NCBI GenBank assembly: GCA_020439745.1
Contig: JAGQSC010000044.1
Span: 1-64,000, forward strand
DNA length: 64,000 nt
Reading direction: 5' to 3'
DNA from: Acidobacteriota bacterium
Lineage (GTDB): Bacteria; Acidobacteriota; Holophagae; Acanthopleuribacterales; Acanthopleuribacteraceae
The translations under genes were made by a program, and so were the position numbers. The first letter of the stretch is position 1. The number at the start of each line of letters is the position of its first letter. The notes beneath the pieces are model-generated. The model searched no databases. It worked only from the letters and a program-made list of their open reading frames with translations, and was not told the DNA's origin. This document shows positions 1 to 64,000 of this stretch, piece by piece.

Positions 1-6
1 AGAAAC

Positions 7-64
7 TGACACCTGACTTCTGACCACTGACCACTGACCTCTGAGCTCTGAGCTCTGACCACTG
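7..64. repeat. Degenerate 7-bp tandem repeat (about 8 units)
   Basis: Eight consecutive 7-base units beginning TGA can be read from position 7: variants TGACACC, TGACTTC, TGACCAC (twice), TGACCTC, TGAGCTC (twice), TGACCAC. The array may begin before the window. It lies in non-coding sequence upstream of the recombinase gene. It resembles heptameric short tandem repeats seen between genes in some bacteria; function unknown. Confidence 0.75.
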
Positions 65-134
65 TAATGGTCACCCATGCACCAAAACGCGCCTATTCAG
101 GCCCAGTCAAGATTAAGGCTGGGATCCGTGCTAT

Positions 135-163
135 CCATCGATTAGACACTCTAGGATCGATGG
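135..163. other. Inverted repeat upstream of xerD
   Basis: CCATCGAT at 135-142 is the exact reverse complement of ATCGATGG at 156-163, separated by 13 bases. It could form a hairpin in the leader of the xerD transcript or be an operator. There is no T-tract after it, so a terminator is unlikely. The rest of 65-231 holds nothing I recognise. Confidence 0.4.
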
Positions 164-231
164 GACTGATGGCACGAGGCATGGCGACTGAGTGCTGGTA
201 GCGGGCCGCTGGAAACTGCTAAGCTCTCGGC

Positions 232-1113
232 ATGGAAGATTCGGAACTATCCGCCTTTTGTGTCTATCTACAATTCGAAAGGCGGCTATCGGAGCATACA
301 ACATCAGCCTACCGTAGTGACTTGATGGCCATCCGCGAATTCAGCCAGAAGCCGCTCATTCAATTGGAAGACGCGGATATTCGTGCGTATTTGGCCTCTA
401 TCCACGAGATGAAATCAAGCAGCCAGGCCCGAAAAATGAGTGCCTTGAGGCAGTTTTTTAGACATTGTGTCAAAAAGGGACGGTTGGAACGCAGTCCCAT
501 GGACAGTATCCAACGACCGAAAACAGGCCAGCGTCTTCCTAAGACCCTTTCCCAAGGTCAGGTGGAGTCTCTTCTGACAGCACCTGACGTAAGCACACCG
601 TTGGGGTTGAGGGACCGATGCATGCTGGAAGTGATGTATGCTTCAGGATTGCGGGTCTCCGAACTCGTAGGTCTCAGGCTTTCTCAATTGCGTATGGATC
701 CAGGATTCTTGTTGGCCTATGGGAAAGGCAAAAAGGAGCGCGCAGTGCCTCTGGGTCGCACGGCAGTTTCATGGATGGAGAGATACTTGGCAAATAGTCG
801 ACCGGCCCTGTTGCATCACGTCGTGGATACGGTCTTTTTGAATCGTTTTGGGGTGGGTATGACGCGCCAAGCATTCTGGAAAATCGTCAAGAAATACGCG
901 TTGACAGTGGGTATCGATCGAAGCAGGGTTTCCCCTCATGTCATTCGACATTCGTTTGCAACCCATCTTCTGAATCATGGTGCGGACTTGCGCGCGATTC
1001 AGATGATGCTGGGGCACAGTGATATGAGTACGACTCAGATATACACAGCCGTATCCCGGGAACGACTGAAAGCGATTCATGCGCAGTATCACCCTCTAGA
1101 AGGCACAACCTAG
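232..1113 (+). CDS. xerD: Tyrosine recombinase XerD
   Basis: A 293-residue site-specific tyrosine recombinase, the usual length for XerC/XerD, which resolve chromosome dimers at dif with FtsK. The N-terminal SAM-like core-binding domain covers about residues 1-90 and the catalytic domain about 105-285. The full catalytic set is visible: Arg141 (ASGLRVSEL), Lys165 (GKGKKER), His236 and Arg239 (PHVIRHSFATHLL), His262 (LGHSDMST) and nucleophile Tyr271 (TTQIYT). The HSFATHLLNHGADLR and HSDMSTTQIYT wording is closer to XerD than XerC. No clear Shine-Dalgarno sequence precedes the ATG. Its TAG stop interlocks with that of the convergent membrane protein gene through a CTAG palindrome. I see no integrase-type context, so this is most likely the housekeeping enzyme. 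Confidence 0.9.
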   Translation: MEDSELSAFCVYLQFERRLSEHTTSAYRSDLMAIREFSQKPLIQLEDADIRAYLASIHEMKSSSQARKMSALRQFFRHCVKKGRLERSPMDSIQRPKTGQRLPKTLSQGQVESLLTAPDVSTPLGLRDRCMLEVMYASGLRVSELVGLRLSQLRMDPGFLLAYGKGKKERAVPLGRTAVSWMERYLANSRPALLHHVVDTVFLNRFGVGMTRQAFWKIVKKYALTVGIDRSRVSPHVIRHSFATHLLNHGADLRAIQMMLGHSDMSTTQIYTAVSRERLKAIHAQYHPLEGTT

Positions 1114-2957
1114 TCTTGAATTGAGGCGCGCGCATATTCGTGCAACGGTTCTGATTGCATGGCAGCGGCCGTGACGGGGTAATGGTGGTCTCGAAGGATC
1201 TTAGGGGTTTCCAAAAGGGCAAAGGTAACGGCTTTATTCAGATATGGAGGGAGTTCGTTCAATGCGTCCGTTTCAAGGAGCAATTGAATCTTGAGGGTTC
1301 CATCCGGGGGGAGGGCGGCTCTGGGCGCAAAGGCGATGAAACCGCGATCTATGGCCACGGGCACCCAAAGCGGGTCTCCATTGAAAAGGTCGATCCATCG
1401 CCGGTCCCAAATATTCAGGATGGCCAGATCACAACCCTTTTTCTCCAATAGGCGGGCATTTCCTGCCGCCAAGGATCGGTTATAGGTGTCAAGTGTCGAT
1501 CCGCTATGAGGCGCATAGAACCCGTCAATGAAAACCGGGATTCTGTGTTGCCATTTCCAGGAAAGGTATCCACCACTCCCCAAAGTCGTAAATGGTTTTG
1601 CGCTTGGGAAATTGGCCTCGATGTATGCGGGCATCTGAGATGAAAAGAACGGAGCAGGTCCCATACCTGGCTGGTGTGTGGGGTAAAAGCCGATGGACTT
1701 CGGGGCAAAAAACGCTGCCCATGTCACGTAGGGGATGAGGATCAGGAGGAATCCTAAACTCACCTTGGATAAAGTCTTCTGGTAGAACGCTCCGGCTTCA
1801 AAGATGGTCCAGGCCGAGATGAGTGCCGCAAAACCAATCGTTCGCACATATCCAAGTCCAAACAATGTGAAGGCCAGCCAAAACCAGACGGTTTGGTGTC
1901 TTAACTTGTGGCGATAAAGCCAAACAGCTACGGCTCCAATCAAAATCAGAACCCCTGAAAAGATGACGTGGCAATGCCGCAGGAATTCAAAGGGTGAAAG
2001 GAAATCGATGGATCCAAAGGTATTGTGAGCGCTGCGCCAAACCGTGTTGTTGAAAGCATGAGCAATTCTCATCGGGACGGACAAGGAACCCATGGTTTCA
2101 AAACCGGATTCAGTTCTGACAATCATGGACGAGTCCGTGGCCTTGAGTGCCACGTACGTAACAACCACTGTGGCCAAACACACGTACAGTCCGCCGATCA
2201 CTCGGTTGCTGAACACGGGAAATGTGATCTGATACCTTGCAGTGACCATCAAAGCCAGGGCGACAACTACGAGCAGAAAAGCATGGATGGGCTGGACCGC
2301 AACCAGGGCTGTCGCCTGGAAGTTGGTCACAAGCGCAAAGGCTGTGGCGAAACACCAAGAAGAGATGGCGTGACATGGACCTTTGAGCGGGGCTCGGTCA
2401 CGACTGCAATCGATGATTTGGCCAGCCACCAAAAAGGGTAAGGTACCGAGCACAATCAGGAAAGATCCATGGAACCAACTCCACGCTGCAACCAGGGGGA
2501 CGACCAGATACCAATATCGAGCATCTTTCCCGGCCCGATGGATGATGACTAGGTAGACCGCAAGACCCAGAGCCCCAAAAACTGCGTTTCGCACCAAACT
2601 CAATTGATAGCTCGCCAGTACAGCAACAGCCACCAAAAGAACATGCGTGAAGTTGGCTCTCACGGCGCGACGCGAGATCACCAGGAACAGACTAAGCAAA
2701 CACACCAGAACGATGAACTGAGGACCTACTAATCCGGCCATGCGAAAAGACATCGCAAATAAGGCATCGCTGGCGTAATGGCTGGCTGCGACGGTATCCG
2801 GATTGCCAGCAATGTCTGAAAAGTAAAATTCGGTCCAGTCTGGAGGGTATTGTCCATCCAGGATGGACGTGCCGATTTGCAGGTGCCACCAAAGATCGAT
2901 GTCGTCGATCTTGCGAACGGCAATGATCGCCGTCATCCAAAGTGTGACGAAGATCAT
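1110..2957 (-). CDS. Multi-pass membrane protein, GT-C-like
   Basis: A 615-residue protein with many hydrophobic segments between about residues 5 and 410 and a soluble C-terminal part. Near the N-terminus DIDLWWHLQIG is followed by an acidic stretch and ASHYASDALF; this D-x-WWHL pattern is seen in a group of uncharacterised bacterial membrane proteins that look like GT-C fold glycosyltransferases. Near residues 480-500 FIDGFYAPHSG resembles the conserved DGR/Y block of the same group. The family has no proven activity that I know of; lipid-linked sugar transfer is only an inference. It stands alone, convergent with xerD, overlapping it by 4 bases at the stop codons. Confidence 0.6.
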   Translation of the reverse strand: MIFVTLWMTAIIAVRKIDDIDLWWHLQIGTSILDGQYPPDWTEFYFSDIAGNPDTVAASHYASDALFAMSFRMAGLVGPQFIVLVCLLSLFLVISRRAVRANFTHVLLVAVAVLASYQLSLVRNAVFGALGLAVYLVIIHRAGKDARYWYLVVPLVAAWSWFHGSFLIVLGTLPFLVAGQIIDCSRDRAPLKGPCHAISSWCFATAFALVTNFQATALVAVQPIHAFLLVVVALALMVTARYQITFPVFSNRVIGGLYVCLATVVVTYVALKATDSSMIVRTESGFETMGSLSVPMRIAHAFNNTVWRSAHNTFGSIDFLSPFEFLRHCHVIFSGVLILIGAVAVWLYRHKLRHQTVWFWLAFTLFGLGYVRTIGFAALISAWTIFEAGAFYQKTLSKVSLGFLLILIPYVTWAAFFAPKSIGFYPTHQPGMGPAPFFSSQMPAYIEANFPSAKPFTTLGSGGYLSWKWQHRIPVFIDGFYAPHSGSTLDTYNRSLAAGNARLLEKKGCDLAILNIWDRRWIDLFNGDPLWVPVAIDRGFIAFAPRAALPPDGTLKIQLLLETDALNELPPYLNKAVTFALLETPKILRDHHYPVTAAAMQSEPLHEYARASIQD

Positions 2958-3106
2958 GGTATATTTGGCGGGGTTTGTTAGTTTGATGATGGTTGTATGC
3001 GTCTCGTCTAAGTCTCTGAGTTCGGTATCTTAACGGTTCGCAAAAAAATAATGAACTTATGAGATGAATTCTCTTCGAGACAGTCTATTTCAAATAGGGA
3101 GTATCT

Positions 3107-6100
3107 GTGCGGATTTTTGCCTTGATTATGTGTGTAACCTCTTGCTTGATGGCGCAGGATCAGATGAACCTTGCCAGTGGAGCAGGAGAAGTGGGTGAAG
3201 ATATTCTCTTGGGTTTGTCCATCCGAGACATCGTAGGAACGGAAATCGACACGGGTGGTGAAGACAACTATGCCGCGTTTTCCATTCGACTCAGTTTTGA
3301 CCCCACTTTGGTCGACGAAGCCTCATTTGAGTGGGCTGGTCTAAGCAGCCCGCCATTTTTGTGGGATTTCTGGACACCGGTTGTAGATGCGAATGCCGGT
3401 TTTGCGAATCTTTATGTGTCGTTCAACCCGATCATACCTTTGAATCTTGGCGCACCGGCCCCCGGAGACTTGGTGGCGAATTTGCGCATTAGACCGTCTG
3501 CAGCGGCAGCTGGTCAGACGATTACCTTTGCCATTGCAGATCAAGCCAACACCTATCTTCAGGATGGGTCTGGATTCGTGGAACTGCACGAACCCGAAAT
3601 CACCATCAATCTAGGTACCATCTCAGTCGCAGCCGCGGCAGGCGGACCGGTCATCAATTCTTTCACGGCGTCACCCATTGATGTGTTTCCAGGTGAGGTT
3701 TCCACCTTAAGTTGGCAGGTCACGGACGCCGACAACGTGTCTATTGATCAGGGTGTTGGGCCGGTGTCTACAACCAGTGGTTCGGTCAACGTAACACCCA
3801 TGATGACCACGGTGTACACACTAACTGCAACCAATGGATCGGGCTCATCGACGAGAGCCGTGCAGGTGATGGCGAAGCCGCCCGTGATCAACTCGTTTCT
3901 TGTGGCGCCAGCCTCAATCGTTTCTGGGAACAGTGCTACGTTGAGCTGGACTGTGAATCATGCGGATACGATCAGTATCGATCAAGGTATTGGTGTCGTG
4001 GCGTCCAACGGCTCCATGCAGGTGTCACCCACTTCCACAACCACCTACACGCTGACGGCGGTGAACACAGCTGGTCAAGTCACCAATACAACAACACTGG
4101 TGGTCACAGGCGGATTCGATCCACCTACCATTAACTCTTTCACGGCCACGCCCAGTTCCATTAGTGCGGGTAACAGCTCAACGCTGCAGTGGAATGTCAC
4201 CAACGCCAATACGGTGACCATAGATCAAAGTATCGGGGACGTGATGCCTTCAGGCTCTCGAAGCGTTCAGCCCGTGGCCAACACCACGTATACGTTGGTG
4301 GCGACCAATGGATTTGGTACCCGTAGCGCGACAGTCACCGTGACCGTCGTTTCGGGCGTGCGCATCGTATCATTTACAGCCGAACCTGACTCGTTGAGGC
4401 GGGGCGAGAAAAGTACATTGACGTGGAATACGACCGGTGCGGTAAGCGTGGTGCTCAATCCTGGCAACATGACGGTACCCTTGAATGGCACCATGGACGT
4501 GATGCCCGAAGAGACGACGGAGTATTCGATCAAGGCAACCGGATCGCAGGGTCAGTTTACAAGTGCCGTTCGGCTTGTCAGTGTGTTCGATACCGACATT
4601 GAATTGACCCTAGATGAAGATGAGTTGGATTTTGGTGAATTGACCGAGTCGCTTACGGTTGACTTGTCGGTGAATAATGTTTCCGCCATCGACTTTACGG
4701 TGACCAAGAAGCCTGACTGGTTGACGTTGAACCCTGAGGAAGGTGTGATCGGCGAATTACCTGTTCGCATAACCGTGGTACCCGACCGAAAGGAAATGTA
4801 CCCGGGTCAACGCCTTTCCGCAGAAGTCGAGTTCTCCGCAGCTGGCGTACCTCCAGTGAGTCTGTTTGTAGATGTGGCCAAACGAGAGCAGCCAGAACGG
4901 GGCGTTAGTCTGTTTTTTCCCGGTGTGGTGGTGGACGGCGATCATCAGAGTGTCATCCGACTGGTAAATGCCGATCAAACGACAGGTAAGCTAGACATCC
5001 AGATCTTTAATCAATATGGCGAATTGGAATCGATGACGCGCAACATCCATTTCCCGCCCAATGGTAGTTATCAGCGCGAACTTCCCGTGATGGAAACCGA
5101 TACGGGTTGGGTCGTGGTGACGGCCAATTTCTCGGATGGAGAGCCTGGGCTGAGAAAAGTACATGGAATCCTGGTGACTCGTACGCTTGATGGTGAAGAA
5201 ATTGTGGCGACATCCCCCACCCGCATGGCTCAGGAGACTCTTTTTGTGCCCCACATTGCCAAGGATCCGAGTTTCTACACGCAATCATCCATTAGTAACC
5301 TGAGTCCCGAAGCAGTGATGGATTTTGAATCACCTCAGATTGGGACGCTCATGGTGGGTGATGCCGATAATGGCGAGCAATTGAATTTCGATTTCCGCAC
5401 TTTGATGGGCGGCACAATCACCGGCCCTGGTTGGGGTGAGTTGGTGCTGGACAATAATCGACCGCGCATGGCGGGTATCGAAGTATTTGGGCGCGAAAAG
5501 TCCACCGGATTACGGCAAGCTGTGGGTGTGGCGTTGGATGGAGAGGCGGGCAACGATTTGATCTTCGCGCACATCGCCAAGGACGTCGCTAACTTCTGGA
5601 CGGGTGTGGTCATTATCAACTCGAGCAATCAGGAATCCATGGTTTCCATCACAAGTACCGATTCAACGGGACAACTGATTGGGACCTTCGAAGAAACATA
5701 TGCGCCATTTGAGAAAAAGACGTATCTGGTCACCGCCAGCTCGGTTCCGTTTGGGACCGATTCAGCTTGGGTGCGGGTGCAGTCCAGTGCGCCATTGGTG
5801 GGCTATGAACTATTCGGTACCTATGACGATCGGTTCGCGGGCTTCGAAAGTGTTCGTGCATTGGCCACATCGTGCGCGGTATCGCATTTGGAAGATACGG
5901 TGACGTCGGGCGGCTGGACTGGTTTGGCGATTGTCAATCCGAACCAAGAATCGGCGACACTCACCTTAACGCTGAACTCCCGTTTGGGGGTTCAAAAAGA
6001 AACAACAACCCAGCAGGTGACCGCGGGCAACAAACTCGTCGCGCTTGCAAGCAACCTGTTCACGTCGAATTTCGAAGCGGGTGACTGGATTCTGGTGCAT

Positions 6101-6181
6101 TCGGATTTGCCAGTGGCGGGGTTCGAACTGTTTGGCTATGAACGAAAAACTTTGGCTGCGGTCTTAATCAACCTGGAATAA
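3107..6181 (+). CDS. Secreted modular protein: cohesin-like, Ig-like repeats, C-terminal repeat module
   Basis: A GTG start with AGGGA just upstream gives a 1024-residue protein with a short signal peptide ending near MAQDQ. Residues about 20-175 look like a cohesin-type beta-sandwich (phrases such as AAFSIRLSFDPTLVDEASF). Four Ig-like repeats of about 80 residues follow from residue 181, with a signature of INSF..P......G...TLSW, IDQGIG and TTYTLTATN. Residues about 498-590 resemble a BACON-type domain (PDWLTLNPEEG). The last 420 residues are repeats with the pattern HIA...FWTGVVIIN ... WVRVQ ... VGYELFG, shared with the protein at 61387-63069. No LPxTG or CTERM anchor is visible. It is followed by two further secreted proteins on the same strand. 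Adhesion or extracellular scaffolding is inferred from architecture only. Confidence 0.7.
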   Translation: MRIFALIMCVTSCLMAQDQMNLASGAGEVGEDILLGLSIRDIVGTEIDTGGEDNYAAFSIRLSFDPTLVDEASFEWAGLSSPPFLWDFWTPVVDANAGFANLYVSFNPIIPLNLGAPAPGDLVANLRIRPSAAAAGQTITFAIADQANTYLQDGSGFVELHEPEITINLGTISVAAAAGGPVINSFTASPIDVFPGEVSTLSWQVTDADNVSIDQGVGPVSTTSGSVNVTPMMTTVYTLTATNGSGSSTRAVQVMAKPPVINSFLVAPASIVSGNSATLSWTVNHADTISIDQGIGVVASNGSMQVSPTSTTTYTLTAVNTAGQVTNTTTLVVTGGFDPPTINSFTATPSSISAGNSSTLQWNVTNANTVTIDQSIGDVMPSGSRSVQPVANTTYTLVATNGFGTRSATVTVTVVSGVRIVSFTAEPDSLRRGEKSTLTWNTTGAVSVVLNPGNMTVPLNGTMDVMPEETTEYSIKATGSQGQFTSAVRLVSVFDTDIELTLDEDELDFGELTESLTVDLSVNNVSAIDFTVTKKPDWLTLNPEEGVIGELPVRITVVPDRKEMYPGQRLSAEVEFSAAGVPPVSLFVDVAKREQPERGVSLFFPGVVVDGDHQSVIRLVNADQTTGKLDIQIFNQYGELESMTRNIHFPPNGSYQRELPVMETDTGWVVVTANFSDGEPGLRKVHGILVTRTLDGEEIVATSPTRMAQETLFVPHIAKDPSFYTQSSISNLSPEAVMDFESPQIGTLMVGDADNGEQLNFDFRTLMGGTITGPGWGELVLDNNRPRMAGIEVFGREKSTGLRQAVGVALDGEAGNDLIFAHIAKDVANFWTGVVIINSSNQESMVSITSTDSTGQLIGTFEETYAPFEKKTYLVTASSVPFGTDSAWVRVQSSAPLVGYELFGTYDDRFAGFESVRALATSCAVSHLEDTVTSGGWTGLAIVNPNQESATLTLTLNSRLGVQKETTTQQVTAGNKLVALASNLFTSNFEAGDWILVHSDLPVAGFELFGYERKTLAAVLINLE

Positions 6182-6256
6182 AGCGATGGGATTGATTAAA
6201 ATGCTGTGGTTTAATTCAAAAAAATGAAAATTGTGCCTTATGAAAGGGGATTCACG

Positions 6257-7528
6257 ATGAGAAAGAGCTTTATGGTAATTGCATTGGCCGCTCTGGCATC
6301 TTTGGCGTTTGCCGCCAATGATCTTCGGCTGGTGTCTGCGTCAACCAACGCGGGTCATACGGATGACCACAACATTAATATCGCTGCTTACGCAAATGGA
6401 GACACGTTTGTGGTTGAAGTGTGGTTGATGGACTTTGACTTCACGCTGGCTGGTGCCGAATTTCTGGTGCGCTATCCGACGTACTTGACCCTGATGGAAG
6501 ACACCGATGCGGCATTCCAGGATGGCAATGCGCCTGTTAAAGCGGACCTAACGGCTACAGGCTGGGATTCAACCAACATTCAGATCCTGGCTGCCAACGC
6601 GGGTGGTATGCAAACTGCCGCTCAAGTCAGCAACGGCTTTGGCCGTGTTCGCGTGGGTTACCTGGTTACTGTGACGGGTGACCGTATCACGGGTGACGGA
6701 ACCACTGATATTCGTTTGGGCACTTTGGAATTCCAGGTCAACCGTGCAGCAGCTTCTTGTGTGACTACCTCAGCAGACGTCCGTTTGATCGCATGTACTG
6801 GTAGCTCAGACTGTCAGATCTTTGCAGACGAGACCGCTTCTGCCGTAGCCACCAATGGCGCACCTGCGGACATCATCGTTTCACTGAACAACGGTGGGGC
6901 TTACGGCGTCAAAGGCGACGTGAACAGCAGCGGTGGCGCAACCACGGGTGATGTGGTTCCCCTGATCAACTGCACCAACGGTGTGGGTGCTTGCCCTCCC
7001 GACAGCATTGGTCCTAACACCCATCCCGACCGCTTGGTACTGACCGATGTCAACTGTTCCGGCACGGAAACGACCGCCGACATCGTGCCCTTGATCAATA
7101 TCACCAACGGTATTGCATCTCGCCGTGGTAACAAAGGTCCCATCGACACCTATGCACTGACTGCCAGCAAAGGTCAGCTGCTGATCAACAACGAAGGCGT
7201 TGCTGCTTCAGCGGCATCTGTCGAGTTGGCCATTGATGGCGCCATGGGCCTGGAAATCGCTCCTTTGAGCGATGCAGACAAAGCCAATGGCTGGTACTTG
7301 GCCGGTCAATTGATTCCGGATGCGGGTGTCTACAAAATCACCCTGGCCAATGTGGCCGGTGGCGATGCGGTACTACCCAACGTGTCATTGACTTACAACG
7401 TCACTGGTGAAAACGCGAAAATCGGCATCAACGCAACTGAGTACATTGCATCTGACTTGCGCGACCTGGGTTATGTACCCCTGGTTGAGGACTTCGCTGG
7501 TGCCCGCGGTGGCATCCGCGCCCAGTAA
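6257..7528 (+). CDS. Secreted protein with cohesin-like domain and dockerin-like repeats
   Basis: I start at the ATG at 6257, which has AAAGGGGA 6 bases upstream and opens a clear signal peptide (KSFMVIALAALASLAFA); an in-frame ATG at 6224 lacks both. The 423-residue product has a cohesin-like beta-sandwich at about residues 20-190 (AGAEFLVRYP, IRLGTLEFQV). Two dockerin-like calcium-loop repeats follow: GDVNSSGGATTGDVVPLIN from residue 220 and TDVNCSGTETTADIVPLIN around residue 264, each followed by a T-N-G tail. Having both module types on one chain is notable. Four or more cysteines between the repeats may form disulfides. The C-terminal 130 residues look like another beta-rich domain. Likely exported, possibly able to bind the cohesin-like neighbours; binding is not shown. 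Confidence 0.7.
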   Translation: MRKSFMVIALAALASLAFAANDLRLVSASTNAGHTDDHNINIAAYANGDTFVVEVWLMDFDFTLAGAEFLVRYPTYLTLMEDTDAAFQDGNAPVKADLTATGWDSTNIQILAANAGGMQTAAQVSNGFGRVRVGYLVTVTGDRITGDGTTDIRLGTLEFQVNRAAASCVTTSADVRLIACTGSSDCQIFADETASAVATNGAPADIIVSLNNGGAYGVKGDVNSSGGATTGDVVPLINCTNGVGACPPDSIGPNTHPDRLVLTDVNCSGTETTADIVPLINITNGIASRRGNKGPIDTYALTASKGQLLINNEGVAASAASVELAIDGAMGLEIAPLSDADKANGWYLAGQLIPDAGVYKITLANVAGGDAVLPNVSLTYNVTGENAKIGINATEYIASDLRDLGYVPLVEDFAGARGGIRAQ

Positions 7529-7551
7529 TTCGTCACCAGTTCGGAGACAAA

Positions 7552-7603
7552 ATCCGGCCTTTTCCCGGCTCGAAAATTGCATGAGAGCCGGGGAAAGCCG
7601 GAT
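7552..7603 (+). terminator. Long imperfect hairpin after the dockerin-like gene
   Basis: ATCCGGC..TTTTCCCGGCTC (7552-7571) pairs with GAGCCGGGGAAAGCCGGAT (from 7584 on) around a short loop, giving a stem of nearly 20 pairs 24 bases after the stop codon. There is no T-tract, so it may be a weak terminator or a 3'-end stabilising structure. Confidence 0.45.
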
Positions 7604-7643
7604 ACAAGCTTGGAAAATAATCGTTTCTGATCACGAATAAGGG

Positions 7644-7672
7644 TTTACTCCTTAGAATTGCGTCCCTATAAT
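7644..7672 (+). promoter_or_regulatory. Sigma-70-type promoter for the IPTL-CTERM protein
   Basis: TTTACT at 7644-7649 and a perfect TATAAT at 7667-7672 are separated by 17 bases. A start site near 7679 would give a leader of about 65 bases to the ATG at 7744. Confidence 0.55.
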
Positions 7673-7743
7673 GGTGACGAACTTTTAAGGATCACTGAAT
7701 CGCATTAATAGGATTAACATTTTTTGATATGGTGGTACTCGGG

Positions 7744-10092
7744 ATGAAAATGATAAAAAGCTTCTTTTTGACGGCTGTGTTGGCATTGGGCGCTTTGAGC
7801 GTTCGCGCACAGTCTGTTGAACTCATTATTGGAGATTTGGATCTCGATCCGGCTCAGTTTGCGGCCGCAGGTGGTTGTATCCAAATTCCCATCTATGCAA
7901 ATGACCAAGCGTCGGGCACTGCGATCGACTCTATTACATTCACACTGCAGATTACAGGCGACACGGGTGTAGTTAGCGGTGCACTGTCGCAGGGCATGAT
8001 CGTACCGGATGCGTTCCTCGGAACCATCGCAGGTGCGCAACCGGGGATCAGAAACCCGGCAGAAGATTTGACGGCCTTGTTTGGCGCACCAACACCAGCT
8101 TGTTCGTTTGAATACAACCAAGCAACAGAAGGGCAAGGTCCTGCCATGGATTTCGCTCCTGGTGCGAACCCGTCGGGTTTCTCTTGGACTGTAAACAACG
8201 ATTTCAACTCCATGGCGTGGAAACGCGGTTTTGCGTCTCCTCCCGCGGGACAGTTCCCGATGACGACAGACGGAAACAATCAATTGATCGGTATTCTTGA
8301 GATCCCAATCATCATGGGTCCCGCAGCCTCTCAATTGATCATTTCTGCGGTTCCTGATTTTGCGGGTGGCGCAGGCGATGACCTCAACAGCTTTACAACG
8401 GCTGCTGGTGTGGCTGACTTCGTTCTGCCCGCGGGTTATGAAGGTGTGGTCAATATCGTAGGCACTCCGGATTGTTCCGGTGCGACGGTAGCTGACAACC
8501 AGGGCCCAGGTAATGGCGTCACAATCAGTGCCAACTACATCGACCCAATGGCTGGCGGCTTCGGCGGCGACATCACAATCACTGCTAACCATGATGCAAC
8601 TGCCACAGAAATCGTCGTAAGCGGCTCTGATGGCTATATGGGTACTTTCCCAGCTGGCGGCGTTTCGACGATGATTTCGTTGGATACGACAAACGACGGC
8701 ACACCACTGCCCACCAACGCGTCAACGGTATACACCATGACGCCGCGATTCGAGTTCCCACCCATGTCCGGTACCTTTGTTTCTGGTACACCATGTATGG
8801 TGACGGTGAACTGGGCGAACCCGACCTGCTCCGTTGTCTTTGACACCCTGCCAGTAACTGGCGGCTCTACCAACGTAGATGTCATGTTGAGCAACGTAGT
8901 ATTTGATGGTGGCAATACGCGGTTCGCGTTATTGACTTCGACCGCAGCAAACTGGGGTGGCGATATCAACTTGAATGCGCCTACCAGTGTGGTGGGTAAC
9001 GTGCTGACTTATGACAACGCCTACTCCATCGCAAGCATCAATGCCGGCGATGTCGGCAGCTACTCCGTCACGAACTTCGCTGGTCCGGCAGGTACGGTAG
9101 CTCCTGGCTGCTCTACCTTCCTCGGTTTGATGTGTCCCACATTCAACACGCAATGTGACCCGGGTAACATCAACGGCGGAACACCGGTACAAAACGGCGG
9201 CGTGTTGACGGTAACGCTGGATGCCAACGACGTAGCGACTTGGGATGTGACCTATAACGGTGTAACCGATGCAGGTCTCGCTCCTGCGGCTTCGCCCTAT
9301 GCGCACTCACAAGCCATTACGGCACTCGCAACAACGGTTACAGTCCAAATCAACGGCTTCGACTCCGCAGGCGCACCTTGTAACGACTCTGTGGTTTGTA
9401 CCCTGGACTTTGAAGCACCCACGTGCTCCAACCTGGTTCAAACGCCTGACACGAGTGTGACACCTGCGAACCCTGGTGACATGATTACATTGACCATGGA
9501 CACCACCAACGCATTGACGGTGACCTACGATGACGGTACGGGCCCTGTGGCCATGACCGCAACCGGTGGCGCACCTGAAACAACCTACATGAACTCTTGG
9601 ACTGCAACCTATTCAGCATTCTTCCCGACCACCATCACAGTGACGGTCACGAACGCTGACGGTGAGACGACCACTTGCATGACGTTCATCGACGTCAACT
9701 GCAACGCCTCATTCGTAGGTGGCGCACCTGCAGTAGGTACGATCGGAACTCTGATGATTCAAGGTATTGGCGCTGTGGCTCCAGGCCTTGACTACGACAT
9801 CTATTACTCCGATAACTGTGGCCTAATGCCTGGTGATGATCTGGCTGGTTTGGCGACCTTCGCGGGTACCATCAACCTAACAGGTGCTGGCATTGTTCAA
9901 GGTTCCGGTCCTGCAGGACACGTGATTCAGCCAGATGTCTGCTACTACGTGACTTGCGACGGTTCCACGTTCATCCTGGATGCACTGGGTCAACGCACCG
10001 TACCAACCCTCGGCGAGTGGGGTCTGATGATCTTCGCTCTGTTGCTGATGGGTGGCGGCGTGATCTACATGCGTCGTGGACGCCAACTGTAA
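7744..10092 (+). CDS. Large secreted protein with IPTL-CTERM sorting signal
   Basis: The ATG at 7744 has GGTGG 8 bases upstream and starts a signal peptide (IKSFFLTAVLALGALSVRAQ); an in-frame ATG lies at 7729. The 782-residue chain begins with a cohesin-like or related beta-sandwich domain (to about residue 235), then several Ig/PKD-like beta domains with paired cysteines (CSVVFDTLPVTGG, CNDSVVCTLDFEAPTC). The C-terminus is a textbook IPTL-CTERM signal: VPTLGEWGLMIFALLL, a hydrophobic helix, then RRGRQL. Proteins of this class (TIGR04174) are thought to be processed by exosortase H; no such gene is in the window. Cysteine- and threonine-rich, probably displayed on the cell surface. A strong terminator follows the gene. 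Confidence 0.8.
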   Translation: MKMIKSFFLTAVLALGALSVRAQSVELIIGDLDLDPAQFAAAGGCIQIPIYANDQASGTAIDSITFTLQITGDTGVVSGALSQGMIVPDAFLGTIAGAQPGIRNPAEDLTALFGAPTPACSFEYNQATEGQGPAMDFAPGANPSGFSWTVNNDFNSMAWKRGFASPPAGQFPMTTDGNNQLIGILEIPIIMGPAASQLIISAVPDFAGGAGDDLNSFTTAAGVADFVLPAGYEGVVNIVGTPDCSGATVADNQGPGNGVTISANYIDPMAGGFGGDITITANHDATATEIVVSGSDGYMGTFPAGGVSTMISLDTTNDGTPLPTNASTVYTMTPRFEFPPMSGTFVSGTPCMVTVNWANPTCSVVFDTLPVTGGSTNVDVMLSNVVFDGGNTRFALLTSTAANWGGDINLNAPTSVVGNVLTYDNAYSIASINAGDVGSYSVTNFAGPAGTVAPGCSTFLGLMCPTFNTQCDPGNINGGTPVQNGGVLTVTLDANDVATWDVTYNGVTDAGLAPAASPYAHSQAITALATTVTVQINGFDSAGAPCNDSVVCTLDFEAPTCSNLVQTPDTSVTPANPGDMITLTMDTTNALTVTYDDGTGPVAMTATGGAPETTYMNSWTATYSAFFPTTITVTVTNADGETTTCMTFIDVNCNASFVGGAPAVGTIGTLMIQGIGAVAPGLDYDIYYSDNCGLMPGDDLAGLATFAGTINLTGAGIVQGSGPAGHVIQPDVCYYVTCDGSTFILDALGQRTVPTLGEWGLMIFALLLMGGGVIYMRRGRQL

Positions 10093-10113
10093 CGAGACCA
10101 AAATCTCACGTAC

Positions 10114-10145
10114 AAAGGGCGGCTTTCGAGCCGCCCTTTTTTTTT
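10114..10145 (+). terminator. Rho-independent terminator
   Basis: An 11-base-pair perfect stem, AAAGGGCGGCT (10114-10124) and AGCCGCCCTTT (10129-10139), with a TTCG loop, runs into nine consecutive T residues (10137-10145). It closes the IPTL-CTERM gene. Confidence 0.92.
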
Positions 10146-10221
10146 GGACAAACCATCGTTTCCGCGATGTCAGACCGTGAAGTTTGGCTAGTTTGGAGGA
10201 CAAACCCTGACGACGGCCCTG

Positions 10222-10542
10222 TTGATTTCCTCGGTTTTGTTGCATGAGTCAGAATGGGCTTCTTTTGATACGACATTGGCGGTGGACCGTACCAACTTTG
10301 AGCCGCTGCTGCTTGAGGGATACGCGGTGTCGGGAAATACACGTGCCTCTATTAATCCGGTGATTTTTGCGAATGGTTGTGTGTCTTTGAAGCTCCCTGC
10401 CCACGGAATGGCTTGGATCAAATTCGCGTATCGGGGTATGGACCCAGTCAACCTGTCTTTAGAGGTCGAGGACTTGGTTTGTTACCGTTCCGAGATCCTG
10501 TTTTGTCCGGTGGGGCTCGACTCACGGTTGACGCCTATCTAG
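10222..10542 (+). CDS. Hypothetical protein, possibly 5' part of a gene split by a stop
   Basis: A 106-residue ORF with a TTG start; a rare CTG at 10207 would sit at a better distance from the GGAGG at 10195-10199 and would add a short hydrophobic lead. The sequence (SFDTTLAVDRTNFEPLLLEG, VSLKLPAHGMAWIKFAYRG) looks like a small beta-rich domain, faintly PilZ-like, but I do not recognise it. The TAG at 10540-10542 is in the same frame as the next ORF, whose ATG follows one codon later. The two may be one gene interrupted by an amber codon, or two translationally coupled genes. Confidence 0.4.
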   Translation: MISSVLLHESEWASFDTTLAVDRTNFEPLLLEGYAVSGNTRASINPVIFANGCVSLKLPAHGMAWIKFAYRGMDPVNLSLEVEDLVCYRSEILFCPVGLDSRLTPI

Positions 10543-10545
10543 AAC

Positions 10546-11052
10546 ATGGGACTGTGGACCGCACTCGATCATTTCCGTACATTTCAAAGGCAGATTGAGG
10601 AGGGTAGCGAGACAGAAGGGGCGAATGGCATTTTTGGGCCTAATGTGCTCTTTCAATCGCTATCTTCAGTGAGGCTACCGCACATCATGCGAAGCGATGT
10701 TGATCGCATGTTAGGGGAACCATCGGACGTATTCGATCCGAAGTGGGAGATTAAGACTGCGGTGGACGGCGGCGTCTATTCAATGGGGATCGACTGGCAT
10801 ATCATCGACCAATACGCCCGAGCGACTTGTAGCGAGGACGATTGGCCATGCCGCGTGAAGGTGCAATTGAACCATCTTGACCTTTTTTGTGATGCAGGAG
10901 ATCGTGCCAAATTGCTTGGATTCTGTGCAGCAAAGTTATTTGAGATGCGTGAAGAGAACAAAGGGTCAGCGCTGATGAGGCGTTTGGAGATGGAGCATCT
11001 CGATCGTGTTCATACTGCATTTGCAGTAGGAACATTGATCCATGCAGAGTGA
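10546..11052 (+). CDS. Hypothetical protein, same frame as the preceding ORF
   Basis: A 168-residue ORF whose ATG is 3 bases after the in-frame TAG of the previous ORF. No Shine-Dalgarno sequence is visible, which favours reinitiation or read-through from upstream. The product is soluble and fairly acidic with scattered cysteines; the C-terminal third (LLGFCAAKLFEMREEN, MRRLEMEHLDRVHTAF) is probably helical. I do not recognise a family. It converges on the CcmH-like gene with a 24-base gap. Confidence 0.45.
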   Translation: MGLWTALDHFRTFQRQIEEGSETEGANGIFGPNVLFQSLSSVRLPHIMRSDVDRMLGEPSDVFDPKWEIKTAVDGGVYSMGIDWHIIDQYARATCSEDDWPCRVKVQLNHLDLFCDAGDRAKLLGFCAAKLFEMREENKGSALMRRLEMEHLDRVHTAFAVGTLIHAE

Positions 11053-11076
11053 AAGACATTCGTGCCGCTGGAAACC

Positions 11077-11526
11077 CTAGAGCTGTGAACGAATTAATGG
11101 TGAATATTTGGCGAGTAGTTCGTCGTCTGTCAATGCGTGAGAAGTTCGGCGTCTGCGCATGAGCAGTAGAGCGGCAACGACACCCAAAAGTATGAGGATC
11201 GCAGGGCTTGCCCATGCCAGATAACCCAGGCCATCACGATCTGGAATAGTAAACGTGACATGTTTTTTTTCCGGACCAAAGGTCAGTCCTTCGAGTTGGT
11301 CGAATATGGCCGATTCCTTGTCACCGGCCAGAATGCGGGCCTCAACAAAGTCACGGATTTCAAATGCCCACTGACTTTCGTGAAACGCCACCGGAATCAT
11401 GTTGTTACAGCAAGGAGCCGCTACCGATTGGGTGATCTTGTGGTAGAGCTTTTTTTGTTTGGGCGACAGTGCCTCGCTTTGGCCCCAAAGCGGTAAGATG
11501 AAAAAGAAAATAAGCAAGCCACGCAT
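11077..11526 (-). CDS. CcmH-like membrane-anchored protein with CC motif
   Basis: The ATG at 11526 has GGAGG 5 bases upstream, preferred over a GTG at 11538. The 149-residue product has a signal peptide (RGLLIFFFILPLWGQ), a soluble part and one C-terminal transmembrane helix (ILILLGVVAALLLMRRRR). The block APCCNNMIPVAFHESQ, then EIRDFVEARILAGDKESAI, follows the pattern of CcmH/CycL/NrfF proteins, which reduce apocytochrome c cysteines before heme attachment. Here the redox pair is CC followed by N rather than the usual CxxC, a variant known in distant members. No other ccm gene is adjacent. The many c-type cytochromes at 46-50.7 kb show the cell needs such a pathway. Function by family resemblance only. 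Confidence 0.55.
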   Translation of the reverse strand: MRGLLIFFFILPLWGQSEALSPKQKKLYHKITQSVAAPCCNNMIPVAFHESQWAFEIRDFVEARILAGDKESAIFDQLEGLTFGPEKKHVTFTIPDRDGLGYLAWASPAILILLGVVAALLLMRRRRTSHALTDDELLAKYSPLIRSQL

Positions 11527-11584
11527 CGCAACCTCCACGAAGGTCCATTATAATCATGAAACCCACTAGCTGATAGGAGTCGCC

Positions 11585-13864
11585 GTGCTGACTTGCTTGA
11601 TATTTTTCTGTTTGGCCCAAGATCTGGAACAAATGATGTCCGATCCAATATGGATGGGCCCATTGGCTCAAGAAATCAAAGCTGGACTTGATCAATCGTC
11701 CATTGTCGTTCGCACGCAAGCCGATTTGGAGTCAACCGATGCTTGGATCCGCGTTTCTTGGGATGGGACCACCGAACCTTTAGATCGTGCTGCCCTAGAT
11801 ATTCATGTGGAAGGCAGGTTTGATGGGGATTCTCTGCAAGCGGTCCAGGTGGGTGATGCACTATGGCTGAAAACCATCGATGGATATCGTCCGTTGATGG
11901 AGGGTCAAGGACGATGGCAGTGGTTGGGAAGGGCCGGAAAGAAATTTGTTTATCGCTCGGGCACAACCCTTTGGGCTTTTGATCCCAACGATGGTTCTCA
12001 TGTTCAGATTGTTGTCTTTGAATCGGCGGACGAAGAAGTTGCGCCAACAGGTTGGGCTGCTGATGAGGAAAGTGGCTTGATCGATTATGTCCGATTCACC
12101 AAGGACCGGATCAAGCGCAATAGCGACACGGTTGTTAGGCACGGTGGCATCGCGCAGTGTAAGCCAACCCTCATTGGCAAGGACCATGTGATTGGAGCCA
12201 TGGGGTATCGCGAGGACGATAACTTGATGTGTGGCGTGAGTTCCGATCTTTCGCTTGCGTATGTCGTGGCAAAGCCTAAGGATGAGGGGCAACCCACCAA
12301 GTTCGCCCAATTTATCAATGAAGAGGCGGCTGTAAAAGCACTTGATGCACGCCCAACGGTAGGCTACGACGAGTCTCCTTGGCGCTTGGGACTGGTATCA
12401 CTGGGAGAAAACAAGACAACTTGGGTGGACTTCAGCGGTCTGCCTGATTTGAAGATTCCTCGACGAGCACGTATCCAAAAACCGGAAGCTCCCTTAGGTG
12501 ATCCGAGGCCCATCTTCATGGCGCCCGGAGGTTTTGCAAAGGGATCTCACGAGTTGTTGGTGACCGTGATGACGACTGACTACAAAGACCGGTGGATTGT
12601 TTTGGTGAATGGCGACGATGGGAGTTATCGGGTTTTGCATCATCATGTGGACGAGGCTTGGCTGCAGTATTACCTGCGGACTGTCGATCACTCCGATACG
12701 GTAACGGCGCGGGCTTTTTGGTGCGATGACAATGAAGTTGCTTTTCTTAGTGACGAACAAGGCTACCAAAACCTTTTTGCTATTAACACAAGTGACTTGA
12801 AGCTTCGTGTGGTGGTTGGTGGCTCGTTTGAGGTCTATTCTCCTTACAAACGCAATGGCCACTGGTACTTCCATGCCAACGTTACGCACCCGGGCGTTCG
12901 ACACTTTTATCGACTCAAGTCCGACGAATTAGAACGGTTGACCGAAGGGGATGGATTACACGATGCATTTTTTGTGGGTTCCCGAATGGTTGACCTTGCC
13001 AGCGAGGCAAATCGCCCACCATACATTAAGGTTTTTGAGAACGGAGCATGGCACGAGCTTTACGATGGACGCAGTGATGCATTCAAAAGTATCTCGTGGC
13101 TTATGCCTGAGTACGTGACCTACCCAAACAACGCAGGACAGGCAGTCTATGCCCGTCTATATCGACCTGAAAACAGCAATGGTGCAGGCGTTTTGTTTAT
13201 TCACGGGGCTGGGTATTTACAGAATGCTCATAAGGGTTGGAGTGACTACTTCCGAGAGTATATGTTTCACAACTTGTTGGTGAAACGGGGATTCACAGTG
13301 CTGGACTGTGACTATCGCGCTTCGGCTGGATATGGACGCGAATGGCGCACCGCCATCTATCGTCATATGGGTGCATCGGATCTTGACGATGTCTTAAGTG
13401 GACATGCTTATCTCGTGGAAAAGGGACTCAAGTCCGATCGAATCGGTGTTTATGGAGGGTCCTATGGCGGATTTCTCACCTTGATGGCTATGTTCAAGAA
13501 TGCGGGGACGTTTGCTTGTGGTGCAGCTTTGCGACCTGTGACCGATTGGGCCTATTACAATCATTGGTATACGTCGCGCATCCTGAATACGCCAAAAACG
13601 GACCCTGAAGCCTATCGACGAAGTTCTCCGATCTATTTCGCAGATGGCTTACAGGGAGAGCTCATCATTTGTCACGGTATGGTCGATGACAATGTTCAGT
13701 TCCAAGACTCCGTGAGATTGGCGCAGCGGTTGATAGAGTTGAAGAAGACAGGTTGGAGTTTGCATGGGTTTCCGGTGGAACCTCATGGATTTGTGATGCC
13801 TGAATCCTGGTTAAATGAATACCGTAGAATCATGGAGCTGTTTGAGTCCAATCTGGTGGATTGA
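11585..13864 (+). CDS. Exported S9 family prolyl oligopeptidase-type peptidase
   Basis: A GTG start with AGGAG 6 bases upstream gives 759 residues with a very short signal peptide (LTCLIFFCLAQ). The N-terminal two thirds form a beta-propeller-like region as in dipeptidyl peptidase IV and acylaminoacyl peptidases. The C-terminal alpha/beta hydrolase domain begins near residue 525 (GAGVLFIHGAGY). The catalytic triad is visible: Ser626 in YGGSYGGF, Asp701 in GMVDDNVQF and His734 in PHGF. Enzymes of this family cut short peptides, often after proline, in the periplasm. It lies 40 bases before an ABC transporter pair, which could be co-transcribed, but no functional link is evident. Confidence 0.85.
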   Translation: MLTCLIFFCLAQDLEQMMSDPIWMGPLAQEIKAGLDQSSIVVRTQADLESTDAWIRVSWDGTTEPLDRAALDIHVEGRFDGDSLQAVQVGDALWLKTIDGYRPLMEGQGRWQWLGRAGKKFVYRSGTTLWAFDPNDGSHVQIVVFESADEEVAPTGWAADEESGLIDYVRFTKDRIKRNSDTVVRHGGIAQCKPTLIGKDHVIGAMGYREDDNLMCGVSSDLSLAYVVAKPKDEGQPTKFAQFINEEAAVKALDARPTVGYDESPWRLGLVSLGENKTTWVDFSGLPDLKIPRRARIQKPEAPLGDPRPIFMAPGGFAKGSHELLVTVMTTDYKDRWIVLVNGDDGSYRVLHHHVDEAWLQYYLRTVDHSDTVTARAFWCDDNEVAFLSDEQGYQNLFAINTSDLKLRVVVGGSFEVYSPYKRNGHWYFHANVTHPGVRHFYRLKSDELERLTEGDGLHDAFFVGSRMVDLASEANRPPYIKVFENGAWHELYDGRSDAFKSISWLMPEYVTYPNNAGQAVYARLYRPENSNGAGVLFIHGAGYLQNAHKGWSDYFREYMFHNLLVKRGFTVLDCDYRASAGYGREWRTAIYRHMGASDLDDVLSGHAYLVEKGLKSDRIGVYGGSYGGFLTLMAMFKNAGTFACGAALRPVTDWAYYNHWYTSRILNTPKTDPEAYRRSSPIYFADGLQGELIICHGMVDDNVQFQDSVRLAQRLIELKKTGWSLHGFPVEPHGFVMPESWLNEYRRIMELFESNLVD

Positions 13865-13904
13865 CTACACCAAATGAGCTGCTTATTCGTCTTAAGGCTT
13901 CGAG

Positions 13905-14573
13905 GTGAGATTTGTGATTGATGTGCAACAACTCAGCTTCCGACATCGTGACGATCTGCCTTTGCTATTTGAAGGGTTTGATCTGACCGTTGATAGGGGT
14001 AGTAAAGTCGCCGTTCAAGGTGCATCGGGGATTGGGAAAACGACGTTGATCTATATCCTGGCCGGACTTTTGCCGCCATCTAGCGGCAAGATTCTCATGC
14101 GCGATTTTGAACTCACCCGTAAAAGAGAACGTGAGATCACAGCCTTTCGTAATCGCCATGTGGGTGTGATCTTCCAAGAATACAATCTGTTGAATCAACT
14201 TACCGTGGAAGAGAACCTCAAATTGAGATTAGCCATTGCTGGCGTTAAGCGTTCAGATGACGAGATGAAGCAGCAGTTGGACCGAGTGGGCTTAGCCGAT
14301 CTTTTTGGTCGACCCGTTTCGTCGCTAAGTGGTGGACAACAACAACGCGTTGCATTGGTGCGCGCTTTAGTTGCCGACCCGGAGATCATTTTGGCTGATG
14401 AACCCACCGGCAACCTGGATGATCAATCAGCAGCCTACATCATTGACGTGCTGATGCAGGGGACCGACAGCACGGTCCTCATCGCAAGTCATGACGCTCG
14501 CCTATTGGCGGTGGCCGAACGAAGGCTAGATTTCCTATCATTATGTGGACAACATGAAACAGTGGTTCATTGA
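13905..14573 (+). CDS. ABC transporter ATP-binding protein (LolD/MacB type)
   Basis: A 222-residue ATPase. Walker A is GASGIGKTT near residue 43, the Q-loop lies in [10 protein letters not shown], the signature is SLSGGQQQR, Walker B is [13 protein letters not shown] and the switch histidine follows in IASHD. The EPTGNLD wording is typical of the LolD/MacB/FtsE group that works with FtsX-like permeases. GTG at 13905 or GTG at 13914 (GAGG 8 bases upstream) could be the start. It overlaps the permease gene by 29 bases, implying coupled translation of the two subunits. The substrate may be a lipoprotein, peptide or drug and cannot be told from sequence. Confidence 0.85.
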
Positions 14574-15807
14574 GCTAGACCTGCTCAATCGCGGGTCACG
14601 TAGAACTTTTTTGTTTGCCCATTTGGGCATCTTTTTGCTGTGTTTCCTATTCACAGTCGCATATGTGTTGGGCTCAAATGTTGTCTCGTTTGTCAAAAAG
14701 AACTTGATTGGATCACTACCACAACACGAGTTGCTGGTTGAGGTCAAGAAAGTTGAAATGGCCATGTTTCGCATGGATGCACCCGACGCCAACAAGCTGA
14801 CGCCTGAATCGCTTGAGACCATGAAACATCTGAAGGGCGTGACAGCCGTGCTTCCAATCAAATACGCAACTGCCCCTGTTGCCGTGGAAGGCAGCTTCTT
14901 GGGCCAACAGTTCGGGTCCAAAATGGTACTGCAAGGGTTTGATCCGCGCTGGTTGGAAACCGAATTTGAGTTGGATAAACTTACTTGGCAGCCTGGCAAA
15001 GAAATTCCGGTCGTGATCAACAGTCAAATCCTCGCGATCTACAACAATGGGTTCGCAAAGGCCGCGGGGTACCCTGAGCTTTCTGCTGCAGCCATCATCA
15101 ATCAAAAATTCACGATAGCTGTCGGTGACGAGCAGCGTGGTGTTTCTCGAATGAAGGCTAGGGTGGTGGGTTTATCCACCAAGGTGGGGTTAGGCGTCTG
15201 TATCCCTAACTCGGCGCTAGAAGCACTTCATGAGCCGTTTCAGGGGACAGCACCTGTTCCTGTCCAGGCTGTGTTACGCGTGGGTCAGATAGCCGATGTG
15301 GATGCAGTGAAGGCAGCCGTCGATGAGCTTGGCTTTTTTGTGGTCGAACCGCCTGCGCTTGTCAAAGCCATCAATCGAACGGCAAGCATTGGAGCGGCGT
15401 TTGGATGGTTTGGCGCCATTTTGTTGATGGTGATTGCCATTTCCTACCTGAATCAAACGGTAAAGATGCTTTTTTATTTGAAACGTGGGGATTACGCTAT
15501 GTGTCGTGCGATGGGCATGGATCGAATGCGGTTAAGGGGTCTCCTTATCTCAGAAATGCTCTTGTGGGTTGGTATTGATGTGGCCCTGGCAAGTTCTTTT
15601 GGGATTATTTGCGTGCGTATTATTCACAAAACCTATATCCAAGAAACGCTTTTGCGATTGACGGGCTTTGCGATGGAGATCCAGGTTCCCGTCGAACGTT
15701 TGGCGATTTTTGCTCTTGCTTTGTTGGTGGCAAGTGCTGCCTCTTTGATGCCACGCATCTATTTTGATACCCGTCGTTATGTGGGTGCTGCACTAAAGGC
15801 GCGGTAA
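14545..15807 (+). CDS. FtsX-like ABC transporter permease
   Basis: A 420-residue protein with an N-terminal transmembrane helix (about residues 25-47), a large periplasmic domain (about 50-275) and three C-terminal helices (about 280-410), the standard MacB/LolC/LolE layout. It starts inside the ATPase gene; GTG at 14545 and ATG at 14554 are both possible. RRYVGAALKAR at the end follows the last helix. It ends 4 bases before the convergent uvrB stop, leaving no room for a terminator. The MacB-type mechanotransmission mode, rather than true transport, is inferred from the fold. Confidence 0.78.
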   Translation: MDNMKQWFIELDLLNRGSRRTFLFAHLGIFLLCFLFTVAYVLGSNVVSFVKKNLIGSLPQHELLVEVKKVEMAMFRMDAPDANKLTPESLETMKHLKGVTAVLPIKYATAPVAVEGSFLGQQFGSKMVLQGFDPRWLETEFELDKLTWQPGKEIPVVINSQILAIYNNGFAKAAGYPELSAAAIINQKFTIAVGDEQRGVSRMKARVVGLSTKVGLGVCIPNSALEALHEPFQGTAPVPVQAVLRVGQIADVDAVKAAVDELGFFVVEPPALVKAINRTASIGAAFGWFGAILLMVIAISYLNQTVKMLFYLKRGDYAMCRAMGMDRMRLRGLLISEMLLWVGIDVALASSFGIICVRIIHKTYIQETLLRLTGFAMEIQVPVERLAIFALALLVASAASLMPRIYFDTRRYVGAALKAR

Positions 15808-15811
15808 GGGG

Positions 15812-17809
15812 TCAGCGCAGCTCTAGTGCTAAGTCCCTTATGGTTTTGATTTGGTCGCGTAGCGAGGCTGCTTGTTCGAACTCCAGTGCCTCTGCATGAG
15901 CAAACATTTCTTTTTCCAACTTAGCGATTTCCTTATATGCCAATTCACGACTCTTGATATTGGGGCGTTCGTCGATGGTCCTGGACGTCCCGTAATCCTT
16001 TTCAAAGAACTGGGACATGGGATCGTGAAGTCGGCGTACTACCGACTGAGGGGTAATGCCGTTTTCCTCGTTATAAGCTAACTGTATGCGTCTGCGTCTT
16101 TCCGTCTCGTCAATTGTGATCTGCATGGCGTCAGAAACGCGATCGGCATACATGATGACCGTTCCGTCCACGTTGCGGGCAGCGCGACCTACGGTCTGAA
16201 TCAGAGAACGAGCGGACCGTAAGTATCCCTCTTTGTCGGCATCAAGAATGGCCACCAGTGACACTTCGGGTAGATCCAATCCTTCCCTCAAGAGGTTTAC
16301 ACCCACCAACACATCGAATAGTCCCCGTCTCAGATTCTGAAGAATCTCAAGTCGCTCCAAGGTGTCAATTTCAGAATGGAGGTAGGCCACTTTAAGTCCC
16401 TGGGCGCGTATGTACTCACTCAAGTCTTCAGACATACGTTTGGTGAGCGTAGTTACCAGCGTGCGCTGGTTGCGGTCGATCCGTCTGCGTATCTCCATTA
16501 AGAGATCATCAATCTGGCCACGGCTCGTTCGAACATCAATCATCGGATCCGTCAGTCCCGTAGGTCTGATCAGCTGTTCAATCACATGACCATCAGCCAA
16601 TGTGCGCTCCACATCACCCGGCGTCGCTGACACATAAAGCGTCTGATGGGTTCGAGCGCGAAACTCGTCCATCGTCAGCGGTCGGTTGTCCAGAGCTGAA
16701 GGCAACCTAAACCCAAAATCGACCAGATTCTGCTTGCGAGAACGATCACCTCGGTACATGCCTCCAATTTGTGGCAAGGTCACGTGACTTTCGTCCAGGA
16801 ACAGCAAGAAGTCTTCAGGAAAATAATCCATAAGGGTCGATGGGGGGCTTCCAACAGGTCTGCCTTCCAAGTGCCGCGAATAGTTTTCGATCCCATGACA
16901 AAATCCAGTTTCGGCCAACATCTCCAAATCGAATTGAGTTCGTTGCGAAAGCCGTTGAGCTTCTAAGAGCTTGCCCTCGTCGTGTAACTCTTTGACGCGG
17001 GCATCCATCTCTTCGCGGATGAATTCTATGGCTTGTGCCAATCGTTCTTGAGGTGTCACGAAGTGGGTTGATGGAAAGATATTCAGCTCACCGCGAGACT
17101 CGAAAACTTCACCGGTCAATGGGTCGAAACATTCGATCAAATCGATTTCGTCGCCGAACATTTCGATGCGATAAGCGCGATCTTCATACCCGGGAAACAC
17201 TTCAATCGTGTCACCCTGGGCTCTAAATGAACCGGGATAAAAGGCGCTCATGTTGCGCTGGTACTGTATGGCCACCAAGTCTCGCAAGATCTGCTGACGA
17301 TCAATTTCTTGTCCGAGCGCCAGGCGGACGCTCATTTCGGTAAAGAATTCGGGCGATCCCAGACCATAGATACATGATACGGATGCTACGATCACCACGT
17401 CCCTACGCTCAACCAAAGACCGGGTAGCGCTGAGTCGTAGCTTCTCAATGTCTTTGTTGATGGTCGCTTCCTTTTCAATGTAGGTATCGGAAGACGCCAC
17501 ATAGGCCTCAGGCTGATAGTAGTCGTAGTAACTCACAAAGTATTCGACCGCGTTGTTGGGAAAAAAACCTTTGAACTCCTGGTACAGTTGGGCAGCTAGA
17601 GTTTTGTTGGGTGCCATGATCAGGGTCGGTCGATTGAGCGCCTCGATCACTTTGGCCATAGTAAATGTCTTACCGGATCCTGTGACACCCAATAAAACGG
17701 TATGACCGCGTGCCGATTGAATTGAAGCCGTGATCTGTTCAATCGCCTTGGGTTGATCGCCTTGGGGTTGAAACTCTGTCACCATTTGGAACGCGCGATG
17801 GCGCGTCAT
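15812..17809 (-). CDS. uvrB: Excinuclease ABC subunit UvrB
   Basis: A 665-residue protein, the usual length for UvrB, the damage-verifying helicase-like subunit of nucleotide excision repair. Walker A GVTGSGKT is at residues 41-48; the beta-hairpin region [11 protein letters not shown], the helicase motif FLDESHV, the SATPGD motif, QTVGRAARN and the C-terminal UVR domain ([12 protein letters not shown]) that contacts UvrC are all present. GAGGAG precedes the ATG by about 11 bases. The stop codon of the CoA-binding protein gene lies only one base upstream of the start, so the two are co-transcribed. No SOS box was looked for beyond this short gap. Confidence 0.97.
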
Positions 17810-17810
17810 C

Positions 17811-18221
17811 TTATAGGTAACTCCTCAGCGCATAGGGACAAGCATCCATGACGACCGGAATACCGTACTTTTCAAGTCTCTTTTGGAATACCACATCTAC
17901 GACCCCTTGCTGACACCATACCAGCTTGGGTTTCCATTTGAGCGCCAGAATCTCATTGGCCAGATCCTGAAGTGCAGAGCTATTCCTGAAGACTTGAATG
18001 ATGTCCACTGCCTGACTGAGCTCACTTAGTCGACTTATGACGGTGATGCCGTTGGCCTTGTCTATGTATTTCGGGTTGATGCCCACCACCGGATTGCCCT
18101 CTTCAACCAGGTAACGGGTAATCCGGTTACTCACGCGTGTTGGCTTTTCAGAATAACCCACGACAGCCACAGAGGCCCGATTACGAAACAATCTCATACC
18201 TTCGGATACTGGTCCGAACAT
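17811..18221 (-). CDS. CoA-binding domain protein (YccU-like)
   Basis: A 136-residue single-domain protein of the CoA_binding_2 family. The N-terminal Rossmann strand [17 protein letters not shown], the middle [10 protein letters not shown] and the C-terminal PVVMDACP.A match the family, whose members bind coenzyme A in structures but have no firm role. GGGAGGA lies upstream at a slightly long spacing. It is the first gene of a two-gene unit with uvrB; the pairing gives no clear hint of function. Confidence 0.8.
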
Positions 18222-18274
18222 AGGCTAGTGGTCCTCCCGACTGGTCATTCTATCACGTTCTTGATTGGAACGGA

Positions 18275-19567
18275 TTATGACCGCCTGTTACTGATATGCG
18301 ATTTGAACTCTCGCACCTGTTCACCCTGGTAAACCTGGCGAGGTCGGCCGATTCGCGTGTCTTTTGATTGAATCATTTCACGCCACTGGGCAATCCAGCC
18401 TGGCAAACGACCCAAAGCAAACAGAACGGTGAACATTTCGACAGGGAAGCCCAATGCGCGATAGATGATGCCGCTATAAAAGTCCACGTTGGGGTATAGC
18501 TTACGTTCCACAAAGTAAGGATCTTCTAAAGCAGCTTCCTCAAGACGCTTTGCCGTTTCGAGAAGAGGATCACGAACGCCCATTTTCTTGAGGATGATGT
18601 CGCAGTACTTCTTGATGAGACGCGCACGTGGGTCAAAGTTCTTGTAGACGCGATGGCCAAACCCAAACAGACGGAAATCGCTGTCTTTTTCCTTGGCCAT
18701 TTCGATGTATTTACTGACGTTGCCGTTGTCGGCCTGTATACGAGCAAGCATTTCCAGGACTTTCTGGTTCGCACCACCATGCAGCGGACCCCATAACGCA
18801 CATATGCCTGAGGAAATGGATGCATACAAGTTTGCTTGAGAGCTGCCAACCATGCGCACGGTCGATGTGGAGCAGTTTTGCTCATGATCTGCATGAAGGA
18901 TGAACAGCATGTCCAGCGCCTTGACCACGTCGGGGTCCATTTCGTAGTTCTCTGCAGGTACTGAGAAACACATGTTCAGGAAATTGGCAACATAGTTCAA
19001 ATTATTGTTTGGGTAAATCGAGGGATGGCCAACAGAGCGCTTGTAAGAATACGCAGCAATCGTGGGCATCTTGGCTAACAGTCGGGCGATGTTCAAACGG
19101 CGGTCTTGGCTGGACAGTGGATTGAGTGTGTCTTGATAGAAAGTGGACATACTTGCCACCGCAGATGACAGGATAGCCATCGGATGCGCATCGCGTGGAA
19201 AGGCGTTGAAAAAGATACGCATATCCTCATGAAGCATTGTGTGCCGGGTAATCTGGTCATAAAAGTTATCGTACTGCTCCTGCGTGGGCAATTCGCCGTA
19301 AATCAACAAGTACGAAACTTCCAGAAAATCAGACTGCTCTGCGAGTTCTTCGATGGGATAGCCTCGATATCTGAGAATGCCCTTCTCGCCATCGATAAAC
19401 GTGATCTTGCTTTCGCATGAGCCCGTGTTGACGAACCCATGGTCAATGGTGATCATGCCCGTTTGTTTTCGGAGACTTGAAATATCTATTGCCAGCTCGC
19501 CTTCAACACCCTCAAGAATGGGTAAAGTGATCGATTGATCGCGAAACTTAAGTTCAGCCGATTCCAT
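18275..19567 (-). CDS. gltA: Citrate synthase
   Basis: A 430-residue type II (hexameric, Gram-negative style) citrate synthase, which condenses acetyl-CoA and oxaloacetate to start the TCA cycle. The N-terminal small beta domain (LPILEGVEGELAIDISSL) and the motifs RGYPIEELAE, LHADHEQNCST, GPLHGGANQKV and FGHRVYKNFDPRA are all present, including the active-site histidines. AAGGAG sits 8 bases before the ATG. It is transcribed alone, divergent from the ctaA-ser run. Together with aceB and aceA nearby it supports growth on acetate or fatty acids. Confidence 0.97.
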   Translation of the reverse strand: MESAELKFRDQSITLPILEGVEGELAIDISSLRKQTGMITIDHGFVNTGSCESKITFIDGEKGILRYRGYPIEELAEQSDFLEVSYLLIYGELPTQEQYDNFYDQITRHTMLHEDMRIFFNAFPRDAHPMAILSSAVASMSTFYQDTLNPLSSQDRRLNIARLLAKMPTIAAYSYKRSVGHPSIYPNNNLNYVANFLNMCFSVPAENYEMDPDVVKALDMLFILHADHEQNCSTSTVRMVGSSQANLYASISSGICALWGPLHGGANQKVLEMLARIQADNGNVSKYIEMAKEKDSDFRLFGFGHRVYKNFDPRARLIKKYCDIILKKMGVRDPLLETAKRLEEAALEDPYFVERKLYPNVDFYSGIIYRALGFPVEMFTVLFALGRLPGWIAQWREMIQSKDTRIGRPRQVYQGEQVREFKSHISNRRS

Positions 19568-19788
19568 GTATGTGCTCCTTGGGAAAATGCAGAGAGGCTT
19601 GTAACTAACCTTCAGCCAGCTAACGGCCGCTTTGAGGGGATTGACTTGGTATTCTCGGGCTCGTGTTTTGATTCAGTCCCACGCAACCCCTCTGTGGAAA
19701 TTGTAGTTCATGGGGCTCTGCTTTTGAAGCACAAATCATTTTTGAGAGGCGTTGTTGAGGTCGCTGGATCGTCTGATAGGTAAACGTA

Positions 19789-19803
19789 TATAATGGGTTT
19801 GTT
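19789..19803 (+). promoter_or_regulatory. TATAAT box immediately before a start codon (possible leaderless transcript)
   Basis: A perfect TATAAT lies at 19789-19794 and the ATG of the next gene is at 19804. A transcription start 6-7 bases after the box would be at about 19801, leaving almost no leader, and no Shine-Dalgarno sequence is present. The -35 position has no good match. Confidence 0.45.
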
Positions 19804-20109
19804 ATGGAGGAGACGCAGCTTGAATTGATGCAACTGATTGCATCCGGAAAAATCTCGCGAAATCGGAATTTTGACCGTTTTCGGGATGCGAGCGTTCGCG
19901 CTGCCAGACGGAGCTATGAACGGGTGCGTAAGCTGGTACATCTTCTCAGTTCGTGCAAGGATGAACTAGAAGTTAAGAGCGTGCCGTGTGATGACGGTCA
20001 TGTGACGTTACATCTGGCGCATCGCAAACTCAATCTCACTTGGATGGCGGTCTTGGCCCCTCATGAGGTACATGCTCTCCGCCAATCGTCTCAGGTGTTT
20101 GAGATCTAG
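19804..20109 (+). CDS. Hypothetical small protein upstream of ctaA
   Basis: A 101-residue soluble protein. The first 60 residues are helical and basic (LELMQLIASGKISRNRNFD, RAARRSYERVRKLV); the rest alternates like beta strands (VTLHLAHRKLNLTWMAVL). No family is recognised. It is the first gene of a plus-strand run that continues 21 bases later with ctaA, so it may be co-transcribed with heme A and serine synthesis genes. The start codon choice rests on the TATAAT box and the absence of other starts. Confidence 0.55.
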   Translation: MEETQLELMQLIASGKISRNRNFDRFRDASVRAARRSYERVRKLVHLLSSCKDELEVKSVPCDDGHVTLHLAHRKLNLTWMAVLAPHEVHALRQSSQVFEI

Positions 20110-20130
20110 TCCACACGGTTGAGGGTTTTC

Positions 20131-21162
20131 ATGGACCGAAATGTTGTCCTTGCTAAGGGGCAGCGAATGCTGCGGATGGTTTCTGCCTGGTACCTGGCAA
20201 TTGCCGTCGCGATTCTTGCCATGGTCGTTTTGGGTGGTCTCGTTCGTTTGACGGGATCAGGTTTGTCGATAGTGGAGTGGGACCTGATCATGGGAGCCGT
20301 ACCTCCGTTAAGTCAACAGCATTGGGATGAAGTTTTTGCGGCCTATCGTCAGTTTCCAGAGTATCAGATGGTCAATCACGGCATGTCGCTTTCCGAATTC
20401 AAATTCATTTTCTTAATGGAATACAGTCACCGTCTGCTGGGACGTCTACTTGGACTTATGTTTATGGTGCCTTTCGTTGTCTTTTTGATGAAGCGAGCGT
20501 TGAGTCATCAACAGATACGTGAATCGGTTTGGCTACTGTTCTTGGGCGGCAGTCAGGGTCTGATGGGTTGGTACATGGTCAAAAGTGGCTTGGTGGATGT
20601 TCCCCGAGTGAGTCATTTCCGTCTCGCCGCGCATCTTGATCTCGCACTCATTGTGTTTTCCCTCAGTCTTTGGCTCAGTTGGCAAGCCTTTTTTCGTTCA
20701 AGATCAGTTCTATTTCGTCGCACCAATGTTTTGGGTTTGGGTGTGCTAATGGCGCTCTTCATACAGATTACACTGGGGGCTTTTGTGTCTGGACTACATG
20801 CCGGACACATGTTCAATACGTTTCCGCTCATGGATCAAGTTTGGTTGCCCAAAGCCGCTTGGCAACTGGAGCCCGTTTGGCTGAACCTGGTACAGAACCC
20901 CATCATGATCCAGTTCCTGCATCGTTCGATGGCCTATTTCGTCACGATACTCGTGGCTGTCTATTCTGTTTGGATGATCCGAAAAGGATTCACACGGATT
21001 GGCACAGCCATGTCAATATTGCTGGTTCTGCAAGTATGCTTGGGAATTGCCACTCTGCTCAAATACGTCCCACTTTCGTTGGCCTCGGCACATCAGACGG
21101 TTGCATTTGTCCTGTGGGCAGTCGTTTTGTTTGCGACTCACCGCGCTAACAAATTAGGGTGA
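20131..21162 (+). CDS. ctaA: Heme A synthase (CtaA/COX15)
   Basis: I choose the ATG at 20131, with GAGGG 7 bases upstream, over the TTG at 20119. The 343-residue membrane protein has eight predicted helices. The signature GLVRLTGSGLSIVEW, then MEYSHRLLGR, VSHFRLAAHL, and later IQFLHRSMAY and LASAHQTVAF supply the four histidines that bind the two hemes. It oxidises heme O to heme A for aa3-type cytochrome oxidase, so the organism can respire oxygen. Length and the long loop between helices 1 and 2 fit the alphaproteobacterial/mitochondrial (type 2) group. It precedes serB with a 3-base gap. Confidence 0.9.
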   Translation: MDRNVVLAKGQRMLRMVSAWYLAIAVAILAMVVLGGLVRLTGSGLSIVEWDLIMGAVPPLSQQHWDEVFAAYRQFPEYQMVNHGMSLSEFKFIFLMEYSHRLLGRLLGLMFMVPFVVFLMKRALSHQQIRESVWLLFLGGSQGLMGWYMVKSGLVDVPRVSHFRLAAHLDLALIVFSLSLWLSWQAFFRSRSVLFRRTNVLGLGVLMALFIQITLGAFVSGLHAGHMFNTFPLMDQVWLPKAAWQLEPVWLNLVQNPIMIQFLHRSMAYFVTILVAVYSVWMIRKGFTRIGTAMSILLVLQVCLGIATLLKYVPLSLASAHQTVAFVLWAVVLFATHRANKLG

Positions 21163-21165
21163 TTT

Positions 21166-21822
21166 ATGGGCTGCGTGATTTTCGATTTCGACAGTACCTT
21201 AATTTCTGTGGAGAGCCTAGACGAGATCTTATCGTCCAAGGTTCAGTCCAATCAGGAATTGACAAGCAGACTCCGGTCCATTACGGATCGGGGAATGTCA
21301 GGCGACCTGCCATTTTCTGAATCTCTGCGTCTGCGTTTGGAACTCGTGCGGCCTGTGTTGGAGGATGTGAGAGCGTTTGGCAACCGAGCACATCAATATG
21401 TGACCGATGGCATGCCTGGCTTAATTGCTGGTCTTGTGCGTGCCGGTCACGATGTCTGGATCATGAGTGGCGGATTATTCGAAGCGATTGAACCTGTGGC
21501 CTTGAAACTGGGTATTCCATCCAGTCATATTGCTGCAGTACGCCTTCAGTGGAATTCGGATGGCAGCTTGTCAGGTATTGATCCACGGGATCCGTTCGCT
21601 GTTTCCAAGGTTATGGGTGCCAGGAAGTTAGCAGCATCCTGGCCCGATCCTGTCGTCATGATAGGCGATGGCGCCACAGATTTGGACTTGTATGAACAGG
21701 GCGTTGTGCAGTATTTTATTGCGTTTGCCCAGCACCAGGCTCGCCCATCTGTTGTGAGTCGAGCTGCCCAACTTGCACATAATACAGATGAGTTGCGTTT
21801 GATGCTGGAGGCACTGATTTGA
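21166..21822 (+). CDS. serB: Phosphoserine phosphatase (HAD family)
   Basis: A 218-residue HAD hydrolase catalysing the last step of serine synthesis. Motif I is FDFDSTLIS (nucleophile and acid/base aspartates), motif II lies in IMSGGLFEAI, motif III lysine is in VSKVMGARKL and motif IV is MIGDGATDLD. It sits directly before serA and serC, so all three steps from 3-phosphoglycerate to serine are encoded in one unit. Its stop overlaps the TTG start of serA, indicating translational coupling. The gene order B-A-C is less common than scattered genes. Confidence 0.9.
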   Translation: MGCVIFDFDSTLISVESLDEILSSKVQSNQELTSRLRSITDRGMSGDLPFSESLRLRLELVRPVLEDVRAFGNRAHQYVTDGMPGLIAGLVRAGHDVWIMSGGLFEAIEPVALKLGIPSSHIAAVRLQWNSDGSLSGIDPRDPFAVSKVMGARKLAASWPDPVVMIGDGATDLDLYEQGVVQYFIAFAQHQARPSVVSRAAQLAHNTDELRLMLEALI

Positions 21823-23048
21823 GCCAACATTCCTTTCCCAAAGAAAAGATCCGGATCGTCTTGTTGGAAGGCGTTCATCCGAACGCTGAGAAAAATTTTC
21901 GAGACGCCGGTTATTCTCAGGTGCTTCGTCTGAAACATGCGCCTACTGGTGAAGAGCTCACAGCAATCCTTGAGGATGCGCACATTGTGGGAATCCGGTC
22001 ACGGACTCAATTGTCTGAAGATGCTTTGGCGCATGCGCGTCGATTGTTTGCTGTGGGGTGTTTTTGTATTGGGACGAACCAAGTAGATCTGAGTGTTTGT
22101 GCGTCTCGTGGGATTCCTGTCTTTAACGCGCCTCACTCTAATACACGTTCAGTTGCTGAATTGGTCGTGGGATGGGTCATCATGCTCATGCGTGGTGTTT
22201 TTCAAAAAAGCCAGGCGGCACATCGGGGTCAATGGCTCAAAACGGTCAGCGGGGCGACCGAGGTTCGCGGTAAGACGATTGGGATTATCGGGTACGGACA
22301 TATCGGATCGCAGGTGTCCATACTGGCCGAAGCAATGGGGATGAATGTTCAATTTTTTGATATTGAAGCAAAGCTTCCCTTGGGCAATGCTCGTGCCACC
22401 GGATCCTTGCGACAATTGATGGCCACGAGTGACATCATTACGTTGCATGTGCCAGAGACAGACCAGACCACACTCATGATCGATGCAGAAACGCTGGCGC
22501 ATTGCCGACCGGGTACGTTTTTGATCAATGCTAGTCGCGGTAAGGTCGTGGATATAGAAGCGCTCGCCGAATGTATCCACGATGGCCGCATTAGGGGTGC
22601 GGCGGTCGATGTGTTCCCGACAGAACCCAAGTCAACCGATGATGAATTTATCAGCCCGCTAAGAGGACTGGATAACGTGATTCTCACGCCTCACATCGGT
22701 GGTTCTACTCTTGAAGCACAAGAAAACATTGGTACGGAGGTTGCCGGTAAACTAGTTCAGTACAGCGATTTTGGATCCACGCAAGGCGCTGTGAATTTTC
22801 CGCAGCTCACGCTGGCACCCCACCGCAACGCACACCGCATCCTGCACATTCATCGAAACGTACCTGGCGTTTTGCGTCAAATCACGCGGTTGATTGCGGA
22901 TGAGAACATCAATATAGTAGGTCAACATTTGCAAACCAGTGGTGATTTGGGTTATGTGGTGTTTGACGTAGAAGGCGAAGCTCCGGCCAACTTGTTGGCG
23001 GATCTGAAAAGCGTGGATGCGACGATTCGGGCACGGATACTCTACTAG
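21819..23048 (+). CDS. serA: D-3-phosphoglycerate dehydrogenase
   Basis: A 409-residue enzyme, almost the same length as the E. coli type. It oxidises 3-phosphoglycerate to 3-phosphohydroxypyruvate, the committed step of serine synthesis. The NAD-binding Rossmann motif is GIIGYGHIGSQ, and the catalytic Arg, Glu and His lie in NASRGKVVD, DVFPTEP and LTPHIGGST. A C-terminal ACT domain (about residues 335-409, HRNVPGVLRQITRLI, NIVGQHLQ) suggests feedback inhibition by serine. It starts at TTG 21819, overlapping the serB stop. Confidence 0.95.
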   Translation: MSQHSFPKEKIRIVLLEGVHPNAEKNFRDAGYSQVLRLKHAPTGEELTAILEDAHIVGIRSRTQLSEDALAHARRLFAVGCFCIGTNQVDLSVCASRGIPVFNAPHSNTRSVAELVVGWVIMLMRGVFQKSQAAHRGQWLKTVSGATEVRGKTIGIIGYGHIGSQVSILAEAMGMNVQFFDIEAKLPLGNARATGSLRQLMATSDIITLHVPETDQTTLMIDAETLAHCRPGTFLINASRGKVVDIEALAECIHDGRIRGAAVDVFPTEPKSTDDEFISPLRGLDNVILTPHIGGSTLEAQENIGTEVAGKLVQYSDFGSTQGAVNFPQLTLAPHRNAHRILHIHRNVPGVLRQITRLIADENINIVGQHLQTSGDLGYVVFDVEGEAPANLLADLKSVDATIRARILY

Positions 23049-23050
23049 CC

Positions 23051-24100
23051 ATGTTGACGTTTAATCCCGGTCCCTCACAGCTAACCGACGATGTCATTGA
23101 TGCCATCCGTGACATTGCTGTTTCTGGATTCTTGTCGATTTCACATCGCAGCTCCAAGTTCAAGGAAGTTTGTCGGTCTGCTGTTGAGGGATTGCGCGAC
23201 GTGTTTTCGCTGCCCCCTGAATACACGATTTTGCTGCAACCTTCGGCTACCGCTGCTATGGAAATGGTGCTGAGAAATTGCGTATCTACAAGATCTTTTC
23301 ACTTTGTCCACGGGGCATTCTCTCAGCGTTTCTACGAGACAGCCAGAGAGATGAGAATTGAAGCGTTTGGCTTTCAATCGGATCCAGATCAGCCGGTCAA
23401 TTGGGGTCAGGTTGACGTTCCTAGAGATGTCGATACGATTTGCGTCACGCACAATGAAACTAGTACTGGGCTCATGTGGCCTGCGCAGGAGATTGATGCG
23501 CTGCGCGCGCGATATCCTGAGCCTTTGATGGTGATTGATGCTACCTCATCTTGGGGTGGCGTGGATTTCGACTGGAAAACCGGCGATGTTTGGTTTGCCT
23601 CCGTTCAGAAGTGCTTGGGGCTGCCATCAGGGCTTGCAGTTGTGGCCCTTAGCCCCAGGGCCATGGATGTGGCTGGTTCTACATCACCAGGCGTCCCGTG
23701 GAGTCCTGTAGCCTGGCAGAATGTGATATCGATGGCGGAAAAGATGCGCGATTGGCAAACACCAGAAACGCCGAACATGTTGGGAATTGCATTGCTGGCA
23801 AGACAGATGGAACACTGGGACCACAAGCAGGTGGTTAAGCGAACTCAGGAAAAAGCACGTCTCATTTACCGACCGCGATCATTCTGGGAGCCCTTTGTCA
23901 CGGATCCAGACTGGCGATCCGTTACCGTGGCACACTTTCTGTCAGATCAAGTGGACGAATTGAAACGAAAAGCTGTGGAGCAAGGTATGGTTTTGGGTTC
24001 AGGGTATGGGCCCTACAAGAAGAGAGGTCTGCGCATTGCCAATTTTCCAGCGGTGGACTTGGATTCAGTGGCTGGGCTTATTCGCGCCTTGGAATCGTGA
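23051..24100 (+). CDS. serC: Phosphoserine aminotransferase
   Basis: A 349-residue PLP enzyme that transaminates 3-phosphohydroxypyruvate with glutamate. FNPGPSQL at the N-terminus, SHRSSKF, THNETSTG and the DATSSWGGVDFDW block are typical; the Schiff-base lysine is in FASVQKCLGLP. The C-terminus (RIANFPA.DLDSVAGLIRAL) matches the family. It lies two bases after serA and overlaps the next gene by 4 bases. Cofactor and reaction follow from the family. Confidence 0.93.
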   Translation: MLTFNPGPSQLTDDVIDAIRDIAVSGFLSISHRSSKFKEVCRSAVEGLRDVFSLPPEYTILLQPSATAAMEMVLRNCVSTRSFHFVHGAFSQRFYETAREMRIEAFGFQSDPDQPVNWGQVDVPRDVDTICVTHNETSTGLMWPAQEIDALRARYPEPLMVIDATSSWGGVDFDWKTGDVWFASVQKCLGLPSGLAVVALSPRAMDVAGSTSPGVPWSPVAWQNVISMAEKMRDWQTPETPNMLGIALLARQMEHWDHKQVVKRTQEKARLIYRPRSFWEPFVTDPDWRSVTVAHFLSDQVDELKRKAVEQGMVLGSGYGPYKKRGLRIANFPAVDLDSVAGLIRALES

Positions 24101-24546
24101 TTTTTTTTCGAGAAGGGGTTTTGCCGGTCGAATTTCATACCATCGAAATCGAGGCCGTTGCGGACCCTTGGCAAGTTGACGCGTTTGCATGTGATGACCT
24201 GCACATCGGTGTTTCAGGTGAGGAGTCCGGTCTAGCCGTTTGTTTTGCTTATGGCAGCGTGATTGCCGATGAAGCCGAGTTGTTGCGCATTGCCACATTA
24301 CCGGCTTATCGAAGCCGTGGGCTGGGCCATGAAATCCTATCTCGATTTCTCAGGCAGGCTGCTACAAGAGGTGCATCCGTCGTCTTTTTGGAAGTGGAAC
24401 TGGATAATACGAAGGCACGTAGGTTATATGAGCGAATGGGGTTTGCAACGACCTATGTTCGCAACAACTATTACGGGCCGGGACGTCATGCGGCTATGAT
24501 GCGTAGAGAATTGAAATTCCCAGCTAGCCAGGGAGGCATTTCTTGA
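24097..24546 (+). CDS. rimI: GNAT N-acetyltransferase, RimI-like
   Basis: A 149-residue GNAT fold protein beginning at a GTG that overlaps the serC stop (GTGA). The acetyl-CoA binding motif reads RSRGLGHEIL, preceded by ELLRIATLPAY and followed by EVELDNTKARRLYERMGF and NNYYGPGRHAAMMRREL, the order typical of RimI, which acetylates the N-terminus of ribosomal protein S18. The N-terminal part is shorter and less conserved, so another protein-N-terminal acetyltransferase role is possible. Embedded between serC and gshB with overlaps on both sides. Confidence 0.7.
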   Translation: MIFFREGVLPVEFHTIEIEAVADPWQVDAFACDDLHIGVSGEESGLAVCFAYGSVIADEAELLRIATLPAYRSRGLGHEILSRFLRQAATRGASVVFLEVELDNTKARRLYERMGFATTYVRNNYYGPGRHAAMMRRELKFPASQGGIS

Positions 24547-25490
24547 ACATAGCTTTTGTGATGGACCCCATTGAACACATCAAACCGTACAAGGACACCA
24601 CTTTCTTCTTGATGCTTGCAGCGGTCGATCGGGGTCATTGTGTCTTCAGCGTCCATCACGGCTCTTTGGAAATGAGAGGTGGACGTGTATTTGGCTTTCT
24701 TGAGGAAATCAAAGTGAGGGATCAGACCGATTCTTATTACCGCGTGGTCTCAAGCGAATGGAAGGCTCTTGCCGAAATGGATGTGGTGTTCATTCGCACG
24801 GACCCACCTTTTGATCGTCGCTACAGCTATGCTTGTATCATGTTGGAACGTGTGTCCCGCGAAACGCTGGTGGTCAACAATCCTGAAAGTTTGTTGGTAT
24901 GGAACGAAAAACTGGCGGCACAACGCTATTCTGAATATTCACCTGCCACTTTGGTCACCTCCCAACTGGATTCTCTTTTGACTTTTCTTGGGCAGGTCGG
25001 CGGTCGAATGATCGTGAAGCCGGTGGATGGACATGGGGGCCGCGGTATTTTCGTCGTTCGTGAGGGTGATCCAAACATGGACCAACTACTAAAGGTGTCG
25101 ACCCATGGCGGTTCACATTGGGTAGTTGCGCAGGCTTATGTTCCTGAAGCAAGTGTGGGAGATAAGCGGATTCTATTGCTGGATGGTGAACCGATTGGGA
25201 GTATTTTGCGGGTTCACGCCGAAGGCAAAGAACTCAACAATCTGGACGCAGGCGGAACGGCATTCTCTAGTGAATTAAGCGAACGCGATTTGGCCATCTG
25301 CGCCGCAATGCGCGCAGACTTGAAAGATGCTGACCTGTTTTTTGTGGGGATCGACGTGATTGGTGGGCAGCTGATTGAGATTAACGTGACGAGCCCTACG
25401 GGTTTGCGCGAGGCAGCTCGTTTTTTAGGCCGACCCCTTAATCACGAAATCATTGAAGCGCTGGAAATGAAGCGAGCTGCGTTTAGTTAG
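24543..25490 (+). CDS. gshB: Glutathione synthetase
   Basis: A 315-residue ATP-grasp ligase, the length of the Gram-negative GshB, which joins gamma-glutamylcysteine and glycine. The N-terminus FVMDPIEHIKPYKDTTFFLM is diagnostic, as are VFIRTDPPFD, VNNPESLLVWNEKL, IVKPVDGHGGRGIF and EINVTSPTGL. No gshA is in the window. GGAGG lies upstream within the end of the acetyltransferase gene. It overlaps the convergent regulator gene by 8 bases at the 3' end. Presence of glutathione synthesis is compatible with an oxygen-tolerant Gram-negative. Confidence 0.95.
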   Translation: MNIAFVMDPIEHIKPYKDTTFFLMLAAVDRGHCVFSVHHGSLEMRGGRVFGFLEEIKVRDQTDSYYRVVSSEWKALAEMDVVFIRTDPPFDRRYSYACIMLERVSRETLVVNNPESLLVWNEKLAAQRYSEYSPATLVTSQLDSLLTFLGQVGGRMIVKPVDGHGGRGIFVVREGDPNMDQLLKVSTHGGSHWVVAQAYVPEASVGDKRILLLDGEPIGSILRVHAEGKELNNLDAGGTAFSSELSERDLAICAAMRADLKDADLFFVGIDVIGGQLIEINVTSPTGLREAARFLGRPLNHEIIEALEMKRAAFS

Positions 25491-26946
25491 GTCGACGGTT
25501 CTTTTCCAGAAATTCCTGAACGGCTCTGCGTTGCGCGATCAGTCTGTTTCTGTGGTTTAGCTTAGTCGGAGGCGCAACACGCTGTGTGCATTCCTCCTCG
25601 CTGAGGGGACAGCGTTCACAAGTCTGACCCAGAACCCGCTGCTGAATGTTTTTGTCGTTATGGAATGCGATGCGCCTTCGTGTTGCTCCGTCAAGTTGAA
25701 AGCCCAGGGTGACACTTGACCAGGTGTCGGGCTGCAACACCAATGCTCGGGCGACGGAAATGCACAGAAACTGAGTGGGTTTGTCCAAGAAGCGCGAGAT
25801 TTGAATGTCTGGAGCAGTTTGACCGCCACGATGGAGATCGATGACCTGTAATGAAAGCCAACGCCTACAGAAATGCTCGTTGAGCGAAATGCCGCTGGGA
25901 ATCCCCACGTCCGACATATTCAATTCCTTGGTGAGATAATACGACTGGTCCTTGCTGGTGAACCGCAGGAAGTGGATTCTTTCCAGACCATTTTCCTCGG
26001 GAAGAACCTGGGATAACCGGTAAAAAAACATTTCCGGTGTGGCATGGAATTGGTGCATTAGGTGGGAAAACATGGCTGCGTCCCAGTGATCGTGACTGAA
26101 GAATTCACGCATGGCTTTGCTCAGTTTCAAACGATCGATAAGTAGTGCTCCTGCAAAATAGGATGCTTTGAAGTCATTGAGAACTTGATCGAACGTCTGC
26201 ACCTCAATAGGTGGCGACGTGAGAGCTCTTTGATCAAGGCCAAGGACGCGGTAGCCTATCTCACGCGCGATCACAAAAGCCTTCTGGTTGTCCAAGAGCA
26301 TGCGGTTTAGAAACAAGCAAGGTTTTGAACCTGGAACCCATATCGATCTCAGCTTTTGAAATGATGTCTCCTCAGGAAGCCAGGTCACTTCGGCACCCGT
26401 GAGTTCTGTAAGTGCCGTTGAGCATGCGTGCCAAGTGTGTAGTTCTCCGGTACGTTTCCTAAATGACGCTGCTTCCAATTCGATTTCCGGAAAATGATTG
26501 GCATGCAATTCCTGAAATGACCGCAGGGCAGCATGAAAAAAGTTTTCGATGCCCATATCGTAGTTGCGCGTTATGTCGACAACTGTTCGTGCCAAAGCGC
26601 CGGCCTCCCGAGGTGCTTGGCTGAGCAGTTGTAATACGTCGTTTGGCGTAATACCAAAAAGGTCCAGAGGGAACTTTTGAATCAGTGCCGAATCGAGTAC
26701 TTCACTCAATGGATTGAGCTCGTCATCCAGATGGGTGGACACAAGGTCGTCATAGGCGACACCGAGTGATTCGGCCAGGACTACTAGTTTCTCAGGCTTC
26801 GGATACTTTTTCCCTTTCTCAATTTCGTTCAGATAGGAAATGGATAGCTCCGTCATATCACTCAGTTCTCGCAGCGAAAGTTGCAGCTTAAGCCGTAACT
26901 GTTTGACTTTCATCCCGAGTACGAGTCGTGGGAAGTTCTGGTGCAT
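25483..26946 (-). CDS. XRE/ImmA-IrrE type regulator, RamB/ScfR-like, probable regulator of aceBA
   Basis: A 487-residue transcription factor. Residues about 12-68 form an XRE helix-turn-helix (LRELSDMTELSISYLNEIEKG). The middle, about 170-280, is the ImmA/IrrE (DUF955) region, but the expected HExxH zinc motif reads REIGY, so metallopeptidase activity is probably lost. The C-terminus has a short cysteine cluster (CERCPLSEEEC). This architecture and length match RamB and ScfR-type short-chain fatty acid regulators, which control glyoxylate-shunt genes in actinobacteria. It is divergent from aceB-aceA with 134 bases between, which carry repeated TTCGC elements. Start could also be the Met 12 codons in. 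Regulatory role inferred from family and position. Confidence 0.75.
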   Translation of the reverse strand: MHQNFPRLVLGMKVKQLRLKLQLSLRELSDMTELSISYLNEIEKGKKYPKPEKLVVLAESLGVAYDDLVSTHLDDELNPLSEVLDSALIQKFPLDLFGITPNDVLQLLSQAPREAGALARTVVDITRNYDMGIENFFHAALRSFQELHANHFPEIELEAASFRKRTGELHTWHACSTALTELTGAEVTWLPEETSFQKLRSIWVPGSKPCLFLNRMLLDNQKAFVIAREIGYRVLGLDQRALTSPPIEVQTFDQVLNDFKASYFAGALLIDRLKLSKAMREFFSHDHWDAAMFSHLMHQFHATPEMFFYRLSQVLPEENGLERIHFLRFTSKDQSYYLTKELNMSDVGIPSGISLNEHFCRRWLSLQVIDLHRGGQTAPDIQISRFLDKPTQFLCISVARALVLQPDTWSSVTLGFQLDGATRRRIAFHNDKNIQQRVLGQTCERCPLSEEECTQRVAPPTKLNHRNRLIAQRRAVQEFLEKNRRPN

Positions 26947-26997
26947 ACCCGCAGTCTAGCAGGAAAGCGAGTTCTGCGGCAGCGATAGTTTTTGGCG

Positions 26998-27050
26998 TTT
27001 TCGCGAGTAGCGAAAATTCGCTTGACGATATATGTTCGCAAAGTTATGCT
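26998..27050 (+). promoter_or_regulatory. aceB promoter with nested TTCGC/GCGAA operator elements
   Basis: A strong sigma-70-type promoter: TTGACG at 27022-27027, 17-base spacer, TATGCT at 27045-27050. TTTTCGC (26998-27004) and GCGAAAA (27010-27016) form a perfect inverted repeat just upstream; another TTCGC follows at 27017-27021, and TTCGCAAAGTT (27035-27045) lies between the -35 and -10 boxes. The last element resembles the RamB-type site, AACTTTGC plus A-rich end, on the opposite strand as I remember it. Likely bound by the divergent regulator. Confidence 0.6.
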
Positions 27051-27080
27051 GGCACCAATCCAGACGATTGCGGGGGTGCC

Positions 27081-28703
27081 ATGAACCAGATACAGACAGA
27101 ATCCAGAATAACCGTGGGTCCACAAATGGACCTTGTTGCAGAGGCTTGGACCGATGAGGCCCAACGAGTGTTGACCCCAGAAGCATGCGCGTTTTTGGCT
27201 CAGCTGGTCCAGCGATTTGAAGGACCACGCCAGGAGCTGTTGGCTGCTAGAAGCGCAAGACAGCAAACCTACGATGATGGACTGGTGCCCACTTATCTCA
27301 ATCCGCACTCGGCGGCCGTCACATCTCGATGGACCGTTGGACCCATACCTAATGATCTTTGGTCGAGGCGCGTTGAGATTACTGGACCCATCAACAACGC
27401 GAAAATGGTGATTCAGATGCTTTCCCGCAATGATCAGGGTGCTCGCGCAGACTGTGCCATGCTCGATTTTGAGGATTCCATGATGCCGTCGTGGAAAAAC
27501 GTGATCAGTGGTCATTTGAATTTGATGGGCGCGGTAACGGGCGATCTTACCTATCAAGAACATGAAGGTTCAAAACGTTATGCCTTGGATCCGGAGGACA
27601 TGGCGGTCATCATGGTACGTGCCCGTGGTTTGCACCTAAACGAATCCAATCTTCATTTTCAGGGCGATTCCATCAGTGCTTCCTTGTTGGACCTGGGGCT
27701 TGCCGCTTTTCATACCGCGCGCTTGCTGGTGGACCAAAATAAGACACCAAAATTCTATATACCCAAGGTGGAGCATTACCTGGAAGCACGCTGGTGGAAT
27801 CGGGTTTTGAATACAATTGAGGAAGAGCTGGGGCTACCAGAAGGGACCCTACGCGTCACACTTTTGATTGAAACGCTCCCAGCGGCCTTTCAAATGGAGG
27901 AGATTCTCTACGAAATGCGGACGCATGCAGTTGGATTGAATGTGGGTCGGTGGGACAAGATATTCTCCGACATCAAAACGCTTAAGCAGCATGCTGATCG
28001 CATCATGCCCGATCGTGCTTCCATTGATATGAGTCGACCCTGGATGCGGCACTACGCAGAACGCCTGGTGCACATATGCCACCGTCGAGGGGCCTTTGCA
28101 TTGGGAGGAATGGCCGCGTTCACGCCGGGGCGCACCCAGTCCATGCGGGAAGAACAGCTGCGAAAGGTCATCGCTGACAAGCAACTTGAATCAAAGCTGG
28201 GGCATGACGGTTGTTGGGTTTCCCATCCATTCTTTATTGGACCTGCTCAATCACAGTTCCCTGAACCCAATCAACTACATGTCCATGCTGATTCGGGTGA
28301 TCGGTATCCGGATTTGTTGCCACATGGGGGTGGCCCAAGGACCATGGCGGGATTGAGAACCAACATTCGAGTGGGCATTGCCTACATACATGGATGGGAC
28401 CGGGAGATCGGCTGCATCGCCTGGGACAATCTCATGGAGGACCTTGCCACGCTGGAAATCTCTCGCGCTCAGGTTTGGCAGTGGCTTCATCACCACGTCA
28501 CTTTGGATGATGGAGTCCGGGTGACAACTGAACTGATTGCATCCGTTTTTGACGAGGAAAGAAACAGGATCATCGGGGAATTGGCCTTGGAAGGTGATGA
28601 TCTTGAAGCCTGGGCGCGCGCAGCGACGCGCGCCAAAGATTTGTTTTGTGCAGAAACGTTTCAGTCATTCCTGGCGCTCGAGTCGCCGCAGGTTGAAGGA
28701 TAA
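27081..28703 (+). CDS. aceB: Malate synthase A
   Basis: I start at the ATG at 27081, which has GGGGGTG just upstream and gives 540 residues, the normal length of malate synthase A; an upstream TTG extension to 26928 would cross the promoter. The enzyme condenses glyoxylate with acetyl-CoA. Characteristic blocks include ADCAMLDFEDSMMPSW, VTLLIETLPAAFQMEEIL, LNVGRWDKIFSDIK and CHRRGAFALGGMAAF, and the C-terminal catalytic Asp lies in the helical domain. The first of a two-gene unit with aceA 12 bases downstream. Needed for growth on acetate, fatty acids or other C2-yielding substrates. Confidence 0.96.
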   Translation: MNQIQTESRITVGPQMDLVAEAWTDEAQRVLTPEACAFLAQLVQRFEGPRQELLAARSARQQTYDDGLVPTYLNPHSAAVTSRWTVGPIPNDLWSRRVEITGPINNAKMVIQMLSRNDQGARADCAMLDFEDSMMPSWKNVISGHLNLMGAVTGDLTYQEHEGSKRYALDPEDMAVIMVRARGLHLNESNLHFQGDSISASLLDLGLAAFHTARLLVDQNKTPKFYIPKVEHYLEARWWNRVLNTIEEELGLPEGTLRVTLLIETLPAAFQMEEILYEMRTHAVGLNVGRWDKIFSDIKTLKQHADRIMPDRASIDMSRPWMRHYAERLVHICHRRGAFALGGMAAFTPGRTQSMREEQLRKVIADKQLESKLGHDGCWVSHPFFIGPAQSQFPEPNQLHVHADSGDRYPDLLPHGGGPRTMAGLRTNIRVGIAYIHGWDREIGCIAWDNLMEDLATLEISRAQVWQWLHHHVTLDDGVRVTTELIASVFDEERNRIIGELALEGDDLEAWARAATRAKDLFCAETFQSFLALESPQVEG

Positions 28704-28715
28704 AGGGAGGTAGCG

Positions 28716-29987
28716 ATGTACGATGTAACGAGAATTGAGTTCCTAAAACAAGAATGGCGGCAGGCTCGCTGGAAAGGCATATGTCGCCCGTACCGTGCAG
28801 AGGATGTGATTCGGCTTAGGGGTTCAATTGACATACAACACACGCTTGCTGAACGCGGATCAGAGAGGTTGTGGCGCGATCTGAACACCCAGAAATTGGT
28901 GCGAGCTCTAGGCGCACTCACCGGGAATCAAGCGGTGCAGCAGGTGAAGGCAGGATTGAAAGCGATTTATTTGAGCGGATGGCAAGTGGCTGCGGATGCC
29001 AACCTGTCGGGTCATATGTACCCCGATCAGAGCCTTTACCCCTCTAATTCGGTGCCGCACGTCGTGAAGCGCATCAACCAAGCCCTGCAACGTGCAGACC
29101 AGATAGCACATGTAGAGGGTGAATCATGTGATTTTTTTGCGCCGATCGTAGCGGATGCCGAGGCTGGATTTGGTGGTCATTTGAACGCTTTCGAGTTAAT
29201 GAAAGCGATGATAGAAGCGGGCGCCGCGGGTGTCCATTTCGAAGATCAACTGGCATCTGAAAAGAAATGCGGTCATTTGGGTGGCAAAGTGCTCGTCCCG
29301 ACTGGCCAGTTCATAAAGACGCTTGTTTCGGCTCGCTTGGCTGCAGACGTCATGGGAACCCCAACGATCTTGATTGCCCGAACTGATGCGCACAGTGCCA
29401 AGTTACTAACAAGCGATGTGGATGAGCGGGATCGAGCGTTCATGACGGGCGAACGGACACCTGAAGGTTTCTACAGAATCAAATGCGGCGTGGAGGCGGC
29501 AATAGCACGCGGGATCGCCTATGCGCCCTATTCAGATTTGGTGTGGTGGGAAACATCGAAACCTGATTTGGGTGAAGCCAAAGAATTTGCGGACGCGATG
29601 CATGCTCAATATCCAGAGAAAATGTTGGCTTACAACTGTTCACCTTCATTTAATTGGGAACGCCACCTTTCATCTTCGCAAATTGCTGGGTTCCAGGATG
29701 AGATCGCAGCCATGGGTTACAAGTTCCAATTTGTGACTCTGGCCGGATTCCATGCACTCAACCACAGCATGTACAACCTGGCCCACGCCTATGCCAAGAA
29801 TGGCATGGCTGCCTATAGCTCCTTTCAACAGCAAGAATTCGCGAGCGAATCGATCGGCTATACAGCAACCAAGCATCAGCGCGAAGTGGGTACGGGCTAT
29901 TTTGACGAGGTGGTGCAGGTAATCGCAGGCGGAACAGCTTCAACAATGGCGCTCGAAGAATCGACCGAAACCGAGCAGTTTGTCTAG
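28716..29987 (+). CDS. aceA: Isocitrate lyase
   Basis: A 423-residue enzyme that splits isocitrate to glyoxylate and succinate. The active-site loop KKCGH is present with Cys185, as are [10 protein letters not shown] (metal site), [13 protein letters not shown] and [15 protein letters not shown] lies 6 bases before the ATG. Length matches the bacterial short form (about 430 residues), and nothing essential is missing. It follows aceB closely; together they form the glyoxylate shunt, fed by the citrate synthase at 18.3-19.6 kb. A strong hairpin lies 9 bases after the stop. Confidence 0.97.
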
Positions 29988-29995
29988 TTTCTTGA

Positions 29996-30031
29996 GTCGT
30001 GCTGACGGGCGGGTGCCTGTCGGCACGACTT
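29996..30031 (+). terminator. Hairpin after aceA
   Basis: AGTCGTGCTGAC (29996-30007) pairs with GTCGGCACGACT (30020-30031) over 12 positions with a single G-T pair and a 12-base loop. No run of T follows, so it may be a Rho-dependent stop or an RNA-stabilising hairpin rather than a classical terminator. Confidence 0.55.
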
Positions 30032-30078
30032 GTGATATTACGTGCCGATCCCGTGTAGGGGAATGGCCTTACATAAAT

Positions 30079-30744
30079 TCATGAATGGGTGTAAGAGACA
30101 ATCCAATACACGGCTAAGGGACCGGGCAGGGGGATCATCTCTCGGTGTTTCATGGTGAATCCTGCTTGTTGGATGGAGCGGTGCAGGGATGCTGCGTTTT
30201 GGTGGTGGTAGTGCCCTGAGAATCCGGCCAACCACCGGCCAAAACGATAAAAACGGTTTTCGGTGGGTAAACTCACCAGCAAGTATCCCGAAGGTTTCAA
30301 GGCATCCTTGAACCGTTTCAGGACGGTCTCCACGGGATCGATGTGTTCTAACACTTCTGCTGCGATAATCAGGTCAAGACTTTCCTTTTGCGGTGCCCAC
30401 ACATCGGGTGTGATCACCTCTATGCCCGAGTAGTGGTGGGTCGCTACCGTCATTCGAGCGGGACCAGGAACGATATCTATGGCCGTGGTCCTATGTGCCA
30501 ATTTGGTGAGTACCGAGAAAAGTACCCCTATGCCGCATCCATAGTCGACCACATTGAGGGGTCGATTTAGCGTCTGTCTAATCTGATCTGCCGTCTCTGC
30601 CACCTTTTTCACTCTGCGCCACGCCATCCAACGCAGAACGGGGTTCCTGTGTAGGTAACTGGGAATGGCCATTTCGTCACAGTCTTCCTCACTCAAAGAA
30701 GCCTTGATCGTCAACAGCTGTTCTTTTGAAAATGGCTTTATCAA
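30079..30744 (-). CDS. SAM-dependent methyltransferase (class I)
   Basis: I place the start at TTG 30744, with GAGGA 6 bases upstream; the open frame extends further but only as a shadow of the neighbouring gene. The 221-residue protein has the Rossmann motif I NVVDYGCGIGVLFSVL, an acidic strand-2 end (TTAIDIVPG), and IIAAEVLEHIDPVE, as in UbiG/Methyltransf_11-type enzymes. The C-terminus is hydrophobic (PLAVYWIVSYTHS). It is the last gene of a minus-strand operon with a flippase-like protein, a family 2 glycosyltransferase and a YfhO-like protein, suggesting modification of a lipid-linked sugar. Substrate unknown. Confidence 0.78.
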   Translation of the reverse strand: MIKPFSKEQLLTIKASLSEEDCDEMAIPSYLHRNPVLRWMAWRRVKKVAETADQIRQTLNRPLNVVDYGCGIGVLFSVLTKLAHRTTAIDIVPGPARMTVATHHYSGIEVITPDVWAPQKESLDLIIAAEVLEHIDPVETVLKRFKDALKPSGYLLVSLPTENRFYRFGRWLAGFSGHYHHQNAASLHRSIQQAGFTMKHREMIPLPGPLAVYWIVSYTHS

Positions 30745-30758
30745 ACAGATCCTCAAGC

Positions 30759-31691
30759 TTAACGTCGATGCAATTTGTGCCACGCAAACACAAAAAGGAA
30801 AAAGATGAACTCGGCAACTACCAAAACAATACGATAAGAAAAGGACAGCAGAACCGCATGGGTGGTGTCTAAGTGTGCCCATGTGCCCAACAAATAGACC
30901 AGCGCACCTTCGCGGACACCCAATCCGCTGGGTGCGAACAAAGACACCATACCAAGCACACTTGAAAGACAAACGGACGCAATGGCCACCGACGCCGTCA
31001 CGGAACTCGAATCGGTCGCTGCCTTGCAGAATACATAAAAGACACAACCATAGCTCACGCTCATCGCGATGTAGCAGGCCAGGAAGCCAGATGTCGCTTT
31101 GGCTGGCATTAGGAGGTTCCCATTGGTTTTCGCAATCACATTCAGAACCCACACGAAGGTACGTGGCGTATATACGACAATGACTGTAGTCAAAAGGACC
31201 AAGAGGCCAAGGATCCACTGGTATTCAGATCGTATGGTGTCAATGAATATGGCGAATCCGGCACCGGCAATGATCATGCCAACCAGCCCGAAAAACAAGT
31301 CGTACCCTGCTGCAGCGAACACCGCACCACGCCGGTACCCAAAAGGCTGAAGGGAAAGCCAACGTCCAATCACCATCGGCACTTTTCCTGGAATATAACG
31401 TCCCAGATATCCCACCATGAACACATATAGCCACTGAGAGATGTGCAGATTGCCTGCTTGGAAGAAACGCTGGAGTTTTGACCAAACAAGGGCGGACATG
31501 GTGAAGTAGCAGAAGGATAGTCCAAGTACTGCCATGCCCGCTGTAACTGTCAATTTTGTGAGCAAACCCTTGGCTTGCGGCAAGTGACCTGCCACAAACC
31601 ACACCACAAAACCCACAACAATCAATAGGTAGAGCGTGGTCAAGATACGATTTGCCGCGGTCTTGCTGCCAACGTCAGTTGTTTTACTCAT
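30759..31691 (-). CDS. Lysylphosphatidylglycerol synthase TM-region family (flippase-like) membrane protein
   Basis: A 310-residue protein with about eight transmembrane helices. The conserved blocks GRYIPGKVPMVIGRW and APSGLGVREGALV are those of the LPG_synthase_TM/UPF0104 family, related to the flippase half of MprF and found beside glycosyltransferases in glycolipid operons. No cytoplasmic lysyl-transferase domain is attached. It overlaps the upstream glycosyltransferase gene by 8 bases. A role in moving a lipid-linked sugar across the membrane is inferred from family and context. Confidence 0.75.
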   Translation of the reverse strand: MSKTTDVGSKTAANRILTTLYLLIVVGFVVWFVAGHLPQAKGLLTKLTVTAGMAVLGLSFCYFTMSALVWSKLQRFFQAGNLHISQWLYVFMVGYLGRYIPGKVPMVIGRWLSLQPFGYRRGAVFAAAGYDLFFGLVGMIIAGAGFAIFIDTIRSEYQWILGLLVLLTTVIVVYTPRTFVWVLNVIAKTNGNLLMPAKATSGFLACYIAMSVSYGCVFYVFCKAATDSSSVTASVAIASVCLSSVLGMVSLFAPSGLGVREGALVYLLGTWAHLDTTHAVLLSFSYRIVLVVAEFIFFLFVFAWHKLHRR

Positions 31692-32640
31692 TAAAATAGA
31701 AGTGACGTTTTTGGTAATACAGTTGTTCTTCTTGGTTTCGGCGAATGCGACCCAACATATCTGCGATAAGCCCGGTTATTGCAAGGGCCAGTCCCAAAGC
31801 AAAGAGAAAACCAGCGCTGAATCCCGCCCACAAATGACCGCTGAAGAAACCTGTCAACACATAATGCATCAAGAAGAAAGAGCCCAGAGCAAATGACATG
31901 ATGAACGCCATGGCAGAAAAAAAGCAGAAAAACCGCAGGGGTTTGTAGTCGCGATAGGCACTGAAAATGATTTTTGACGTTTGAAAGGCATAGCGAAATA
32001 GATTAGATGCGATACGCGATTTTCCGTGGGCCCTTTGGCCAATAACCTTCGTGGGCATTTCTTTGATGCGAAGACTCTTAAAAGCCAGGTTTAAGAAAAC
32101 CTCTTGAGTATAGGTAAATGAACCGAAGAGGTTGATATGAAGTAGTGCTTCCCTGGAAAAAGCACGAAATCCACAGGACACATCGTAATACCTACGACCA
32201 ATTAATGCACTTACGAGTTGGGCCATGCGGTGATTGCCCCACTTTTTGATCCAAGGCATTTCTGGGATTATTGATGGGTCAGAGAATCTCGAGGCCGTGA
32301 CAAAATCTGCTTGTTTTTGAACCACTGGTGCCACTAAAGATGCCATGTCGGGTGGGTGAAACTGACCGTCCCCGTCAATGTGGACCATTACATCAGCCCC
32401 GCGTTTCAATGCTTCTAGAATTCCTGATCTAAACGCGCTGCCAACGCCCAAGTTTGACCCATGGCTAACGACAAAAGCGCCAGCCTCACGGGCTACGGCC
32501 GCGCTATCATCAGTCGAACCATCGTCAATCACCACTACTTCAACCGATGAGATACCGTCCATATTTTTGGGTATTTGGTCGATCACGGCTTTGATGGTCG
32601 CCGATTCATTGAGACAAGGAATCACAACGACGCACTTCAT
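31684..32640 (-). CDS. Family 2 glycosyltransferase (dolichyl-phosphate mannosyltransferase-like)
   Basis: A 318-residue protein with a GT2 catalytic domain (about residues 1-215) and two C-terminal transmembrane helices (about 232-300), the DPM1/GtrB layout. Motifs visible are VVIPCLNESATI, EVVVIDDGSTDDS, HIDGDGQFHPPDM (DxD-like metal site) and DVSCGFRAFSREAL. Such enzymes transfer a sugar from a nucleotide donor to polyprenyl phosphate. Flanked by the YfhO-like membrane protein, overlapping by 4 bases, and the flippase-like gene, overlapping by 8; the products would supply a lipid-linked sugar for GT-C-type transfer. Confidence 0.87.
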   Translation of the reverse strand: MKCVVVIPCLNESATIKAVIDQIPKNMDGISSVEVVVIDDGSTDDSAAVAREAGAFVVSHGSNLGVGSAFRSGILEALKRGADVMVHIDGDGQFHPPDMASLVAPVVQKQADFVTASRFSDPSIIPEMPWIKKWGNHRMAQLVSALIGRRYYDVSCGFRAFSREALLHINLFGSFTYTQEVFLNLAFKSLRIKEMPTKVIGQRAHGKSRIASNLFRYAFQTSKIIFSAYRDYKPLRFFCFFSAMAFIMSFALGSFFLMHYVLTGFFSGHLWAGFSAGFLFALGLALAITGLIADMLGRIRRNQEEQLYYQKRHFYFNE

Positions 32641-35108
32641 GCATCCACCACCGCGACAGCGTTTTGGCGAGTATGCTCCTTAAAGCCAGCCCAAAACATA
32701 GCCATCAATACACTGATCGACAACATCGTTAATACTACGAAACAGGTCAGATATGGCGGTCGATATTTGAATTCGAGAATGTGATCGCCCGGTTCAGATA
32801 CCGGTACTGCGAGGAGGAAGCCATAAGCCCGGATGGTGGAGATCGGTTTACCGTCAATCGTTGCCTTCCAGTTCCGGTGGAAATAGGAACTGGCCACCAA
32901 ATATCCGGGCTTATGCGTCTTAATGTGGTATGTCATTACGTCGGGACCCTGTTGATAGTCAGTTATTGTTCCTGCTGATTGAGGCCTCATATCCATCGTT
33001 GATTCGTCGCCGGGGACCAGACCTGATGGGTTAGCAAGCGATATGTTGGCGTGGATATCCCATTGTTCCTTGAAGTCATGTACCATGGCATCGCTGTCCT
33101 TGTGGATCACGCCATCACTTGGCAGGAACCCGTGATGGTTGTCCCGTTTTCGTGTAAGGATATTAACACCGGGAAACTGCCGCTCTGTGAATTGAAGCTG
33201 CCAATCCGGATTCTTCTCTAACGTGATTCCTCGATAGGTCAGAAAGCATTTGACGTCTGCCAGTTCCCAAATGGGGTGATTGATATCTGTCTGATTCCTT
33301 GGAAAGATTGCCTGGGTAGGCATAGCCACATATGCGTCGGCATATGCGAGTTGCACTAAGTGAAGGTAGGGTTTGGGAAGCGACAGTCTTCCTGCGGCAA
33401 CCGGAATACCATAGTTTTGCAGGATGGCGGGAACGGCCACATAATCAAGGGTGACCACACGGCTGCCCTTCAATTCATCCTTCAGGTACTGAATAAACTC
33501 GAATTCGGGAAACCACATCCGTCTTTTTGCGTACGATACCCAGTTGTTGGTGTGGAGGCCGATTTCAAGGACGCCAAAGACGACCATGATGGTTCCCAAT
33601 AACCACTTTGAGCGCCATCGCTTTTCAGCAAATTGCGTCAAGCCAATGGCACCTAGCATTGCAAATCCGATCACGTTCATGGTTATGGATAGGGGACCAT
33701 AAATAGACGTGTAACGCGTAGGCTCTTTGGGCAAAGCGTGCAGGAAGTAGTCAGTGGCATACCATGTCCAAGTAGCTACAGCTACTAATATGATCGCTGT
33801 GCATAACCATCTTTTCGACCCGCTTAATCGCCACAGGAAATCCAAACCATACCCACCTAGAACTGCCAAGACAAAATGAAAAACAGTTTTCTGGTAGTAG
33901 GGTGCGTTGCCTTTGAATAAGGGTAACTGGTTCGTCCATGCCTCCGAGGTCTCAAATGGGAACATATAAATGAGTGGTGCCAGCCAAAGCGCAAATACGA
34001 ACCAGATTAGGATCTTGTGATCGAACTTCATAATCAATCGAAGCACAGCGGCAGATAGTGCGGCTGAAATGGCCAGATATCCGATGAAGATCGAAGTGTT
34101 TATATAACTAATGGGCCAATTGGCTATATCGGCCAGAGGGTGGCCGTACATGTGCGCGTAAAACGCATGCCAAAAGCTCGTCCAGGGAATCTGCCACAGC
34201 CCGTAGTCTTCCCGATATGCCAGATCGATGGAATGGGCAATAAAGTCAAAAGTGGATGCCAAGGGGATCGAAATCAACATACCTGCCAGGATTCCTGATA
34301 CCGTCACTTTGATTCCCAATGACCAACGCCTGCCCGGCGAACAAAGAATGCGCACCGCCATATAGGCTGCCAAAATGTAGGAAAAATAGAAGATGACTGA
34401 CAGGAATCCCGCCAAGCCAAGGCAAGCCAGTGACAGTGCTAGCCATATCACGTCGCGCCACTTGTCAGAAGAAAATAGGCGTTCCGCAGCGTAGAAAGCG
34501 ATAGGTGCCGTGAGCGATACAATCGAAAATCCACGTTCGTAGTGGCTCATATTGCTGGCGGAAAAAACGTAGCCCAGTGAGACGGCGAGACCAACTGGAA
34601 AGTAAATGCCTAACTTTCGAAGGAAAAGAAAGGTGAAAGCAACTCCAATCACGAAACGCAGAAGTATTTCAATCGTCCACCCGTAGGGCACGCCGAAAAC
34701 CAACCAAGTCACAGTTCGAAGCGGATAGCATAGAAAATTGAAGATATTGAATACGCCAACGGAGCCTAGCTGATTGGCGTAGGTCCATTGCCTCACGGTT
34801 CCCCGCCGAAGCTCTCCTCCTTCAAAAACCATGGTTCCATATCCATCAACCACGTCGGACATGATGGTGTTACCGCGATTGTCTGGAAGCTCTTTCGCGG
34901 ATGCAAATGGTTGGAAATTGTACATATAGTTGACATTGGAGAGAATGTTGCCAAAGAAAACCCCGCGAAATACAGCGAACGTGACCAATATTGAGATGAT
35001 GACCACTGCAACCAACTGTGGGTCTCGATTGATCATTCGCCGTACGGTGCCCCAGACAGACCGAACAAGGCGCGTCCCGGTAATGCTTTTCGCCATGCGA
35101 AAGGTCAT
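32637..35108 (-). CDS. YfhO-family membrane protein
   Basis: An 823-residue protein with about 12-13 transmembrane helices in the first 500 residues and a soluble domain after that. The patterns FGNILSNVNYMYNFQPFAS near the N-terminus, WELADVKCFLTYRG, and the end (GYLVASSYFHRNWKATIDG, then a final helix) match bacterial YfhO proteins. In Gram-positive bacteria YfhO glycosylates lipoteichoic acid; here a GT-C-like transfer from a lipid-linked donor is a reasonable guess. GGGG precedes the ATG. First gene of the four-gene minus-strand unit, overlapping the glycosyltransferase gene by 4 bases. Confidence 0.78.
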   Translation of the reverse strand: MTFRMAKSITGTRLVRSVWGTVRRMINRDPQLVAVVIISILVTFAVFRGVFFGNILSNVNYMYNFQPFASAKELPDNRGNTIMSDVVDGYGTMVFEGGELRRGTVRQWTYANQLGSVGVFNIFNFLCYPLRTVTWLVFGVPYGWTIEILLRFVIGVAFTFLFLRKLGIYFPVGLAVSLGYVFSASNMSHYERGFSIVSLTAPIAFYAAERLFSSDKWRDVIWLALSLACLGLAGFLSVIFYFSYILAAYMAVRILCSPGRRWSLGIKVTVSGILAGMLISIPLASTFDFIAHSIDLAYREDYGLWQIPWTSFWHAFYAHMYGHPLADIANWPISYINTSIFIGYLAISAALSAAVLRLIMKFDHKILIWFVFALWLAPLIYMFPFETSEAWTNQLPLFKGNAPYYQKTVFHFVLAVLGGYGLDFLWRLSGSKRWLCTAIILVAVATWTWYATDYFLHALPKEPTRYTSIYGPLSITMNVIGFAMLGAIGLTQFAEKRWRSKWLLGTIMVVFGVLEIGLHTNNWVSYAKRRMWFPEFEFIQYLKDELKGSRVVTLDYVAVPAILQNYGIPVAAGRLSLPKPYLHLVQLAYADAYVAMPTQAIFPRNQTDINHPIWELADVKCFLTYRGITLEKNPDWQLQFTERQFPGVNILTRKRDNHHGFLPSDGVIHKDSDAMVHDFKEQWDIHANISLANPSGLVPGDESTMDMRPQSAGTITDYQQGPDVMTYHIKTHKPGYLVASSYFHRNWKATIDGKPISTIRAYGFLLAVPVSEPGDHILEFKYRPPYLTCFVVLTMLSISVLMAMFWAGFKEHTRQNAVAVVDA

Positions 35109-35266
35109 CGAAACCCCATTCCCCTAAATCATTGCAGCGATTTCCGATGCTAACATAATCGAGGCTTCCGGTTTTCGCCTTAAGGCCCAGTCAATCGTCA
35201 CTGGGTCAGATAGGCGGGCTCTGGATTGAAATGCTATGCTCGTCTGACAGGAATCGGGGTGGTTTC

Positions 35267-35796
35267 ATGCTATTTGTTCTCCTATTTTTTTGCCAGGAGT
35301 CCAGCTGTTTTGAGGTGGTGTTGGCTAAAGAGGGACAGGAATTTCGGGACATTGTAGGTGACCCCACCAAGTTACTGGAACAATTGGAATGGGAAGACGC
35401 CCCGGTTTTGACTCTAGACGATCTGGTGCTTTATGTTTGGAATTCACACGCCATGTACTTACATCGGGGAGCCATGGATCAGATGCCCAAGCTACGCGAT
35501 GTGGCGTCCTTCAGATATTTCAAGGTCCGGGCAAACGGTAAAGACTTGTATGTGGGCGTCATACTACCCGTTCGGAGTCAAAGGAGAGGGGATTTACCAG
35601 TCATTCGCTTGCTGGGCGATTCGAGGCTGTGGTTGGCCAAAAGTGGCAGTCTTGGGGAAGGGGGAGTACCCGCCGAAAAGACGACGGTGATTAATCAGAC
35701 GGTTACCATTTCCCTCAATGATTCCGCTAACTTGACGGATCCCCGTTTTGACGAGAACCTTCGACAGTGCTTGGAACGAGCTTCCAAGTTGCGTGA

Positions 35797-35800
<4 letters not shown>
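35267..35800 (+). CDS. Hypothetical exported protein
   Basis: The ATG at 35267 has GGGGTGG 5 bases upstream and begins a short hydrophobic leader (LFVLLFFCQESSC); an upstream in-frame ATG at 35231 lacks these. The 177-residue product is mixed alpha/beta with no recognisable family. Whether Cys8 or Cys13 marks a lipoprotein is unclear as the lead is very short. Its TAA and the stop of the convergent regulator share a TTAA palindrome. Confidence 0.55.
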
Positions 35801-40536
<4,736 letters not shown>

Positions 40537-40540
<4 letters not shown>

Positions 40541-41511
40541 ACAGGCGCGCTCACTGCCGATGATTCCTCAATTCGGTCAATGATTGTCAAGATCTGGTTG
40601 AGCGAGGTGACTTGCGTGGAATCTCTGCGCAAGTCTAGTCGATTGGCTAAGGTGACCAAGTGAATGAGAAACTTACGAAAACGACGGGCCATGGCATCTG
40701 GAGTCCCCATACGCACCATTTCGGTGGCGAAATATCGCCAATCGCCCAGTTGATCGATGGCCTGGAGTTGCGGTAGCTGTATGTTGTCGATGAGCGAAGC
40801 TGCTACGGCGCGTAACACATAGGGGTCGGAGACCGCGGCGCGGCCTATCATCACACCGTTCAGATTGCCAAGCATGGCCTGGGCCGAAGTGGCGTCCACA
40901 ACGTCTCCATTGCCGAAGACGGGTATGCGGAGTGCAGCCTTCAATTCATAGATCTCTGTCCAGTCAGCGTTCCCGCTGAATTTCTGAGCGTACGTACGAC
41001 CGTGGACCGTCATGGCGTCCAAACCAGCGGCTTCTAATTTCAGGCCAAAGGGTACTAGGTCGTCAGCGTGCTCCCAACCGAGCCTTGTCTTGACGCTGAC
41101 GGGTATGTTGACGACCGACTTCACCCCCGCTACCAGTTCGCAGGCTAGGTCAATATTCTTCATCAGCGCTGAACCATGTTGATGGGCAACAATGCGACGA
41201 GCCGGACATCCCATATTCAGGTCTATGCCTGCAGCTCCGCGGTCCTCTGCAAGTCTGGCCGCTACTTTGAAGTCGCTGGCGTCTTTTCCGTATAGTTGAA
41301 CGACGAGCGGTTGGTCCTGAGTTTCAATATCCATCCAGTCGTCGGCCAATTTGGGCTTCTTGGCCAGTTCCGTGGCGCTTAAGAACTCGGTGAACAGGAC
41401 AATTCTGGGCTCGATTCGCTTGACCAAACGTCTAAATGCCCGATCGGTGTAGCCATCCATGGGTGCCAATATGACAATGGGCTTTGGGGAATGGGTCCAA
41501 TGACCAGTCAT
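40537..41511 (-). CDS. dus: tRNA-dihydrouridine synthase (Dus family)
   Basis: A 324-residue FMN enzyme that reduces uridines in tRNA D-loops. ILAPMDGYTDRAFRRL, the active-site cysteine block DLNMGCPARRIV, VKTRLGWE, TVHGRTYAQKFSG and IPVFGNGDV with the FMN phosphate site IGRAAVSDPY are all present. Which uridine it modifies cannot be decided; the wording is nearest DusB. Overlaps both neighbours by 4 bases, so part of the six-gene minus-strand unit. Confidence 0.92.
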
Positions 41512-41819
41512 GAGTTAACCTGGACTAGAATGCGATCGCCCGAAATCTTGGTGACGAAAACACGTAGACCGCTCATAGCCGGCGGACCGTGGGATGCTCC
41601 CGTTTTGAGGCAGAATTTTGCGCCGTGCCAGGGGCACAATACGTCGTCTCCGGTAATGTAGCCATCGGTGAGAGGGGCCCCGACGTGGGTGCAACTGTTG
41701 GAAACCGCGTGTATCCCAGATTTGGATCGAAACAATCCAATTTCGAGCTCCCCAACTTGAACAGCCAAACACTCGTCAAGATCGGCCACTCCTGCTACAT
41801 CAACCCAGCGTTCCATCAT
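41508..41819 (-). CDS. Rieske-type [2Fe-2S] ferredoxin
   Basis: A 103-residue soluble protein resembling dioxygenase ferredoxin components and NirD. The cluster-binding motifs CTHVGAPLTDG and CPWHGAKF give C-x-H and C-x2-H. No signal peptide or transmembrane segment, so cytoplasmic. No dioxygenase or nitrite reductase large subunit lies nearby. It overlaps dus by 4 bases and follows the PilZ gene by 6. Electron transfer role by family; partner unknown. Confidence 0.87.
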   Translation of the reverse strand: MMERWVDVAGVADLDECLAVQVGELEIGLFRSKSGIHAVSNSCTHVGAPLTDGYITGDDVLCPWHGAKFCLKTGASHGPPAMSGLRVFVTKISGDRILVQVNS

Positions 41820-41825
41820 GATCCG

Positions 41826-42170
41826 CTATGGGTTTGTCCGATGCATGAGTAATTTCTGGATTTCCTGCTCATACTCGGCAGGAACCGAAAGGATTTCCAA
41901 ACCGACTCGAGTACCGTGGTCTTCCTCGTGCTCGACCCATGCCACTCTGCCAGATACTGAAATGAGAGAGCCATCAATACTCAACGTGAGACTTAATAGA
42001 TCGTCGGTAGAAACGTCTTTGGGCAATTCGAGTTGGAGCCCTTTTAGGCTGAGATCGGTCGACCTGCCCATCCCTGTTTCAAGTTCTGCCTTATCTGGAT
42101 GAAGTAGTGTGTATGAAACCAACGATTTCTTGTCGATACGCACAAAATTACGTCGTTCAGGATTTGACAT
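41826..42170 (-). CDS. PilZ domain protein
   Basis: The ATG at 42170 has GGGAG 7 bases upstream and is preferred over one 9 codons earlier. The 114-residue protein consists of a single PilZ domain: RRNFVR matches the RxxxR arm and TDLSLKGLQLELP the D/N-x-S-x-x-G motif that bind cyclic di-GMP. It heads the run PilZ, Rieske ferredoxin, dus, NtrX-like, ligA, NtrC-like. It could act as a small c-di-GMP effector; its target is not evident. Confidence 0.85.
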   Translation of the reverse strand: MSNPERRNFVRIDKKSLVSYTLLHPDKAELETGMGRSTDLSLKGLQLELPKDVSTDDLLSLTLSIDGSLISVSGRVAWVEHEEDHGTRVGLEILSVPAEYEQEIQKLLMHRTNP

Positions 42171-42359
42171 TTCGGGCTCCCTATAATGCCTGTGCATCTA
42201 TTGTAATGGTGCTTTGCCCGATAGCCAAGGCTAGGGGTATGAAGTCGGTTCAACTTAATTTCCCTCCGCGTGTTTGATGCGATATAGTGGGCGGACTTGG
42301 ATCATCAAATTCGGAGCGGTACGCCGCAAGGATTCGGCTTGTCGCTCAAAGGGGGTCAT

Positions 42360-44429
42360 ATGACAGTCGAGGACATTCGCAACGTTGGCATTGTGGGCCA
42401 CGGCGGGGTTGGCAAAACAATTCTCGCTGAAGCCATGCTACATAGTGCGGGTATAACAAACCGCATGGGAACAATTGAAGACGGAAACACCGTTTCCGAT
42501 TTTCATGGGCAAGAGGTGGAAAGACAGATTTCAATTAGTACAAGCATGATGCACCTGTCTTGGTTGAAGCACAAAGTGAACTTGGTGGACACGCCGGGTT
42601 ATATGGATTTTATTGGCGAAGTCTATGGTGCCATGCACGTGGTGGATACCGGCCTAATCGTGGTGGATGCCAATTCGGGCATTGATGTGGGAACTGAAGT
42701 CGTTTGGCAGTACGGCAAAGAGCATGACCTGAGTAAGATCTTTGTGATTAACAAACTGGACAAAGAAAACACGAATTTCGACAAGATCGTCGAGGATCTT
42801 CGCGAGTCTTTTGGACCAGACGTCATCAAAGTTCAGTTTCCCTACAATCCGGGACCGGGATTCGACGGCATTGTCGATTTGATTCGATGCAAACTCTTGC
42901 GGTTTGCAAAGGATGGGTCTGGCACGTTTACTCAGGAAGATGTTCCCGCTGATGTGAAAGACATTTTTGATGAAGCTCGCCTTCAATTCATGGAATCGAT
43001 CATTGAACATGATGAAGATTTGATGACCAAGTACGTCAGCGACGAGCCGATCAGTGAAGAGGAGCTCAAGAAAGCGTTGAGTCATGCGGTCAAGCACAAC
43101 GAGATTTACCCAGTGCTGTGTGCGAGCGCCAAGACCAATGTGGGCCCAGCACGAATCTTGGACATCGTCGTCAACTACGGCGCCTCGGCATCTGACTTGC
43201 CCGATGTGCACGGCACAGATGGCGATGGCAATGATGTGTCAAGGAAGTGTGCGGCCGGCGAGCCGATGTCGGCGCTTATCTTCAAAACCATTTCTGAGCC
43301 GCACGTGGGAGAAATATCGTTCATCAAAGTCTATTCGGGTACGCTTAAGGTGGGTTCCGATGTGTACAATGCCGCGAGCGACTCGACCGAACGCATTTCG
43401 ACACTTTTTGTTTTGAACGGAAAAGAGCGTAAGGACACACCACAAATTGAATGTGGCGACATGGGTGCCATCATCAAGTTGCGTAATTCCCACACCAATG
43501 ACACGTTGTGTGACCGAAGCGCACCCATAGCATTGACCAAAATCTCGTTTCCGGAACCGGTGACTCGTGCTGCACTGCATGCGGTCAACAAGGGTGACGA
43601 AGACAAGATTGGCTTTGGCTTACATGCGCTGCATCAGGAAGATCCAACCTTCCACCATTACTATGATGGTGAGTTGAAACAGACCATTGTGAGCGGTCAA
43701 GGCGAACTTCAACTGGATATCGTCGTGCATCGCCTCAAGAAGCGATTCAATGTGGATGTGGAACTTAGCGAGCCCAAGATTCCCTATCGTGAAACCATCA
43801 CAAAGACCGCTGACTTCAGGCGCAAATACAAGAAACAGACGGGTGGTCGCGGACAGTATGGCGATGTACACGTCGAGATCAAACCACGCGAACGCGGCAG
43901 CGGTTTTGAGTTCATCGACAACATTGTGGGTGGAGTAGTACCCAGCAAATACATACCTGCCGTCGAAAAGGGCATTCGTCAGGCCATGGAAGAGGGCGCT
44001 TTGACTGGATCCAAGGTAATTGATGTGTCAGCACGTATTTTTGATGGGTCTTACCACAATGTGGATTCCTCAGATATGGCGTTCCAGATTGCAGGCGCCC
44101 AGGCGTTCAAGGAATGTATGCGCAAGGCCGGGGCAATCGTGCTGGAACCCATTTACAAGGTAGATATCCGCGTACCTGAAGAATACATGGGTACGGTGAT
44201 GGGCGATGTCAATTCTCGCAGGGGCAAGGTGCTTGGCATGGAGATGGCCGGCAAATTCCAGGTCATCAGGGCCGAGATCCCATTAGCTGAATTGTACAAA
44301 TACTCGTCCATGTTGCGATCTATGACTCAGGGCCGAGGACGGCACCATCGCGAGTTTAGTCATTACGAACCGACACCTAGAGACGTGCAGTCTAAGCTCA
44401 TGGCGGCTTATTCCTCTGAAGACGAATAA
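42360..44429 (+). CDS. fusA: Elongation factor G-type GTPase
   Basis: The ATG at 42360 follows AAAGGGGG; an in-frame TTG at 42297 is a read-in only. The 689-residue protein has the full EF-G plan: G domain (P-loop GHGGVGKT, DTPGYMDF, NKLDKE), domain II, III, IV and V (ending HREFSHYEPTPRDVQ). The P-loop GHGGVGKT and the switch text QEVERQISIST differ from canonical translocase EF-G (GHxDAGKT, ERGITI) and match the EF-G2 or FusA2-like group. It may therefore be a second EF-G or a specialised one. It stands alone, not in a str operon with rpsL, rpsG and tuf, and is closed by a hairpin terminator. Confidence 0.88.
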   Translation: MTVEDIRNVGIVGHGGVGKTILAEAMLHSAGITNRMGTIEDGNTVSDFHGQEVERQISISTSMMHLSWLKHKVNLVDTPGYMDFIGEVYGAMHVVDTGLIVVDANSGIDVGTEVVWQYGKEHDLSKIFVINKLDKENTNFDKIVEDLRESFGPDVIKVQFPYNPGPGFDGIVDLIRCKLLRFAKDGSGTFTQEDVPADVKDIFDEARLQFMESIIEHDEDLMTKYVSDEPISEEELKKALSHAVKHNEIYPVLCASAKTNVGPARILDIVVNYGASASDLPDVHGTDGDGNDVSRKCAAGEPMSALIFKTISEPHVGEISFIKVYSGTLKVGSDVYNAASDSTERISTLFVLNGKERKDTPQIECGDMGAIIKLRNSHTNDTLCDRSAPIALTKISFPEPVTRAALHAVNKGDEDKIGFGLHALHQEDPTFHHYYDGELKQTIVSGQGELQLDIVVHRLKKRFNVDVELSEPKIPYRETITKTADFRRKYKKQTGGRGQYGDVHVEIKPRERGSGFEFIDNIVGGVVPSKYIPAVEKGIRQAMEEGALTGSKVIDVSARIFDGSYHNVDSSDMAFQIAGAQAFKECMRKAGAIVLEPIYKVDIRVPEEYMGTVMGDVNSRRGKVLGMEMAGKFQVIRAEIPLAELYKYSSMLRSMTQGRGRHHREFSHYEPTPRDVQSKLMAAYSSEDE

Positions 44430-44439
44430 GGCAAAAAAA

Positions 44440-44476
44440 AACCAAAGGGCTCGTCTAACGAGCCCATTGGTTCTTG
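44440..44476 (+). terminator. Terminator hairpin after the EF-G gene
   Basis: AACCAA-A-GGGCTCGT (44440-44454) pairs with ACGAGCCC-A-TTGGTT (44458-44472) around a CTA loop, with one internal A-A mismatch. A run of A precedes and TTCTTGATT follows, so termination may be modest or bidirectional. Confidence 0.75.
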
Positions 44477-44535
44477 ATTAGTGGATCCTCCTGTCGTATT
44501 TTAGAGGTTAACATCTCCAGACCCCGGGGGCGAAC

Positions 44536-45009
44536 ATGAGTGATAAGCAGGGATCCCGTAGAAGTTTCCTGGCCACCGGTGCCATGATTTCTGCGTTGAC
44601 GGCAGCTTACGGGTTCTTCTTCAAGAATGTCTTTCGCTTTGTTTTTCCCGAACGGAAGGCAAAGAATGTGCGCCCCATGTTTGTGGCCTATGCGCCGCGT
44701 CTGCCGGTGGGATCAAGTGTCCAGTTCTACACGCCGAAGGGTGCCAGTGTCATCCTGACCAACACGGGTCAATTGCAAAAGGGCACGAACCATGGGTTCA
44801 TCGCGTTTTCCAGTCGGTGCCCCCATCTGGGATGTAACGTGCATTACGCGCCAAAAGAAGAGCGTTTCGTTTGCCCCTGCCATCAGGGCGTGTTTGATCA
44901 GAAAGGCGTCGCGATTTCTGGACCACCGGCTCAGGCAGGTCAAAGACTGTCAGAGTTCAGCGTGGTCAAAGAAGGCGAATCCGTTTACGTGTTGGTTGAG
45001 GTAGCCTGA
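44536..45009 (+). CDS. Tat-exported Rieske iron-sulfur protein of a b6f/bc-type complex
   Basis: A 157-residue protein with a twin-arginine start (SRRSFLATGA) and an N-terminal membrane anchor (about residues 13-35). The 2Fe-2S ligands are in CPHLGCNVHY and CPCHQGVFD, the cysteine and histidine pairs with the disulfide cysteines that mark high-potential Rieske proteins of quinol-cytochrome c complexes. The proline loop is GPPAQAGQRL. Its TGA overlaps the ATG of the cytochrome b gene by one base (TGATG). It would take the first electron from quinol and pass it on to a c-type cytochrome, here probably the octaheme protein encoded next. No cytochrome c1 or f gene is present. Confidence 0.92.
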   Translation: MSDKQGSRRSFLATGAMISALTAAYGFFFKNVFRFVFPERKAKNVRPMFVAYAPRLPVGSSVQFYTPKGASVILTNTGQLQKGTNHGFIAFSSRCPHLGCNVHYAPKEERFVCPCHQGVFDQKGVAISGPPAQAGQRLSEFSVVKEGESVYVLVEVA

Positions 45010-46061
45010 TGTTTGGCGCAGCCTGGTCCTGGTTCCGATCGCGCGTACCTATCAACGAGGAAGTGTTGCGGCATATGAGTGCCGAGCCGGTCGCTGGCCA
45101 CTTGAAACGGTGGTGGTGGTGTCTGGGTGGTACCCCTCTATACCTTTTCCTTTTGCAGGTACTGACGGGTATTATCCTAACGTTTTATTACATACCCAAC
45201 CCTGAACACGCCTATGAGAGCGTTCGAACCATCACTCAAGAGCTACCCTATGGTTGGTATTTGCGGTCGTTTCACAAATGGGGCGCAAATTTGATGATCG
45301 TGGCCGTCTTGTTGCACATGATTCGCGTGTACTTTTCAGGTGCCTATCGTAATCCTCGAGAACTCAATTGGGTGGTTGGATGCATGCTCCTTTTTGTGAC
45401 CTTGGGATTTGGTTTTACGGGGTATTCGTTACTTTGGGAACAACTTTCATACTGGGGTATTACTGTCGCTGGTAACATCTTGCGAGCCACGCCACTGATG
45501 GGGGATCTTCTGGCCGACTTTATGCGCGGAGGTCAGGAAGTAGGCACCAACACGCTTACGCGTTTTTATGTGTTCCATATCGGCATTCTTCCCACCGTGT
45601 TGATTGGGTTTCTTGTGGTGCATGTATACCTGATTCGAACACATGGTGTATCTCAGCTTGAAGGTGAGAGGTCGACGGATCAGAAGACCTTCCCCTTCTT
45701 TCCAGACCACTTCTTAACGGAATTGGCGATCGGCGCATTTTTGATGTTCTTGATCAGCTGTTTGGCAGTGATATTTCCTGCACATATGGGGCCGGAGGCC
45801 AATCCGCTTGTAACCCCTGAACACATCAAACCGGAATGGTACTTCTTTTGGGCGTTCAGATGGCTGAAGTTGATGACTGACACCCAAGCTGTCATGACGC
45901 AAGGTGTTTTCATGGCATTCATTGTGATCTGGCCATTTATAGACGGCTGGATCCGAAAACGATGGTCTCGTAGTGAGATCAGTATCTACGTCGGCATTGC
46001 CGTCATTCTTTACTTACTTGGCCTTACCGTCTGGGAAGCCCTGTATCTGTTGCATGGATAG
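45009..46061 (+). CDS. Cytochrome b, b6-type with fused subunit IV, probable heme c_n cysteine
   Basis: A 350-residue membrane protein with about seven or eight helices, covering both the cytochrome b6 part and the subunit IV part. The heme b ligands lie in FHKWGANLM, LLHMIRVY, VFHIGILP and VVHVYLIRTHG; the spacing of the second pair is 14 residues, the b6f type rather than the bc1 type. Cys38 in WWWCLGGTP aligns with the cysteine that carries the extra c-type heme in cytochrome b6 (YCLGG). The quinol-site PEWY motif is KPEWYFFW. It lies between the Rieske and octaheme cytochrome genes in the Nap cluster, so it is likely the quinol oxidase core of this chain. Confidence 0.9.
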   Translation: MFGAAWSWFRSRVPINEEVLRHMSAEPVAGHLKRWWWCLGGTPLYLFLLQVLTGIILTFYYIPNPEHAYESVRTITQELPYGWYLRSFHKWGANLMIVAVLLHMIRVYFSGAYRNPRELNWVVGCMLLFVTLGFGFTGYSLLWEQLSYWGITVAGNILRATPLMGDLLADFMRGGQEVGTNTLTRFYVFHIGILPTVLIGFLVVHVYLIRTHGVSQLEGERSTDQKTFPFFPDHFLTELAIGAFLMFLISCLAVIFPAHMGPEANPLVTPEHIKPEWYFFWAFRWLKLMTDTQAVMTQGVFMAFIVIWPFIDGWIRKRWSRSEISIYVGIAVILYLLGLTVWEALYLLHG

Positions 46062-46070
46062 GAGGAAACC

Positions 46071-47561
46071 ATGGGCTTGAACGCAAAACAGTGGGTTGTG
46101 ACCGCCATGGCGGCACTGTTTTTCGCGGTGTTACTGATTGTAGCTTGGGTGGAAGGCGGGCGCGCCCGAGTCGTCCAGAACCCCGAGTCACTGGTGACGG
46201 GACCCAACGAAAAATGCGTGGACTGTCACGAAGTGAAGACGCCGGGCATCGTGGGCCAGTGGCATCAAAGCAAACATTCTCAGTCAGGTATTGGCTGTGT
46301 GGAATGTCATCAAGCCGAGGCAGGCGATATAGATGGCTATAACCATGAAGGCATGCTGATCACAGCTGTGGTATCTCCCAAAGATTGCTCCAAGTGTCAT
46401 GAGCGGGAATTCAAGGAGTTCGAGGAAAGCCATCATGCAGAAGGTGGCAAGATCTTGGGTTCACTGGACAACGTGTTGGCAGAGGTTGTGGAGGGACATG
46501 TTCTGTTCGATCACGACGGTAACCGAGTTCAGGCTTCGGCCGCGGCAGTGTCGGGTTGTCTCCAGTGCCATGGCTCCGAAATCAAAGTACTCGAAGATGG
46601 AAAACTGCATCCAGATACATGGCCGAATACCGGTATTGGACGCATCAACCCCGACGGTTCCAAGGGCTCGTGTTCTGCCTGCCATTTGCGTCACGACTTT
46701 GATTTGGCACAGGCACGGATGCCAGAGAACTGTGGACGCTGTCACCTGGGTCCCGATCATCCTCAACTTGAAGTGTACAACGAGTCCAAACACGGCATTG
46801 CGTTCGCGGCCAATCGCATTCGTTTCACGCCGGATATGAGCGAAAAGGATTGGTTGCCAGGTGTGCATTACGAACAAGGTCCTACGTGTTCTTCTTGTCA
46901 CATGAGCGCGACAAGAAATCTACCTGTGACCCATGATGTGGGATCGAGAATCTCTTGGACTTTGCGTCCACCAGTATCAGAGAAAATCGATGCCGCTGCT
47001 AAGAAACAGGGACTTGACGTCAAATCATGGGAAGACCGAAGAGCAGACATGAAGGACGTATGCACGAGTTGTCACGGTCCTCGTTGGGTCGAAAACTGGT
47101 ATGAGCAATATGACAACTTGGTGGTGCTCTACAACGAGAAATTCGGCAAGCCAGCAACCGCCTTATACAAAGCTGTTCGTGCCAAGGGTCTGATCTCCGC
47201 CGACGTGACGTTTGATGATTCAATTGAATTCACATACTTCTTCCTTTGGCATCATGAAGGCCGTCGAGCACGTCACGGCGCGGCTATGATGGGCCCAGAC
47301 TATACCCAGTGGCACGGCATGTATGAGGTTGCCCATCGGTTCTACATGGAATTCGTACCGGAGCTAAAGGAAATCATCGAAGCTGGCTATCGGTCTGGGG
47401 ACCCTCAGTTGAAGAAGGCGGCGGATGAGGTTGAAGCGCAATTGGACGAGGTGCTCAATTCCGAAATGCATCAGTGGTTCCTGGGCAGGATGAGTCCGAA
47501 CCAGAAAGCGGCGCGAGAAAAAGCCAGATCGGAATTTCAGAAGCGTTACGCTGGGGATTGA
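46071..47561 (+). CDS. Octaheme c-type cytochrome, hydroxylamine oxidoreductase-like
   Basis: AGGAGG lies 6 bases before the ATG. The 496-residue protein has one N-terminal membrane segment (about 8-28) and eight CxxCH heme sites, starting at residues 49, 76, 106, 163, 201, 221, 273 and 331. After the last comes a helical tail with FFLWHHEGRRARHGAAMM and YTQWHGMYE, as in the HAO family. HAO-type proteins oxidise hydroxylamine, or in other branches reduce nitrite or hydroxylamine, and some only relay electrons. A tyrosine lies in the YTQWHG block, but I cannot judge whether it forms the active-site crosslink that marks oxidative enzymes. The gene sits between cytochrome b and napD, so it may link quinol oxidation to NapAB or act on the product of nitrate reduction. 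Confidence 0.87.
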   Translation: MGLNAKQWVVTAMAALFFAVLLIVAWVEGGRARVVQNPESLVTGPNEKCVDCHEVKTPGIVGQWHQSKHSQSGIGCVECHQAEAGDIDGYNHEGMLITAVVSPKDCSKCHEREFKEFEESHHAEGGKILGSLDNVLAEVVEGHVLFDHDGNRVQASAAAVSGCLQCHGSEIKVLEDGKLHPDTWPNTGIGRINPDGSKGSCSACHLRHDFDLAQARMPENCGRCHLGPDHPQLEVYNESKHGIAFAANRIRFTPDMSEKDWLPGVHYEQGPTCSSCHMSATRNLPVTHDVGSRISWTLRPPVSEKIDAAAKKQGLDVKSWEDRRADMKDVCTSCHGPRWVENWYEQYDNLVVLYNEKFGKPATALYKAVRAKGLISADVTFDDSIEFTYFFLWHHEGRRARHGAAMMGPDYTQWHGMYEVAHRFYMEFVPELKEIIEAGYRSGDPQLKKAADEVEAQLDEVLNSEMHQWFLGRMSPNQKAAREKARSEFQKRYAGD

Positions 47562-47562
47562 T

Positions 47563-47790
47563 GTGGCTATTTCATCGTTTGTGGTTGACGCACTGCCGGC
47601 TGATCTAGATCAGGTGGCCAACCAGCTGCAGCAACTGGCTGGGGTTGAGCTTTGTGGACGTGGTGAACAGGGCCTTGCCCTGGTTTGGGAGTCCGATGCA
47701 TCCACTCGCGCTGAGGACATGATCTCCCAGCTTTGGGTAAAAGGTGTTCGAGGCGTTTCGCTGGTTTTTGCCAGTCGTCAGGAAGAATAA
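47563..47790 (+). CDS. napD: NapD-like chaperone for NapA
   Basis: A 75-residue protein starting at GTG one base after the octaheme gene's stop. The N-terminus [20 protein letters not shown] and the regular beta-alpha-beta repeat follow NapD, a cytoplasmic chaperone that binds the Tat signal of NapA until the cofactor is inserted. It directly precedes napA by 11 bases. Small size limits certainty, but position and size agree. Confidence 0.75.
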
Positions 47791-47801
47791 GGAGTTTGCA
47801 A

Positions 47802-50132
47802 ATGAGTACCGACCGCCGAGATTTTATGAAGGCATTAGCGGCAGGCTGGGCAACCACTTTGGTCTCGGGAACAGCCACAGCAGGTGACCGCCAGAAAGAC
47901 CAAGCAGAGTGGCTTGAAAGTGGATCCATCAACTGGGCCAAGGCGCCATGTCGATTCTGTGGAACGGGTTGTGGTGTGATGGTGGGTGTCAAAGATGGGA
48001 AGGTAGCTGCTGTGGCTGGCGACCCACAGAACCCGGTCAACCAAGGAAAGCTATGCGCGAAAGGTTATCACCTGCCTTTTGTTTTGTACGGTAAGGACCG
48101 CTTGACCGTGCCTCAGATTAGGCGAAATGGCAAGCTGGAAGGCGCTTCTTGGGCGGAAGCCTTGGATTTGATCGCTTCCAAATTCAAGTCTTCATTGGAT
48201 GAATTCGGTGCGGATTCGGTGGCCATTTATGGATCTGGTCAATGGACCATTCAGGACGGTTATGCGGCCAACAAGTTCATGAAGGGTGGGCTTGGCACCA
48301 ATAATGTGGAAGCCAATGCACGCTTGTGTATGGCAAGTGCAGTGGTTGGTTTCCTGAAGTCGTTTGGCAAAGATGAGCCCATGGGCTGCTATGACGATTT
48401 TGAAGAAGGCGATGTTTTTGTCTTCTGGGGCAACAACATGTCCGAGAACCATCCGGTCCTGTTTTCTCGAATTACGGCTCGAAAGGATTCCGCGAGCTGG
48501 GTGCGTCTGGTTGATATCACGACTCGAAAAACAAGAACATCCGAAGAATCAGATTTGGTGCTGATGATGAATCCACAGTCTGATTTGGCTTTAGCCAACG
48601 GTATCTGCCGCGAGATTATCAGGAACGGTTGGGTCAACGAAGATTTTGTCAAGAAACACTGTTTGTTCCGCCAAGACAATGAGGATATCGGATATGGAAT
48701 GCGGGAGGACATAGGTTACACGCCGGCCGAAGAGATGATCGATTTCGACGCATACAGGGCGTTTCTCGAGCCCTACACCCTGGAGTATGTAGAGAAGATC
48801 TCTGGGGTGCCCGCGTCCCAAGTCAAGCAGTTGGCAGCATGGTACGGCGATCGCAGCAAGAAGGTGGTCAGCCTGTGGTGTATGGGCATGAACCAACACA
48901 CGCGCGGTACTTGGATCAACAACTTGGTGTACAACATTCACTTGTTAACGGGAAAAATCAGCGAACCAGGCAATAGTCCTTTTTCATTGACAGGCCAGCC
49001 ATCGGCCTGTGGCACGGTTCGCGAGGTAGGTACATTGACACATGCATTGCCCGGCGGTCGAGTGGTAATGAACCCAGAGCACCGCGCTTTTGCGGAGAAG
49101 ATCTGGAATGTGCCCAGCGGAACCATCAAAGACAAACCTTCAAATCACACCATGTCCATGTTCCGCAAACTGGCGAATGGTCAACTGAAAGCCATGTGGA
49201 TACAAGTCACGAATCCCATGGTCACCATTCCCGATCTCAACCATTTCATGAATGGCATCAAGGAACACAAACCGTTCATAGTGGTTTCCGATGTTTATCC
49301 AACGCCAACCACAGCCATAGCTGACGTGGTCCTGCCCTCAGCCATGTGGGTTGAGCGCGAAGGATGTTTTGGCAATTCCGAAAGGCGCACGCAGCACTGG
49401 GTGAAAATGGTGGATGCGCCGGGTGAAGGCAAACCAGACAGTTGGCAGATTATTGAAGTGGCCAAGCGTATGGGCTGCGGCAACTTGTTCCCCTGGGACG
49501 ACGAGTCGGCTCAGGCCCAGGGTCTTTACGAGGAATACCGGGAATTCACCTTGAATGTGGGCAAGGATGTTGCCACTTGGGATGAGCTGAAACGCACTCG
49601 AGGTATGAGGTGGCCGGTTGTGGACGGCAAAGAAACCCGATGGCGTTACCGAGAGGGTTCGGATCCTTATGTCAAGAAGGGCACCGGATTCTCTTTTTAC
49701 GGCAACAAGAAATTCGAAGATCGCGCCATAATCTGGAAGCGACCTTATGTGGATCCACCGGAGATGCCTGACAAGGACTATCCGCTTTGGCTGACTACGG
49801 GACGTGTCCTAGAGCATTGGCATACTGGTTCCATGACACGTAGGGTACGTGCGTTGCACCAAGCGGTTCCGGAAGCCTTCGTTGAGATGCACCCCGAAGA
49901 TGCACGAGAGCTTGGTGTGAGTGACGGATCCATAGTGAAAGTTGTTTCCCGCCGCGGCGAATGCCTATTGAAACTTGCCATAAACCGGCGTTCGGTGCCA
50001 AAAAGGGGAAACGTTTTTGTTCCCTTTTTCGACGAAGCGAAGCTGATTAACATGGTCACTTTGGATGCTCACTGTCCCTTGTCCAAACAACCCGATTACA
50101 AGAAATGCGCTGTCCGCGTGGAACCAGTGTAG
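47802..50132 (+). CDS. napA: Periplasmic nitrate reductase catalytic subunit NapA
   Basis: The ATG at 47802 has AAGGAG 8 bases upstream; an upstream frame extension overlaps napD. The 776-residue molybdopterin enzyme begins with a Tat signal ([11 protein letters not shown]). The 4Fe-4S ligands are in [10 protein letters not shown] and KLCAKG (C-x2-C-x3-C-x27-C). The Mo ligand is cysteine in [13 protein letters not shown], as in NapA, not selenocysteine or Ser/Asp. The chain is shorter than the usual 830 residues. It reduces nitrate to nitrite in the periplasm. No napC, napG, napH or napF is next to it; NapB-like and the octaheme/Rieske/cytochrome b genes flank it. Other family members could use other oxyanions, though the wording favours nitrate. 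Confidence 0.9.
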
Positions 50133-50141
50133 GGGGGCTTC

Positions 50142-50690
50142 ATGGCCAGAATCCTAACGGTATTACCACTATTACTCGTTTTGCTCAGTTGTGGCGACCA
50201 GGCAAAGGAGCCGGTGTCATCGACACCGAGGGTCACCGACAGAGAAACGATCCGTGGTTACCATGGTGCGCCACCCGTTATTCCCCATCAAGTGGCCGCA
50301 TTAGGTCGAGCGAACTGCCTATCTTGTCATGGCCCAGGTCAAGAGAGACCCGATCAATCACGTGCTTTGGCAGCCCTGACGCCCCATCCTGAGTGGCGCA
50401 ATTGTCAACAGTGTCACGTGGAAATTTCTACCGATGATGAGTTTGTGGTCAACGTGTTTGTGCCTTTGCCCGAACCCGAAGTCCTTGCTATGGAGACACC
50501 GTTTTTGCCACCTTACATTCCCCATCGCATTCAAGATCGAGATGGACATTGCGAATCCTGCCACATAGGTCCTCAAGCCAGGCCGGAAATTGTGCCCAAT
50601 CACGGGCCCCGTGATAATTGTCGACAATGCCACCTATCCACGTATGGCGAGACCATGGAGTTTGGCACTAAGGTGGCCTCATTTCCCTAA
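50142..50690 (+). CDS. napB: Tetraheme lipoprotein, NapB with duplicated diheme module
   Basis: GGGGGG lies 5 bases before the ATG. The 182-residue protein begins with a lipoprotein signal ending LLVLLSCGDQ (lipid on Cys17). It has four CxxCH heme sites, at residues 59, 88, 137 and 160, whereas NapB usually has two. The two halves look like repeats of one unit: PPVIPH then CLSCH and CQQCH, and PPYIPH then CESCH and CRQCH. So this is likely a NapB whose diheme module was duplicated. It would supply electrons to NapA and could reach further, perhaps to the octaheme protein. Ends the six-gene run. Confidence 0.82.
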   Translation: MARILTVLPLLLVLLSCGDQAKEPVSSTPRVTDRETIRGYHGAPPVIPHQVAALGRANCLSCHGPGQERPDQSRALAALTPHPEWRNCQQCHVEISTDDEFVVNVFVPLPEPEVLAMETPFLPPYIPHRIQDRDGHCESCHIGPQARPEIVPNHGPRDNCRQCHLSTYGETMEFGTKVASFP

Positions 50691-50725
50691 TGTCTTGAGC
50701 TAGATAGTGGCAGGCATTTCACCGC

Positions 50726-50755
50726 TTGACGTTCATACCTCAGACCATTAGTCTG
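50726..50755 (+). promoter_or_regulatory. Putative promoter and operator for the response regulator
   Basis: TTGACG at 50726-50731 could be a -35 box, with a poor -10 near 50749-50754. Overlapping it is CAGAC-CATTA-GTCTG (50741-50755), a 5-base inverted repeat, extended by ACCT and AGGT outside. This could be a binding site for the regulator itself. Low certainty. Confidence 0.35.
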
Positions 50756-50784
50756 TAAGGTCAACAAATCCTGGTTGTCCTGTT

Positions 50785-51420
50785 ATGAATCAGCCTCTGA
50801 TGAGTACAGTTGGCATTGTTGAAGACAATGCCACCTATCGCGAAGTACTGGTGGATTTTCTCAACCAGCACTTCCAATGCAATGTTGTGGCTGAATCGGT
50901 TGAGTCGTTTATGGCCGCTGTTGGGGACGGACCTTACCCCGACGTTGTCTTGATGGATATTGAATTGCCTGGTGTGAGTGGGATACAGGGTGTCGCACAA
51001 GTACGAGAACGGTCTCCCAAGACAGAAGTGGTGATGCTCACTATTTTTGAGGACTCCGACCACGTTTTTGACGCGCTGTGCGCTGGCGCCTCCGGTTACA
51101 TGTTAAAACACAGCCCCCTTCAATCCATTAAGCGTTCGGTTGAGGACGCCGCCAGCCACGGCTCTCCTATGTCGCCTCGCGTTGCACGCAAGGTTCTGCA
51201 GAAGTTCTTTCCACAGAAAGAAGAGGACAACTCAGGATTGTCAAGACGGGAGCAGGACGTGGTTTCCGGCCTTGTGGAAGGCCTCTCCTACAAGGAGATA
51301 GGCGACCGCCTCTTCATTAGCGTGGACACTGTTCGCCACCATATTCGAAACATCTACCGCAAGCTGGAAGTGAACTCAAAAACCGAGGTCATGCAGAAGT
51401 ACTGGCGGCGTGAGACTTAA
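50785..51420 (+). CDS. LuxR/NarL-family response regulator
   Basis: A 211-residue two-domain regulator. Receiver (about 8-125): acidic pair in GIVEDNA, phosphoacceptor Asp in DVVLMDIELPG, Thr in VVMLTIF, Lys in YMLKHSP. LuxR-type helix-turn-helix at about 148-205 (LSRREQDVVSGLVEGLSYKE, DTVRHHIRNIYRKLEV). ATG at 50785 or 50800; neither has a clear Shine-Dalgarno sequence. The convergent next gene is a HisKA_3 kinase, the partner type for NarL-family regulators, and the two genes end within the same TTAA. The position just after the Nap cluster suggests control of nitrate respiration, which is inference. Confidence 0.9.
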   Translation: MNQPLMSTVGIVEDNATYREVLVDFLNQHFQCNVVAESVESFMAAVGDGPYPDVVLMDIELPGVSGIQGVAQVRERSPKTEVVMLTIFEDSDHVFDALCAGASGYMLKHSPLQSIKRSVEDAASHGSPMSPRVARKVLQKFFPQKEEDNSGLSRREQDVVSGLVEGLSYKEIGDRLFISVDTVRHHIRNIYRKLEVNSKTEVMQKYWRRET

Positions 51421-54400
51421 GTGTCTTCCATCCATACGGGGGGATCGATCTTGCGTGGACGTCGAGGTCGCAATTTGCGCAACATGTTGCCAAACACGAT
51501 GGACCTCTTAGGGTAGGGAACCCGCACCTCAATGGTGACACCATGAGTGGAGGACCAAGTGAATTGTCCGCCCACCGATTCCGCACGCCACTTCATGTTC
51601 TTGAGTCCGTTGCCATTGCCCTGTTCAGTGATGCCTTGGCCATTGTCAGCGATGGTCAATATCAATTGGTGACCCTGTTTTCCCAAATGCACATGTACGC
51701 GATCCGCATCAGCATGCCGTGCAGCGTTTCCCAGAGCTTCCTTGTAGATGAGCAGTAGGTTTTGCCGCAGGTTTGGCGATAGCTGACGGTCCAAGTCCAA
51801 TTTGTCTGTTGCGAAAGAAACAGTCAAATGACCATCTAGGTTTTGTGCCAGTTCCTTCATGCGAATAATGAGATCATTGAGTTGATCGTATCGGCAGTCC
51901 ATGGACCAAACAAGGTCTTTCATACGGACGATCAGGCTCCTGGAAGTCGTTTCTATCTGGCTCAAATACTTGTCGTTATGGCCGTGTCCTTCCCGAACGA
52001 AATTGGCCATGATGGCCACATTAGTCAGAGCCGCGCCAATGTCGTCGTGGAGGTCGCGCGCAATCCTGGTTCGCAGTCGCTCGAATCCTACCAACCGACG
52101 AACCCTCAAGCGATATATCCAAAAAGCCACCGCAAAGACGAGAAGAATGGAGAGCGATTTGGCCCAAGTGGTCTGATACCAGGCTGGAAGAATCTCAATT
52201 TCAATAGACGTTCCAGCTTCATTCCAGATGCCGTCTCGATTGCTGGCTTTGACGCGAAATTGGTATGAGCCTGGAGGTAGGTTCGTGTATGTGGCCCTTC
52301 GGTTGGAAGCATCTGTTTCAATCCACTGCGTGTTGTAACCTTCCAGTTTGTAGGCGTATCTGTTTTTGGTTGGCCGGGTGTAGTCCAGTGCCGAAAACAA
52401 CATGGAAAACATGCTGTGGTCCGGACACAATTGTATCTTCTCAGTATGCGTGATGGCTTGCTTCAACGGTGAGTGCCCATCAAGGCGCTGCAACTTCACG
52501 GGACGATTAGCAATGAGGAGGTCCGTCAATACGACAGGTGGTACGAATTCACTCGAAATCAACTCAATGGGGTTGACCACAGTGATACCGTTGATGCCTC
52601 CAAAATAGAGGTGACCAGAACTCGTTTTGCAAGATGATCCAAAATTGAACTCGTTGCTTTGCAGGCCATCGTGCACGTCGTAGTTTTGAAAACTCATGAG
52701 CTCGGTGTTCATGACCGAAAGTCCCAGATTCGTGCTTATCCACAATCGGTTCGAATCATCTTCCAGCACGCCGTAGATCACATCGTTGGGCAATCCGTCG
52801 TGGGTGGTCCAGGTCATGAATGTGCCCTGTTCGCGATCCATCAGATTGAGCCCATAAGCCGTACCGACCCAGAACCTTCCGTAGTGATCCTCAAACATGG
52901 TCGTGATTACGTCATGACTAATGGAAGGTTCGCCCGAGCGTTGCACGTAGCGCTTGAAGGTACCATCACCCAGGTAGGCATTGAGGCCCCCACCGTTGGT
53001 ACCTACCCAAAGCCGACTGTCATGATCGACGAATAGCGAATAGACCCGGTCGTCACTCAAACTCGCAGGATCGTTTGGATGATTGCGGTAATGCTCAAAA
53101 TCTCCTGACTGGGTCATCTTATTCAATCCGCTGCCGTTGCACCCGACCCAAAGTTCATGGTTTGCCTTAGCAATAGCGATGACCCGATTTCCGCTTAGAC
53201 TGCTCGGGTTCTTGGGATCATGGGTATATCTTGTGATTTGTTCTGTGTGCACGTTGATATGATTCAAACCTTGTTTGTTCGTCCCAATCCAAACACCCTC
53301 TTCATCGGGGCACAGGGCAAATACATCGTCCTGGCTAAGCGCCGAATTGGTGGTGTTGAAGTGTTTGAAAGTTTGGGTACTTGGACTGTACCGGTCCAGA
53401 CCACCACCTTTTGTGCCAATCCATAGATCGCCGTTGTGGTCTTCCACCATGGCGAACACCAATCGGTGACTGAGCGTGTTTATGTTGGACTGATCGTGTT
53501 TCAGATGAACAAAGCCCCTGGACCCGCTGTTGATTCGGCTTACGCCGCCGCCTTCAGTGCCAATCCAAATAGACCCTGACCGATCTTCGTAAAGCGCAAA
53601 CACCGAATCAGCGCTAAGGCTGTCTGGGTCACTCAAGCTGTGAATGTACCGCTCAAAACCCTCACCATGAACCTTGTTGAGTCCGCCTCCATCGGTACCA
53701 ATCCAAATGCGTTGTTCTCGATCGATCAAGATCTGTGTGACTTCGTTGTGACCTAGACTCGAAGGATCGGCTGGATTGTGCAGGTAATGACGCGTACCAT
53801 TGGGTGACAACGTGTAAAGACCGTTGCCAATCGTACCTACCCACAACTTGTTCCCATCACAGGCAAGGGCAAAAACAGGTCCCTCTATTTGCGTTGAATG
53901 GTCAAATCCACGTCCCGTGTAACGATTCAATCCCGATTGAGTGCCCACCCAAATATTTCCCTGTGCGGTAATCGCGAACGACAACACATGGTTGTTGTCT
54001 AAACTGGAACCATCTTCGGGGTCGTGCTGCAAATGATGCAATCCTCCATTTGTAGGGTTGTAGATGCTGATTCCAGCTTTCTGAGTGCCCATCCAAATTC
54101 GGCCCTGTTTGTCTTGCGCCAATGCTCGGATGGAGTCAGATCCTTCCATTTTGTTGACGAATGGGTGAAATGATTCGTTGGCGGTATCAAAGCGACACAC
54201 GCCACCCCCCCAAGTTCCCACCCAGATATCCCCGGACTTGCTTTCCAGCAAACTGGTGATTCTATTGTCGGTCAACGATGTTGCATCGTCAGTTCGATGA
54301 CGATAATGGAGGAACTCGTACCCATCATACCGGTTGAGTCCATCTTCCGTACCAAACCAAAGAAAACCCTTGTGGTCTTGAAGCACGCACAAAACACTGT

Positions 54401-54494
54401 TTTGAGACAAGCCGTCTTCTAAGGTCAAGTGGTCAAATCGCAGTGGCGTTGGGCTTGTCGTCGCATATGCAGCGATGATAAAGAAACGCAACAT
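51417..54494 (-). CDS. Reg_prop/Y_Y_Y sensor histidine kinase (HisKA_3)
   Basis: A 1025-residue membrane sensor. A short signal peptide leads to two seven-bladed-type beta-propellers made of Reg_prop repeats (about 25-640), with recurring GxLWVGTxGGGLNR and DPSSLSxNRV text. A Y_Y_Y Ig-like domain (about 690-765, YAYKLEGYNTQWIETD, TYTNLPPGSYQFRV), one transmembrane helix (about 783-800), a HisKA_3 domain with phosphoacceptor His in ARDLHDDIGAALTN (near 815) and an HATPase domain (NGNGLKNM) follow. No receiver domain is fused, unlike many Bacteroidota hybrids. Likely partner: the convergent NarL-type regulator. The periplasmic propeller implies an extracellular or periplasmic ligand, unknown. 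Confidence 0.92.
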   Translation of the reverse strand: MLRFFIIAAYATTSPTPLRFDHLTLEDGLSQNSVLCVLQDHKGFLWFGTEDGLNRYDGYEFLHYRHRTDDATSLTDNRITSLLESKSGDIWVGTWGGGVCRFDTANESFHPFVNKMEGSDSIRALAQDKQGRIWMGTQKAGISIYNPTNGGLHHLQHDPEDGSSLDNNHVLSFAITAQGNIWVGTQSGLNRYTGRGFDHSTQIEGPVFALACDGNKLWVGTIGNGLYTLSPNGTRHYLHNPADPSSLGHNEVTQILIDREQRIWIGTDGGGLNKVHGEGFERYIHSLSDPDSLSADSVFALYEDRSGSIWIGTEGGGVSRINSGSRGFVHLKHDQSNINTLSHRLVFAMVEDHNGDLWIGTKGGGLDRYSPSTQTFKHFNTTNSALSQDDVFALCPDEEGVWIGTNKQGLNHINVHTEQITRYTHDPKNPSSLSGNRVIAIAKANHELWVGCNGSGLNKMTQSGDFEHYRNHPNDPASLSDDRVYSLFVDHDSRLWVGTNGGGLNAYLGDGTFKRYVQRSGEPSISHDVITTMFEDHYGRFWVGTAYGLNLMDREQGTFMTWTTHDGLPNDVIYGVLEDDSNRLWISTNLGLSVMNTELMSFQNYDVHDGLQSNEFNFGSSCKTSSGHLYFGGINGITVVNPIELISSEFVPPVVLTDLLIANRPVKLQRLDGHSPLKQAITHTEKIQLCPDHSMFSMLFSALDYTRPTKNRYAYKLEGYNTQWIETDASNRRATYTNLPPGSYQFRVKASNRDGIWNEAGTSIEIEILPAWYQTTWAKSLSILLVFAVAFWIYRLRVRRLVGFERLRTRIARDLHDDIGAALTNVAIMANFVREGHGHNDKYLSQIETTSRSLIVRMKDLVWSMDCRYDQLNDLIIRMKELAQNLDGHLTVSFATDKLDLDRQLSPNLRQNLLLIYKEALGNAARHADADRVHVHLGKQGHQLILTIADNGQGITEQGNGNGLKNMKWRAESVGGQFTWSSTHGVTIEVRVPYPKRSIVFGNMLRKLRPRRPRKIDPPVWMEDT

Positions 54495-54589
54495 CGCAAA
54501 CTCCCCGGAGCTGCCCGTTTACTCCCCTTTTGTAAACAAACTGAAAAGTGCCATTGGAGTTTAACATCGACTGAGCGATAGTTGAATAT

Positions 54590-54702
54590 GTAAAAACCGC
54601 ACGTTTATGCGGTTGCCGTGCAGTTTCTCGTTGGATAACCTATGCATTTCCAATATGGCAATTTGTAATGCTTGTGTAAAAAACGACATCTTCATGCGGT
54701 TG
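54590..54702. repeat. Diverged direct repeat in the 359-base gap before the M4 protease
   Basis: The gap 54495-54853 holds no gene. Within it, a 26-base segment at 54590-54615 (GTAAAAACCGCACG, then TTTATGCGGTTG) recurs in altered form at 54676-54702 (GTAAAAAACGACATC, then TTCATGCGGTTG). The first copy is also a perfect hairpin, AACCGCA and TGCGGTT around a 6-base loop (54595-54614). They could be operators for the divergent kinase and protease genes. No obvious promoter box pair was found. Confidence 0.5.
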
Positions 54703-54853
54703 TTGGATGGCCGAATCTTTAGTTAACTTGTTGCAAACCGTTAACCGACAAAGCCACAACAATGCAACTCATGCTTTGAGTGTGGTCCCTATCTCACTCC
54801 ATTGATTGTTCACGTTCCCCGGTCTTCGGTTGCTATTTACGGAGGAAAAAGTC

Positions 54854-57046
54854 ATGAGAGAAAAGTCTTTAGGCAGGGTCATCCTGCATCTGATCGTGTC
54901 CATGTTTGCCTTAACGGGCTTGGCTTGGGCCGGTGAAACAGTTGATCTTCGTGGCATGAAGATTGATGTTGCGGAGTCTGACTCCAACAACCCGTCACGG
55001 TTGGCAGAAAGCCTCGGATTGGGCGAGGGCAACGATCTTCAAATCATACGCGAAGTACGCGAAAAGAATGGGATCACCCATCGGCGCTACCAGCAGACCT
55101 TTCAAGGGATTCCTGTCTGGGGTGAACAGATTGTAGTTGCCACCAACGAATCCGGCGGTATTGTGAGTCTTCATGGCCAAATGGTTCAGGACCTTGAGAA
55201 GGATCTGGGCATGGATGGACAACAGGAAGCTGCATTCACCAAAGAACAAGCACTAGCATTTGCCAAAGACATTCATTTGGGTCGGGCTTCGGATAGCAAG
55301 TGGCGTTTTGAGAATGAGACCAGCCAATTGGTGATTTTCATGTCCTATGGCAAGGCCCGCCTTGCCTATGCGGTGTCCTATTTCGGAGATACAGAATCAG
55401 GAACGCCCACCCGGCCGACCTATTTGATCGATGCACGCACCAAAGAGGTTCTACACTTCTTTGAAGGGCTGACCACGGCAAATGGTACCGGTCCTGGCGG
55501 TAACCAAAAGACGGGCATCTATTATTACGGCACGCAATTCCCAGCGTTTAACGTGACGGCCAACGGCAGCACGTGCAGCATGAATAATAGCCAGGTGAAA
55601 TCAGTCAACCTGAACCATGGGACCAGTGGAAGCACTGCATTTTCTTATGGTTGCTACGAAAACACTTTCAAGCAAATCAACGGGGCATACAGTCCCATCA
55701 ATGACGCCCACTTTTTTGGAAGTGTGATCTTCAATATGTACCAAGACTGGTACAGCACCGCGCCACTCACATTTCAGTTGCAGATGCGCGTGCACTACTC
55801 AAGTAACTACGAAAACGCGTTTTGGAACGGAACCGCCATGACTTTTGGCGATGGCGCTAGCACGTTCTATCCGCTGGTTAGCTTGGATGTGTCTGCGCAC
55901 GAAGTGAGCCATGGCTTCACGGAACAAAACTCAAACCTCAACTACTCAGGTCAATCCGGTGGTATTAACGAAGCGTTTTCTGACATGGCAGGTGAAGCTG
56001 CCCAGTACTTCATGAATGGCAGCAATGACTTTCTGGTCGGCGCCGAGATCTTCAAGGGCAATTCGGCCTTGCGCATCATGTACGATCCGCCTCAAGACGG
56101 GAGCTCCATTGGCTGCGCCAACGACTATTACTCCGGCATGGACGTGCATCACAGCAGCGGTGTGTTTAACAAAGCGTTTTACACCCTGGCAACGACATCA
56201 GGGTGGAATACCCACAAGGCCTTTGACGTCTTTGTGCGTGCCAACCAGGTGTATTGGACTCCGAGCACCAACTTCCAACAAGGTGCTGACGCGGTGATGG
56301 ATGCTGCCAGTGACTTGGGATACAACACCAACGATGTGGCATCTGCCTTTGCAGCCGTCTGTATCACCGTCAGTGGCGGTGGCGGCGGTGGTGGAGGCGG
56401 TGGCGGTATCACCGATCTTGACAACGGTGACTCCTCCACCTTCAGCGCCAGTGCGCAGGCATGGAATCACTTCCGCGTCACCATACCGGCCGGCGCCACG
56501 AACCTGACCGTGACGACAAGTGGATCGAACGGCGATGCCGATCTTTACACTCGATTTGGCCAACAACCAACCACCAGCAGTTACGACTGCCGGTCTATCA
56601 GCAGCAACAGTAACGAGTCATGTTCGCACGCGACTCCTGCTGCGGGTGAGTGGTACCTTGGTGTATACGCCTATTCAGCCTTCTCAAACGTCACGATTTC
56701 CGTAAGCTGGGATGAACCTGGTGGTGGCGGCGGCGGTAGCTGCGGTTCCGGAATGAACGAGTACACAGGAACGCTTTCGGGAACGGGTGATTCCGATATC
56801 CATCCCAACGGAACCTACTTCAGTTGGAGTGGTGGCACGCTTTCCAGTCAGCTGAATGGCCCTTCTGGTACCGACTTTGATCTGTACCTCTACAAGTGGA
56901 GCGGCAGTCGCTGGCGCCAGGTAGCCAAATCCGAATCGGCAACTTCTACGGAGAGCATCAACTACTCCGCCAGCTCGGGTTACTACTACTACAAAATCTC
57001 CTCATATTCGGGCAGTGGTTCCTACACCTTCTGCGCCAATAACTAG
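54854..57046 (+). CDS. Secreted M4 (thermolysin/vibriolysin-type) metalloprotease
   Basis: The ATG at 54854 has GGAGG upstream. The 730-residue preproprotein has a signal peptide (about 1-30), an FTP/PepSY propeptide (about 35-205), the M4 catalytic domain (about 215-505), an 11-glycine linker, a PPC domain (about 520-620) and a second PPC-like domain (about 630-730) after another glycine linker. Zinc ligands are His349 and His353 in HEVSHG and Glu373 in GGINEAFSD, with the proper 24-residue spacing from His349. PPC domains are usually trimmed off after secretion. Extracellular breakdown of proteins as a nutrient source is likely. A strong terminator follows. Confidence 0.95.
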   Translation: MREKSLGRVILHLIVSMFALTGLAWAGETVDLRGMKIDVAESDSNNPSRLAESLGLGEGNDLQIIREVREKNGITHRRYQQTFQGIPVWGEQIVVATNESGGIVSLHGQMVQDLEKDLGMDGQQEAAFTKEQALAFAKDIHLGRASDSKWRFENETSQLVIFMSYGKARLAYAVSYFGDTESGTPTRPTYLIDARTKEVLHFFEGLTTANGTGPGGNQKTGIYYYGTQFPAFNVTANGSTCSMNNSQVKSVNLNHGTSGSTAFSYGCYENTFKQINGAYSPINDAHFFGSVIFNMYQDWYSTAPLTFQLQMRVHYSSNYENAFWNGTAMTFGDGASTFYPLVSLDVSAHEVSHGFTEQNSNLNYSGQSGGINEAFSDMAGEAAQYFMNGSNDFLVGAEIFKGNSALRIMYDPPQDGSSIGCANDYYSGMDVHHSSGVFNKAFYTLATTSGWNTHKAFDVFVRANQVYWTPSTNFQQGADAVMDAASDLGYNTNDVASAFAAVCITVSGGGGGGGGGGGITDLDNGDSSTFSASAQAWNHFRVTIPAGATNLTVTTSGSNGDADLYTRFGQQPTTSSYDCRSISSNSNESCSHATPAAGEWYLGVYAYSAFSNVTISVSWDEPGGGGGGSCGSGMNEYTGTLSGTGDSDIHPNGTYFSWSGGTLSSQLNGPSGTDFDLYLYKWSGSRWRQVAKSESATSTESINYSASSGYYYYKISSYSGSGSYTFCANN

Positions 57047-57066
57047 CGGCAGATTTGCCTCACTCC

Positions 57067-57099
57067 ATAAGGCCGGACTTGTTCCGGCCTTATTTTTTT
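57067..57099 (+). terminator. Rho-independent terminator after the M4 protease
   Basis: ATAAGGCCGGA (57067-57077) and TCCGGCCTTAT (57083-57093) form an 11-base-pair stem with a CTTGT loop, followed by a run of T to 57099. Confidence 0.93.
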
Positions 57100-57201
57100 A
57101 TCAGTCGTATACCGACAATACACCGCTAAAGGCGTTTACACCGTTACCTGAATATGCTTAGCTGGTGTGTTTTGAAACCCCTTATGATTGGAGCAGAAAC
57201 T

Positions 57202-57648
57202 ATGAAGAAGACAATTGTGGCCCTGTCCTGTGCTTTGGGCATGACACTGTTTGCCGGCGTGCCGGGAACCTATGTCTTGGACAAGGTCTCATTGGAAAAG
57301 GCAATGATGGACATGATGGCGCAGCAAATGCAAGCGGTTCCCGAAGAGCAGCGCGCTGCAAGTATGGAAATGGCGAAAACACAAATGAAAGCCACTGTGG
57401 ATGCCATGTCCATGAAGTGCGTGTTCAATAGCGATGGGACTGCTGAGTTCGAAGCCAATATGGGTCCCCAAGGCGCTCAAACAGCCAAGGGAACCTGGAA
57501 ATTGGACGGAGAAACGCTGTCGATGACCAAGACTCATGAAAATGGCGAAGATGTGGAAGATGAAACCATGGAAGCCACGTTCAAAGACGGCAAGATCATT
57601 ATCCAGCCTGAAGGCAGCCCCATGGCTGTGGTGCTTGTCAAGGAATAA
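57202..57648 (+). CDS. Small secreted protein, lipocalin-like
   Basis: The ATG at 57202 has TTGGAGC 8 bases upstream and begins a signal peptide (KKTIVALSCALGMTLFAG). The 148-residue product has a methionine- and glutamine-rich helical stretch (about 30-75; MMDMMAQQMQ) and then a beta-rich part (MKCVFNSDGTAEFEAN, KGTWKLDGETLSMT, ATFKDGKIIIQP) that resembles half a lipocalin-type barrel. I do not recognise a named family. The methionine richness may hint at metal binding, which is speculation. Confidence 0.65.
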   Translation: MKKTIVALSCALGMTLFAGVPGTYVLDKVSLEKAMMDMMAQQMQAVPEEQRAASMEMAKTQMKATVDAMSMKCVFNSDGTAEFEANMGPQGAQTAKGTWKLDGETLSMTKTHENGEDVEDETMEATFKDGKIIIQPEGSPMAVVLVKE

Positions 57649-57657
57649 TCGCTGTGT

Positions 57658-57677
57658 GAGCCATGTCCGCATGGCTC
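57658..57677. terminator. Hairpin between convergent genes
   Basis: GAGCCATG (57658-57665) and CATGGCTC (57670-57677) form a perfect 8-base-pair stem with a TCCG loop between two converging genes. A short, interrupted T run follows on the plus strand, so it could serve as a weak bidirectional terminator. Confidence 0.55.
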
Positions 57678-57686
57678 GCTCATTTC

Positions 57687-58280
57687 TTAGTCCACGCTGA
57701 ACTCGGTGAGTTCTACAGGCAAAATCCCGGCTGGCCCGAACACAGCATTGTCGAAATTGACGGTCATGGTGCCTGTGTCCTCAGTTTTCACTGTAAACAG
57801 ACTGACCTGTGCACTCACCGCCATAGCAGGAGCAATGAAGCCCAGTATCTCAGCTTGAATCCAAGTGTCGGTAGTCGTGGAAACGATATTGCTGGTGGTG
57901 GTGCCGCCCAGATTCATGCCGCTACAATTTGGACCATCAAAGAAACTGACCACCACATTGGCTCTTCCGGATGCAGTTTGCGTATTGCTGGTGTCGAAGC
58001 GGATACGCGCGCCGAAATCGTAGCTGTTTCCAGCCACAATGCCATTGACACATTGGGCGGCAAACGAGGTACCAAAGGCAACTGGTGAGGTATTTGCCAA
58101 TTCACCCGATCCTGACATAGGGTCCCCGTCGGCGTCCAATGACGCGTTGTGTGTAAAAGTACCTGGTGTCGTGAAGCTCCAACTCAGCACATTCGTGTCG
58201 AAATCACCGTTGATGATGCTGTTTTGGGCCAAAATCGGCATGACCGAGTACAAAACCAGCAAGCATATGCTTTTATTCAT
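57687..58280 (-). CDS. Secreted CBM-like beta-sandwich protein
   Basis: A 197-residue protein with a signal peptide (ICLLVLYSVMPILAQ). The start of the mature chain, SIINGDFDTNVLSWSF, and the alternating beta pattern resemble carbohydrate-binding jelly-roll modules of the CBM4/9/22 type, with a pair of cysteines. It ends with ILPVELTEFSVD, text that in Bacteroidota often links secreted proteins to their sorting tail, but no tail follows here. Carbohydrate binding is a structural guess. Stands alone on the minus strand, convergent with the lipocalin-like gene. Confidence 0.6.
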   Translation of the reverse strand: MNKSICLLVLYSVMPILAQNSIINGDFDTNVLSWSFTTPGTFTHNASLDADGDPMSGSGELANTSPVAFGTSFAAQCVNGIVAGNSYDFGARIRFDTSNTQTASGRANVVVSFFDGPNCSGMNLGGTTTSNIVSTTTDTWIQAEILGFIAPAMAVSAQVSLFTVKTEDTGTMTVNFDNAVFGPAGILPVELTEFSVD

Positions 58281-58431
58281 GAATTGATCCCCTGCTCGTG
58301 TGTGTCACCAATGATCACAGAAACGATCACTTATTCAATTCTAGCAGAAGGGATTGGGGTGTGGATGCCTTCATTTGACTTTACCCAAATTATGGGAAGG
58401 CAACGGGCCACGCGGCAGGCTGGTGTGCCAG

Positions 58432-58767
58432 CTAGTTCTTTGCAGACATGGTAAGAAGAGCCCAGCCCGCAAGGAAGAAGAGACCTCCAAATGGTGTAAC
58501 CGCACCCAGGAAACGCATGTTCATACCTGCCAGGACATAAAGCGAGCCACTAAAGAGGACGATGCCTGTCAAGAAACACCAGTAGGCTTTGGATTTCTGG
58601 CTGGCCGGTAGCCAAAGCGCCAGTCCATGAATGAGATGGTACAGCGTGGCGGTGCGCCAAACCGCTTCAGTGCCATGGGCCTGCAATGTGGGCGCTAATG
58701 CATGGGCGCCAAACGCGCCAAGCGCGACGCCCAGAAACATAACCATGCCTGCAATTTTCGTTTTCAC
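58432..58767 (-). CDS. DUF423 family membrane protein (YgdD-like)
   Basis: A 111-residue protein with four transmembrane helices. LGVALGAFGAHAL near the N-terminus, TATLYHLIHGLAL, and GSLYVLAGM..RFLGAVTPFGGLFFLAGW are the DUF423 pattern. No biochemical role is established for the family. It follows the RDD protein gene by 9 bases and is probably co-transcribed. Confidence 0.88.
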   Translation of the reverse strand: MKTKIAGMVMFLGVALGAFGAHALAPTLQAHGTEAVWRTATLYHLIHGLALWLPASQKSKAYWCFLTGIVLFSGSLYVLAGMNMRFLGAVTPFGGLFFLAGWALLTMSAKN

Positions 58768-58776
58768 GCGAATGGA

Positions 58777-59346
58777 TCAGGTGTCCTCGGAGCCCGGAAC
58801 TGGTGGTAAGTCGGCAGGTGCAGGAGGTGCTGCCGGGGGTGCGGCAGCTGGCGTCGCCAACTGGGGCGCTTCAACGCCAATCACTCGCGTGTTCGCGAGA
58901 ATATCACCGATTCGCTGCCCGTTGACATCAGTCATGACCTTGTACAGTTCAACGCACACAATGATCAAACCTACGAATCCAAACACGATAGATGCGATAA
59001 AGTTAATAACGGGAATCCAAGAGAACAACAGGGAAAGGGCTGCCGGCGCAATAAAGGGGAGGTTTCGTTTGAAAGACTGCTCGTACGTACATGGCTGGCC
59101 ATCCACTTGGATTGCTTTCAGGCCCATAAGTCTTTTGCCAATCGATGCGCCTTGTAGATCCTTAATAGGCAATGCGTCCCTGAAGCCCATGTAACCCAAA
59201 TACGCTACGAAGCCAATCAAACGGAAGATGATGCCGACAACTGGAATGAAACTCAGGACTACAAATGGAATGTAAAGGATCGCAGCAATAATGCAGTCAA
59301 TAATTACAGCAATAATACGCTTACCGTTATCTGCTTTTTGAGCCAT
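58777..59346 (-). CDS. RDD family membrane protein
   Basis: A 189-residue protein. An RDD-like domain with three or more helices covers about residues 8-160; the conserved pieces are IIAVIIDCIIAAIL, GASIGKRLMGLKAIQVDG and GQRIGDILANTRVIGV. The tail is Ala/Pro-rich (about 163-189) and likely unstructured. The RDD family is mostly uncharacterised; some members act as ion exchangers. GGAGG lies 6 bases before the ATG. Confidence 0.82.
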   Translation of the reverse strand: MAQKADNGKRIIAVIIDCIIAAILYIPFVVLSFIPVVGIIFRLIGFVAYLGYMGFRDALPIKDLQGASIGKRLMGLKAIQVDGQPCTYEQSFKRNLPFIAPAALSLLFSWIPVINFIASIVFGFVGLIIVCVELYKVMTDVNGQRIGDILANTRVIGVEAPQLATPAAAPPAAPPAPADLPPVPGSEDT

Positions 59347-59417
59347 GGGGACCTCCGAGTTTCGATGGCTACAAGCATAGCCAAATCTGACGTTTTCGGC
59401 AATTGATCCCGGGATCG

Positions 59418-60167
59418 TTAGAGCGTCATATCATCCAAGAACGGCAGCGACGCTCGGTACTGGATCACCTGTTCCGGGTCAATATCACACACAAATATGC
59501 CTTCTTGCGCCAACGGATCTAGCAGGATCGTGCCGCTTGGGTCCACGACCAACGAGTCACCAGCGTATTCTAGCCCGCGGCCGTCGGTTCCAATGCGATT
59601 CACACCGATACAAAAGAGCTGGTTCTCAATGGCCCGAGCGATGAGTAATTGTCGCCAATGGGAACGTCGCGTCTTGGGCCAACTGGCAATGTAGATCAGT
59701 AGTTGAATGTTCCGAGCGACAGATCGGGCCAGCTCTGGAAAACGCAACTCGTAACAAATCAAGGGCGCGAACGCAAGCTGCTCGGCTCGGATCACGATCG
59801 ACGCGTCCCCAGGCGAATACGATCCGGTCTCGCCACCATACCCGAAGAGTTTGCGCTTGGCGTATCTTGCATGCTCCTGTCCGTTTGGATCGATCCAAAT
59901 GGCACAGTTCTGTTGGAGCGGTTCAAAGGGAGCCGGAATGCCTCCCAACACCCAGCAATTGTGTTCACGGGCCAAAGACTTCATGACGGCTAGGCTGAAA
60001 TCATGAGCCTTGTGTGCATCCTTGTCCATGGTGAATCCCACGGGCCAGAGTTCAGGCAATATCAACATCTGTGCCGGCTCAGCTGCTGAAACAAGCTCAA
60101 GCAGGCGTGCTGCATTTGCTTCTGGGTCTTGCCAGACCACATCCATTTGCACAATGCCAATTTTCAT
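59418..60167 (-). CDS. Carbon-nitrogen hydrolase, probable omega-amidase
   Basis: A 249-residue nitrilase-superfamily enzyme. The catalytic Glu-Lys-Cys triad lies in ILPELWPVGFT, YAKRKLFGYGGE and APLICYELRFPE. Short length and the close pairing with an aminotransferase (4-base overlap) point to a Nit2/YafV-type omega-amidase, which hydrolyses alpha-ketoglutaramate or alpha-ketosuccinamate formed when glutamine or asparagine donates its amino group. It thereby pulls the transaminase reaction forward. Exact substrate not provable from sequence. Confidence 0.82.
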   Translation of the reverse strand: MKIGIVQMDVVWQDPEANAARLLELVSAAEPAQMLILPELWPVGFTMDKDAHKAHDFSLAVMKSLAREHNCWVLGGIPAPFEPLQQNCAIWIDPNGQEHARYAKRKLFGYGGETGSYSPGDASIVIRAEQLAFAPLICYELRFPELARSVARNIQLLIYIASWPKTRRSHWRQLLIARAIENQLFCIGVNRIGTDGRGLEYAGDSLVVDPSGTILLDPLAQEGIFVCDIDPEQVIQYRASLPFLDDMTL

Positions 60168-61336
60168 AGGAGCGACCTCAACGCTTTCATTTGCATCAGG
60201 CCCTTGTCGATCGTCGACGTTTTCTTGGCAAAACAGAAGCGTATGTAATTCTTGGGTGCTGTAGCTTGATCTTGATAAAAGACACTGACCGGTATAGTTG
60301 CTACCTTGACCGATGATTCAATCAGAAAACGCACAAAAGATATGTCGTCCATGTCTGTCAAAGGTGAGATGTCAGCCAAAATAAAGAACGTCCCCTGAGG
60401 TCTGAACACGTTGAATCCCATATCCTCCAAACGGTTGCACATAGTCGTCCGCTTCCGTGCCAAACGGTTGACGAGGCCCGGCAGCAAGGTGTGTATTCGC
60501 TCAATCCCATGGGCAATCCCCATTTGCAGTGGTGTCGCTACAGCAAACGCCGCGAATTGATGCAGTCGGCGGATGCCTTCGGTGGCTTCTGCGGGGGCAA
60601 GTGCATAGCCAATCTTCCAGCCAGTGAGTGAAAAGGTCTTAGCACTGGAGGAGATGGTAATCGTGCGTTCGCGCATGTTATCGAGGGTTGCAAGTGGAAT
60701 ATGCTCATGCTCATGGAACGTGAGATGCTCATAGACCTCATCCGTAATAGCAATCGCGTTATGAGTCACGCAAAGATCGCGAATGATCTGTAATTCAGGT
60801 CGATTGAAGACGCGACCGGTGGGATTGTGGGGTGAATTGACGATTATTGCTCGTGTCTTTTTACTAAATGCCTGTGCAAGCTCATCGGGGTCAAACGCAA
60901 ACGCGGGGGGATGGAGCCGAACCGGAACCGGTGTTCCGCCACACATTTCAATGATGGGATTGTACGTGTCATAGGTGGGCTCAAACACCACGATTTCATC
61001 GCCTGGATTACAAATGGCCATGATGGATGCATACATCGCTTCGGTGGCACCATTTGTAACCGTGATCTCGGAATTCACGTCGTAGTCCAAGCCATGTTGC
61101 TGGTATTTTTGGGCCAATGCCTGGCGGAGGGGCAAGGCGCCAGCCAGTGGCGCGTATTGGTTTAATGCCTCCGATATGGCCGACCGAGCGGCTTCCTTGA
61201 CCATACCCGGACCGTCAAAATCGGGAAAACCCTGTCCAAAATTGACACATCCGTGTTCAATCGCGAGTTTGCCGATGGTCGCAAAGATGCTGGCTTCATA
61301 AGGTTTAAGCCGATTGGAGATCCAATCAACGGTCAT
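60164..61336 (-). CDS. PLP aminotransferase, methionine/glutamine transaminase type
   Basis: I choose the ATG at 61336, which has AAGGAG 8 bases upstream; an open frame runs 18 codons further without a site. The 390-residue class I/II enzyme resembles YbdL and kynurenine-glutamine transaminase K: FGQGFPDFDGP, YAPLAGALPLRQALA, VTNGATEAMYAS, FEPTYDTYNP, NSPHNPTGRVF, ITDEVYEHLTF and the PLP lysine in SSSAKTFSLTGWKIGY. With the omega-amidase it probably recycles methionine from its keto acid using glutamine. Located downstream of the secreted repeat protein gene, 50 bases away. Confidence 0.87.
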   Translation of the reverse strand: MTVDWISNRLKPYEASIFATIGKLAIEHGCVNFGQGFPDFDGPGMVKEAARSAISEALNQYAPLAGALPLRQALAQKYQQHGLDYDVNSEITVTNGATEAMYASIMAICNPGDEIVVFEPTYDTYNPIIEMCGGTPVPVRLHPPAFAFDPDELAQAFSKKTRAIIVNSPHNPTGRVFNRPELQIIRDLCVTHNAIAITDEVYEHLTFHEHEHIPLATLDNMRERTITISSSAKTFSLTGWKIGYALAPAEATEGIRRLHQFAAFAVATPLQMGIAHGIERIHTLLPGLVNRLARKRTTMCNRLEDMGFNVFRPQGTFFILADISPLTDMDDISFVRFLIESSVKVATIPVSVFYQDQATAPKNYIRFCFAKKTSTIDKGLMQMKALRSLL

Positions 61337-61386
61337 GTTGTGCTCCTTCGTGCGCGTTGCGATCATTTCAAAAAAGGGTTTAGGGG

Positions 61387-63069
61387 TCAATCATGGGGAT
61401 AGGCTGCCATTCCCGCCAAAAGTTGACGGTCACCCAGGTCACCCAATAGTAGGAATCCCGATAAGCTTGACCCTTCGAGTTGACGAATGCGCACATGATC
61501 GGCTGCACTGGGTAATGATTGTCCATCAAAGAAGCTTGAGTCGGTTGCCAAAACCTTTCCGTATCCGGGAATTTCGATGTTGAACTGAGCCACGGAGCCC
61601 CCAACCACGTTGAGCACGGTGACTTCGACAGGCGTCACATCGGCGGATGTGTTGATGAGCGCAAATCCTGTCCAGCGGTTGTCTCGCCATAGGAGGGGGT
61701 AGATGAGTTCTGAAAAAGGTGTTGGCGCCGATTGTAAGCCTGCGAGATAGCGGTCGGATCGGTCTCCGAACAGGGCGTATCCCGCCAGTAGGCGTTCACC
61801 CTGAACACGTAGCCAACTGACACCTTCATCAAGCTGAATGTTGTGAGGGGGCACTGTCACCGTTTCCGGAAGACCATCGGGCCCCATTTGGTAGAGAATC
61901 GTTAGTCTTTCGCGAGGTGCCAAGCTAATGGAAATAGTTTCCATTAACTGCTGATGCCCGTAAACCTCTAGCGAGGTGGCGTTAGGCAGTGCCGTCGTAT
62001 TCACCAATACAATCCCAGTCCAAAACTGGGTGAGGTTATTGGCAATGTGCGGAAATATGAGGCTCTTATCCAAGCCGCCGGTAAGCGGCATACTCACGGA
62101 TTGATGGGCGGTATGTTTGCGAAACTGCTCCACAGCTACTAAACCATTTTCGAATGAGCCGCTTTGTATTTCCATCCAGGGTGGCAGTTCTGTAAACCAG
62201 TTGTTGAGGTCCAAGCGCTGGGAGGCCAGAGACTGGATCGGTATTTGAATGACGCTTTCTCCTGCAACGATGTTGGGCGGGCCGGATTGGTCCAGGGCAC
62301 TCCCTAAATAGACAAACGTCTCGAATTGTTCACGGCGCTGGGCCACGTGCGGCACGGTCAGTGTGGCATGAGTGGTTACCCAGGGCGACATATCCAACTC
62401 CAAACCGTCTTGGCTTTCATAAATCCCGTAACTAGAAATCACTCCGGTACCGCGAAAAACAAGCCAGCCCGATTCATTTTCGGGGACCCAAATGCACTTT
62501 TCCAGGGGTTTGCAAGTGACAACTGACGTTCGATGGAGGGTGCCTTCAGGCGTGATTTCATCCATTTCACCTGCCAAACCACCGTCGCCGGCTACCAGGG
62601 CAAACGAGCCTGGTAACCTAATGGGCGTCGCGAAGGTTTGCTGTTTTGTACCCACCTGGATGGTAAGTGTTTTGGAACTGGCTTGATATCGCTGAGGTGG
62701 ATGACCATATTCAAATGCCGCTGGCATGGTTAGGGACACAGTCTGAGGCCCCATTTGCTCGGCCAAGAAAATCAACTGGGAAACGACCAATCCATGCCCG
62801 CTCGTTCCTGGTCGGTAATTTCCAAATGTTAACAGGAAGGGGGGCGTCTCCCCGTCAAACGGTGCCTGAATACTGAAATCACCACAGGGTAATACATCAA
62901 TAAGTCTTAGACCTCCATCAACATCCAGCTCCATGGACACAACCGCAAACTCGAGGTCGCTGGTCATGCGCAGCTCGACGACAACGATTTCTCCTATGGC
63001 TGCATGCTCAGTCGAAGGCGCAAGCGACCATTCGACTTGGGCGATCAGCGAAAGAAGAACTATTCCCAT
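61387..63069 (-). CDS. Secreted cohesin-like protein with the same C-terminal repeat module as 3107-6181
   Basis: A 560-residue protein with a very short signal peptide ([10 protein letters not shown]). Residues about 12-150 look like a cohesin-type domain ([22 protein letters not shown]). From about residue 170 to the end are three to four repeats: [35 protein letters not shown] and [13 protein letters not shown], each followed by a W(V/L)RV/GY.LFG-type closing. The order and spacing match the protein at 3107-6181, but Ig-like repeats are missing here. The ATG lies inside the end of guaA (10-base overlap), with no good Shine-Dalgarno sequence, so translation may depend on guaA. Confidence 0.65.
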
Positions 63070-64000
63070 TCAATCGTGCCGGGCGGTTTTGAGGTTATGT
63101 CGTAAACAACGCGGTTGATGCCGTCTACCTCATTCACAATTCGCGTGCTGACATCGGCAAGGAACTCATGGGGCAAACGTGACCAATCGGCCGTCATGAA
63201 GTCGGTCGTGGAGACCGATCGGATGGCGCAAACGCGATCGTAAGTTCGGTTATCGCCCATGATACCTACGGTGCGAACGGGCATAAGCACCACGAAGGCT
63301 TGCGAAACCTGGTCATAAAGACCATGACTCCGCAGCATTTCAATAAAGATATCGTCAGCCTCTTGAAGGATCCTGATGGATTCGCGGTCAAGGGCGCCGA
63401 GAATCCGAACGGCCAAACCCGGACCAGGAAATGGATGGCGATTGACCAGATTCTCGGGTAGTCCGAGGATGCGACCTACACCGCGCACCTCATCCTTGAA
63501 CAGATCGCGTAACGGTTCGAGCAATTGCATGCTCATCTTTTCGGGTAAACCACCTACGTTGTGATGGCTCTTGATGGTTTGTGCGGGTCCCGCATGAGCA
63601 GCGCTTTCGATGACGTCGGGATAAAGCGTGCCCTGTGCGAGAAAATCTGGGTGATCCAGTTTGCCGGCTTCCCTTTCGAATATCTCGACAAAAAGACGAC
63701 CGATGATCTTGCGTTTCTGTTCTGGGTCGCTGACGTCAGCCAGAGCGCCCAGGAACTCGTTCGATGCATCGACGGGAATCAAATTGATCCCTATGCCCGA
63801 TTGAAAAGTGGTGATTACCTCATTCATTTCGTCTTTGCGCATCATGCCATGGTCCACAAAAACACAAGTGAGTTGATCACCAATTGCGCGATGAATCAGT
63901 ACGGCGGCCACGGAAGAATCAACGCCACCACTTAAACCTAGGAGCACTTTTTGACGGCCGACTTTCTGTCTGATTGCCGCAACAGTATCATCGATGAAAT
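63060..64000 (-). CDS. guaA: GMP synthase (glutamine-hydrolysing), C-terminal part
   Basis: Partial: the frame is open to the window edge, so about 313 residues of the C-terminal ATP-pyrophosphatase and dimerisation domains are visible, and the N-terminal glutamine amidotransferase domain lies outside. The PP-loop reads [50 protein letters not shown], and the end [12 protein letters not shown] are diagnostic. It aminates XMP to GMP. Its 3' end overlaps the start of the secreted repeat protein gene. Confidence 0.97.

Follow-up and report, generated by a model that had tools for sequence, protein, structure and literature searches.

A run of six genes in an Acidobacteriota genome sets a Rieske protein and a cytochrome b directly before an octaheme cytochrome c (OCC) and the genes of a periplasmic nitrate reductase (Nap). 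This arrangement raises the question of what OCC does there, and of how electrons from quinol reach nitrate. In the initial annotation, quinol was taken to be oxidized by the Rieske/b pair, and OCC was placed where cytochrome c1 or f would be, either as a relay to NapAB or as an enzyme that reduces the nitrite or NO made.

Gene organization of the locus

The six genes occupy positions 44536-50690 of the window, which is the whole 64-kb stretch of DNA that was analyzed. According to the window sequence and its open reading frame calls, all six are intact and lie on the + strand in the order Rieske, cytochrome b, OCC, NapD, NapA and NapB, with gaps of at most 11 bases and one 1-base overlap. The features are as follows.

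44447..44465, + strand, terminator-like hairpin (8 pairs, 6 of them G-C, then a T-rich tail), between the EF-G gene and the cluster
44536..45009, + strand, Rieske [2Fe-2S] protein (PF00355, 8.7e-10), with Tat signal SRRSFL and motifs CPHLGC and CPCH
45009..46061, + strand, cytochrome b of the b6 plus subunit-IV type (PF00033, 9.7e-54; PF00032, 2.2e-08), overlapping the Rieske gene by 1 base
46071..47561, + strand, OCC of the HAO superfamily, with eight CxxCH and an N-terminal membrane anchor
47563..47790, + strand, NapD, chaperone of NapA, GTG start (PF03927, 44.4 bits against a cut-off of 28)
47802..50132, + strand, NapA, periplasmic nitrate reductase, ATG start (NF010055 and TIGR01706 over cut-off)
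50142..50690, + strand, four-heme NapB (PF03892, 29.7 bits against a cut-off of 25.1)
50785..51420, + strand, LuxR/NarL-type response regulator (PF00072 plus PF00196; NarP sub-threshold, 101 bits)

The EF-G homologue that precedes the cluster ends at 44429 and is followed by the hairpin. Matches to sigma-70 promoters were less frequent than in shuffled sequence and were given no weight. The response regulator is, from its position only, a possible regulator of the cluster. A two-component propeller sensor kinase gene (51417-54494) is convergent to it, and their 3' ends overlap by 4 bases. Outside the cluster, the - strand encodes a soluble Rieske-type ferredoxin of 103 aa (41508-41819). A motif of the hybrid-cluster protein (Hcp) was sought across the window and none was found.

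The Rieske, Cytochrome_B, NapD, molybdopterin and NapB domains passed the Pfam gathering cut-offs. NapA exceeded the cut-offs of two NCBIfam equivalogs, NF010055 (1037.8 bits, cut-off 904) and TIGR01706 (1003.8 bits, cut-off 930.55), and its Tat signal, 4Fe-4S cysteines and Mo-ligand Cys in ARLCMAS were kept across relatives. The heme ligands and the PEW(Y) Qo motif of cytochrome b were kept in 43 sequences, and the Rieske motif in 39. As in bc1/b6f-type complexes, the locus thus joins a Rieske protein to a cytochrome b with heme-b histidines and PEWY, and this conservation supports the reading of the pair as a quinol dehydrogenase. The coordinates, family scores and CxxCH counts also bear out the six-gene run, its order, its heme motifs and its tight spacing as first described. 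NapC, NapG and NapH had been reported as missing, which holds for the cluster itself: none of them, nor NapM, was found within 44536-50690. The cluster also has no cytochrome c1 or f gene, and the anchored OCC occupies that place. OCC (eight CxxCH) and NapB (four) were the only multiheme open reading frames in the window.

The four CxxCH motifs of NapB differ from the canonical two hemes. They are arranged in two PPxIPH..CxxCH..CxxCH repeats, which mark NapB as the canonical diheme unit duplicated in tandem. Its N-terminus, read by eye, has a lipobox-like LLSC. Four-heme NapB was found in 18 further clusters of the same Nap branch (such loci include L069, L102, L118, L156-L158 and L163-L170), across which the partner varied (Rieske/b, an NrfD module, NrfHA, no partner). 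Three other clusters had a NapB with two hemes. These results indicate that the four-heme NapB is a trait of the Nap branch and not of the link to Rieske/b. A phrase search of the literature for a tetraheme NapB gave no description.

Recurrence of the cluster

Conserved synteny had been named as a check on the initial annotation, and it was found. Rieske, cytochrome b, OCC, NapA and NapB recurred together in nine other genomes of the phylum, belonging to four families (L069, L163-L170), and the same five genes were present in permuted order in a tenth (L160). This recurrence suggests a selected unit; chance assembly of the cluster was ruled out by the repeated synteny. In a second version, Rieske-cytochrome b-OCC was accompanied by porin-NapM-NapA-NapG-NapH. 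L053 and L174, from other members of the phylum, have this version, as do 7 of the 9 Calditrichota loci inspected, the other two loci being incomplete. NapM, NapG and NapH therefore occur in clusters such as L053, L174 and L227 and are absent from that of the window. OCC has relatives at no fewer than 561 loci in public genomes; within the phylum, 111 of the 396 genomes have them.

Fold and active site of OCC

In a profile search, the closest match to OCC was the Ignicoccus octaheme cytochrome 4qo5 (E 4e-72), followed by hydroxylamine oxidoreductases (HAO). An AlphaFold model of OCC (mean pLDDT 82) gave the same ranking. Structure comparison yielded a Z of 27.6 over 395 residues for 4qo5, about 19-21 for HAO and anammox HAO-like proteins, with the Kuenenia HAO-like protein 6h5l among the closest folds, and about 8-10 for the nitrite reductases NrfA/ONR. 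The closest solved structure is thus archaeal, from Ignicoccus hospitalis. The octaheme nitrite reductase of orange Beggiatoaceae was set aside as a comparison, being related to Shewanella OTR.

D229-H230 of OCC aligned with D267-H268 of 1fgj and was invariant in 25 sequences; Asp267/His268 of N. europaea is the catalytic Asp-His pair of HAO (PMC3814345). OCC thus combines eight CxxCH motifs, the HAO fold and the active-site Asp-His pair of the HAO superfamily. The cross-linking Tyr467 is absent in reductive members. A candidate Tyr in OCC lies in DYTQWHG and is Phe in some relatives, and the C-terminal parts are unaligned with HAO. HAO-like proteins can also yield NO or hydroxylamine. No measured activity for a member of the exact branch of OCC was found in the literature.

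The N-terminal anchor of OCC co-varies with a Rieske/b neighbour

The model of OCC contains a continuous helix at residues 3-33, unbroken as predicted for an uncleaved anchor. Among 130 OCC loci, a pattern describing this anchor matched 30 of the 30 OCCs adjoining cytochrome b and 1 of the 100 others. Since the pattern had been written after the sequences were seen, it was checked on 20 loci fetched later, where it matched 9 of 9 with Rieske/b and 0 of 11 without. The anchor was also seen by eye at all nine Rieske/b loci of Calditrichota. A plainer hydropathy measure left more overlap between the two groups of the 130 loci: at a threshold of 2.0 it was passed by 30/30 of those next to cytochrome b and by 31/100 of the others.

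On the OCC tree, the Rieske/b label requires 10 changes, and the starred branches force at least 7 of them. The starred clade that contains the OCC of the window has seven members: an anchor is present in the four that have Rieske/b, and a cleavable-looking signal peptide in each of the three that lack it. The anchor alone is not proof, because two distant OCCs (L071 and L209, about 31-33% identical) are anchor-like by eye and had no Rieske/b neighbour that we could find. The repeated joint gain and loss of anchor and Rieske/b in these sequences suggests physical association. This tracking of a Rieske/b neighbour by the anchor is new. It suggests that OCC is a bound third subunit replacing cytochrome c1/f, and it favors the position first assigned to OCC. 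The anchor rule offers a simple sequence marker for HAO-like proteins of Rieske/b complexes, and it makes the proposed association testable by co-purification.

OCC with exchangeable partners

We then considered whether OCC passes electrons to Nap or consumes them itself. If OCC were an electron relay in place of cytochrome c1/f, it would carry quinol electrons to NapB and NapA, and nitrite would be the end product. Its gene does sit between Rieske/b and Nap, its anchored form tracks Rieske/b, and OCC and NapB are the sole c-type cytochromes of the cluster. Rieske/b-type Qcr is known to feed Nap in C. jejuni (PMC6195509). However, Rieske-cytochrome b-OCC was also found in genomes without a NapA match at E 1e-130, among them G184, G108, G137, G253 and G152; G184 and G108 (98% complete) are near-complete. 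OCC was moreover coupled to other donors where Rieske/b is absent. Four such modules were observed. The partner was a tetraheme-FeS-NrfD module at L102 and other loci, and a NapC/NrfH-family protein in Vibrio, Shewanella, Photobacterium and others; at further loci it was a NapC-domain penta/hexaheme protein or a nine-heme-b561 protein. The NrfD module accompanied OCC-NapD-NapA-NapB in Verrucomicrobiota (L102, L118).

NrfHA can also fill the place of OCC. In G390 (L156), NrfH-NrfA stands directly before NapA-NapB where OCC would be. Just upstream of these four genes, L156 has a hybrid-cluster-protein-like open reading frame with the motif MFCNQCEQ (6058-7338). The stronger OCC matches were used for co-occurrence counts over the 396 genomes, with relatedness ignored. 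OCC and NapA occurred together (22 shared genomes, odds ratio 8.3, p 1.6e-8), and OCC avoided NrfA (5 shared genomes, odds ratio 0.15, p 1.5e-6).

The partner swaps, the loci without NapA and the avoidance of NrfA point to OCC as a terminal reductase in the role of NrfA, with exchangeable donors. The invariant Asp-His pair also argues against the relay, which we regard as unlikely as the sole role of OCC. As the host genome shows no NrfA, NirK or NorB either, the comparative evidence favors OCC as the terminal enzyme, reducing nitrite to ammonium, over OCC as no more than a relay to NapAB. The two roles are compatible, and both can be true. Of the roles first proposed for OCC, nitrite reduction has thus gained from the loci without NapA, the four other partner modules and the NrfHA swap; the relay is less favored, and NO is a less likely product than ammonium.

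Other respiratory genes of the genome

Absences in the genome of the window refer to family searches of a 97% complete draft. These searches found no NrfA, nothing over cut-off for NirK, no evident NorB-like protein among four heme-copper oxidase hits, and no second Rieske-type b complex. The only other cytochrome-b hit was a b6-FeS fusion on C49. That contig holds an unusual cluster (L172, G000:C49:60000-74000), in which genes for a heme-copper oxidase subunit I-like protein and a CoxB-like protein accompany one for a 697-aa protein that fuses a b6-type cytochrome to an iron-sulfur HdrA2-like part. Alternative complex III was recognized on C10 by gene order and heme counts, and oxidase genes were located on C58, C63 and C49. 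These results suggest that the nap-linked Rieske/b pair is unneeded for oxygen respiration and looks dedicated.

Three unlinked candidates for a quinol dehydrogenase or donor were present. The first is a NapC-domain hexaheme membrane protein of 487 aa on C25 (L171, G000:C25:58000-72000), which lies beside a monoheme protein and whose relatives are directly downstream of OCC in L058-L062 and L064-L066. The second is a NapH-like protein on C63 (62.9 bits against a cut-off of 213). The third is an orphan tetraheme-FeS-NrfD-pentaheme cluster on C6 (L187, G000:C6:100000-112000); it is closely related to the NrfD module that adjoins OCC elsewhere, and its NrfD subunit scores as DsrP (7e-118).

One of these proteins could feed NapAB while Rieske/b feeds only OCC, so that the two modules would be co-regulated and electrically separate. 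NapAB of the same branch does lack Rieske/b in G212, and in G390 it is accompanied by NrfHA. The tight cluster, its gaps of at most 11 bases and its conserved order nevertheless make such a separation improbable, and the candidates themselves are weak or nearer other functions, the NapH-like protein being far below cut-off and the NrfD-type protein scoring as DsrP. A separate NapC or NapGH serving NapAB had been named as a finding that would speak against the initial annotation; unlinked candidates do exist, but they qualify poorly for that part.

Discussion

In this study, we found a NapDAB version of the Rieske/b-OCC cluster that lacks NapG, NapH and NapM and has a duplicated NapB. This version, together with the comparative results, is what the window adds. 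A literature search for its arrangement returned C. abyssi and related Nap-Hao cases only. C. abyssi makes ammonium from nitrate without NrfA and has a Nap/Rieske-cytochrome b/eHao cluster, and the electron route and the electrogenic role of Rieske/b/OCC with Nap were already proposed for it by Kublanov et al. in 2017 (PMC5317091). Both have contiguous Rieske, cytochrome b and anchored octaheme HAO-like genes adjoining nap genes, no NrfA, and alternative complex III elsewhere. The window has NapD, NapA and a four-heme NapB; in C. abyssi, NapB is missing, and NapM, NapG and NapH are present (PMC5317091). A Calditrichota genome taken as C. abyssi by gene order (G400) encodes an anchored OCC only about 34% identical to that of the window.

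Other systems share parts of the arrangement. In the R/b-3 complex of Kuenenia stuttgartiensis (Kuste4569-4574), all subunits co-migrate and nitrite reduction has been proposed (PMC12954380, PMC12485887). Like the window, it joins a b6-type cytochrome b and a Rieske protein to an HAO-like octaheme cytochrome; unlike the window, it adds a hexa- or octaheme c subunit and an NAD(P) oxidoreductase, has no Nap, and NO is its proposed product. Electron flow from Qcr to Nap was shown genetically in Campylobacter jejuni and argued to be electrogenic, with 2 H+ per 2 electrons (PMC6195509). Its QcrABC resembles the Rieske/b complex that may feed Nap here, but QcrC is a diheme c4-type cytochrome rather than an octaheme one, and NapG and NapH are present and essential. 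Beside Nap, an HAO-like protein has been proposed to form ammonium in the stead of NrfA in Nautilia (PMC3701875), Deferribacter (PMC6896113) and Thermosulfurimonas/Dissulfuribacter (PMC5276818). Such reverse-HURM/Nap-Hao clusters differ from the window in their electron supply, which runs via a NapC/NrfH-type protein, an NrfD module or some other cytochrome in place of Rieske/b.

The cluster probably encodes a nitrate-ammonification operon in which NapAB reduces nitrate to nitrite, the anchored OCC reduces nitrite to ammonium, and quinol oxidation by Rieske/b feeds both. The genes lead us to infer the following for the substrate of OCC, its physical association with Rieske/b, the path of the electrons and proton pumping. 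NapAB, with its chaperone NapD, would reduce nitrate to nitrite in the periplasm. Quinol would be oxidized at the Qo site (PEWY) of cytochrome b; one electron would pass through the Rieske protein to OCC, and the other would recycle through the b hemes. The N-terminal helix of OCC would tether it to the membrane, where it would be the third subunit and take the position of cytochrome c1/f. OCC would turn nitrite into ammonium, or partly into hydroxylamine, and NapB and NapA would take electrons from OCC or directly from the Rieske protein. Rieske/b would probably drive a proton-motive Q cycle. The potentials involved, about -75 mV for menaquinol and +420 mV for nitrate, make it feasible for a Q cycle to work against a normal proton-motive force, an argument also made for C. 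jejuni (PMC6195509). The Q-cycle reading is plausible but not new, given C. abyssi and the anammox Rieske/b complexes with a bound HAO-like OCC. The findings also support, in the same conditional sense, the earlier suggestion of a more energy-conserving nitrate respiration.

More tentatively, Rieske/b and the anchored OCC may form a single quinol:nitrite oxidoreductase with NapAB docking to it, which would occur in several phyla and have been repeatedly gained and lost together with the anchor. If this is true, quinol oxidation, proton translocation and nitrite reduction would take place in one bc-type complex, whose cytochrome c subunit is a multi-electron nitrite reductase.

Ammonium is a likelier end product than NO. 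A role of OCC in reducing nitrite to NO, which has been proposed for Kuste4574 in the anammox R/b-3 complex, or in detoxifying NO or hydroxylamine, is very unlikely. The precedent of Kuste4574 and HAOr (PMC12954380, PMC12485887) and the closeness of the 6h5l fold speak for such a role. They are opposed by the genome of the window, in which no NirK passed the cut-off and NorB was not evident, by ammonium formation in C. abyssi with its syntenic cluster, and by the ammonium-forming NrfHA in the same position in G390.

The usual view is that neither Nap nor cytochrome c nitrite reductases conserve energy when quinol is oxidized. Coupling of a bc-type complex to both Nap and a nitrite reductase would make nitrate ammonification proton-motive, and growth-yield estimates would change for the many bacteria that have no NrfA and go unnoticed in counts of nitrate ammonification based on nrfA.
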